Shown piece by piece: positions 1-30,590 of a stretch of 30,590 bases of DNA (the first letter of the stretch is position 1; the number at the start of each line of letters is the position of its first letter). The position numbers were made by a program, and so were the translations under genes. The notes below the pieces were generated by a model. The model searched no databases. It saw only the letters and a list, made by a program, of their open reading frames with translations, and had not been told where the DNA came from. This DNA is from a virus, in the IMG/VR virus record IMGVR_UViG_3300027791_003115, positions 1 to 30,590 of that record. One strand, 5' to 3'.

Positions 1-39
1 ATCCTGCAAAGGGGAGTTCGATTCTCCCAGGGACCGCCA
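1..39 (+). tRNA. tRNA, 3' part only
   Basis: The window opens inside a tRNA. A T-arm is visible (GGGAG, TTCGATT, CTCCC at 12-28), followed by the 3' acceptor strand AGGGACC (29-35), discriminator G36 and an encoded CCA (37-39). The 5' half, including the anticodon, lies outside the window, so the amino acid cannot be assigned. The 5' acceptor strand should read GGTCCCT. It lies 7 bases before a complete tRNA, so this is the end of a small phage tRNA cluster. Confidence 0.85.
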
Positions 40-46
40 CTAACAA

Positions 47-123
47 GTGCCCGTAGTTCAGTTGGATAGAATGTTGGTTTCCTAAACCGAAGGTCGCATG
101 TTCGAATCATGCCGGGCACACCA
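47..123 (+). tRNA. tRNA-Arg (anticodon CCU)
   Basis: A complete cloverleaf can be folded by hand. The acceptor stem is GTGCCCG (47-53) with CGGGCAC (113-119). The D-stem is GTTC/GAAT, and the anticodon stem TTGGT/ACCGA encloses loop TTCCTAA, giving anticodon CCT at 81-83. The T-arm is GCATG-TTCGAAT-CATGC (96-112). The discriminator is A120 and CCA (121-123) is encoded. It should read AGG codons. Phage tRNAs of this kind usually supplement host pools for codons that are rare in the host. Confidence 0.93.
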
Positions 124-146
124 AAAACACAATAATTAATTGTACA

Positions 147-824
147 ATGAAATTTGGATACTACACAGATCGCGAACTACCGGAGTCGTCTCACGGATAC
201 AGATGTCCCAGTTGGGATCCTATGCCGGACGGTAAAAAGAATGTTGCGGTGCTTGGGTGCAGTCACACTTACGGCGTAGGCCTGGAAGACAACGAACACT
301 GGGTACATCATGTGTCACAACACAATACAACAAGATTGAGATACTGGAATCTGGGACAGCCCGGCGCTAGTGCCGACAAGGTTGTCAGGATACTGTATGG
401 CTGTGAAAAAATAATTGATCCCCGCATAGTGATTGTTTGTTGGCCAGCATGGAGTCGCAGGGAACGACTAAGCAAGTATGCAGAAAGTTTGACAGCCGAT
501 AATAAAAAATTAAAAACAGAGGATGCCGACACAGACAAAAATAATTTCCTCAAGAATGTTTTCTTCGTTGAGAAGTACGCAGAGAAGAACAACTGCAAGA
601 CATTCCATTGTTTCGCACAGGATTCATACCATGAACACATCAAAGGATTAAATGTTCTAGATGAGTACACAATAAAGAACTGTTGGCCCCACTGGAACAT
701 GCACACAGCAAGAGACCTACATACCGAGCCTAACTTTGCCGGTGATGGTATACATTACGGGGTTGAACACCACGAAAGGTTCGCTAGTTTGTTACTGCAA
801 CAGTTTGGTTCTAAGTTAAGGTAA
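147..824 (+). CDS. SGNH/GDSL-type hydrolase-like protein
   Basis: A 225-residue protein. Near residue 36 it has GCSHTYGVG, the position of the GDS(L) nucleophile block, with Ser after Gly-Cys. Near the C-terminus (about residue 200) GDGIHYG fits the D-x-x-H block that supplies Asp and His of the catalytic triad. SGNH enzymes are esterases or lipases, often de-O-acetylating glycans. Two further proteins with the same blocks lie at 26046 and 27534, so the phage carries at least three. It follows the tRNAs by 23 bases and overlaps the convergent radical SAM gene by 14 bases. The substrate is unknown; an acetyl-sugar esterase role is inference from the glycan genes in the window. Confidence 0.72.
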   Translation: MKFGYYTDRELPESSHGYRCPSWDPMPDGKKNVAVLGCSHTYGVGLEDNEHWVHHVSQHNTTRLRYWNLGQPGASADKVVRILYGCEKIIDPRIVIVCWPAWSRRERLSKYAESLTADNKKLKTEDADTDKNNFLKNVFFVEKYAEKNNCKTFHCFAQDSYHEHIKGLNVLDEYTIKNCWPHWNMHTARDLHTEPNFAGDGIHYGVEHHERFASLLLQQFGSKLR

Positions 825-1809
825 CAACGTTATTCCAAGCAATAGGGTCTTTACTGACACGCAGTATGGTTTGTTTGAATTCCTCTAACTCTGTAAATGT
901 CTGTGATGCAAAGTCAATATTTGTGTTCCAGTCCTCTATCTTGTTGAAGTAGACCCTGTCCACATTGTACCTGTGTCCTAGTGCCAGCATGGATTCTATC
1001 TCGTGCCAGTTGTCTTGTTGTACGACCATGTGCAGGCCAAAGTAGAAGTTGTGCTTTTGTTTGAGATCGGCCATGCACTCGAGGTTCTCGTTGATCTTGT
1101 CCCACTTGCCACCCAGTCTAAGTTTTTCATATGTTTCTTTACTTGCACCGTCGATGCTGACTCCCAGATCTTTGAGGTTCCGTATCACATTAGGAACACG
1201 AGTGTGGAACTCCTTGAACATGAGGCCATTGGTCAAGATGCTGTACTCGATGTTGTCACGCTCCGGTGTTTGCTCCATGAAGTGCCTGTACACGTGTGAG
1301 GCAAACGGATCACCGTCCGATCCTATGTGGACCTGTATGGGGTGTTTGAGATCATATAGCCAATCCAATATCCTGTCCGCGAGTCGTATGCCCAGGTTGT
1401 ATGCAGATCCTTCCTTGTGGAATATCATGCCTTTCCTACAGCTTGGACACCTCAGGTTACAGCTGTCATCTATTGCCAACCTTAGGTGCTGTAGGCGTTC
1501 CGACTGGCCATGCAACACAACATTAGACCTGATGTAGGAACACTGGTGTTCGTTGCAGTAACGATAAGAGCTGTCAGTGATGGAGCCCTGCAGGTGCTTA
1601 CGCATCGCATTGCCCTCGATAATCTCACCAAGCAGTTTGACCTGCAGATTGCCTATGCTCTGTGGCAACCATGACTGGCACTCACATGCATAGCAGGAAC
1701 CCATCTTGTCTATCAGTATGGTATCGAATGGTCTCGGACAACGTTTCTTTATCTGGAGATCCTTGGCAGTGTCGATCTTGTAGTGTTTGAACAGTCTTTG
1801 GTTGATCAT
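811..1809 (-). CDS. radical SAM protein with N-terminal cysteine cluster
   Basis: A 332-residue protein. The radical SAM 4Fe-4S motif CNLRCPSC (C-x3-C-x2-C) is at residues 117-124, followed by a TIM-barrel-like region with 'VSIDGAS', typical of the family. Six extra cysteines precede it (about 24, 39, 42, 44, 85 and 90), an arrangement seen when an auxiliary-cluster (SPASM/twitch-like) domain sits at the N-terminus. Such proteins are recurrent in marine T4-like phages; their substrate is unknown. I chose ATG at 1809 over TTG at 1815 because an AAGG lies 6 bases upstream of the ATG. It converges on the SGNH gene with a 14-base overlap. Peptide or cofactor modification is possible, but nothing here fixes the substrate. 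Confidence 0.75.
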   Translation of the reverse strand: MINQRLFKHYKIDTAKDLQIKKRCPRPFDTILIDKMGSCYACECQSWLPQSIGNLQVKLLGEIIEGNAMRKHLQGSITDSSYRYCNEHQCSYIRSNVVLHGQSERLQHLRLAIDDSCNLRCPSCRKGMIFHKEGSAYNLGIRLADRILDWLYDLKHPIQVHIGSDGDPFASHVYRHFMEQTPERDNIEYSILTNGLMFKEFHTRVPNVIRNLKDLGVSIDGASKETYEKLRLGGKWDKINENLECMADLKQKHNFYFGLHMVVQQDNWHEIESMLALGHRYNVDRVYFNKIEDWNTNIDFASQTFTELEEFKQTILRVSKDPIAWNNVVTLT

Positions 1810-1890
1810 GAGCAACCTTATTTACGGCCCACGTGGCGGGGTAGGGAGATTAATCTGGTAATAAAAATGTGTATCTAAGGTTGCAATTTT

Positions 1891-1898
1891 GATAAATA
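1891..1898 (+). promoter_or_regulatory. T4-type late promoter (GATAAATA)
   Basis: GATAAATA matches the T4-like late promoter (TATAAATA in T4, NATAAATA in marine relatives), which is read by the gp55 sigma factor with the gp33 coactivator. It is about 80 bases before the porin start and in the same orientation. Scanning both strands by eye, I found only one other full NATAAATA (8764-8771). Transcription should begin about 6 bases downstream, giving a leader of about 75 bases. Confidence 0.7.
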
Positions 1899-1914
1899 TG
1901 TCTTACAATCCAGA

Positions 1915-1936
1915 GCGAACACAGGCCAGTGTTCGC
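1915..1936 (+). promoter_or_regulatory. leader hairpin upstream of the porin gene
   Basis: A perfect 8-bp inverted repeat: GCGAACAC (1915-1922), loop AGGCCA (1923-1928), GTGTTCGC (1929-1936). It lies in the predicted 5' leader of the porin mRNA, about 10 bases after the expected start site. No T-run follows on either strand, so it is not a normal terminator. The loop contains the self-complementary GGCC, which could allow loop-loop pairing. mRNA protection or translational control are possible roles (inference). Confidence 0.6.
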
Positions 1937-1977
1937 ATTATCAATCTAAATCATAACCAAAAGGAAAAAACAAAGAT

Positions 1978-2910
1978 ATGATTAAGAACAATAAAAAGAA
2001 GATCGCAGTAGGTGTAGCGATAGTGGCGGCCATCGTAGCATGGTCACTGTTTAAACCAGCACCAGCCGAAGCGGCTGAAATTAATGTTTACGGTTCTCTA
2101 AACTACAGAATGGGGAATGACGAGGACGTTAATGGAAAATCAGTGCTGAAGGCCGAAGACAACGGTTCTAGCATTGGTGTTGACATCAGTGAAGAACTAG
2201 TTGACGGAGTATCAGGTTTCGCTAAAATAGAACTTGGTGTGGACACAGACGACACAGGATCTAACCCATTGGATTCAAAACTTGCTTACGCAGGTATTGA
2301 CATGGGACCATTAGGTAAAGTGTCAGCTGGTAGACAGAACTCTGTCTTCAAGAAAGTAACTGCAACAACAGATGTGTTCCCAGAATATGGAAACAAAGCT
2401 GTACAGAAACTTTTCTCTAGAGACAGTCACACTGTGGTTTACTCTACTGAGCTTGGAGGTCTTACATTTGACTCACTGGCTAAAGTAGATGGTTCAACTG
2501 GTAAATCAGGAGCAGACGTTATAGAATCAACTGTATCATATGATATGGGAAGTCTAACGCTTGTTGCAGGTATGTCAGATGACAAAGTTAACAATGTTGA
2601 CTACAGGGGTCTAGGGGCAACTTACAATCTGTCTGAAGCGACAACTGTTGCGTTTAACCACACTATCAAAGAAACTGCCGCAAATCTAGAAACAAAAGCA
2701 AATGAAGTAGCTGTGACTCACGTTATTGGTGATACTACGGTTGCTCTAGGATACGGTGAGATCAAAGATGGTACAGCGTACACTACGGTAGGGGCTACGA
2801 AGTCTATCACAGATAGCTTCTCTCTATATGCAGGATACGAAATGCAAGACAAAATCGCAGGTAGTAAAGATATCTCGGGTATGTCAGCTGGAATTAAGTT
2901 AACATTCTAG
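1978..2910 (+). CDS. Gram-negative outer-membrane porin
   Basis: A 310-residue protein. The N-terminus is a Sec signal peptide: Lys-rich residues 1-8, hydrophobic 9-24, and a likely cleavage near PAEA|AE at 32/33. The mature part starts INVYGSLNYRMG and alternates polar and hydrophobic residues throughout, as in beta-barrels. It contains 'YAGIDMGPLGKVSAGRQ', typical of Gram-negative porins, and ends GIKLTF, with the terminal Phe used for insertion by the BAM machinery. At about 277 mature residues it is on the short side for a 16-strand porin. It forms an isolated late unit: late promoter at 1891, hairpin at 1915, AAGGA 12 bases before ATG, terminator at 2922. The product would act in the host outer membrane. 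A cellular origin by transfer is likely. A receptor-altering or nutrient-uptake role is inference. Confidence 0.82.
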   Translation: MIKNNKKKIAVGVAIVAAIVAWSLFKPAPAEAAEINVYGSLNYRMGNDEDVNGKSVLKAEDNGSSIGVDISEELVDGVSGFAKIELGVDTDDTGSNPLDSKLAYAGIDMGPLGKVSAGRQNSVFKKVTATTDVFPEYGNKAVQKLFSRDSHTVVYSTELGGLTFDSLAKVDGSTGKSGADVIESTVSYDMGSLTLVAGMSDDKVNNVDYRGLGATYNLSEATTVAFNHTIKETAANLETKANEVAVTHVIGDTTVALGYGEIKDGTAYTTVGATKSITDSFSLYAGYEMQDKIAGSKDISGMSAGIKLTF

Positions 2911-2921
2911 TTTATTAATTT

Positions 2922-2953
2922 AAAAAGGGCGGTAGAAATATTGCCCTTTTTTT
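2922..2953 (+). terminator. bidirectional rho-independent terminator
   Basis: AAAAAGGGC (2922-2930) pairs with GCCCTTTTT (2943-2951), with a few extra G-T/A-T pairs inside the loop, followed by more T on the plus strand. It sits 12 bases after the porin stop. On the minus strand it also ends in a T-run about 20 bases after the endonuclease III stop, so it should end both convergent transcripts. Confidence 0.88.
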
Positions 2954-2972
2954 GTGACTGAATTATCTAATG

Positions 2973-3647
2973 TTATACTTTTTGACGCAACCGATTCTTT
3001 GGGATATCTATGTCTCTTCTATCACAAGCATTGGATATAACACACTCATTACAATTTGGTGTCCTGGATCTGCACACGTATTTGGCATGTGTTATCAACC
3101 ACATGTGTGCACCATACTTGTAGTCGCTTGGTGTTGTGTTATTCACTGTTATCGAGGCCTTGCCCTCGTCCAGGCTGTCTGCCCATCCTAGTCTCCACAG
3201 CATTCTAAACACGTGTGTGTCCACTGCTATGTGAGGTTCTCCGAAAACAAATCTCATCACTATGTCTGAACTTTTACGTCCAACACCAGGCAAACTCATG
3301 AGCTCTTTCTGTGTGTTTGGCACACGTCCATCAAACTCTTCTAGCAACATTTTACTGGTTGCTAGTATGTTTTTACTTTTAGCATTGAACAGTCCAGCAG
3401 GTCTGATTGCTTCTATTATTTCCTCTTGGGATAGCTTTATCATACCTTCTGGTGAGTCTGCTAACGCAAACAGTTGTCTACAAGCAACAGCAGTTCTCTT
3501 GTCTTGTGATTGAGCAGACAACATTACTCCTATCAGGCTGGTGTATGCTTTAGAGTATATTTTTGCTTCGGGTTTCTTGTTTGAATAGTTTGGGTAAAGA
3601 GAACTTAATTTCTCGTAGATAAATTTAATATCTTTATTGTTCTTCAT
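2973..3647 (-). CDS. nth: endonuclease III (base-excision DNA glycosylase/AP lyase)
   Basis: A 224-residue protein, close to the bacterial Nth length (about 211). The helix-hairpin-helix is LPGVGRK, with the catalytic Lys at K125. The GPD-loop catalytic Asp is D143 in AVDTHVFR. The C-terminal 4Fe-4S motif is intact: C192-x6-C199-x2-C202-x5-C208. It should remove oxidised pyrimidines and cut the resulting abasic site. Its start overlaps the end of the gp41 helicase gene by 14 bases, so it is probably co-translated with the replication helicase from the promoter at 5121-5149. T4 itself uses the unrelated DenV glycosylase, so a host-type Nth in this position is an acquired repair function. Confidence 0.93.
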   Translation of the reverse strand: MKNNKDIKFIYEKLSSLYPNYSNKKPEAKIYSKAYTSLIGVMLSAQSQDKRTAVACRQLFALADSPEGMIKLSQEEIIEAIRPAGLFNAKSKNILATSKMLLEEFDGRVPNTQKELMSLPGVGRKSSDIVMRFVFGEPHIAVDTHVFRMLWRLGWADSLDEGKASITVNNTTPSDYKYGAHMWLITHAKYVCRSRTPNCNECVISNACDRRDIDIPKNRLRQKV

Positions 3648-5109
3648 CTGAGTGCAGTTCGTTTAGCAGTTTCCTCAACTGACTGCCTTCTGCTGTACCT
3701 TTGACTTTGACACCCAGGTTGTCTCCCTTCCTGGGATCAGGTAGTGAATTGGCTTTAGGAGCTCCGGCTGTGTCCGCTGTTACTTTTGAAGTTTGTTTCA
3801 GTGAATCGTATATCTTGTTCTTACCTGCCTGGTTATAGCTCTGTGATTCTTCTTCATCTAGACTGCTGATTCTCAAACTGTCTACATCAAATTCTAAGTC
3901 TACTTTCTGTCCAACACCAGAACTTGATCTGGTCTTCATGAACTGTATCTGATATCTTCCTCGCTCTTTCATGGCTCTACTTGTGAATATACCTATCACG
4001 TTATCTGCTGTCTGTATCTTGGATAGTCCGCCTGATATGTGAGAGTGATCAAACTCTATCTCTTCAACGGATGCCCTGTTCAACTGTGATGCTGTTGCCA
4101 ACACACATTGTTTCTCAACAACCAAGTTCCTCAATTCCTCTGACACATACTTGTCTTTGATAAACAAGTCTGCTGGTGATATCCTTTTGCTTTTAGGCAT
4201 CATTAGATCCAAGTAATCAATCAGTATACAATCTATTTTCTTCTTTGATTTAAGTTCTAGTTCTTTGAGATATGTTCTTATGTCCAGCACATTACTACCA
4301 CTCGGCAAGTATTTGATCTGCAAGTTACCTGACTTCTTGGCCAACATCCTAACTTTTATTTCAACGTCATCGAGATTCTTCATTACGGATTTAGTGGGAA
4401 TGTTAGTCATCATTGCATCTAGCCTCATGGCAGTGAGGGCCTCAGATAATTCAAAAGAGATGTAGCAAACATTCAATCCGGCTGTTGCCCAGTTGACTGC
4501 GAGATTCTGTAAGAATAAACTCTTACCTGCTCCAGATCCTCCTGCGAAGATGTTCAGCTCTCCTCTGTTGAATCCTCCGAACAGTTTCTTGTCAAGGCTC
4601 GCCCACCCTGTGCTTATCTGTCCGTTGTTGTCTTTGAGTGCTTGTAGTCTGCCCTTTGGATCTTCAAAGTAATCTGTACCAAGATCCCTAGTGAGTCCAA
4701 CACTGACAGCTTCCTTGACCATGTCCTCTACAGGACCGTAGTCTCCCTTCTCAAGTAAGTCTGCTGATGATAGTATGGCACTTTCAAGTGCCTTGTGTCT
4801 GCAAAATGTTTCAAATTCATCTAGCAACCAGTTGAAGTGTGCTGGGTCTAGATCCTTGGCCTGTTTCAATTGTATTTCGTGTGATGCGTTAATCTGTTCA
4901 ACCTCCGGCATGACCTTGTATTCGTCCATGTAGTCCTTGACGAACTTGGCAATAGGTTGCAACTTACGATCAAACGATTCGGGTTTGAATATGTTCTGTG
5001 CCCTAGCGAACGATTCGGCATCCGCTAGTAACATTTCAATATACAGCTTCTGTACATCAAATGAATAGTTCTTAGCCTGGTGTTGTTCTTCGTTATTATA
5101 TTCAGCCAT
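3634..5109 (-). CDS. 41: replicative DNA helicase, DnaB/T4 gp41 type
   Basis: A 491-residue protein. The N-terminal helical domain is followed by the RecA-like core: Walker A GGSGAGKS (190-197, K196), Walker B in IDCILIDYLDL (D298), and a TASQLNR element (about 339-345) that fits motif 3 of DnaB-type helicases. As the hexameric 5'-3' helicase of the phage replisome it would unwind the fork and stimulate the gp61 primase encoded at 6920-7933. In T4 genes 41 and 61 are neighbours; here two extra genes separate them. It has its own sigma70-like promoter just upstream, with a leader of only about 5 bases and no clear Shine-Dalgarno. I kept the first ATG because the preceding N-terminal residues look like genuine family sequence. 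Confidence 0.93.
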   Translation of the reverse strand: MAEYNNEEQHQAKNYSFDVQKLYIEMLLADAESFARAQNIFKPESFDRKLQPIAKFVKDYMDEYKVMPEVEQINASHEIQLKQAKDLDPAHFNWLLDEFETFCRHKALESAILSSADLLEKGDYGPVEDMVKEAVSVGLTRDLGTDYFEDPKGRLQALKDNNGQISTGWASLDKKLFGGFNRGELNIFAGGSGAGKSLFLQNLAVNWATAGLNVCYISFELSEALTAMRLDAMMTNIPTKSVMKNLDDVEIKVRMLAKKSGNLQIKYLPSGSNVLDIRTYLKELELKSKKKIDCILIDYLDLMMPKSKRISPADLFIKDKYVSEELRNLVVEKQCVLATASQLNRASVEEIEFDHSHISGGLSKIQTADNVIGIFTSRAMKERGRYQIQFMKTRSSSGVGQKVDLEFDVDSLRISSLDEEESQSYNQAGKNKIYDSLKQTSKVTADTAGAPKANSLPDPRKGDNLGVKVKGTAEGSQLRKLLNELHSDEEQ

Positions 5110-5120
5110 TGTTTACTCTT

Positions 5121-5149
5121 ACTATATTTGTATTATTACGTTTAGTCAA
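5121..5149 (-). promoter_or_regulatory. sigma70-like early promoter for helicase/nth
   Basis: On the minus strand TTGACT (5149-5144), a 17-base spacer and TATAGT (5126-5121) match the -35/-10 consensus at 10 of 12 positions. The predicted start near 5114 leaves only about 5 bases before the helicase ATG (5109), so the mRNA would be nearly leaderless. It sits in the 41-base gap after the SDR-like gene. Confidence 0.72.
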
Positions 5150-5150
5150 C

Positions 5151-5756
5151 TTAAAAAATTTTACCATCACACTTTTTACTGCCCGAACATATTTCTTTGA
5201 TCAAAAGCTGGATCTTGTCACTAGTTTCAAATTCGGGATTTATACCAAAGCATTGATATTTTGTATTAAAATTCTTCATTAACATGTAATTTGTATATTT
5301 GTTACCGCTGTAATCAGGATGTGTTTCCACACCTTCTTTATTTTTGTCTATGTAACTGGAAAGCATCCATCCAATTATAGTTTCATGATGTAGATTTGTT
5401 TCCAGGGTCTTGATCAAGAAATACGGTAATTGACAACTCAACCAATAACTGTGACCCCAACTTTTGACGAGCCCCCATGTGTCAAGTGTATTTTTTGGTT
5501 GTGTAAAATCTATATTCGACAAACTAGAAGCATTTTGGTTAAAAAATATAAAGTCTACTTTATGGTTAATTTTTACAAGTATCTTGTGCAGTTTTATGAT
5601 ATCTAAGTCTTTCCATTCAATTTTGATGTTGTTCACTGTCTGTATCGCAGACGCACCTGAACCTATGTTGGTCACTGAATAACCGGCTTCTATACAGCCA
5701 TTCACAATACGTTCGCCTCTTTGATTGCCACACCCTATTAACAAAGCCTGCTTCAT
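5151..5756 (-). CDS. short-chain dehydrogenase/reductase-like Rossmann protein
   Basis: A 201-residue protein, somewhat shorter than typical SDRs (about 250). The N-terminus ALLIGCGNQRGERIV fits a first beta strand and glycine-rich nucleotide-binding loop. FFNQNASS lies where SDRs carry the NNA(G/A) motif, and YMLMK gives the Y-x3-K catalytic pair. Its start overlaps the stop of the radical SAM gene (ATGA, 5753-5756), so the two are translationally coupled and probably act in one pathway. The substrate is unknown. The pair looks inserted between helicase and primase. The Rossmann assignment is fairly safe; catalytic activity is inference. Confidence 0.58.
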   Translation of the reverse strand: MKQALLIGCGNQRGERIVNGCIEAGYSVTNIGSGASAIQTVNNIKIEWKDLDIIKLHKILVKINHKVDFIFFNQNASSLSNIDFTQPKNTLDTWGLVKSWGHSYWLSCQLPYFLIKTLETNLHHETIIGWMLSSYIDKNKEGVETHPDYSGNKYTNYMLMKNFNTKYQCFGINPEFETSDKIQLLIKEICSGSKKCDGKIF

Positions 5757-6898
5757 GTCAACTCCGGATAAAGTTTTCGCCAGTTAGATCCTTGTAAAAT
5801 ATCAATGTTATCGAAGTACTCCTTGTATTCAACACTACTGCCTTCTTTATCTAATTCCAATATACAGTTCTTAAGATTCCCGGCAATGTTCAAGTTATCT
5901 TTGTACTTTTCGAAAGTATTATTTAGATTTTCTCGAACCAAACTTTTAATTTCGCTGGACAAATTACGGCAACGTAGGTGGTATTGTCCCATGCCACAAG
6001 GATTAATTGTGTGATCAACACTGCCAATTTCTTCCATGAAGTAATCAATGATTTCTGGCAGTTGCTGGGCGGTCAACACAAAGAACACAGTGTTAGCCCT
6101 GAGGTCAACGTTAGGCTGGCCCTGTAAAAACTTTACGTTTTCGATTGTTCTGTTCCAATTGGCACCTCGTCTTATGTAATTGAATTTTTCGCCCGTCCCG
6201 TCTATGCTACAAGTGAACAATACATTTGGAAATTTAAGTATTTCCTGTACTATTTTATTATCTTGTTTCCACTGCATGTTCGTATTCACCCTGATAATTA
6301 GGTCTGGCCTTTTTTCGATCTGCTTTAATAATTTAAGGTTATATTTGATCAATGTAGGCTCGCCACCACTTAGGTAAATTTCTTTCAGTCCACTTTGATT
6401 GGCAGTAACAAACTCGATAATCCGATTAGCAGTTTTGGTCGGGGTGTGTTGCACTGGCTTGTTCTGTTCTCGGGCAATACTACTGCTTTGTCCAGCCCAG
6501 CAAGTAACACATTTTAGATCACAGGTACTACTCCAGTGTAAATCCAATGCCGAAAGTTCAAACTGAGACACGTCTGTGTAATCCACACTGCTGTGTACAC
6601 CCAACCCGTTATAATGGCTTCGTAGGCCTTTGAATTCACCAGCACTGGAAGTGTTCTCCCTCTTTAAACAATTTCTACAGTTATCTGTTATCTTGTCCTC
6701 GAGTATTTCTTTTCTTAATGATTTAAATTTCTTATTAGGTAATATTTCAGTGATATCATGCTCCTGCAGGTTTCCCATGACACCTCCGTGTGTACACGAG
6801 CTAATTGACCCGTCGACTCCTACATATAATAGGTTCCACGGAGCTGTACAGAAATGCTTACGTTGTCTAAAAAGTTGATATTTTTGTTTGGGATTCAT
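5753..6898 (-). CDS. twitch-type radical SAM protein
   Basis: A 381-residue protein. The radical SAM cluster motif CDLKCVTC is at residues 126-133, followed by LSGGEPTL (about 176-183, SAM binding) and 'CSIDGTGEKFNYIRRG', typical of SPASM/twitch relatives. Cysteines C17, C35, C74 and C77 (the latter in CRNC) lie before the core and probably bind an auxiliary 4Fe-4S cluster. This N-terminal-twitch layout is common in marine T4-like phages, with unknown substrates. It is coupled by an ATGA overlap to the SDR-like gene downstream. The neighbourhood looks more AT-rich than the helicase and primase genes beside it, which fits a later insertion. A function in modifying a metabolite or nucleotide sugar is speculation. 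Confidence 0.82.
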   Translation of the reverse strand: MNPKQKYQLFRQRKHFCTAPWNLLYVGVDGSISSCTHGGVMGNLQEHDITEILPNKKFKSLRKEILEDKITDNCRNCLKRENTSSAGEFKGLRSHYNGLGVHSSVDYTDVSQFELSALDLHWSSTCDLKCVTCWAGQSSSIAREQNKPVQHTPTKTANRIIEFVTANQSGLKEIYLSGGEPTLIKYNLKLLKQIEKRPDLIIRVNTNMQWKQDNKIVQEILKFPNVLFTCSIDGTGEKFNYIRRGANWNRTIENVKFLQGQPNVDLRANTVFFVLTAQQLPEIIDYFMEEIGSVDHTINPCGMGQYHLRCRNLSSEIKSLVRENLNNTFEKYKDNLNIAGNLKNCILELDKEGSSVEYKEYFDNIDILQGSNWRKLYPELT

Positions 6899-6919
6899 GG
6901 TGTAATATTTACAAAGATA

Positions 6920-7933
6920 TTATCCATATATCTTTCTCCTCAAATCTATTTTTAATTTACTTGTTTCTGTTGTTTTTAATATTGACTGTATAGTAAACAG
7001 TCTTCCATATTTCATTACAGCATCGGCCACGTCGTCGACTCCTGCTCCCCATTCTGGAAATGCAACACTCCATCCAAATTCTGTTGCTTGATTAATCAAT
7101 TTCTCTCCCGGTGCATCTCTGTCTGGTACTACTATTATCTGTCTACCTAGCCCTTCTATCAGCTCTCGCTGTGTATCATTTATCTCCGATCCCAGTATAC
7201 TCACACCAGAAACGGTAATTGCATCAAATGGTCCTTCTGTTACAAGTACGAATTTCCTTGACCAATCCTGTGCGTCCATGTTGAACACATAGCCAGGTTG
7301 TACGTCTGTGTAGTATTTGACCTTTGTTGATTGTTCAAACATCCTTCCCGAGAATCCCACTATGTCTCCTCTCCAGTAGAACGGTATCAGTAATCTTTTG
7401 TTTACGTCCCAACTCTTGTTTGTGGAATACATGAAGTCGTACCAGTCAGCACCTATGCCTCTTCCTTCCAGGTACTTCAGCAAATTATCAACAGACGATG
7501 TCTCATCAGCCGATAACAAGTTACCTAACATCTTCTCTAACCAAATTTCTAGCTTTCTTGCACCGTTGGGTAATTCTCTTTTGTTGAACGTGACAAATTT
7601 CTTCTTCTCATATTTCACATCACCTTCCTCTTCACGCATGGCCTCTATGGCCATCTTCCTTATGGTATCGTCTGCTATTCCAATGTAGCCCATGAATGTT
7701 CGCATCTTCTGATTCAACTTCCGGCCTACTACATAGTTTGCTTTGTAGCCACAGTTGAAACAATGGTAACTCACAGTTCCGTCTGCACTGGTCATCAGTC
7801 CACCACGTTTCTTTTTGTCAGCAGTCTCACCGTTGTATACACAACACGGTGCATTGAAACTGATCCAACCGCTTGGGGTTTTCTTTCTATTCGCAGGCAG
7901 ACTAGTCAGAATTGTATTCTGTATAAGATTCAT
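6920..7933 (-). CDS. 61: DNA primase, T4 gp61 type
   Basis: A 337-residue protein. An N-terminal zinc-binding region (C30/C31, H57, C58, C61 in HCFNC) precedes a TOPRIM core with VTEGPFDA (E233) and VVPDRDAPG (D271, D273), which coordinate catalytic metals. This is the arrangement of T4 gp61 and other DnaG-type primases. It would make RNA primers on the lagging strand together with the gp41 helicase (3634-5109). It lies between the virion gene at 7944 and the radical SAM gene at 6898, with short gaps of 10 and 21 bases, so it may share transcripts with both. Confidence 0.92.
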   Translation of the reverse strand: MNLIQNTILTSLPANRKKTPSGWISFNAPCCVYNGETADKKKRGGLMTSADGTVSYHCFNCGYKANYVVGRKLNQKMRTFMGYIGIADDTIRKMAIEAMREEEGDVKYEKKKFVTFNKRELPNGARKLEIWLEKMLGNLLSADETSSVDNLLKYLEGRGIGADWYDFMYSTNKSWDVNKRLLIPFYWRGDIVGFSGRMFEQSTKVKYYTDVQPGYVFNMDAQDWSRKFVLVTEGPFDAITVSGVSILGSEINDTQRELIEGLGRQIIVVPDRDAPGEKLINQATEFGWSVAFPEWGAGVDDVADAVMKYGRLFTIQSILKTTETSKLKIDLRRKIYG

Positions 7934-7943
7934 TAACTATATT

Positions 7944-8747
7944 TTACTGTCTGTATAGGATTTTGTCAATCTTACCAGTGTTACTGGCGTCGTTGTCCCA
8001 ACTGAATCTGATACTGTCATATACTCCAAAGAAATTGAAGTTAGTAACTGTACTTGAACTTGAGAACGTATTTGTAGCCGATCCGGCACCGTCCATGGTA
8101 ATATCAAAGAAATCTAATGATCCTGGACTTGTAGTCATCGTGCCTTGCACCCTCAGGCTACCCGAGAAGTTGGTTGTGTAAATTGCAATGGTGTGTAGTG
8201 CAGTGTTATTATTGATACCTGGTTTGGCATCTATGTTACTTGATGTCTTGGCCAGTGGTCCACTTGATGCTGTAAAATTGCTGATTGAAGTACTGGCCAC
8301 AAACTCTGGGTATGCACCATCTAGCAGTTCAATCGAACCAGCGGCCGCATATCCTGTGCCTGCATATGTGATTGTTCTTGAATTATCTGACGCAACTTCC
8401 CTCACGCTAAAATTGTAAAATTTTGCATCTAATGGTAATAGATCGCCTTCTGTGATTGTACAACTAGCATCTCCCTTTGTGCTTACAGTAGATCCATCAT
8501 CTAATATGGTAAGCGTTTTGGTGATTACAGCTTTTTTAGACTCCGTATCGATCATATTAAACTCGTACGTCTTGGTTGTAATATCTTGTGCCTTTTGATC
8601 CTCATTTTTGAATGTAAAGGTCACAGGATTATCCACGCCTCTGTGTAGTGTTAATCGTCTATCGTACACGTTAGAGTTCCTCCCATGATAACCATTTACG
8701 TAGGCTATTACCAGCTGTGATAGTAAATACCTTTGGACTGTTTGCAT
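7944..8747 (-). CDS. virion structural protein (baseplate/fibre-like)
   Basis: A 267-residue protein. Residues about 28-118 form a beta-rich unit ('RGVDNPVTFTFKNEDQKA', then 'SCTITEGDLL') like the N-terminal attachment domains of baseplate or fibre proteins. Residues about 150-267 form a second beta-rich domain ending 'YDSIRFSWDNDASNTGKID' and KILYRQ, a pattern I know from tail-fibre and baseplate proteins of marine myoviruses. No enzymatic motif is visible. A perfect TATAAATA late promoter 17 bases upstream supports late, virion expression. It stands alone among early replication genes. Its exact place in the particle cannot be told. Confidence 0.7.
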   Translation of the reverse strand: MQTVQRYLLSQLVIAYVNGYHGRNSNVYDRRLTLHRGVDNPVTFTFKNEDQKAQDITTKTYEFNMIDTESKKAVITKTLTILDDGSTVSTKGDASCTITEGDLLPLDAKFYNFSVREVASDNSRTITYAGTGYAAAGSIELLDGAYPEFVASTSISNFTASSGPLAKTSSNIDAKPGINNNTALHTIAIYTTNFSGSLRVQGTMTTSPGSLDFFDITMDGAGSATNTFSSSSTVTNFNFFGVYDSIRFSWDNDASNTGKIDKILYRQ

Positions 8748-8763
8748 AATACATATTTAACAG

Positions 8764-8771
8764 TATTTATA
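8764..8771 (-). promoter_or_regulatory. T4-type late promoter (TATAAATA)
   Basis: The minus strand reads TATAAATA, identical to the T4 late consensus, 17 bases before the ATG of the structural gene at 8747. Transcription should start about 6 bases downstream, leaving a leader of roughly 10 bases. It lies in the 32-base gap between two divergent genes. Confidence 0.8.
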
Positions 8772-8779
8772 GGAAGATT

Positions 8780-9154
8780 ATGAATGAAATTTTTAAGACA
8801 CTAAAGGATAAATTCCCATTCCTTAGTCTAGTGCGTAAAGGGGACTTGGAGTACGTGGGCATAATACAGAATGAGGACGCCAATGTTATCAGCTTCTATG
8901 ATTATGGCAGGTTGTACTCTCCGGTAGATAAGATGAAATTCTTGAAGTGTGGGGAAATTTGGTGGCATGAATCTAACAGAAAATTACCAATCAATATTTT
9001 TCTTAAAGGTGACTTTCGTTACTTTAGGACAACTCTAGTAACTTTAAATTCCAAAGATGTTGAGATTGTACATGGACCAACTGTGAGATTGTCTGAAATC
9101 TTTAACAAACGAGTCAAGCGTAAAACAATTCAGCTAGTTAGAAGACCTATCTAA
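8780..9154 (+). CDS. conserved-looking protein of unknown function
   Basis: A 124-residue basic protein beginning MNEIFKTLKDKFPFLSLVRK. No catalytic motif, signal peptide or membrane segment is seen. It mixes hydrophobic and aromatic residues (FYDYGRLY, EIWWHES) as in a small folded domain, and its C-terminal 25 residues are rich in Lys/Arg, which could bind nucleic acid (inference). GGAAG lies 6 bases before ATG and serves as the ribosome site. It is a lone plus-strand gene, divergent from the structural gene. Its stop overlaps the end of the small minus-strand ORF at 9151. Confidence 0.75.
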   Translation: MNEIFKTLKDKFPFLSLVRKGDLEYVGIIQNEDANVISFYDYGRLYSPVDKMKFLKCGEIWWHESNRKLPINIFLKGDFRYFRTTLVTLNSKDVEIVHGPTVRLSEIFNKRVKRKTIQLVRRPI

Positions 9155-9306
9155 CTTTTATCTTTTTCAATATACTTTTTATAATATATGGTCAGCGGAC
9201 TATTTGGCTGATAAGAATCATTACATTCACTTGGATATATCTTTTGGATAGGCTTCTTAAATTTTTTGGAGAGTTTTTTAGCGAGTTTTTTAATCTTGTG
9301 TTGCAC
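9151..9306 (-). CDS. possible small lysine-rich protein
   Basis: A 51-codon ORF with GTG start at 9306, overlapping the last 17 bases of the mini-DnaE gene in another frame and ending TAG at 9151-9153, inside the end of the plus-strand gene. The product begins VQHKIKKLAKKLSKKFKKP, so the first 20 residues are about half lysine and could form an amphipathic basic helix. Start/stop overlap is the rule in this operon, which supports translation. The A-rich sequence alone could, however, produce such an ORF by chance. A DNA-binding or membrane-active role is speculation. Confidence 0.4.
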   Translation of the reverse strand: MQHKIKKLAKKLSKKFKKPIQKIYPSECNDSYQPNSPLTIYYKKYIEKDKS

Positions 9307-9877
9307 TAAAGCTATATTTAGCACGTGCTATCAAATTCATCTGTACCACAATTGCCTGTGCATAAGCCACTGCATGTGACTTCTTGAAGAAGTAGGATCG
9401 GTCAGTGGGTTTAGTCCATACTTCCCTTGTTATTTCTTCCCACTCTTTGTACATCAGCTGTCTCTTGGCAGGACGTATTATTGCCAACACTGCCGCCAGT
9501 TGCTCTATGGTTCTTGGTTGTAGTTTGGACACTATGTTGTAATGGCCATTTAGGTGGAAAAGGTTTTCAACTATCTTTGGATCGTTCAACATGTCCCAGT
9601 CTGGCTCCTGTATCATCAGTTCAACAAGTTCCTGTTCTGATTTGACTTCCTTGTAGATATTGACATTCAAACAGTCTATCTTGAAGTACCCTCTGTCCTC
9701 TGCGTTCTTGTAATCCAACGAAGCGTGCCCTGTGATAGGGTGTTCTGGTACAGCATGGAAGTACACCCCTGTCTTGTGTTTTTCGGACTTGCCGTCTTTG
9801 ATCATCGATGCAGGTGTGTGCTTGAACAATTTTAATGTGCTGTCCCTGTCAACGAAATCTATGTCTACATCAGGCAT
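9290..9877 (-). CDS. miniature DnaE-like (C-family DNA polymerase) core protein
   Basis: A 195-residue protein. It starts at MPDVDIDF, matching the PDxDxDF motif that carries two catalytic Asp of bacterial Pol III alpha (here D5 and D7). GYFKIDCLNV at 63-72 matches the 'GLVKFDFLGL' segment with the third catalytic Asp (D68). 'LQPRTIEQLAAVLAIIRP' (119-136) matches the DnaE region 'L+P..FED+.AL.AL.RPGP'. FKKSHAVAYA (164-173) matches FNKSHAAAYA. The order is the same as in DnaE, but the total is about one sixth of its length. PHP, most fingers, beta-binding and OB parts are absent. It is TAATG-coupled to the 77-aa gene before it. Polymerase activity is not shown; it could be a trimmed polymerase, a decoy or a repurposed fold. 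Confidence 0.72.
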   Translation of the reverse strand: MPDVDIDFVDRDSTLKLFKHTPASMIKDGKSEKHKTGVYFHAVPEHPITGHASLDYKNAEDRGYFKIDCLNVNIYKEVKSEQELVELMIQEPDWDMLNDPKIVENLFHLNGHYNIVSKLQPRTIEQLAAVLAIIRPAKRQLMYKEWEEITREVWTKPTDRSYFFKKSHAVAYAQAIVVQMNLIARAKYSFSATQD

Positions 9878-10110
9878 TAGTGTACACTCCCTTTGTCTTT
9901 CTCGTTACGTTTGATAAACTCTTCCCTCGAACCGGGTTGTAATAGATCTATCACATCTAGTAATGCTCTGTATCCTGAACTGTTTGTCATCGCCGTGTCC
10001 ATTTTTGGTACTATAATTTTTCTTATCTCTCCGCTCTTGCTTATGATAACACAACTATCACCATCAACAAAGTCTAACTCGTCTGTATGATCTATATCTA
10101 TTTTAGACAA
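9877..10110 (-). CDS. small acidic protein of unknown function
   Basis: A 77-residue protein starting MSKIDIDHTDELDFVDGDS. The first half is acidic and beta-like (CVIISKSGEIRKIIVP); the second is helical with 'GYRALLDVIDLLQPGSREEF'. No known motif is seen. It overlaps the zinc-finger gene by 8 bases and its stop overlaps the mini-DnaE start (TAATG), so the two are probably made together. A partner or regulator of the mini-DnaE protein is a reasonable guess, but only from position. Confidence 0.72.
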   Translation of the reverse strand: MSKIDIDHTDELDFVDGDSCVIISKSGEIRKIIVPKMDTAMTNSSGYRALLDVIDLLQPGSREEFIKRNEKDKGSVH

Positions 10111-10786
10111 TCTTGGCCTCCTTTGCCGTGTCCTGCACCAGCATGTGATCGGCTGGATAACTTTTAAGTTTTGACATCCAAAAGCTAGGGTTTATAATTT
10201 TTTCTATCATCTGTAATTGTTCGTCGTTAAATGATTTTAACATCCTTTTGCCTGCGTTACAACCTAGTAATAACCATGGACTTATCTTTCCCTGTTGGAT
10301 GTGTTGCACCGCTCTGTTGGTATTGACAAGTCTGAAGTAGTCACTCCATTGAGCATTCTGTTCTGTGGCCCAATCCATCATTGATGCAATACTTCTTTGT
10401 AGTGCAGACTCCACTGGCTCTGACTTTAATGCTTCTATGAGATATAGCTCGTAAAGATCATCTCTAGCCCAATGATCAAGTTTGACCTTTGACTGTAACA
10501 CGTAATCTATATACTTGTCTGGGTACAATGGATTGATATGCATGATGAATCTACCAAACTTCACAAACGCATTGTAATAAGAACTCCCACAAAAGTCTTC
10601 ATATGTTTTTGTTTTTGAATTGTGTTGATGTATCTGATAAAATCTCTGGAACACCATGAATGCATTTACTACCCATTTCTCATCACGTTGTAGGTATCTT
10701 CGTTTAGGTTCACACAAGTGTACTTGTAGTGTACGTTCCTTTGCGAACTCTTTGCCACAGTATGTACATTTATTCGTTGATGCCAT
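10103..10786 (-). CDS. zinc-finger protein conserved in marine T4-like phages
   Basis: A 227-residue protein. The N-terminal CTYCGKEFAKERTLQVHLCEP (C7, C10, H23, C25) is a C2H2/C2HC zinc finger. The rest is helical, with 'YYNAFVKFGRFIMHINPL' and 'GKISPWLLLGCNAGKRML', segments I recall from a family widespread in cyanophages and relatives and usually annotated as hypothetical. It sits directly downstream of the gp62-like clamp-loader gene and overlaps it by 17 bases. That suggests a role in replication or DNA transactions, but no activity is known to me. Confidence 0.75.
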   Translation of the reverse strand: MASTNKCTYCGKEFAKERTLQVHLCEPKRRYLQRDEKWVVNAFMVFQRFYQIHQHNSKTKTYEDFCGSSYYNAFVKFGRFIMHINPLYPDKYIDYVLQSKVKLDHWARDDLYELYLIEALKSEPVESALQRSIASMMDWATEQNAQWSDYFRLVNTNRAVQHIQQGKISPWLLLGCNAGKRMLKSFNDEQLQMIEKIINPSFWMSKLKSYPADHMLVQDTAKEAKIV

Positions 10787-11222
10787 GTGCCTCTATCAGT
10801 TCTTCAAGTTCTCTATCCGTTATTACTTTGTCCAAGGTCTCGAGATCCGTCTCTTTCCACGTTGGATATATCTGTTGTAGTTTCTTTAAACTTTTATTTG
10901 GTACACGCTTCATTGGTTTGATCCATGGATGGAATTGTTGTTGTAGCGATCCACACATGGCCGTCAGTACCCAGAGTAATTTCTTGTGTTTGCCTAGAGT
11001 GAAACAATGCTTGTTCACGCATTCGTTCACCATCTCTATGTAATGTTCTACGAAGAATCTGTCTTTGGACGATGTGCTGGCCACATATCTCATCAACATG
11101 TATGGTGAATACAAGGATTTCTCCTTGTCGTCTATCCTGTCGAAGTAGTCCTTGTTTCTGAAGTCAACGGCCTTGAGTCCGTTTCTCAGATCAAAAAATT
11201 TTCTATTTTTTTCTGCCGGCAT
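10770..11222 (-). CDS. 62: probable clamp-loader small subunit, gp62-like
   Basis: A 150-residue protein. 'SLYSPYMLMRYVASTSSKD' followed by 'EHYIEMVNE' and a later FHPWIKP matches the pattern of the short gp62 clamp-loader subunits of marine T4-like phages (Y-x-P-[FY]-M-x2-R, then a helical stretch, then F-x-PWIK). In T4, gp62 joins gp44 to load the gp45 clamp onto DNA. The usual neighbours gp44, gp45, regA and gp43 are not in this window. Flanking genes overlap by 17 and 20 bases. The assignment rests on pattern recall; if wrong, this is a small helical protein of the replication operon. Confidence 0.55.
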   Translation of the reverse strand: MPAEKNRKFFDLRNGLKAVDFRNKDYFDRIDDKEKSLYSPYMLMRYVASTSSKDRFFVEHYIEMVNECVNKHCFTLGKHKKLLWVLTAMCGSLQQQFHPWIKPMKRVPNKSLKKLQQIYPTWKETDLETLDKVITDRELEELIEAHGINE

Positions 11223-11436
11223 ATTTTAATCCAAATACTGTACATTCCTTTGCATTCACGAATGTTAATTTTAATTTATCTTGTAGGTGATTCATACCTG
11301 AAATCTTAAATTTGTTTTCTTTTATGAAATCAAAGAAGTCGTGCATCCAATTCTCATCTGTCCATAACGCAATCTTGTTATTGGTTATCATGATTGGTGC
11401 GTCTATTGTTATTGTCTTCCTACCAGACTGAGCCAT
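11203..11436 (-). CDS. small protein of unknown function
   Basis: A 77-residue basic protein beginning MAQSGRKTITIDAPIMITNN. Predicted order: two short beta strands, a helix around WMHDFFDFIKEN, then strands 'DKLKLTFVNAKECTVFGL'. No motif was recognised. It overlaps the genes on both sides (20 and 17 bases), so it is tightly coupled within the UvsW-to-DnaE-like operon. Confidence 0.72.
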   Translation of the reverse strand: MAQSGRKTITIDAPIMITNNKIALWTDENWMHDFFDFIKENKFKISGMNHLQDKLKLTFVNAKECTVFGLKYAGRKK

Positions 11437-11923
11437 AGTCCACCTGTTCGCACTGTCTTGAAATATCCTTTACGAAGTAAGCACACATAGGTTTAGGTCC
11501 ATTGCTCAACGGCACGGCCAACATCTGTCCTGACTTGATCTTTGGAAAGTACCATTTTACTTCCGTATAGATGTCTACAACATCGATTGGATGGAAGTCT
11601 GGTTTTGGACTTGATAATGGATTGAATGTGAAAGCATCAAACCCTCTGTCGTTCAAACTTGTGATTGGTAACACGTGCATCTCGGATTGGCCTGCTTCTC
11701 CAATCAACATCTTCCAATCCAACGGCATCTTTATTTTCCATTTACCAATTTCTAAAACCGCCGCCGGAGCATTAAAGCTCTCTAGGAATATTAATGGTAT
11801 GTAGAAGAAATCTGGATTTGCTGGATCTGAATTATCCAGCACTGCAAACCTAAGTTTTTCGTCAACCCACTCTGGTATCTTTTCTAATTTGTATGTTCTG
11901 TTATCAAGTGTAAGGATTTTCAT
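11420..11923 (-). CDS. protein of unknown function, conserved-looking
   Basis: A 167-residue protein beginning MKILTLDNRTYKLEKIPEWV. It is beta-rich, with notable segments 'LPITSLNDRGFDAFTFNPL', DVVDIYTEVKWYFPKLK-like 'EVKWYFPKIKSGQMLAVPL' and the C-terminal SRQCEQVDYGSVW. I recall similar proteins in marine T4-like phages, without a function. It is too short for the gp45 clamp (about 220 residues) and lacks its domain repeat. It begins after a 23-base gap that contains TATAAT on the minus strand, 6 bases before the ATG, too close for a normal promoter. It overlaps the next gene by 17 bases. Confidence 0.75.
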   Translation of the reverse strand: MKILTLDNRTYKLEKIPEWVDEKLRFAVLDNSDPANPDFFYIPLIFLESFNAPAAVLEIGKWKIKMPLDWKMLIGEAGQSEMHVLPITSLNDRGFDAFTFNPLSSPKPDFHPIDVVDIYTEVKWYFPKIKSGQMLAVPLSNGPKPMCAYFVKDISRQCEQVDYGSVW

Positions 11924-11946
11924 TCTATATTATAACGAAATATCTG

Positions 11947-13425
11947 CTAGTTGTACAGTAGATTTTGTTTTTTATTTTTATAATTTTCTGATAATCTAAC
12001 CAACTGCTTGAAGTCATCTTCCATTTTTGGTTGGTTATATCCCAGCTCGTCGCCTATTTTTAACACGTCTATTAACCTAAGCAATCTAGTTTTTGGATTA
12101 TTGCTTTTGTTTGCAGGAGTAGACCATAGGAAGGAAGCAGTAGGCATATGATCGTTATGATTAGTAAGTGTTTTGTTCTCTTCCATGTAGAACTTGAAGT
12201 GTTCCATCATCTTTGGTGAAGTTATAGGTGTGTCTGGTATCAGGTGCATCGGAGTCCAGCTTATTAATTCGATGATGCCTAGTTTAGCATACATGGAATA
12301 TTTTTCTAGGTCCATTAAATTTTTCTTATGGTCGGCATCGGTCTCGGTAGGATAACCGCTTATCATTAAAAATATATTAGGTACATTCCAATAGGCACAT
12401 TGTTCTAAATGGTATTGTACATCTGCATCGCCAAATTTCTTACCCATATGGTCTCGAACAGAATTAGAAAAACTTTCTATCCCTATGGTCAACTGTTTAC
12501 AACCAGCGTAGTACATGGCTTCATAATGATGTTCAGGCATTTGCCTTTTAGGCCTACAAATGAATTGTCCCATGTATGTTACGTCTTTTAGATCATTATT
12601 CTTTTGTTTTTCGTTTGCCATTATCTCATTGAACTTGTAGAACTGTGACACAGAACCGTTTATAAGACTGTCTGTAAATTCAAATGTCTTTATACCGTGT
12701 TCGCTGACTTGTTTCTTTATTTCGTCCACTAAAGATTGCCCAGACCTGAATCTAAACTTAGGCCATATGTTACCTATATCACAGAACTTACATTTTCTCA
12801 CACAGCCACGCGAACCTGTGATGTACAGTTTCTTTTCTGAATAGTCATCAAACTTTACACCGCCGTATGAGGGGAATGGATACGAATCTAAATTTGATTC
12901 GTCGTACTTTATTTTTCCATTTGATAGAAGCGTTGCTAATGGATTCTCTCCTTCGCCTATCAACAAGTGTTCTATAAATTTTTCTTTTTTATTCCATTCT
13001 TCAAAATATATGTCAGTATCTGGAAACTTACTACTACATCCGTTGCCTCCGACAACTAACTTGTAGGGACGTAATTTATTTGATTCGTGTGTAATAAGCA
13101 GTCTGGCTATGTACATGGTCCAATATGAAAACACAGATATCATCATGTATTCACAGCTATCTGGCAAGTGTTCTTGCACAGCTTTGTCCCATAGTCTTAT
13201 TATTTTTCCTTCAAGCTCTCTTGGTATGGTATCTGTGAGAAACTTACACCAGTGGTCCACCTTTAGCCATTCGTCTGCTGTCAAGTTGTTGTAAAGATAA
13301 ACATTGAAGTCAAGCGTGTTTGTATCAAAATGTTCTGCCTCACACATGGATCTTAGTATGCCTATCGCGGCGGGCGTTGCATGGAGATCGTACTTTGGTA
13401 GATTAACTAATAAGGCAGATTTCAT
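11947..13425 (-). CDS. B12-type radical SAM protein
   Basis: A 492-residue protein. Residues about 1-180 resemble a cobalamin-binding-type Rossmann domain ('TPAAIGILRSMCEAEHF', 'YKLVVGGNGC', 'LLIGEGENPL'), though the classical D-x-H-x2-G motif of base-off B12 proteins is not evident. The radical SAM motif CVRKCKFC is at 208-215, followed by 'FTDSLINGS', 'LTIGIESFSNSVRDHMGK' and ISGYPTET, typical of the B12-binding radical SAM family that includes methyltransferases and MiaB/BchE-like enzymes. It lies inside the replication operon, overlapping the 147-aa gene upstream by 4 bases (ATGA type). The substrate is unknown; it may modify a glycan, lipid or nucleotide. Confidence 0.78.
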   Translation of the reverse strand: MKSALLVNLPKYDLHATPAAIGILRSMCEAEHFDTNTLDFNVYLYNNLTADEWLKVDHWCKFLTDTIPRELEGKIIRLWDKAVQEHLPDSCEYMMISVFSYWTMYIARLLITHESNKLRPYKLVVGGNGCSSKFPDTDIYFEEWNKKEKFIEHLLIGEGENPLATLLSNGKIKYDESNLDSYPFPSYGGVKFDDYSEKKLYITGSRGCVRKCKFCDIGNIWPKFRFRSGQSLVDEIKKQVSEHGIKTFEFTDSLINGSVSQFYKFNEIMANEKQKNNDLKDVTYMGQFICRPKRQMPEHHYEAMYYAGCKQLTIGIESFSNSVRDHMGKKFGDADVQYHLEQCAYWNVPNIFLMISGYPTETDADHKKNLMDLEKYSMYAKLGIIELISWTPMHLIPDTPITSPKMMEHFKFYMEENKTLTNHNDHMPTASFLWSTPANKSNNPKTRLLRLIDVLKIGDELGYNQPKMEDDFKQLVRLSENYKNKKQNLLYN

Positions 13426-13865
13426 TTTAAATTATCCATTATCTCTTGGAGTTCTTTATTATAGTATGCGAATGTTTTCTCTTGCTGGGACAGGTTGTAT
13501 GTTTCGAACCATCTCTTCTCCTTCTCCGGATCAGCATTTTTCCCTAGGTTTTGTTTTTTTAAATATTCTTGTTTTGAATCTATAATGCTTTGGCTATATG
13601 TTTCTAACCACTTTGTTGACAACGTCATTTCGTATTTGTGATCATAAACATCAACTTTGCCAACTCCTGTGTTCACTAAAATTTTATTTAATCTTAGATC
13701 AGGCCGTATTTTGAAAGGCTCGAACTCCAAGATAAGTTTCTCAGCCATGTCCGGAAGATCAAAGTAATGATGCTTTTGATTGAATGTTTCACCTATTACT
13801 TTGTTGTCACAGACACATTTACATCTAAAAGGTTGTTCGTATGTTAATGATACATTGGTAATCAT
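13422..13865 (-). CDS. protein of unknown function coupled to the radical SAM gene
   Basis: A 147-residue protein. The first 85 residues are beta-rich ('ITNVSLTYEQPFRCKCVCD', 'LILEFEPFKIRPDLRLNKI'), reminiscent of a small beta-sandwich. The remainder is helical and charged (KWLETYSQSIIDSKQEY, WFETYNLSQQEKTFAYY). No signal peptide or catalytic motif is seen. The 4-base overlap with the B12-type radical SAM start means the two are made together, so it may be its partner or substrate carrier (inference). It does not match UvsY, which would be the usual partner near UvsW. Confidence 0.72.
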   Translation of the reverse strand: MITNVSLTYEQPFRCKCVCDNKVIGETFNQKHHYFDLPDMAEKLILEFEPFKIRPDLRLNKILVNTGVGKVDVYDHKYEMTLSTKWLETYSQSIIDSKQEYLKKQNLGKNADPEKEKRWFETYNLSQQEKTFAYYNKELQEIMDNLK

Positions 13866-13886
13866 ATACAGTATTTAAAATAACTA

Positions 13887-15353
13887 TCATCCACTGTATG
13901 GATTTTCATAATTTATTTTTTCTATATTATACGGGTAATTGGCCTCTTTATAAAACTTTTTCCTTGCTCCCAGGTGTCGTTTTGCAAACTTACAACTGCT
14001 GGTAATGTCCCATATCTGCACATTATCTTTGTCTTCGGCCTTCCTTATGCCACGACCTATGCTCTGTATTACACGGACAAACGACTTGCCGGGCTCTATG
14101 AGAACAAGATTGAAAATACGAGGAATATTAATACCAACACTGGCAACTCCATATGTGGCAATAATAATTTTATTTGTTGCAGTAGATACTTCATCATATT
14201 GTTCCTTTCTATCCATGTTTTTTGTTGACCCAGATACGAAAACTGAATCATCTAGTTGTTCTTGTAATATTTGTCCTGCTGATATTCTATCAACAAGTAC
14301 TAATGTGTTGCCTGATGACGAAACATCTTTTATAGTGTTCGCTACCCATTTCATTCTGACTTTGTCTGTTGTTAACCATTTTAATTCTTCTGCGTATGTT
14401 TTGAACTGTGGGTGGTCCTGTGTTTGTAAAACATTTACATGGCAGTTTGCTAGTACACCTTTTTCTTGCAGTTCGCTGGCCTGTATCCTATGGGACACAT
14501 CACCTATGCTACATTTCAATCCCATGAATTCATAATCTGCTTTTGGAACAGTGCCTGTTAGTCCCCAACGTATACCACAGTGTGCGAATGGTCCAGTTAG
14601 CAATCTTTTAAGAACATCTGCCTTAGCCATGTGTACTTCATCTATTATTACTGTGTTAATTCCTTTTATTGCTTCTGCAAATGCTTCTGAATGTTCGTCT
14701 TTACTTTTTTTTTCCAACACGTTCAATGACTGCCACGTTGCTATTGTGTTGAACCTACCTAGCTCTTTTCTGTCACCATAGTACACTCCTACATCGAGGT
14801 TACATGCAAGGAAGTCTTCTTCTGTTTGTGTCACAAGACTTTTGTTTGGAACGATAGTCAGTGTTCTTCCATATGGCTCGACTAACTGGCATAGTGCCGC
14901 TGTGATGATTGTCTTACCTGCACCAGTGGCAATCTCTTGAATGCTCTGTGGATGTTCTATAAACTTGTTTATGGTCTCTACCTGATAGTCTCTTAATTCT
15001 ATTGACTGTCCCGCCATTGGATGAGTATCAGGCCATTTTATGTGTGACAGATAATCTTTGTCTACTGCTTTGAATTCAAAGTTGTGTTGCTCCCTCTGAT
15101 CTTCTACATCTATGTACACACCGCCCTCATCCAGTATGGGAAGTATTTGGTCAACTAGATTTAAGTAAGTTGTGCCGCCCAGTCCAAAGAACGAAACCTT
15201 ACCGTCCCATCTGCCTAGCTTTACTGCTGGAAGATGTCTAGCATATGGTATTTCGTATTTGAATTTATTAGAGAGTCTCTTCCTCCATTCGAGAGATAGG
15301 TTCTCGAACTTCACGTTCACTTCGTCTTTTATTACTAATTTACAACTGCTCAT
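13887..15353 (-). CDS. uvsW: UvsW recombination/branch-migration helicase
   Basis: A 488-residue SF2 helicase, close to T4 UvsW (about 500). An N-terminal substrate-binding domain (1-115, with 'HLPAVKLGRWDGKVSFF') precedes the helicase core. Motif Q/I region: RDYQVETINKF, then Walker A ATGAGKT (142-148). DEVH box 238-241, motif III LTGT (265-268), motif VI QSIGRGIRK near the end of domain 2. UvsW remodels branched DNA and R-loops and moves T4 from origin-dependent to recombination-dependent replication. It follows the HARP-like gene by 2 bases in one operon. Confidence 0.93.
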   Translation of the reverse strand: MSSCKLVIKDEVNVKFENLSLEWRKRLSNKFKYEIPYARHLPAVKLGRWDGKVSFFGLGGTTYLNLVDQILPILDEGGVYIDVEDQREQHNFEFKAVDKDYLSHIKWPDTHPMAGQSIELRDYQVETINKFIEHPQSIQEIATGAGKTIITAALCQLVEPYGRTLTIVPNKSLVTQTEEDFLACNLDVGVYYGDRKELGRFNTIATWQSLNVLEKKSKDEHSEAFAEAIKGINTVIIDEVHMAKADVLKRLLTGPFAHCGIRWGLTGTVPKADYEFMGLKCSIGDVSHRIQASELQEKGVLANCHVNVLQTQDHPQFKTYAEELKWLTTDKVRMKWVANTIKDVSSSGNTLVLVDRISAGQILQEQLDDSVFVSGSTKNMDRKEQYDEVSTATNKIIIATYGVASVGINIPRIFNLVLIEPGKSFVRVIQSIGRGIRKAEDKDNVQIWDITSSCKFAKRHLGARKKFYKEANYPYNIEKINYENPYSG

Positions 15354-15355
15354 TT

Positions 15356-16705
15356 TTAAAGTTTCACTATTATATGATCATGCCAATCCCAACTACTCGG
15401 TTGGTGATCACTATAATACAACTTTTTTGGAAGATTTTCAAGCATTCTTTTTAAGTTGTCTGTGCCTGTGGCATAATAACCACCGCCCAGTGCAACCAAT
15501 GATGCCTTTGGTTTTATTTTACTTTTTATCAATGCTCTTGGTATTCTGTTCCTTACAAATATAATTTTGGTATTTTGACTGATAAGTTTGAACTGTTTAC
15601 TCATTTGGTGTAGTTCGTATAAATTTTGGAAAAACTCTTGCGGACTGTCGTTGTTTATCAAGGTGGTTCTTTCAGTTGCCATTCCATCTTTATAGTCTTT
15701 AGAATACATTGGTTCCTTAACATCGAACCCCCATGAGCAATCATTCAGTATGTCAATTCCAAATGCCTTGAATGCATTCAACCATTCCCAAAAATCTTTT
15801 ACATCATCCTTCATGTGTATGTCACCACTCACAGGCATCATCAAAGGAAAGCAATCAAGCTCGAGTAGGCCTCTTACTACATCTTTCTTAGAGAATGTTT
15901 TTGAGTCAATCCATAACTTGTGGTAATCATTGTGTGCAATCTTGTGACCTATCTCTGTTTCCGCACTTACATCAATACCGCTAGTTGGTATGTAAAAGTT
16001 CTTCAATGAATCTACTTGATGCAGAGCTGGCATCTCTTTTATGTGTTGATCCCAGTATGCCTGTAATGATTCAGGAGCATCACTCAACACTACTTCATCT
16101 CCTATTACTTTTGCAGACGGTTTTCGATGTCCTATGATCTCTTTCTTTATCTCTTCGTAATCTTTCAATAGGGTGTTGTCACTAAATTTAAAATCATATC
16201 TCACTGCAATAAGAGTTAGATAGTAGGCAGTAACATCACAGTGTAGGAAAGTCCATAGCTTTCTATCACCGTCATACTGGTTATAACCCGCTGGCATGTC
16301 ACGTTTGTCCTTCATGCAACGTATAAGTTGTATGACTTTCTTGTTGTAAGGAAATTTCATTTCTATTCTATCAATGTTGTCATCGTCTGTGTATTTCTCT
16401 ATACTCTTGTCAAAACTGATTACACGAAACTCGTCCTCGTATTCTGGTTTGTCAAGTAGTGATTTGATATCCATGCTGTGGGCCTGGAACTTTGTAAGGT
16501 ATCTTTTGAGTATCACTAATGCTAATCTGGCCTGTTTCTCTGTCCATGCATACTGTGATTCTGCTAAAGATCTCACTGTTTCGTAATCCTTGGGGTGTGG
16601 TTTGATTTGGCTTTTTAGAGTCGCTTGGGGATCTGACCAAAAATAATCATTATATGCTAGTATTTTAAGTGCTTCGTTAATTGTTTTTGGCATATCTGTG
16701 TGCAT
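15356..16705 (-). CDS. HARP-domain-like protein, probable UvsW partner
   Basis: A 449-residue protein. Residues about 113-175 ('RIEMKFPYNKKVIQLI', later DGDRKLWTF) resemble the HARP domain of SMARCAL1-type annealing helicases: short strands, Y-x3-[VL]-I, then K-x-W-x-F. No Walker motif is present, so it is not an ATPase. The rest has helices at 40-72 and several mixed segments with no recognised motif; near the C-terminus 'PKASLVALGGGYYATGTDN' looks nucleotide-fold-like. It is the first gene of the operon from the promoter at 16740-16767, 2 bases before UvsW. A split architecture, with DNA-structure recognition in this protein and the motor in UvsW, is inference. M5 is an alternative start. 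Confidence 0.6.
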   Translation of the reverse strand: MHTDMPKTINEALKILAYNDYFWSDPQATLKSQIKPHPKDYETVRSLAESQYAWTEKQARLALVILKRYLTKFQAHSMDIKSLLDKPEYEDEFRVISFDKSIEKYTDDDNIDRIEMKFPYNKKVIQLIRCMKDKRDMPAGYNQYDGDRKLWTFLHCDVTAYYLTLIAVRYDFKFSDNTLLKDYEEIKKEIIGHRKPSAKVIGDEVVLSDAPESLQAYWDQHIKEMPALHQVDSLKNFYIPTSGIDVSAETEIGHKIAHNDYHKLWIDSKTFSKKDVVRGLLELDCFPLMMPVSGDIHMKDDVKDFWEWLNAFKAFGIDILNDCSWGFDVKEPMYSKDYKDGMATERTTLINNDSPQEFFQNLYELHQMSKQFKLISQNTKIIFVRNRIPRALIKSKIKPKASLVALGGGYYATGTDNLKRMLENLPKKLYYSDHQPSSWDWHDHIIVKL

Positions 16706-16739
16706 TTTAGATTCCGGTAAATTAGATAATTATTAGTAT

Positions 16740-16767
16740 ATTATAGCATACTTGGTAATATAGTCAA
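16740..16767 (-). promoter_or_regulatory. sigma70-like early promoter of the UvsW operon
   Basis: On the minus strand TTGACT (16767-16762), a 16-base spacer and TATAAT (16745-16740) match the -35/-10 consensus at 11 of 12 positions. It sits 35 bases before the ATG at 16705 and should drive the minus-strand genes down to about 9.2 kb. It lies within the 64-base divergent gap before the SprT-like gene. I see no equally clear promoter in the plus direction there. Confidence 0.8.
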
Positions 16768-16769
16768 CC

Positions 16770-17252
16770 ATGAAAAAAATAAAGAAGAAAAAATACAGCC
16801 AAAGGAAAATATTACAGATCAAGTTAGAAAATACTCTGACTAGACGCAAGAATATCACAGGATTCAAACCCACAGTATCACTTGCAAACTACTGGTTCAA
16901 TCAGTTGAACACAGGATTATTCAACAGTAAATTACCAACTGTTCCTCTTTATATCTTGAGAATGACCGGGGACTGGGGAAGATGCTGGGCCAATTGGGAT
17001 AATAGGAAGTGCAGGAAAGGTACATTTGATCAGAGTGTGATCCCGTATGGTAAATGTGAAATTGATTTTGCTATAGAACTACATTCAAAATATCCTACAT
17101 GGAGAGACTTCATTGAGACACTGGCACATGAGATGGTGCACCTATACCAAATGACTATAATACAAGATCCGTATTCAAATCACAACGCTAACTTCTTTGC
17201 CTTTAGAAATAAATTTAGATTAGCAGGATTAAATCTTTCAAGAACTGGTTAG
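16770..17252 (+). CDS. SprT-like zinc metalloprotease
   Basis: A 160-residue protein. HEMVH (H120, E121, H124) is the zinc-binding HExxH motif, and NHNANFFAF (137-145) gives the third-ligand region seen in SprT ('GH...F'). The N-terminus is very Lys-rich (MKKIKKKKYSQRK), suitable for DNA contact. SprT/Spartan proteins cleave proteins crosslinked to DNA; phage versions are common in marine T4-like genomes, though their targets are not known. It is divergent from the UvsW operon and overlaps the convergent gene at 17238 by 15 bases. A DNA-repair role fits the neighbouring UvsW and endonuclease III. Confidence 0.85.
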   Translation: MKKIKKKKYSQRKILQIKLENTLTRRKNITGFKPTVSLANYWFNQLNTGLFNSKLPTVPLYILRMTGDWGRCWANWDNRKCRKGTFDQSVIPYGKCEIDFAIELHSKYPTWRDFIETLAHEMVHLYQMTIIQDPYSNHNANFFAFRNKFRLAGLNLSRTG

Positions 17253-18008
17253 TACAGTATCTTCAAACTCTTTGTAACTTATAACATTACTGTTCCCTAG
17301 GTCGGTGCCTGTCTGTAGGTAATGTAAGTACTCCGGAGGATCATCATGTACCACAGTGTAATTTACATAAGGCCTCATCTTAAGCATGTCTCTGAATTGC
17401 TTCAGCCATCCGTTCATTATGTCTCCGCCGTTTCTTTCACCATAGTTCTCTGTGTCTTGATAGATGTTGTTTAGTTCACCCGATCCATATTCTCTGAAAT
17501 CGTATCCCACTAGGTAGATGTTCTTGTGTCCGTGTACTCCTGCTGTCCAGAATGACGAAGAGCCGGTCACCCAGTGCGGGTTATTTGGTATCAGATGTAG
17601 GTATGGAGGTCCGCCCCTAGGGTGTCTATTCACTTCCAATGAAGGTGCATAATGCATCGATTTCTCGTACACTTTCTCTTTAACCATTTCTAGCGTTATT
17701 GGAGAATCAACAGAAAAAATAAAGTCAGGCATGAAATCTCTGTACAGTGCATTGCACCCGTATGTCTGTCCTGAGGCTTTGAGTTTAGCCAGGTCAAAGC
17801 CTTTACGTGAAGGGCCATTTCCTATACAGTATGCGTTGCCGTGTGGTTTTGCTTTTACTCTGTCTTCGTAGAAAGCAGTCTCTTGTATCCTTTCTCCCTT
17901 ACGTATTATGAGATGTGTGTTGACTGTCTCGCCCTGATACTGTTGCCACTCTATAGGCTCGATTGGTGTTGGGCCACCAATTGTTTTACCGTTAATTGTT
18001 ATTGCCAT
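17238..18008 (-). CDS. MptE/DUF115-like Rossmann protein, putative sugar transferase
   Basis: A 256-residue protein. After about 65 N-terminal residues, 'CIGNGPSRKGFDLAKLKAS' (about 61-79) followed by GCNALYRDFMPDFIFSVDS matches the DUF115/MptE-like fold found in glycosyltransferases of flagellin and surface-polysaccharide loci. 'TGSSSFWTAGVHGHKNIYL' with LVGYDF is also typical. The N-terminus MAITINGKTIGG resembles the start of phage structural or tail-associated proteins. It is the last gene of the minus glycan operon, and its start overlaps the stop of the GT-B-like gene at 18008. The reaction is unknown; nucleotide-sugar transfer is the best guess. Confidence 0.6.
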   Translation of the reverse strand: MAITINGKTIGGPTPIEPIEWQQYQGETVNTHLIIRKGERIQETAFYEDRVKAKPHGNAYCIGNGPSRKGFDLAKLKASGQTYGCNALYRDFMPDFIFSVDSPITLEMVKEKVYEKSMHYAPSLEVNRHPRGGPPYLHLIPNNPHWVTGSSSFWTAGVHGHKNIYLVGYDFREYGSGELNNIYQDTENYGERNGGDIMNGWLKQFRDMLKMRPYVNYTVVHDDPPEYLHYLQTGTDLGNSNVISYKEFEDTVLTSS

Positions 18009-18880
18009 TATAGATACTTCTCCTCTAGTCTCTTTTTAATTCTGTTCCATGGTAGCCCCTGTTGTATTTCATCTGTCCACCATTCTGTGTATGCTAACTT
18101 ATTTGCCCAGTGTTGTCTATCGGGCATGTTAGGATTGTTAATATTTTCAAATGATTTATTACCAACATCATAGCTTAGACTGGCCTCCGAAACATATACG
18201 GGTATGCCTGAGAATGCCGCGGTCATGGCAGGATTGCTTGAGTGACTTATCACTGCCCATGCTGACTTCAATCTCTCTGTAAGGTCAGTGTCGTCGTATG
18301 TGTTCCTATCTCTTTTGGGACCTACTATCTTTACATCCTTGTACTTCGCAACATCTATTGCAACGTGATTCCTAGGATGCGGTCTGACTACAATCGGTTT
18401 ACTGGTGTACTTCCTTATCTCTGTGATCTGCTGGTTGAACCATGATGACATAGGAGGGTTGTTCCTCCACTGGTGACTGTTTGTGTGTTGTCCGCATAAT
18501 ATTATGTTATTGCCTGTCTGCTTCCATGGCTTCATTTCTATGCCAAACTTTTTCCAACGGTTTGCATCTACGCTGTCGTTAGCAAAGTCGGCTTCTCTGT
18601 TAACACCATTGATTCCTATCTTCCATGTCTCGTTTCTTTTTATGCCGCCCACTTCTATCACAACGACAGGTTTATTTTTATTCCTATAGGAATTCCATAT
18701 GTTACGATACTTTGCCATTCTACCCTGCCATAACACCGACCATATAACAGCAACATCACACTGTCCGTCGTCCTTGTTGACAAACACAGTGTCCCCTGCC
18801 TGCCTCATACTTTTTATAAATGCCTCGAACACAGGCTTAGAATTTAATGGTCCATAATCTGTAAAGCAACTTACTTTCAT
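18008..18880 (-). CDS. capsule-type GT-B-like protein (paralogue A)
   Basis: A 290-residue protein. The second half has PIVVRPHPRNH (about 168-178), AWAVISHSSNPAMTAAFSGIP (about 211-231), then PDRQHWANKLAYTEWWTDEI. The same R-x-[HK]-P, (V/I)(S/T)xxSx(A/P)...(G)(I/V)P and 'LAYxxWxxxEI' pattern recurs in three more genes here (21499, 23316, 26722). Similar motifs occur in capsular polysaccharide proteins of the KpsC/KpsS and CDP-glycerol transferase type, where the conserved His/Ser region binds the nucleotide donor. It overlaps neighbours by 1 and 4 bases. It probably adds a sugar or polyol phosphate to a surface glycan. Confidence 0.65.
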   Translation of the reverse strand: MKVSCFTDYGPLNSKPVFEAFIKSMRQAGDTVFVNKDDGQCDVAVIWSVLWQGRMAKYRNIWNSYRNKNKPVVVIEVGGIKRNETWKIGINGVNREADFANDSVDANRWKKFGIEMKPWKQTGNNIILCGQHTNSHQWRNNPPMSSWFNQQITEIRKYTSKPIVVRPHPRNHVAIDVAKYKDVKIVGPKRDRNTYDDTDLTERLKSAWAVISHSSNPAMTAAFSGIPVYVSEASLSYDVGNKSFENINNPNMPDRQHWANKLAYTEWWTDEIQQGLPWNRIKKRLEEKYL

Positions 18881-19746
18881 CTGTTCTTCCAGTAGTCTAT
18901 TTTTTTTAGTTCCGGTGTTTTTCTTATGTCATCTGCCTTGGAACTTTTTGAATCTTTACGGTCGCCTTTGAAGTGATCTATGTACTGTCCAAGTTCACTG
19001 TTTACGAACACATGATGACCCTTCACTCCTTTTGAATAGCCTATGTCATGTACTTTTGCTGAATGCTTCTGTCTGTATTTTTTTGTTAGGTGCCAGAACA
19101 CATATGAATCGTGCCATTCCAAAAGTTCAAATATATCTGCAGATGTGTAAAGTTTTTCCCAGTCATTGACAAAATTTTGTACCAAGCTGTGTTTCATGTT
19201 GTAACATACAAGTCCACACTCAGGATATTTGTTACTACCACGATCATTTTCTCTGTCTAGATACGTCACTAGTGTATCGTTAGGACATATGCTTTCTATA
19301 AATTGCATAGGTATATCTCGGAATGTGTATGTATCGTCATCTATCCATATCACGTAATCGTAGTCTGTATAAGACTTTACAGCATGTGTTACGCAAGACA
19401 CTTTATAACTGAACTTGACTGCGTCCCACAGATATGATTCTTTCTTTGCATCAAGCCCGCCTTCTGTTGCTAACCTAGGCGAACGCCTCACTCCTCCTGG
19501 TATTTCGTTCAGTTTTCCCATCGCGACAGGATCATTTTTGTAGTGCTCTCGGAACTTTTGCAGTCCTGTGTTTGCTTTGTCTATGTCTATCCATGTCACA
19601 TCGTGTTCAAAATCTGTAGGTTTCTGACCTTGATAGTACACTGTAACATCGGCACCTATCCACCTGTCCAACACAGACTGAACCATCCTTTTTGCATACC
19701 TGTCCCAATTGCCTGGTTTGAAGGTTGTTATTACTTTGTATATCAT
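18877..19746 (-). CDS. GT-A-fold glycosyltransferase
   Basis: A 289-residue protein beginning MIYKVITTFKPGNWDRYAKRM, a beta strand and nucleotide-sugar-binding start. WIDDDTYT (about 134-141) holds the D-x-D metal motif of GT-A enzymes. 'NKYPECGLVCYNMKHSLVQ' and 'ELLEWHDSYVFWHL' fit acceptor-binding parts. No membrane segment, so a cytoplasmic enzyme acting on a lipid- or protein-bound acceptor. It overlaps AsnB and the paralogue A gene by 4 bases each. The sugar donor cannot be told. Confidence 0.7.
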   Translation of the reverse strand: MIYKVITTFKPGNWDRYAKRMVQSVLDRWIGADVTVYYQGQKPTDFEHDVTWIDIDKANTGLQKFREHYKNDPVAMGKLNEIPGGVRRSPRLATEGGLDAKKESYLWDAVKFSYKVSCVTHAVKSYTDYDYVIWIDDDTYTFRDIPMQFIESICPNDTLVTYLDRENDRGSNKYPECGLVCYNMKHSLVQNFVNDWEKLYTSADIFELLEWHDSYVFWHLTKKYRQKHSAKVHDIGYSKGVKGHHVFVNSELGQYIDHFKGDRKDSKSSKADDIRKTPELKKIDYWKNR

Positions 19747-21497
19747 AATTTTATTTTATATTTTTTTATCCAGTCGTTAATTATCCATGCTGGCACAAGT
19801 GCCTTGCCTGCTTTCTGACTGGTCTTTACGATATCAAGACCGCCCTCGCCTGTTAATGCTTTGTTGTAAAAGTCAAGTAGTCTTGTGCTAGTAGCTTTTG
19901 TTAACCAATACCCCAGTGGCACTGTCCATCCTGTCTTTTCTTTTTTAATAATGAAACCCGGCAAATGATTTAGATATGCTTTTTTAGTTGGCATTTTTGT
20001 ATTTGCTTTGTTGCCTCCTATTTTATCCGAGACCGGTATACTCATACAGTACTCCATGAACATCTTTGTTGCTAAGGGGAATCTACCTTCCATGCCATAT
20101 GCCATTCCAAATTTATCATTCCTGTTAAAGAATTCCTCGGGTACCTGTGTGACACAATCCAGCGCCATGTATGAAGCTACCGGATCCTCAGGATTCCATA
20201 GGTCATCCGGATAACATTTTTTAAGTTCTTCACACACTTGTTCTCTTGATAGTGTTGCACCCATTGTAGTGCCTGAGATTGGACGTTTGATCCTCTGCAC
20301 CCATAAAGCTAAAACATCGTCCCATGACTCCAATTGTTCTTTACCTATCATTTTTTTAAGATAATCCGGTTGTCTCATCTTCCAGTACTTGGGATATCCA
20401 CCCAATATCTCATCTCCCATGTCTCCGGCCATTGTCACTACAATACCGTTGTCATGCAGAACTTTATTGGTGTAACAGTACATGGCAATGCTTTGGTTGT
20501 ACATGGGTTGCTCCATGTAGTATATTGAATCATCCCAACTGTCTATGATATTGTCTGGTGTGATCTTAACAACTGTGTGATTGTAGCCTTCTACCTTTGC
20601 CAGTTTCTCGGCCGCATCGGCATCGCTGTTGAAGTTTTCTTCTGTGATAATATTGGGTTTCATCTTGTTCGTAAACGTTACTGCAGGTCCACTTATCATG
20701 TTTAGTTCATGTGCAATAAGACTTGAGTCCAGGCCGCCACTTAAGAACACCCCTATCTTTCTTTTTCCTATGCTACACATCTTCACAGTCTTCCTGGCCA
20801 TGTCTTTAAATTCCTTAGCGTTGAACTTGTGATTGCTTGTTGGCTTTATGAATACTCTTTTTGTTTCTACAAATTTTTTATTTTTGATATCGTAAACTTT
20901 AGTCTCCCCTGCTAACAATTTCTTTATCCCGCTGAACACAGTATTACGTGTGGCATTGATACCGGTCCATGCAAGACAACTCATGGCCAGCTGATTAATA
21001 GTACGTGCATTTGGCACCTTTTCCAACATGCCCTTTATCTCTGATCCAAACACTAATCCCTCGTCTATCTCTGCATAGTAAACAGGTTTTATACCTGCAT
21101 GATCTCTGCTCAATGTGATTTTGTTCTCATCAATTTCATAATATGCAAACCCATGCATGGAGTCTATCTCATCAATAAAGTTTAACCCAAACTTGTCTAA
21201 CCCCCAAGCAAGTAGCTCTGTGTCGCAACCAGTCGTGTCGGCAAAGTCTTTATATTTTTCTTTTAGTTCGTAGTAGTTGAATATCTCTCCGTTGTACACA
21301 AGCATGTTGCCCTTGGGGGTCTTCCATGGCTGTTGTGACTGATCGGGTGATGCCATTATACTTAAAAGATTGTGTCCTAGCGTGACTGTGTCAGATGTCC
21401 AAACACTCTCTCCATCTGGTCCTCTGTGCTTACAAATGTCTATGAAGCTTTGTATAAACTCAGGATCCTTTGCTGTTATTCCGTATATCCCACACAT
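19743..21497 (-). CDS. asnB: asparagine synthetase (glutamine-hydrolysing), AsnB type
   Basis: A 584-residue two-domain protein of normal length. The glutaminase domain begins MCGIYG with the N-terminal Cys nucleophile, HRGPDG (24-29), NGEIFN (69-74) and D92 in GCDTELL. The synthetase domain has the PP-loop SGGLDSS (253-259) and GDMGDEILGGY. One oddity: where E. coli AsnB has HERLSIVD, with Arg49 contacting glutamine, this protein has GHNLLSIM, with Leu44 at that place. In glycan loci AsnB-like enzymes may amidate sugars (as in WbpS-type proteins) rather than make asparagine. Its place in the middle of the glycan operon favours that (inference). A plain asparagine supply is the alternative. 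Confidence 0.9.
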   Translation of the reverse strand: MCGIYGITAKDPEFIQSFIDICKHRGPDGESVWTSDTVTLGHNLLSIMASPDQSQQPWKTPKGNMLVYNGEIFNYYELKEKYKDFADTTGCDTELLAWGLDKFGLNFIDEIDSMHGFAYYEIDENKITLSRDHAGIKPVYYAEIDEGLVFGSEIKGMLEKVPNARTINQLAMSCLAWTGINATRNTVFSGIKKLLAGETKVYDIKNKKFVETKRVFIKPTSNHKFNAKEFKDMARKTVKMCSIGKRKIGVFLSGGLDSSLIAHELNMISGPAVTFTNKMKPNIITEENFNSDADAAEKLAKVEGYNHTVVKITPDNIIDSWDDSIYYMEQPMYNQSIAMYCYTNKVLHDNGIVVTMAGDMGDEILGGYPKYWKMRQPDYLKKMIGKEQLESWDDVLALWVQRIKRPISGTTMGATLSREQVCEELKKCYPDDLWNPEDPVASYMALDCVTQVPEEFFNRNDKFGMAYGMEGRFPLATKMFMEYCMSIPVSDKIGGNKANTKMPTKKAYLNHLPGFIIKKEKTGWTVPLGYWLTKATSTRLLDFYNKALTGEGGLDIVKTSQKAGKALVPAWIINDWIKKYKIKL

Positions 21498-21498
21498 A

Positions 21499-22482
21499 TT
21501 ATAATCCTAATTTCTTTTTGAATCTCTTGAACACTGTACCGTCCTTTATCTCTGCCTCGGTCCATTGTTTGTAACCAAGGTCGTACACCCATTGATCCCT
21601 GTCAGGGTATTCGGGTGTTTCTATGTTTGATAGATCTTTGTTTGCTACAGGCCAAGCGAGTGCAAGATCTGAGGTAACAAAGGTAGGGATTCCACGAATG
21701 CAGGAATCGATACAGGCAGTAGAATTGTGAGTAACAACAGCATGACAATTATTCAATGCGTCCTGGTAGTTGAATCTATAATGCTTTTTTTCATCTCCCT
21801 TGAAAAACTTCTGTCCTATCACTACCTGTACATCTGCGGGGAATTCGTTTATTCTTTTCTCTATTGCGGCAACATGATTGGGGTGTGGCCTAACTATAAA
21901 TTTTCTGTCTGTCATTGGCCTCAGTTTTTCATACACATCATTAAACCACTTGATAGGATCTAGCTCGTTCATGCTCCAGTTGTCCTGTGGTTGTAGCACA
22001 AACAGTATCGGGTCTTTTTGATTTGATTTCCTCCATGGAGCGTAGTTTATATCCCAAATCTTTTTCATTTTTTCCCATCTGTCAGGGGGACTGTTGTCAC
22101 TTAAGAAGTTTCCGTTGTTCATTGGTGAGTACAGTGCCACACGCCAGTGATGATTGGCATCTGTTATTGTGTTGCCAAAGCTGGACATTATTCCACCGTC
22201 GAATGTTATTATGTGTATGCCTTTCTTCTTTGCACGTTCTACTAGGTCTCTTCTGCGTCCTTTCGTGTGGTGCATCTGGTTAGTTCCTCCGTATCCAAAC
22301 ATACATCCAATTGGTGCCGTAGGTTCCATTTCGTTTTTATCCCATGGTCCTACTTTATTTTCGTTTACAATGACCGGTTGGTCGCCACATGCCTTGATTC
22401 CCGTGGCCATGTGTTGCAGTAGATCCCAACTGGCACCTCTACGCCTGTCCTTCACTGTCCTTCTAAATATCTCAACTTTCAT
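21499..22482 (-). CDS. capsule-type GT-B-like protein (paralogue B)
   Basis: A protein of about 327 residues, the largest of the four paralogues. It shows FIVRPHPNH, then CHAVVTHNSTACIDSCIRGIP and 'PDRDQWVYDLGYKQWTEAE', the family pattern, plus a longer N-terminal half with FGYGGTNQMHH and TFDGGIMSSFGN. I prefer the ATG at 22482 because AAGGA lies 9 bases upstream; the ATG at 22488 would be only 3 bases from it. It overlaps the FkbM gene and ends 1 base before AsnB. A glycosyl or polyol-phosphate transferase role is inference from KpsS-like motifs. Confidence 0.65.
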   Translation of the reverse strand: MKVEIFRRTVKDRRRGASWDLLQHMATGIKACGDQPVIVNENKVGPWDKNEMEPTAPIGCMFGYGGTNQMHHTKGRRRDLVERAKKKGIHIITFDGGIMSSFGNTITDANHHWRVALYSPMNNGNFLSDNSPPDRWEKMKKIWDINYAPWRKSNQKDPILFVLQPQDNWSMNELDPIKWFNDVYEKLRPMTDRKFIVRPHPNHVAAIEKRINEFPADVQVVIGQKFFKGDEKKHYRFNYQDALNNCHAVVTHNSTACIDSCIRGIPTFVTSDLALAWPVANKDLSNIETPEYPDRDQWVYDLGYKQWTEAEIKDGTVFKRFKKKLGL

Positions 22483-23326
22483 ATGCATCTTTCCTTATAA
22501 AAAGCATTTCCAACATCAGTTTGTCTCTTTTCCTGTTTATCACGACATCATAGTTGTTTACCTTGAACTTGTCGCATAGTATCTGTGCTTTCTCCAACGC
22601 TGGTTCGACCTTCTCATCCTTCTCAAAATTTAACTCAAGTTCCATTGCTAGGAACTTAAAGTCAATCTTCTTGTCTAACAACTCATGACCAAACTCCCAC
22701 CACAAGCCTTCTATGTCTGCTTTGAGTATATCAACACTTGATAGGTTAAGCTCTCTCATTATAGTTTCTAAATTTTTAGCCTTTACATCCACGGACTCAA
22801 AGTGTTCTTGTCTTTTTACTAGGGAGTAACTTTGTTCTAGGTTACGTACAACTTCCTCCTTGCTCCTCTTCTTCCCGTTTATCTTTAACTGCCCCGGCTC
22901 ACGTTCCGGATCGTAGTAGAAAGGCAGTGTGCCGTTTACCTGGGCATATGCGACAGGGTTAAAATGTAGTCTTTTTGAAATGGACACGTTTTGATGACCA
23001 GAAGAATCTGACTCGTCTCTAATTTTTTTTCTACTTGATCCTCGTATAATTGTACGTATCAATGCAACACTTCTTGGAGTTGGGTCATATAATTCGGCCT
23101 GTATGTCCTTGTTGTCCCATGCTAGTTCCTTTTCAAATCCAACATTGCCTCCCACACCAAAACTCAAAACGGTCTTACTAGTCTTTGCAATAGATTCCGG
23201 AACAAAATAGTTTTTGTACAATTTGAATCCTTTGAGATCCTTTGCCTCTTTGAAATTGTTCTTATTTTCCCAATCTCTTATTAGTTTGACTCTCTCAATT
23301 ACATGTGATTTCATTCTATCTGCCAT
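22472..23326 (-). CDS. FkbM-family methyltransferase-like protein
   Basis: A 284-residue protein. VLSFGVGGNVGFEKELA (about 51-67) sits at the SAM-binding glycine-rich loop, AELYDPTPRS matches the acidic residue ending strand 2, and VDILKADIEG (about 200-209) is the FkbM hallmark (VDLLKIDVEG). Next comes FLAMELELN. FkbM enzymes O-methylate sugars and related natural products. It overlaps genes on both sides, by 11 bases each. A second FkbM protein lies at 28294 in the other arm. A capping or modifying methylation of the glycan is likely (inference). Confidence 0.75.
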   Translation of the reverse strand: MADRMKSHVIERVKLIRDWENKNNFKEAKDLKGFKLYKNYFVPESIAKTSKTVLSFGVGGNVGFEKELAWDNKDIQAELYDPTPRSVALIRTIIRGSSRKKIRDESDSSGHQNVSISKRLHFNPVAYAQVNGTLPFYYDPEREPGQLKINGKKRSKEEVVRNLEQSYSLVKRQEHFESVDVKAKNLETIMRELNLSSVDILKADIEGLWWEFGHELLDKKIDFKFLAMELELNFEKDEKVEPALEKAQILCDKFKVNNYDVVINRKRDKLMLEMLFIRKDAYES

Positions 23327-24131
23327 CTAATATCTCCATGTAATACCCGCTTCTAAATTCTTCCTGTGTGAATTGGTTGTAGGCAAGACTGTGCAACACA
23401 GGTCTCGGATCCTCGTATCTCGGTGTTTCTATCTTTGAGAAGTCCTGTTCACACACTGGTAAACAAGGATTGTCAAAGTTAGCAAACGCTGGTACGCCGT
23501 TGGTAAGTGCTTTAATTGATATAGAACTGTTGAAGGTCACAACTGCATGGACCTTGTCCCACTCGAATGGCTTAGGCGGTTTGTTATTGGCACTCTTACC
23601 AGGCACCATCTTTCCCTCTCCGTCTATAACCGCTTTAGGATTGTAAGGTTTCTCTCTCACAATAATTTCTCTGTCTGTGTTATCTTTTAAAACTTTCATT
23701 GTGTTGTCCAACCAATCCTTACCGTCAAACATCTCTGCCATGGCATGGCTAGGTGGCACTACCAACACATACGATCCGTTTTTATGGAAAGGCTTTATCT
23801 CATCCTTGTATTGTATCTTGAACCTATCATCTGGTCTGTGATCAACAAATGTTTTGACGTGTTGATTCTTAACACATCTCATCCAGTAAGGAGTTGCCCT
23901 GCTTTCTCCCCAGTAAGGTCTGTCTATGTAGTAGAAATCTTTTTTATTATCTTGACAGTGTTTGTAAACTAGATGTGTACCACGCAAGACTCCCATGAAC
24001 ACAACTTTATCAAAATCAGTTGTACTCAACACTGTTTCGTAGTTTGTAAGTTTACAGTTTGTAATTCCCCTTGACGCACTCTCGACATATTTTTCAGTGT
24101 TGGGCCTTTCAGTTCTCACAGCATAATTCAT
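23316..24131 (-). CDS. capsule-type GT-B-like protein (paralogue C)
   Basis: A 271-residue protein. It has FYYIDRPYWG, GSYVLVVPPS, EIIVREKPYNP, HAVVTFNSSISIKALTNGVP and SLAYNQFTQEEF, the family pattern. It is closest to paralogue D at 26722 (GSYILVCPSS, SLAYQQFTPEEF, WFTDTPYFG), so the two probably arose by duplication, though they lie on opposite strands. His in the R-x-H-P motif of A and B is replaced by Lys here (REKP). Its start/stop touches the 2OG oxygenase gene at 24131. Sugar or polyol-phosphate transfer is the likely activity. Confidence 0.65.
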   Translation of the reverse strand: MNYAVRTERPNTEKYVESASRGITNCKLTNYETVLSTTDFDKVVFMGVLRGTHLVYKHCQDNKKDFYYIDRPYWGESRATPYWMRCVKNQHVKTFVDHRPDDRFKIQYKDEIKPFHKNGSYVLVVPPSHAMAEMFDGKDWLDNTMKVLKDNTDREIIVREKPYNPKAVIDGEGKMVPGKSANNKPPKPFEWDKVHAVVTFNSSISIKALTNGVPAFANFDNPCLPVCEQDFSKIETPRYEDPRPVLHSLAYNQFTQEEFRSGYYMEILDGR

Positions 24132-24898
24132 TATCTTACCTCTTGCACGTTGTACATTGTTGAATAACCTCTTTTGAATTCTCCAATTATGTTCACGCTT
24201 CTCCTGTTGAGTGTTGCATTTTGTCTCAGAGATACTCCGTGTACAGTGTTAGGTGAATTATTTGCAAACATCACAAATGTATTCCTCTTGTAAGGTATTG
24301 TTTTGACTACAGTGCCAAGGTCACTATCATAAATTTGCCTTCCGGCCTTCTTGTTAACTTTCTGCACATTTGACTGTGTTGAATAAATTTGGAATTCTCC
24401 ACCTGTACTTTGATCATTTGGATACGGCATGTACAACAATCCTGCCCACATCTCCATTGGATTGTCTATGTGAGGTGTACGTGTGGTTTTTTCTTCTATG
24501 GGTTTGTGCATGACCAATTGACAATCAGTCCATATGTTTTTATTTTCGTCTGCCCAACCTCTTGCACCCAAGTCGTCCTCTGTGAATGTCTTGTGCAATA
24601 CGTTTGGCATGTAAGGTTTGAATAGCTCATTTACTTCGTTGAACCATTCCGCAGATGTGTGATACTTTGTGAATTCTTTCCATACTCCAGGCATGTTTTC
24701 TTTTGGATTCAATATTTTGTCTGCCTTCAATCTATAACAGATGTTGTTGTCGTAAGCATTTTTTTGTTGCAAGACCATTGACTCTGGGAAACTGTTTTCT
24801 AGTGCCTCGTAGAGATCCCATGGTAAGGCGTCTTGTATGATCACGTGTGGGTAAGGATCTGTCTGTACTGTTGGTTTTTTCTGTAATAATGAATACAT
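24131..24898 (-). CDS. 2-oxoglutarate/Fe(II)-dependent oxygenase
   Basis: A 255-residue protein. HID (H143, D145 in TPHIDNP) and H220 (NTVHGVS) make the iron-binding facial triad, and R232/R233 (NRRSVNI) would hold 2-oxoglutarate. The double-stranded beta-helix region spans about 125-240. Such oxygenases are frequent in cyanophages and relatives, and most have unknown substrates. Among glycan genes it may hydroxylate a sugar, lipid or peptide acceptor (inference). It follows the GT61 gene by 19 bases, a gap with a TATAAT (minus strand) but no clear -35, and overlaps the next gene by 1 base. Confidence 0.85.
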   Translation of the reverse strand: MYSLLQKKPTVQTDPYPHVIIQDALPWDLYEALENSFPESMVLQQKNAYDNNICYRLKADKILNPKENMPGVWKEFTKYHTSAEWFNEVNELFKPYMPNVLHKTFTEDDLGARGWADENKNIWTDCQLVMHKPIEEKTTRTPHIDNPMEMWAGLLYMPYPNDQSTGGEFQIYSTQSNVQKVNKKAGRQIYDSDLGTVVKTIPYKRNTFVMFANNSPNTVHGVSLRQNATLNRRSVNIIGEFKRGYSTMYNVQEVR

Positions 24899-24917
24899 GG
24901 TTATATTATAAGTGATA

Positions 24918-26012
24918 TCAGTCTAGATGTCTAATTAATTTAGGAATGTCAACATCAAAATTGATTAGATCATTTCGTCTTTTCACACCCTTTGGTTTTT
25001 TACCATCTGTTGCTATTGGTGTTGTCTTTGCAACAAAAATCTCGTGCTTCAGTTTCAAGCTGTTTGATAGCAACGGATACACTTTTTTGTGTAACATTTT
25101 TCCGTCTTGTATCTCAACTATCTTTGTTCCTTCTCTACACCACAGGGCATTGACCATGCCCGCTCCATGTGTTGCAAGGACGTGTGATGCTTCTGCAAAC
25201 ACTTTCACTTGTTCTTTTATTGGTAGGTCCTCAAGTGTGACAGACTCCCATCCTTTCAGTGCCATTAACAGTTCGCTGGCATTGTTTAATTTCCTAGTGT
25301 GTGCTTTGTCTCGAGATATGTAAATTTTCCTAAATGGTTTTTTGTTCTCTGGTATTCCAAACGATCCCTTGAAGTGACGTAGCCATGGTGGCAAGTGTGG
25401 TGTCACAACCCCGTCATTGCAGTTGCTCATAGATGGTGCCAGTAGATGTTGGAATCTCCAAGTCTCTCCTTCCGGCATAACATAATATTTCAATTTGGGG
25501 AAGAATTCTTTTGCCACCTTGTCAAAGTATGGACTAGGGTTAGCCAGTATGTAAATGTATTTTGTGAAATTAGTGGACCATTTTTTTTCCATTAGCCTAA
25601 ACTTACCAATAACATCGATCCATATGTGCCATGGATTACCTGTGCTATGCTTGTCTATTGGTAGCCAAACATACTTGTTTGTTCCATCAAACTGCTTGGT
25701 CACTACCGGCATCTCGATGTTGATCTCCTCACCCCACGAGTTCCACAGTCCATGGTGTTTTATTGGTTTTTTCTTATAACGGTCTAGGATTGGCCACAGG
25801 TGCTCAGTGACCATGTGCCTATCTTCTGTAATCAATATTGGCAGACTGTTCACTGAACAGTTGTGAAATTCCGCAACAAATGTTGGATTGCTAGTGAACT
25901 TACCTGGCACTGTTGCATGATATTTCATGTTGATGTCGTATGAATTGTCTATGATGTCATATTTGTCTAAGAAGTATCTAATGCTGGTAATGTTTTTTAC
26001 AAGTTGCGACAT
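24918..26012 (-). CDS. glycosyltransferase family 61 (DUF563)
   Basis: A protein of about 364 residues from ATG 26012. The C-terminal half has 'KIYISRDKAHTRKLNNAS', 'VTLEDLPIKEQVKVFAEA', HVLATHGAGMVNALWCREG and KIVEIQDG, a near-textbook GT61 pattern; HGAG is its signature. GT61 enzymes transfer xylose or GlcNAc-type sugars in plants and animals and occur in bacterial surface-glycan loci. The reading frame runs on to 26120, but that would overlap the divergent gene at 26046 by 75 bases, so I chose the ATG at 26012, leaving a 33-base AT-rich divergent promoter region. It is the first gene of the minus-strand glycan operon. Confidence 0.8.
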   Translation of the reverse strand: MSQLVKNITSIRYFLDKYDIIDNSYDINMKYHATVPGKFTSNPTFVAEFHNCSVNSLPILITEDRHMVTEHLWPILDRYKKKPIKHHGLWNSWGEEINIEMPVVTKQFDGTNKYVWLPIDKHSTGNPWHIWIDVIGKFRLMEKKWSTNFTKYIYILANPSPYFDKVAKEFFPKLKYYVMPEGETWRFQHLLAPSMSNCNDGVVTPHLPPWLRHFKGSFGIPENKKPFRKIYISRDKAHTRKLNNASELLMALKGWESVTLEDLPIKEQVKVFAEASHVLATHGAGMVNALWCREGTKIVEIQDGKMLHKKVYPLLSNSLKLKHEIFVAKTTPIATDGKKPKGVKRRNDLINFDVDIPKLIRHLD

Positions 26013-26032
26013 GGGTTTGTTTAGTGTATAAT
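26004..26032 (+). promoter_or_regulatory. divergent promoter region of the glycan island
   Basis: Plus strand: TTGCGA (26004-26009), a 17-base spacer and TATAAT (26027-26032), a fair sigma70-like promoter whose start near 26039 leaves about 6 bases before ATG 26046. On the minus strand TATAAT-like sequences occur in the same AT-rich gap, about 30 bases before the GT61 start, without a clear -35. The two operons diverge from here. Confidence 0.55.
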
Positions 26033-26045
26033 TAATTATTATATT

Positions 26046-26747
26046 ATGCAACCCACTCATATTTTTACCAATGGCTGTTCTTTTCTTACGCAGAGGCCAA
26101 AGGAAGGCGTCGACACACACGTTGGAATGGAACTAGCGAAGATGATGGGTCTCGAAACAGCGTGCCATTTGGGAGGCGGAGGGCGTGGTAACAAGAGATG
26201 TAGTATCACAACCAAAGTTTGGTGTGAGAGTAATAAAGAAATAGCAGAAAAATGTTTTTTTGTAATTGGTATAACATCTGGCCAGAGATTTGATATACCA
26301 ACGACCGACGGATACAAAAAACACAAATTTCCTCAACTTAAAACATCTTGGAGAACATACAAGCCACACATCAATCGCTACACTGAAAAATTTTTTAAAT
26401 ACCTTTTTAATACCTGTAGTTTAGATATGGACGAAATGATGCAGTACGAGTCCCTCGAAGCCACACTTAATTTACAAAATTATTTCAAATTGAAGAAATA
26501 TCCATATGTGATGTACAAAACAATATCAGATCCTGAGATAAAAACAAATTCAGATGATGTCAAAGCACTCTATAGATCAATAGACATGACTAGATATTTC
26601 AAACCAGAGACATCACATAAGGATTACACCGAACAAAATAATCAACATTGTGCGCCTGATGACTGGCACCCATCGGCAATAGGACACCAAGACTGGGCCG
26701 AACAGCTAAAGGAATTTATAGATGCTAACAATCTACGCACCATCTAA
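26046..26747 (+). CDS. SGNH hydrolase-like protein
   Basis: A 233-residue protein. TNGCSF (8-13) is the nucleophile block, CHLGGGGRGN (about 40-49) fits the glycine block II, and DDWHPSAIGH (about 210-219) is the D-x-x-H block. It resembles the proteins at 147 and 27534, though with little identity outside these blocks. The likely activity is removal or transfer of acyl groups on sugars. First gene of the plus glycan operon; its end overlaps the next gene by 26 bases. Confidence 0.68.
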   Translation: MQPTHIFTNGCSFLTQRPKEGVDTHVGMELAKMMGLETACHLGGGGRGNKRCSITTKVWCESNKEIAEKCFFVIGITSGQRFDIPTTDGYKKHKFPQLKTSWRTYKPHINRYTEKFFKYLFNTCSLDMDEMMQYESLEATLNLQNYFKLKKYPYVMYKTISDPEIKTNSDDVKALYRSIDMTRYFKPETSHKDYTEQNNQHCAPDDWHPSAIGHQDWAEQLKEFIDANNLRTI

Positions 26748-27534
26748 TAATAACAAAAGCAAGGCATGGGAAGTGTTCGATGGTGTGCAAAAGTCATGGC
26801 CCGAGCAGGTAAAGACACTAGACAACAGTGTTGCAACAGACCCGTTAGCAAACTCTATGTATTGGGGCTTTGTTAACAACAACATGCAGATGATTAAAAA
26901 GCTGGAAGCACGTAAGCATGAATATTGGTTTACAGACACTCCTTACTTTGGCAGATTTGATAATAATGATCTTCAATCAGATAATCATTACTGGCGTATT
27001 TGTAAGAACAAGATACATGCCAGTTACATTAGGGATTGCAAATCTGATAGGTTTGAGAAGTTTGGTATAAAAATAAAAGCACCTAATTTCAAAGGGTCAT
27101 ATATTTTAGTTTGTCCAAGTTCGGATGGTATAAACAACTACTTAGACAGACCTAACTGGTTAGAGGAAACGGTTGAACAGATCAAACGTTACACTGACAG
27201 GCCTATTAGGATACGACACAAGCCACGTGGCAGGGGCACGTCAGGACCAAGTGAGGCCAAGATCCCACTAGCAGAAGATCTGAAAGATGCTTGGTGTTTG
27301 GTCACAAGTTGTTCTATAGCGGCCATAGAAGCACAGTGCATGGGCATTCCGACCATAGCCGATAACAAGAGTTTCGCCAAGGAGATCGCAGGACAAGAAC
27401 TGGCAGACATAGAGGATCCGTTTTTTGTTGGCGCCGAGGAATGGTTGTACAGTCTAGCATACCAGCAGTTCACTCCTGAGGAGTTTGAGAACGGCAAAGC
27501 AGTTGAGATACTAATGGACAAAGGAATGTTATAA
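26722..27534 (+). CDS. capsule-type GT-B-like protein (paralogue D)
   Basis: A 270-residue protein. YWFTDTPYFG, GSYILVCPSS, PIRIRHKPRG, AWCLVTSCSIAAIEAQCMGIP and SLAYQQFTPEEF follow the same order as in paralogues A-C, closest to C at 23316. HKP replaces HP in the R-x-H-P motif. The long 26-base overlap with the SGNH gene and the TAATG-type junction with the next SGNH gene suggest coupled synthesis of hydrolase and transferase. A KpsS-like transferase role is inference. Confidence 0.65.
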   Translation: MLTIYAPSNNNKSKAWEVFDGVQKSWPEQVKTLDNSVATDPLANSMYWGFVNNNMQMIKKLEARKHEYWFTDTPYFGRFDNNDLQSDNHYWRICKNKIHASYIRDCKSDRFEKFGIKIKAPNFKGSYILVCPSSDGINNYLDRPNWLEETVEQIKRYTDRPIRIRHKPRGRGTSGPSEAKIPLAEDLKDAWCLVTSCSIAAIEAQCMGIPTIADNKSFAKEIAGQELADIEDPFFVGAEEWLYSLAYQQFTPEEFENGKAVEILMDKGML

Positions 27535-28304
27535 TGAAGACTCTAATACATTTTGGTTGTTCTTTTGCAATGGGCAATGGTGTGCCTGAATATATCAAAG
27601 GAATAAAATCCGGTGCAGGTGCAACTGCTCCCATGAACAGAGGGAACTTCAAAAAGAAATACGGAATGAATGCCGAAGCTCCGCACACGTGTGGTTCAAT
27701 TCTTGCAAAAAAACTAGGAATAGAATTCAAAAAAATTGCAGAGAACGGGGTCAGTAATGAGATGATAGCACGTAAATTACCACAGACTAAGGGACGTAAA
27801 GTATTTGTGCTGATAGGTCTGACCAGTTACAACAGGCGTGAGGCACTGACAACTAGCCGTAACAACTCATATTGGCACACGTGGAAAATGGTTGATCCAG
27901 AAGCTCCTCCTTATTATAAGGATCTACCGTTCACTCCATGGATATATCGTGGAGAAACACACTATACTCCAGCACTAGAGGCCGATGGTCAAATTAGAAC
28001 AGCTTTACAAATACTGTACATGCAGTCTTTCTTGAAATTAAACAATGTTCCATATCTGATGTTCAACGCACTGCATAACGGGTTTGACGACCCACTGACC
28101 TACGAATGCAAAAAACTTTTGCAACAGGTGGACCAGAAACATTTTTACAAACTACAAGGTAGCTTTGATGAGGCCCAGCATGGGTGGTGTTTAAAGAGAA
28201 AACTTACTGTGTCTGATCTAGATGAACATCCAAATGTAGCAGGACAACGGGCATGGGCCGATGAATTACAGGAAGTTGTAAAGGACATCTGGAATGCAAA
28301 TTGA
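27534..28304 (+). CDS. SGNH hydrolase-like protein
   Basis: A 256-residue protein. HFGCSFAMGNG (6-16) is the nucleophile block and DLDEHPNVAGQRAWADEL (about 229-246) the D-x-x-H block; the latter resembles 'DDWHPSAIGHQDWAEQL' of the protein at 26046, so they are probable paralogues. An EKIAENGVSNE-like 'KKIAENGVSNEMIARKLP' (about 63-80) fits block II. It is bracketed by paralogue D and an FkbM methyltransferase, with 1- and 11-base overlaps. Probably an acyl-sugar esterase or transferase. Confidence 0.68.
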   Translation: MKTLIHFGCSFAMGNGVPEYIKGIKSGAGATAPMNRGNFKKKYGMNAEAPHTCGSILAKKLGIEFKKIAENGVSNEMIARKLPQTKGRKVFVLIGLTSYNRREALTTSRNNSYWHTWKMVDPEAPPYYKDLPFTPWIYRGETHYTPALEADGQIRTALQILYMQSFLKLNNVPYLMFNALHNGFDDPLTYECKKLLQQVDQKHFYKLQGSFDEAQHGWCLKRKLTVSDLDEHPNVAGQRAWADELQEVVKDIWNAN

Positions 28305-28923
28305 AAAAATTAACGGATTCTGGGTACCATCGAATGATGTACACATCGAAGATTGGAAAAAAGATAAAAGTTTCACACAGAACAAGTGTCTCGAAAAACT
28401 TATTACCTACTGCAAAAATAAAGATGTAAAGTTCAATCATGTATTAGATATCGGGGCATGGGTGGGCACATGGACCATGGCTATGAATAAGTTCTGTGGC
28501 AGAGTTATTGCTTTTGAACCAGATCCCATACACTACGAATGCCTTGTAAAGAATTGTTCAGAAGACGTTGAAACACATCAACTTGCTGTTGGGAATGAAG
28601 AAAAGATGATATCATTATCTAAAGATGATTTCACACAAGCGAAACGTGTGGTCGGAGATGGCACGATACCCATGACAACTATAGACAGTTTAAATCTTAA
28701 AGATGTAGACCTGATAAAGATTGATGTTGAGGGATATGAAATGGAGGTCCTGAAAGGTGCTAATGACACTTTACTAAATGTCGAGTATCTCATGATAGAA
28801 TTAAACAACAACACAAAGAAATACGGTAGCAGTAATTTAGAAATTGAAAACTATCTTGCCGGAAAAGGATACAGGGAAATGATCAAAGTATGGCCGGATG
28901 TTGTATGGCGTAAAAAAGGGTAA
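28294..28923 (+). CDS. FkbM-family methyltransferase
   Basis: A 209-residue protein. VLDIGAWVGTWT (about 50-61) is the SAM-binding motif I, VIAFEPDPIHYECL is the post-II acidic site, and VDLIKIDVEGYEMEVLKGA (about 145-163) is the FkbM hallmark, followed by YLMIELN. It should O-methylate a sugar hydroxyl. It is a much more canonical member than the FkbM-like protein at 22472, so the pair may act on different positions. It overlaps the preceding gene by 11 bases and lies 13 bases before the epimerase. Confidence 0.88.
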   Translation: MQIEKINGFWVPSNDVHIEDWKKDKSFTQNKCLEKLITYCKNKDVKFNHVLDIGAWVGTWTMAMNKFCGRVIAFEPDPIHYECLVKNCSEDVETHQLAVGNEEKMISLSKDDFTQAKRVVGDGTIPMTTIDSLNLKDVDLIKIDVEGYEMEVLKGANDTLLNVEYLMIELNNNTKKYGSSNLEIENYLAGKGYREMIKVWPDVVWRKKG

Positions 28924-28936
28924 CGTAAATAGACAT

Positions 28937-29941
28937 ATGAAGATTTTCATTACAGGTGTAGCAGGATTTTTAGGATCGCATCTAGCAGACTTAATGATAT
29001 CCGAAGGCCACACTGTTGCTGGCAATGATAACATGATTGGTGGTTACACAGATAATGTCCCCCAAAATGTAGAATTTCATCAAGTGGACTGTTGCAATTT
29101 AGAAAACATGACCAAAGCTATGGAAGGTTGTGACATAGTATATCACACTGCCGCTACTGCCTACGAAGGGCTCTCTGTTTTTTCTCCTGTGCTTGTTACG
29201 AGAAATATTTTTGAAGCATCTGTTACAACAATTACAGCGGCCATAAGGAACAAGGTTAAACGTATCGTGTATTGTTCAAGCATGGCAAGATATGGGCACC
29301 ATGATAAGATGCCGTACAAAGAAGATTACGAATGTCGTCCACAAGATCCATATGGTATTGCAAAGAAGGCCGGGGAAGATGTATTGAGAAATTTATGCGA
29401 AACACATGGTGTAGAATATGTTATTGCTGTGCCACACAACATAGTTGGTCCAAGACAGAAGTACGATGATCCGTTTAGAAATGTAATGTCTATCATGTTG
29501 AACAGAATGCTACAAGGCAAACAACCTATTATATACGGTGATGGTATGCAACAAAGATGTTTCAGTTATATCGACGATTGCTTGTATTGTTTGAACGCAC
29601 TTGCATTCCAAGACAATGTTGTTGGCGAAGTTATTAACATAGGACCAGACGAAGAACCTATAACAATCAACGAGTTAGCAGAGGCATGTGCCAACGAAAC
29701 AGGCATTAATCTAGATCCTATACATCACAAGGACAGACCAAAGGAGGTCAAACTAGCAGTGTGTTCGTCAGACAAAGCAAGAGATTTATTAGGGTATAGT
29801 ACAGCAACAGACATGAGAAAGTCTGTTAGAAAGACTGCTGAATACATTAGATCCAGAGGCACAAAGAAATTTCAATATCACTTACCTTTAGAAATTATTA
29901 ACGATAAGACACCGGATACCTGGAAGAATAAACTAATATGA
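28937..29941 (+). CDS. NAD-dependent nucleotide-sugar epimerase/dehydratase
   Basis: A 334-residue extended SDR from ATG 28937. GVAGFLGSH (7-15) is the NAD-binding G-x2-G-x2-G motif, CSSMARYG carries the catalytic Ser, and YGIAK (Y139, K143) is the Y-x3-K pair. GPRQKYDDP, 'GDGMQQRCFSYIDDCL' and NIGP are typical of UDP-glucose/GlcNAc 4-epimerases and relatives. It would supply an activated sugar to the transferases here. The frame could start at 28898, but that lies within the FkbM gene and adds 13 residues before the Rossmann start. Its TGA overlaps the next ATG (ATGA). Confidence 0.9.
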   Translation: MKIFITGVAGFLGSHLADLMISEGHTVAGNDNMIGGYTDNVPQNVEFHQVDCCNLENMTKAMEGCDIVYHTAATAYEGLSVFSPVLVTRNIFEASVTTITAAIRNKVKRIVYCSSMARYGHHDKMPYKEDYECRPQDPYGIAKKAGEDVLRNLCETHGVEYVIAVPHNIVGPRQKYDDPFRNVMSIMLNRMLQGKQPIIYGDGMQQRCFSYIDDCLYCLNALAFQDNVVGEVINIGPDEEPITINELAEACANETGINLDPIHHKDRPKEVKLAVCSSDKARDLLGYSTATDMRKSVRKTAEYIRSRGTKKFQYHLPLEIINDKTPDTWKNKLI

Positions 29942-30590
29942 TTTCTTTTTGTTGTCCATCGAGAGGCAGGCCTACTCTAGCAAAGAGATTAGTAGACACA
30001 GCTACTGAAACACAACAGGGTGAAACAGAATTCCTTTTCTATCTTAATGATGACGATCCCACATTAGAACAGTACAAAGATTTACTGGACGAAAAGCACT
30101 ACACAGTTGGGCCAAATCAATCGACTTGTTACAGTTGGAATCTAATGGCAAAGAAAGCTAAGAATGACATTGTGATGTTAATGGGTGACGATGTGCAAGT
30201 GCAAACAACAGGATGGGATGAAAAAATAAAAAAGCAAATAGACGAATACAAGGACAAGATTCTAATGGTTGTACCTAGTGACGGTAGAACAAAAGGCACA
30301 CTGAACCTAACAGATAAAATAAAACTATGGCCAGACAAGCCATTACCCGCGGCACACTTTGCTGTACACAAAAATTGGATTAACACACTAGGCTACTTGG
30401 CTCCACCTTTCTTTTGGCATTGGCATGTTGATTCGTACACACAGAAAGTTGCACGTAAGTTGGGAAGATGCCTCTATTTGCCAACTGTTGCGTTCAAGGC
30501 AAAGAAGATGTTTGACGATACAGGTAAGCAGGTGCGTACACACCTAAACATCAACAACAGGGATAACTTTGTTTGGGATAAGGTAAAGCA
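29938..30590 (+). CDS. GT-A glycosyltransferase-like protein, 3' end outside the window
   Basis: The frame starts ATG at 29938 (ATGA overlap with the epimerase) and stays open to the window end, giving 217 codons. The start MISFCCPSRGRPTLAKRLVD matches the N-terminus of family-2-type GT-A enzymes (P-S/T-R-x-R-P). LNDDDP (about 38-43) and MLMGDDV (about 81-87) supply acidic metal- and nucleotide-binding motifs. 'WHWHVDSYTQK' lies further on. The plus glycan operon therefore continues beyond this window. Confidence 0.75.
   Translation, partial: MISFCCPSRGRPTLAKRLVDTATETQQGETEFLFYLNDDDPTLEQYKDLLDEKHYTVGPNQSTCYSWNLMAKKAKNDIVMLMGDDVQVQTTGWDEKIKKQIDEYKDKILMVVPSDGRTKGTLNLTDKIKLWPDKPLPAAHFAVHKNWINTLGYLAPPFFWHWHVDSYTQKVARKLGRCLYLPTVAFKAKKMFDDTGKQVRTHLNINNRDNFVWDKVK

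Follow-up and report, generated by a model that had tools for sequence, protein, structure and literature searches.

A porin gene of marine T4-like bacteriophages is the payload of an expression cassette that encodes a small unrelated protein in other phages

Phages commonly use porins as receptors, and small molecules enter the cell mainly through them. For the porin Lc encoded by the lambdoid phage PA-2, superinfection exclusion has been proposed as a role. Lambdoid phages and P7 encode porins of the NmpC/OmpD type and thereby resemble the phage analyzed here, but they are temperate phages of enterobacteria, unlike our phage. Judged from annotations, E. coli phages encode porins that closely copy those of their hosts. 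The transcript of the DLP12 phage porin yields the sRNA ipeX, a controller of host OmpC, as described in an excerpt of PMC12197685. Moreover, marine virus contigs with an OmpL porin gene beside glnK-amtB, i.e., with a nutrient operon, carry a porin described as Flavobacteriales-derived in an excerpt of PMC8115048; such an operon is not present in our sequence. The closest isolate protein to the porin studied here is the porin of Pelagibacter phage HTVC008M (37.5% identity over 91% of our protein), where gp042 is already annotated as "outer membrane porin".

Our porin gene lies on a virus record of 30,590 bases (the whole stretch of DNA that was analyzed, hereafter the window), together with genes for a DnaB-like helicase, a primase and a UvsW-type helicase. 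These gp41-, gp61- and UvsW-type genes bear out the original prediction, made from the sequence alone, that this is a T4-like phage. The best isolate matches of the two helicases, at 48–55% identity, were the jumbo phages PA5oct, Atu_ph07 and Phosso and not HTVC008M; the phage is hence T4-like in a broad sense, yet distant from isolates. The porin ORF is flanked on both sides by minus-strand genes, i.e., a radical-SAM gene (811–1815) and an endonuclease III gene (2973–3647), and is therefore the solitary gene it had been taken for (Table 1). Scans of IMG/VR for porin relatives yielded 28 and then 58 loci, several of which were fragments or one contig found twice. In most of them the porin has a radical-SAM gene on one side and gp41 on the other, and it may point either way with respect to gp41.

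The endonuclease III-type repair gene adjoins gp41 and at that place is kept in some relatives and missing in others. Three radical-SAM-like genes are found on the minus strand (811–1815, 5753–6898 and 11947–13425), the first two assigned by Pfam and the third by eye, with no PHROG match for the latter. The first two also have relatives close to the porin in other loci. A minus-strand ORF (9290–9877) matches a PHROG DNA polymerase family and resembles part of a DnaE of the bacterial type. Larger pieces of it occur in L246, L242 and L302, and related loci contain another piece after endonuclease III, so that the polymerase may be split. A long run of genes (17238–30588) appears, by eye, to have sugar, methyltransferase, AsnB-type and NAD-epimerase functions, possibly for surface glycans.

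Table 1. Coordinates of the features, in the window unless another locus is named
Feature	Position	Strand	Basis
tRNA-Arg, anticodon CCT	47–123	+	
Composite promoter: TTGCAA 1881–1886, ATAAATA 1892–1898, TACAAT 1904–1909	1881–1909	+	Motif matches, upstream alignment
Hairpin in the leader RNA (8 bp, AGGCCA loop)	1915–1936	+	Fold and covariation
Purine-rich ribosome-binding-type AAGGA	1961–1965	+	By reading, unscored
Phage porin gene, 310 aa	1978–2910	+	Porin_4 E 7e-20; 16-strand barrel; Z 28.0 to Omp32
Putative leader (signal) peptide, about 33 residues	1978–2076	+	Alignments; cleavage site placed by eye; common to mini protein
Constriction loop L3, residues 120–150, PEYGN motif	2335–2427	+	Model (between strands 5 and 6); entropy
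Intrinsic-terminator-like hairpin followed by T-run	2922–2951	+	Fold of 2908–2960, z −3.97
Mini protein ORF, mature part 89–90 residues	L269: 13217–13582	−	
Mini protein ORF, mature part 89–90 residues	L246: 16618–16986	−	
Mini protein ORF, mature part 89–90 residues	L242: 16346–16711	−	
Mini protein ORF, mature part 89–90 residues	L264: 11535–11900	−	

The window ORF matched the Pfam families Porin_4 (72.5 bits, cut-off 27, E 7e-20) and Porin_1 (49.3 bits, cut-off 23.7, E 6e-13), i.e., above the curated cut-offs and far beyond chance, in agreement with the real Gram-negative porin that had been predicted. An AlphaFold2 model built from 33 phage sequences (pLDDT 77.7, pTM 0.70) is a 16-strand barrel, counted from 17 listed strand segments of which 55–61 and 64–75 were taken as a single bent strand. 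The structure prediction proposed beforehand as a check on the barrel fold was thus positive, and the model includes a loop L3. With Foldseek and VIA-align, the model matched Omp32, OmpU, OmpT, PorB and OmpF/OmpC at 15–23% identity. The best structural match was Omp32 (Z 28.0, rmsd 2.3, 276 aligned residues), and Omp32, OmpU and PorB all gave Z scores of 27–28 over about 270 residues. The window porin shares the 16 strands, L3 and the C-terminal Phe with Omp32, OmpU, PorB and OmpF/OmpC (Z 25–28); it differs from them in being phage-encoded, in its mature chain of 277 residues and in the low sequence identity given above. In the model, L3 comprises 31 residues with short helices and is predicted to fold into the lumen. 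A profile alignment to OmpK36 spans its PEFGG stretch, which we take to be the L3 motif, and PEYGN is the equivalent in the window porin. At the N-terminus, a putative signal peptide was assigned by pattern, with a Lys-rich start, a hydrophobic stretch and a long c-region ending in KPAPAEA-A before the mature part. Residues P27, A32 and F310 were unvaried across the 33 phage sequences, so that the terminal Phe noted earlier is a constant feature, here within the β-signal-like ending GIKLTF. We conclude that the window gene encodes a genuine Gram-negative general porin with 16 strands.

Upstream of the gene, a conserved σ70-like pair, TTGCAA/TACAAT, is separated by 17 nt, and this spacer contains the T4-late-type motif ATAAATA. 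In 20 aligned porin upstream regions of the main subclade, GTTG, ATAAATAT and TACAATCC were unvaried, and GTTGC was conserved at a level of at least 90%. ATAAATA occurs twice in the window versus 8.0 copies expected, and the second copy (8770–8764, minus strand) lies upstream of a gene whose PHROG match is virion-structural. The motif was found at most 160 nt upstream of 37 of 38 porin genes including that of HTVC008M, all of them related sequences and hence not independent. Among 37 distinct cassettes (27 with porin and 10 with the mini protein described below), taken from loci fetched partly via the porin itself, ATAAATA was intact in 35 and broken in L026 and L246, where the outer boxes are kept; the same survey gave one chance match that had neither promoter nor hairpin. 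In another subclade (L022, L023 and L055), the porin is preceded by a full-consensus TTGACA-N18-TATAAT. The 842 kb of these loci contain 15 distinct full-consensus sites (spacer 16–18), six of them with ATAAATA in the spacer and located before a small ORF. These TTGACA-ATAAATA-TATAAT composites are found in L031, L035, L042, L049, L050 and L061, the small ORF starting with MRDTK or MRDTN; in L061, no ORF is listed downstream. The earlier description as a late gene therefore stands in part: ATAAATA is conserved, but it is embedded in a conserved σ70-like promoter, and late-only timing was not borne out. Judged by motif matches, a TATAAATA-type late promoter is not the sole promoter of the gene, and a combined early-plus-late promoter is plausible from the sequence.

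The predicted leader RNA hairpin starts 5 nt downstream of the TACAAT box. The region 1912–1980 folded with an MFE of −14.7 (z −4.57), and in a MAFFT alignment six of the eight pairs had changed on both sides and 99.6% of cells were paired; the covariation score was reached by none of 500 shuffles. An Rfam search of 1800–3000 gave nothing close to a gathering score. Both RNA elements named in the original prediction were thus recovered, the leader hairpin by its fold and strong covariation and the terminator by a hairpin with T-run, the latter not being listed by a consensus terminator scanner. In ompA mRNA, a 5′-terminal hairpin protects the transcript.

We traced gp41 through 80 further loci and found that at the porin's place some of them hold an ORF of 122–123 amino acids. 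This mini protein has the leader peptide, promoter and hairpin of the porin and ends in GFKxKF (e.g., GFKLKF). It was present in 15 IMG/VR loci, and by contig names the porin and mini protein lists from IMG/VR do not overlap in a single contig. The mini protein gave no Pfam match above the cut-off, none in phage records and no convincing match in PHROGs or among solved structures; an AlphaFold2 model from four sequences reached a pLDDT of 42 and was set aside. That it is a shortened porin was not supported, since hhalign aligned the mature parts with a probability of 14.7% (E 0.0018) and over the last 34 columns only. Among the gp41-fetched loci, 15 span the region from gp41 to the radical-SAM gene: four carry the porin, three the mini protein, eight neither and none both. 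As eight of 15 have neither payload, the function of the cassette is dispensable. Independently of the porin-fetched loci, the promoter pattern was searched for in the entire viral collection; of the 32 sites found, 24 lie before a porin and seven before a mini protein, one is too close to the locus end to be assessed, and none lies before any other gene. The porin is therefore the payload of a dedicated cassette, consisting of composite promoter, 5′ hairpin and leader peptide, that has a semi-fixed place in a group of marine T4-like phages, and this payload varies among phages between the porin and a C-terminally Phe-ending protein of 89 residues in its mature form. We would guess from the leader and the C-terminus of the mini protein that it enters the outer membrane. 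The two payloads might also differ in function and have only the expression site in common.

Both payloads are under purifying selection, with a median dN/dS of 0.15 for the porin (172 usable of 300 pairs, 25 sequences) as well as for the mini protein (21 of 55 pairs, 11 sequences); pairs with dS outside 0.05–2 were dropped. Mean column entropy in the porin was 0.30 bits for L3, the pore-defining loop and thus well conserved, 0.66 for the other extracellular loops, 0.77 for strands and 1.10 for periplasmic turns. The extracellular loops are not hypervariable, contrary to the prediction for an arms race in which the surface loops are at stake, and the conserved outer loops, together with the frequent lack of both payloads, speak against a strong arms race. 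Porin identity correlated with gp41 identity at a Spearman coefficient of 0.46 (325 pairs) versus 0.84 for gp41 and primase (300 pairs), in both cases with pairs that are not independent. In the distant phage L052, the porin shares 88% identity with its counterparts in L032, L034 and L035 despite gp41 identities of 77–79%, and the window porin is 55–61% identical to those of 25 compared loci regardless of gp41 identities between 76 and 91%. Because porin identity tracks gp41 poorly, and in view of the L052 case, we read these sequences as pointing to porin alleles that have been exchanged among subclades of the phages.

In a tree of 61 rows, 15 phage porins and the HTVC008M porin formed one clade (support 100/99) without any cellular member. 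SAR11 porins formed a separate clade (100/100), and NmpC of P7 likewise fell outside the phage clade, where it grouped with a cellular porin. The tree omits L218 (fused frame), L226 (the L223 gene; not extracted) and L330 (partial), as well as another seven SAR11 rows that were duplicates or nearly identical, and its cellular rows are a limited sample, partly picked by similarity to the phage profile. HTVC008M gp042, the clade-mate of the window porin, matches Porin_4 at 52.2 bits and has ATAAATA upstream at −99. It differs in its place, which is not beside gp41 but in a region of structural genes, where a hypothetical protein and small ORFs flank it; moreover, it is without the cassette hairpin, and its leader is shorter. 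The original prediction had expected phylogeny to identify donor and host, but there was no close cellular relative among those sampled, and even the HTVC008M porin groups with phage and not with SAR11 porins. SAR11 is unsupported as donor, as the A1 profile matched three of 197 Pelagibacterales genomes, weakly and in the C-terminal part only; Porin_4 matched 38 of 58. It is highly improbable that the phage recently took the porin from its own host, in the manner of the lambdoid NmpC type, in which case the donor would name the host. The window protein does have homologs among proteobacterial porins, and E. coli phages set the precedent for such near-copies; yet the best of 53 sampled cellular porins was 26.5% identical to it, the phage clade has no cellular member, and a scan of genome_contigs with porin peptide patterns found no relative. 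The phage-porin profile gave 18 matches at E 1e-6 or better in 398 sampled Pseudomonadota genomes, all distant, and recent bacterial capture or contamination was thus rejected. Judged from these sequences, the porin belongs to a phage-specific lineage and is no recent copy of a host porin, although given the limited cellular sampling a nearer cellular donor may exist.

What the cassette does can be put forward with some reserve, and we place the following reading just short of an even chance: porin and mini protein cassettes would remodel the outer membrane early and late in infection, most likely excluding competing phages, with the pore retained. Host RNA polymerase would use the σ70-like promoter early, the phage late machinery could use ATAAATA later, and the 5′-terminal hairpin would stabilize the mRNA. 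The leader would route the protein into the periplasm, its C-terminal β-signal would then bring it to BAM, and the outer membrane of the infected cell would gradually fill with phage protein. The altered cell surface would then stop competing phages from adsorbing, i.e., superinfection exclusion, and the porin form would additionally keep an open pore. Alternatively, the phage porin may replace decaying host porins and keep small nutrients entering during replication. In favor of this, L3 and barrel are under purifying selection, so that a working pore is kept, and the ATAAATA element would permit late expression. A viral OmpL porin next to amtB in other marine viruses points the same way, as far as the excerpt of PMC8115048 goes. 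However, no transporter or nutrient gene adjoins our porin, and the cassette of other phages encodes an 89-residue mature protein that is unlikely to be a diffusion pore; we regard this auxiliary nutrient pore as unlikely. Since such a payload is too short for a usual general diffusion porin, a change of surface or membrane is the likelier shared role.

Still less probable is that an abundant phage β-barrel burdens or jams outer-membrane assembly, through envelope weakening or competition for BAM, and aids lysis or a shutdown of host envelope synthesis. Both payloads do end in an aromatic β-signal-like sequence (GIKLTF and GFKLKF), their main common feature besides the leader, but a strongly conserved L3 is unnecessary for competing and no lysis gene was recognized nearby in the window; the earlier idea of a protein mis-targeted to aid lysis found no support. 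Least probable of all is that a porin-like fold serves here in the virion or tail, even though the other ATAAATA in the window precedes a virion-structural candidate, because leader and β-signal are predicted to indicate export, the fold is a 16-strand porin with L3, and the neighbors are replication and radical-SAM genes and no structural genes. Superinfection exclusion remains our best single guess for the role, with precedents among enterobacterial phage porins (PA-2 and ipeX). That a lineage of T4-like marine phages keeps a swappable outer-membrane cassette, encoding a phage-specific 16-strand porin or an 89-residue β-rich outer-membrane protein, with alleles mobile between subclades, in order to remodel the surface of the infected cell and exclude rivals, is conceivable, at somewhat less than even probability.

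Phage porins were known before, including that of HTVC008M, and the exchangeable cassette appears to be the new part: a limited literature search, with most subscription papers outside it, brought up no work describing a porin cassette in a marine phage. Our results suggest that a phage may encode a porin without having captured it recently from a host, so a host should not be named from the porin alone. A phage's own porin that is under selection and is swapped for a tiny unrelated protein under one control module offers a handle on how the surface of the infected cell is managed. A dedicated control element that drives either a pore or a tiny protein suggests a remodeling of the infected cell's outer surface by the phage.

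Follow-up and report, generated by a model that had tools for sequence, protein, structure and literature searches.

Gene content and layout of the locus

The window analysed here, the whole 30,590-nucleotide stretch of virus record IMGVR_UViG_3300027791_003115, carries at 17238–30590 an island of 15 intact genes for sugar transfer or modification, nine on the minus strand and six on the plus strand, whose strands and coordinates were confirmed. A sequence-only reading had described a divergent glycan island with five transferase classes, and these are present on both strands: four KpsC-like paralogs (Kps1–Kps4), GT61, GT2, a DxD-type GT-A and a DUF115/MptE-like protein, in an order kept in dozens of independent contigs. 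The two FkbM methyltransferases, two SGNH proteins, 2OG oxygenase, AsnB-type amidotransferase and sugar epimerase that it listed were also found, FkbM1 and the oxygenase just under their Pfam cut-offs. Several glycosyltransferases thus stand together with sugar-modifying genes, the combination by which phage surface-glycan (LPS-type) clusters are recognized. All island enzymes look soluble, and no flippase, polymerase, lipid-carrier initiating transferase, export gene, membrane segment or structural gene was seen inside the island.

In dozens of uncultured marine relatives the island occupies the interval from uvsX to uvsW; gene order was compared across dozens of loci on IMG/VR contigs, which are fragments, the longest of 61 kb. 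Values of dN/dS were ~0.02–0.18 for every island gene, comparable to those of the phage's own helicases, indicating at the codon level that purifying selection acts on all of them and contradicting gene decay, which had been named as evidence against a functional island. The plus arm had been thought to continue past the window; this holds for the final ~20 codons of GT2 only, the next genes in relatives being on the minus strand. Relatives' N-termini and upstream regions also make two other starts likelier, 26012 rather than the listed 26120 for GT61 and 28937 rather than 28898 for the epimerase.

The DUF115/MptE-like protein (17238–18008, minus; phrog_30607, 1e-21) is a possible GT42-like, sialyltransferase-type transferase. 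Against the PDB, its profile weakly matches the CstI/CstII sialyltransferases (E 0.03), the matched part being the N-terminal nucleotide loop, and in relative L138 a protein that looks similar gives a weak MptE-like match; the AlphaFold model, with a pLDDT of 33, supports no fold claim. The GT-A-type glycosyltransferase (18877–19746, minus) has an invariant DxD in 57/57 distinct relatives, gave no Pfam match and returned nothing credible in a PDB profile search. GT61 (24918–26012, minus; ORF listed to 26120) matches PF04577 with 71 bits. On the plus strand, the NAD-dependent nucleotide-sugar epimerase/dehydratase (28937–29941; ORF listed from 28898) matches PF01370 with 160 bits and is 84–97% identical among sampled relatives, with dN/dS of 0.02–0.04. 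Assignment of this enzyme to LegB of nonulosonate synthesis was rejected, as this top NCBIfam match scored 127, far below the cut-off of 475. It is followed by the GT2 glycosyltransferase (29938–30588, plus; phrog_14945, 1e-27; PF00535 just under cut-off), which is cut by the contig end and counts 217 aa in the window against 234–250 aa in relatives.

Four KpsC-like paralogs

Kps1 (18008–18880, minus), Kps2 (21499–22488, minus), Kps3 (23316–24131, minus) and Kps4 (26722–27534, plus), previously transferases of unknown type, form one paralogous set whose predicted fold resembles that of the Kdo transferases KpsC and WbbB. This assignment follows from modelling: the AlphaFold model of Kps4 (pLDDT 84) was compared with the PDB using Foldseek, and the best 14 matches were the Kdo transferases KpsC, WbbB and KrkA (E 4e-6 to 1e-3), at moderate TM-scores of 0.4–0.5 against KpsC that place the likeness at fold level only. 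Sequence profile searches of the Kps proteins against the PDB gave nothing credible, and Kps2 weakly matches the putative glycosyltransferase family DUF6716.

The (K/R)XHP motif binds CMP in sialyl- and retaining Kdo transferases, and KrkA itself has the K/R replaced (PMC12887879). In the island it occurs in the RPHP form, kept by Kps1 (37/39 distinct relatives) and Kps2 (43/43); the two divergent paralogs have lost the His, RPHP being found in 0/54 for Kps3, where REKP replaces it, and in 0/51 for Kps4. The QXXXD motif with its nucleophilic Asp, which marks retaining Kdo transferases (PMC12887879), is absent from all four window paralogs (aligned segments GQHTNS, LQPQDNWS, PPSHAM and CPSSDG), and the donor is therefore uncertain. 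A CMP-activated ulosonic acid, CMP-Kdo for instance, is the probable donor of Kps1 and Kps2. One relative, L097, carries kdsB (CMP-Kdo synthetase) inside its island (NF003952, above cut-off), and it was seen in that relative only.

It is the close Kps relatives alone that are phage-borne, distant ones also occurring in Pseudomonadota. The idea that the family is exclusive to phages was dropped, 2/398 Pseudomonadota genomes holding a full-length distant relative on long contigs. In Caulobacter phage CcrSC, a Kps4 homolog adjoins tail-fibre and FkbM genes.

Constant backbone and exchangeable decorating enzymes

Comparison of related sequences, from which all slot counts are drawn, revealed a constant backbone of the DUF115-like protein, the four KpsC-like paralogs, GT-A, GT61, SGNH1 and FkbM2, joined in most loci by epimerase–GT2. 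Decorating and sugar-supply genes, including the amidotransferase, sulfotransferases, methyltransferases and the 2OG oxygenase, are gained, lost or swapped at fixed slots.

Slot A, between GT-A and Kps2, holds the AsnB-type glutamine amidotransferase (19743–21497, minus; PF00733, 158 bits; TIGR01536, 287 bits, cut-off 267), and in relatives is empty or occupied instead by a Pfam sulfotransferase or a methyltransferase. The Cys nucleophile (C2) and the PP-loop SGGLDSS are kept, D352, R388 and K450 (E. coli numbering) are conserved, and the Glu of E. coli SGEGSDE is Asp in 8/8 aligned phage copies; these three residues and the SGEGSDE Glu we take to belong to the aspartate site, whose integrity would bear on whether the product is asparagine. 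Slot B (Kps2–Kps3) holds FkbM-like methyltransferase 1 (22472–23326, minus; PF05050, 3e-4, under cut-off), absent from 48/61 loci with a simple Kps2–Kps3 interval. The 2OG-Fe(II) oxygenase (24131–24898, minus; PF13640, 25 bits, under cut-off) occupies slot C (Kps3–GT61) and belongs to a family with HxD in 30/30 distinct relatives; the slot is otherwise empty, or filled by GMD plus GTA or by another glycosyltransferase.

On the plus arm, SGNH1 (26046–26747, plus), an SGNH-fold esterase/acyltransferase-like protein, keeps its GCSF and DxHP motifs unchanged in 43/43 distinct relatives. Its paralog SGNH2 (DUF6071; 27534–28304, plus; PF19547, 27.3 bits, at cut-off) occupies slot D (Kps4–FkbM2) and is missing from about two thirds of loci. 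FkbM-family methyltransferase 2 (28294–28923, plus) matches PF05050 with 72 bits, and also TIGR01444.

Two types of promoter-like element

The 33-bp divergent intergenic region (26013–26045) overlaps an early-type promoter, TTGCGA-17 bp-TATAAT, at 26004–26032 on the plus strand. The TATAAT −10 box is present in 20/20 distinct relatives and the late element TAAATA in 0/20, which suggests that the divergent centre is probably transcribed early.

A T4-late-promoter-like element, CGTAAATAGACAT, lies at 28924–28936 (plus), between the FkbM2 stop and the epimerase ATG, an interval with no Shine–Dalgarno-like sequence. TAAATA stands 4–8 nt from the ATG in 47/47 unique upstreams and in 17/17 representatives below 85% identity, counts that, like the 20/20 above, come from related sequences; the motif here reads (T/G)TAAATA, which matches less closely than TATAAATA does. 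Taken alone, TATAAATA occurs in the window at chance frequency (1 against 1.85 expected), and only conservation across relatives carries weight. The T4-type late motif (TATAAATA / NATAAATA) precedes the virion structural gene in 13/13 cases and terminase in 6/6, and was found at none of uvsX, uvsW, gp32, gp41 and gp61; a late-type element lies upstream of the virion structural gene in 42/42 loci, and also at terminase and c11. In the PA5oct-type phage PAC2, ATAAATA was counted by eye at 8/36 late against 0/28 early/middle genes, and the looser TAAATA at 9 late against 3 early/middle genes, TTAAATA preceding some of the latter class. These upstream patterns suggest that expression of epimerase–GT2 is probably reinforced by a late promoter.

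Phage lineage

The sequence-only reading had called the phage T4-like, which holds broadly for a marine phage of the T4 superfamily, but its nearest cultured relatives are jumbo phages. By its helicase, terminase and C2H2 protein it stands nearest to the PA5oct (Arenbergviridae)/Phosso/Atu_ph07 group of jumbo phages, whose genomes span 280–490 kb, and UvsW matches Phosso best, then the PA5oct-type phages; megablast of 17.6 kb against cultured phages gave no match. The lineage is abundant among uncultured marine phages (531 UvsW relatives in one IMG/VR scan). Host inference from metagenome-assembled genomes (MAGs) was abandoned: Kps2 matches at 61–77% in ‘bacterial’ MAGs sit on contigs with phage island genes, three of four also carrying uvsX, uvsW or gp32, and these contigs are therefore misbinned phage. 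Another surface protein of this phage is an outer-membrane porin (PF13609, 7e-20) bearing a signal peptide, and a search for it in those MAGs gave no match.

Proposed function and alternatives

Joint action of these genes on a glycan is well supported by synteny, purifying selection, decorator exchange at fixed slots, the KpsC-like fold and kdsB in one relative. In the earlier proposal that they could build and decorate a glycan, building is probably too strong, because the lack of a flippase, polymerase, initiating transferase and membrane segment makes it more likely that an existing acceptor is extended or decorated.

The reading we favour, at slightly short of an even chance, is that of a long-resident phage locus whose products work in the cytosol, lengthening and decorating an envelope glycan of the host. 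In an infected cell these soluble enzymes would draw on host nucleotide sugars and add a short acidic oligosaccharide to an envelope glycan intermediate (LPS or capsule chain). Methyl, amide, hydroxyl, acyl or sulfate groups would then be put on this oligosaccharide, and the host would use its own export machinery to carry the decorated glycan to the cell surface, where it may change receptors and exclude competing phages. The Kps4 model points this way, since among its matches no other solved structure ranks above the capsule/O-antigen Kdo transferases, and RPHP in Kps1/Kps2, kdsB in L097, slot exchange and purifying selection are consistent with it, as are the lack of membrane segments and flippase, the early-type −10 box without a late element, the phage porin and, by analogy, similar interpretations for P-SSM2 and pelagimyophages. 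Against it count the missing QXXXD, the lost His of Kps3/Kps4, the single kdsB, the moderate TM-scores and the late-type element at epimerase–GT2, which fits a virion function better.

That function is a serious rival, possible if on balance unlikely: the island would glycosylate the phage's own capsid, tail or fibre proteins, with enzymes made before and during assembly, and the glycan would protect the particle or modify its adsorption. Epimerase–GT2 shares its late-type element with the virion structural gene, terminase and c11, the locus belongs to the phage lineage with no recent uptake from hosts, the enzymes all look soluble, and the CcrSC homolog of Kps4 lies beside tail-fibre and FkbM genes; the main divergent promoter region, however, has no late element, the island holds no structural gene, and the fold matches are LPS/capsule enzymes. 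A bolder version, which we consider distinctly doubtful, would have the four KpsC-like proteins found a phage-borne CMP-ulosonate transferase family that, with the late epimerase–GT2, builds a Kdo/nonulosonate virion glycan from the host LPS precursor pool, decorator cassettes being swapped like serotypes. Host surface and virion were both rightly kept as possibilities from the outset.

Hypermodification of phage DNA with glycosylated or otherwise decorated bases against restriction is improbable. DNA is a possible substrate of phage glycosyltransferases and 2OG oxygenases, and the island adjoins replication and recombination genes, but the window and island showed no recognizable hydroxymethylase, base-modifying kinase or TET/JBP-type gene, KpsC-like, GT61, FkbM and SGNH are mainly surface-glycan families, and PA5oct-type relatives lack the island. 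Least probable of all is the view that host-derived genes accumulated passively, or serve to fill the headful, and have no joint function, as when cyanophage LPS clusters were quoted as possible ‘stuffer DNA’ (PMC3037559); we reject that reading here, as the low dN/dS in every gene and the conserved catalytic motifs contradict it, and the constant gene order over dozens of contigs and the conserved promoter-like elements also speak against it.

Marine-phage surface-glycan clusters have been known for two decades, and the studies considered describe no direct test of the modified target. The cluster described here is fixed, ordered and strongly selected; its core is constant, its slots are named, its donors are predicted to be CMP-activated acids, and its promoters are of two separable types, so that the choice between host surface and virion can be put to specific tests by enzyme assay, expression analysis and mass spectrometry.

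Comparison with known systems

For the LPS clusters of T4-like cyanophages, a change of the host surface has been put forward as the role (PMC2984593, PMC3037559), and P-SSM2, S-SM2 and S-SSM7 resemble the present phage as marine T4-superfamily members with large blocks of glycan-synthesis genes. Those clusters are described in few of the larger genomes, whereas here the block is fixed in a jumbo-related lineage and shows an unvarying gene order, KpsC-like paralogs and slots open to exchange. The PA5oct-type jumbo phages (Arenbergviridae; Wroclawvirus) share core gene order and have similar terminase (54% identity), UvsW (52%) and C2H2 protein (36%), but they and Phosso have no glycan island between uvsX and uvsW.

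The pelagimyophages HTVC008M and Mosig EXVC030M also have clustered glycosyltransferases and methyltransferases, with a 2OG oxygenase in HTVC008M and a sulfotransferase and Kps-like genes in Mosig, and pelagimyophages encode homologs of GT2, GTA, FkbM2, Kps3 and Kps4 at 25–38%; their clusters are smaller, differ in content and order, and lie beside ribonucleotide reductase and primase genes rather than between uvsX and uvsW. With KpsC (GT107), WbbB (GT99) and KrkA (GT140) the paralogs share the predicted fold and, in Kps1 and Kps2, (K/R)XHP; they differ in lacking QXXXD, in consisting of one short module of 270–330 aa and in having no significant PDB sequence match. Such blocks are thus known from other marine phages, and what is unusual here is the fixed capsule-type transferase core combined with interchangeable decorators.

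Gene content and conservation

The window is an IMG/VR virus fragment of 30,590 bases. Its island, from 17238 to the end, codes for nine proteins on the minus strand and six on the plus strand. Curated profiles confirmed the identity of GT61, AsnB, FkbM2 and the epimerase, while the 2OG oxygenase, FkbM1, GT2 and SGNH2 have near-threshold profile support. SGNH1 and SGNH2 are paralogous to each other, as are Kps1 (18008–18880, −), Kps2 (21499–22488, −), Kps3 (23316–24131, −) and Kps4 (26722–27534, +), none of which matched a Pfam family above cut-off. No island protein has an evident membrane segment, and the island contains no flippase, polymerase or initiating transferase.

IMG/VR scans retrieved 8 relatives by AsnB, 157 by GT2 and 531 by UvsW. 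Many of these loci overlap because they come from the same contigs; once shared sequence was merged, 106 groups remained, of which 42 carry five or more of the eight core genes and 13 the full set. A SprT-like metalloprotease-type gene (16770–17252, +) faces the island, and sprT adjoins the DUF115-like gene in all 45 loci holding both, followed by the island in unchanged order. The sequence-only reading had named gene decay as a finding that would speak against its glycan island; the genes are not decayed, as shown by retained catalytic motifs (GCSF and DxHP of SGNH1, 43/43; GT-A DxD, 57/57; 2OG HxD, 30/30; epimerase Rossmann and YxxxK, 49/49; AsnB PP-loop, 35/35) and by Nei–Gojobori dN/dS values against relatives of 0.02–0.18 (0.01 in one comparison), with dS often saturated. 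Neighbouring phage genes gave 0.03–0.17.

Outside the island lie a third SGNH-like protein, recognized by eye (147–824, +), beside tRNA-Arg (47–123), and three radical-SAM-type proteins (811–1815, 5753–6898 and 11947–13425), one B12-binding in appearance; further radical-SAM-type proteins occur downstream of GT2 in relatives.

A fixed backbone with exchange slots

Gene content varies at particular sites, given here as locus counts rather than independent events. Between GTA and Kps2 stands AsnB (31 loci), a sulfotransferase (5), a methyltransferase (3) or nothing (7); between Kps2 and Kps3, FkbM1 (13) or nothing (48); between Kps3 and GT61, the 2OG oxygenase (34), GMD with a second GTA (13), another putative transferase (5) or nothing (18); and between Kps4 and FkbM2, SGNH2 (15) or nothing (33). 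A second sulfotransferase type occupies the site preceding the epimerase in four loci. Pfam confirmed the slot sulfotransferases and methyltransferase; GMD is backed by Pfam and by TIGR01472, at a score slightly below the TIGR cut-off. No insertions occur within GT61–SGNH1, SGNH1–Kps4 or epimerase–GT2 among the loci tabulated; two relatives (L009, L097) showed neither the epimerase nor GT2. Because its slot swaps with other modifying enzymes, AsnB may serve in decoration rather than asparagine supply.

Relatives L025/L003 match the window at 99.99% over 18 kb, with 0 mismatches in 29001–29900, but where the epimerase meets GT2 (29938–30588) their identity falls suddenly to about 63–81% per 75-base segment, reflecting either GT2 allele exchange or a chimeric contig end.

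The Kps paralogs

An AlphaFold model of Kps4 (pLDDT 84, from 27 aligned family members) gave KpsC, WbbB and KrkA as top PDB matches in Foldseek (E 4e-6 to 1e-3, TM 0.4–0.5), all retaining Kdo transferases of capsule or O-antigen synthesis, and the four paralogs are accordingly taken to have this fold in common. Viral matches included other phage proteins and Tetraselmis virus 1 proteins named for capsule biosynthesis. Retaining Kdo transferases are characterized by two motifs, (K/R)XHP for CMP binding and QXXXD with the nucleophile (PMC12887879). RPHP is present in Kps1 (37/39) and Kps2 (43/43) and absent from Kps3 (0/54) and Kps4 (0/51), and QXXXD occurs in none of the window's four paralogs. 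We therefore predict that Kps1 and Kps2 probably bind a CMP-sugar, and withhold a Kdo-transferase assignment from all four. Further hints of a CMP-sugar donor come from kdsB (CMP-Kdo synthetase; NF003952 above cut-off) within the L097 island and a cytidylyltransferase-domain protein adjoining an MptE-like protein in relative L138. In the latter (L138:13211–15209) the domain is fused to an RraA-like domain, and the gene lies in another variable region, past gp41.

A short-pattern, non-exhaustive scan of 85,000 prokaryote genomes found Kps2 relatives on nine contigs only, at least six being misbinned phage contigs in MAGs, recognized as such from adjacent phage core or island genes. When 398 Pseudomonadota genomes were searched with a profile, five gave family matches: one is the phage contig, two have a distant relative of full length on a long contig, and in two a short part of a large protein matches. 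Contigs L094–L097 of this phage group are misbinned phage DNA in GTDB genomes, where the MAGs bear the labels Gammaproteobacteria, Verrucomicrobia, Pelagibacter and Rickettsiales.

Phage lineage and host

UvsW, the terminase (sequence taken from relative L012) and the C2H2 protein are nearest to jumbo phages of the PA5oct type (Arenbergviridae), Phosso, Atu_ph07 and the 121Q type. The order terminase–c11–gp32–UvsX–c2–UvsW–11420–10770–C2H2–Pol III fragment recurs in the PA5oct-type phage PAC2 and in Phosso, whose uvsX–uvsW interval lacks glycan genes. On these similarities and this shared order, the window probably represents part of a marine jumbo phage genome. A DNA polymerase III alpha-like fragment (9290–9877, −) has the same position in Phosso and PA5oct-type phages, which hints at a polymerase split into pieces.

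About 14 kb from the island, the window encodes a Gram-negative outer-membrane porin (1978–2910, +; PF13609, 7e-20; signal peptide, C-terminal Phe), with relatives at 54–62% in L146, L151, L166 and L169. It points to a host that is Gram-negative and may serve to replace a receptor.

Promoter-like elements

The element TATAAATAC at 8748–8771 (−), preceding a virion structural gene (7944–8747) in 42/42 loci, matches the known T4/cyanophage late promoter (PMC2984593). Its core TAAATA lies upstream of the terminase (6/6) and c11 (11/11) and is absent upstream of uvsX, uvsW, gp32, gp41 and gp61. The epimerase (28937–29941) is the sole island gene consistently preceded by it, in 47/47 unique upstreams and in 17/17 representatives that are less than 85% identical, including loci where the gene before it has given way to a sulfotransferase. 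GTA copies carry it in a minority of cases (33/86). No Shine–Dalgarno-like sequence was found upstream of the epimerase. Since the late-type element ends 4–8 bases from the ATG in these gene families, it is as if late mRNAs were leaderless. In PAC2, ATAAATA preceded 8/36 late and 0/28 early/middle genes (counted manually from the listing), supporting late specificity for ATAAATA, less so for TTAAATA. A TAAATAC element also occurs near 13871 (−), before 13422–13865, neighbour of a B12-radical-SAM-like gene.

The divergent centre (26013–26045) has a TATAAT box and no late element in 20 of 20 relatives; the window reads TTGCGA-17-TATAAT there, although the scan as a whole shows no excess of such sites. 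The TATAAT box without a late element at the centre, together with TAAATA at the epimerase, indicates that the island is probably an early divergent unit plus a late epimerase–GT2 unit.

Proposed role and comparison with known clusters

Lacking membrane segments, flippase, polymerase and initiating transferase, the island enzymes would act in the cytosol to extend or cap an acceptor already present. A glycan of the host envelope is the favoured target, given the enzyme families, kdsB, the porin and the early-type promoter; we hold this reading tentatively, at close to even probability, and altering that glycan could exclude other phages. Glycosylation of the virion by the same enzymes is a serious rival, and the probable lateness of the epimerase–GT2 unit fits it; we consider it less likely than the host reading.

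The remodelling of host LPS by phage gene clusters is already well established as a hypothesis, put forward for cyanophages, pelagimyophages and jumbo phages (PMC2984593, PMC3037559, PMC7029224, PMC7824862). To these the present island adds its lineage, a fixed backbone with exchange slots, a KpsC-like paralog family and two promoter types.
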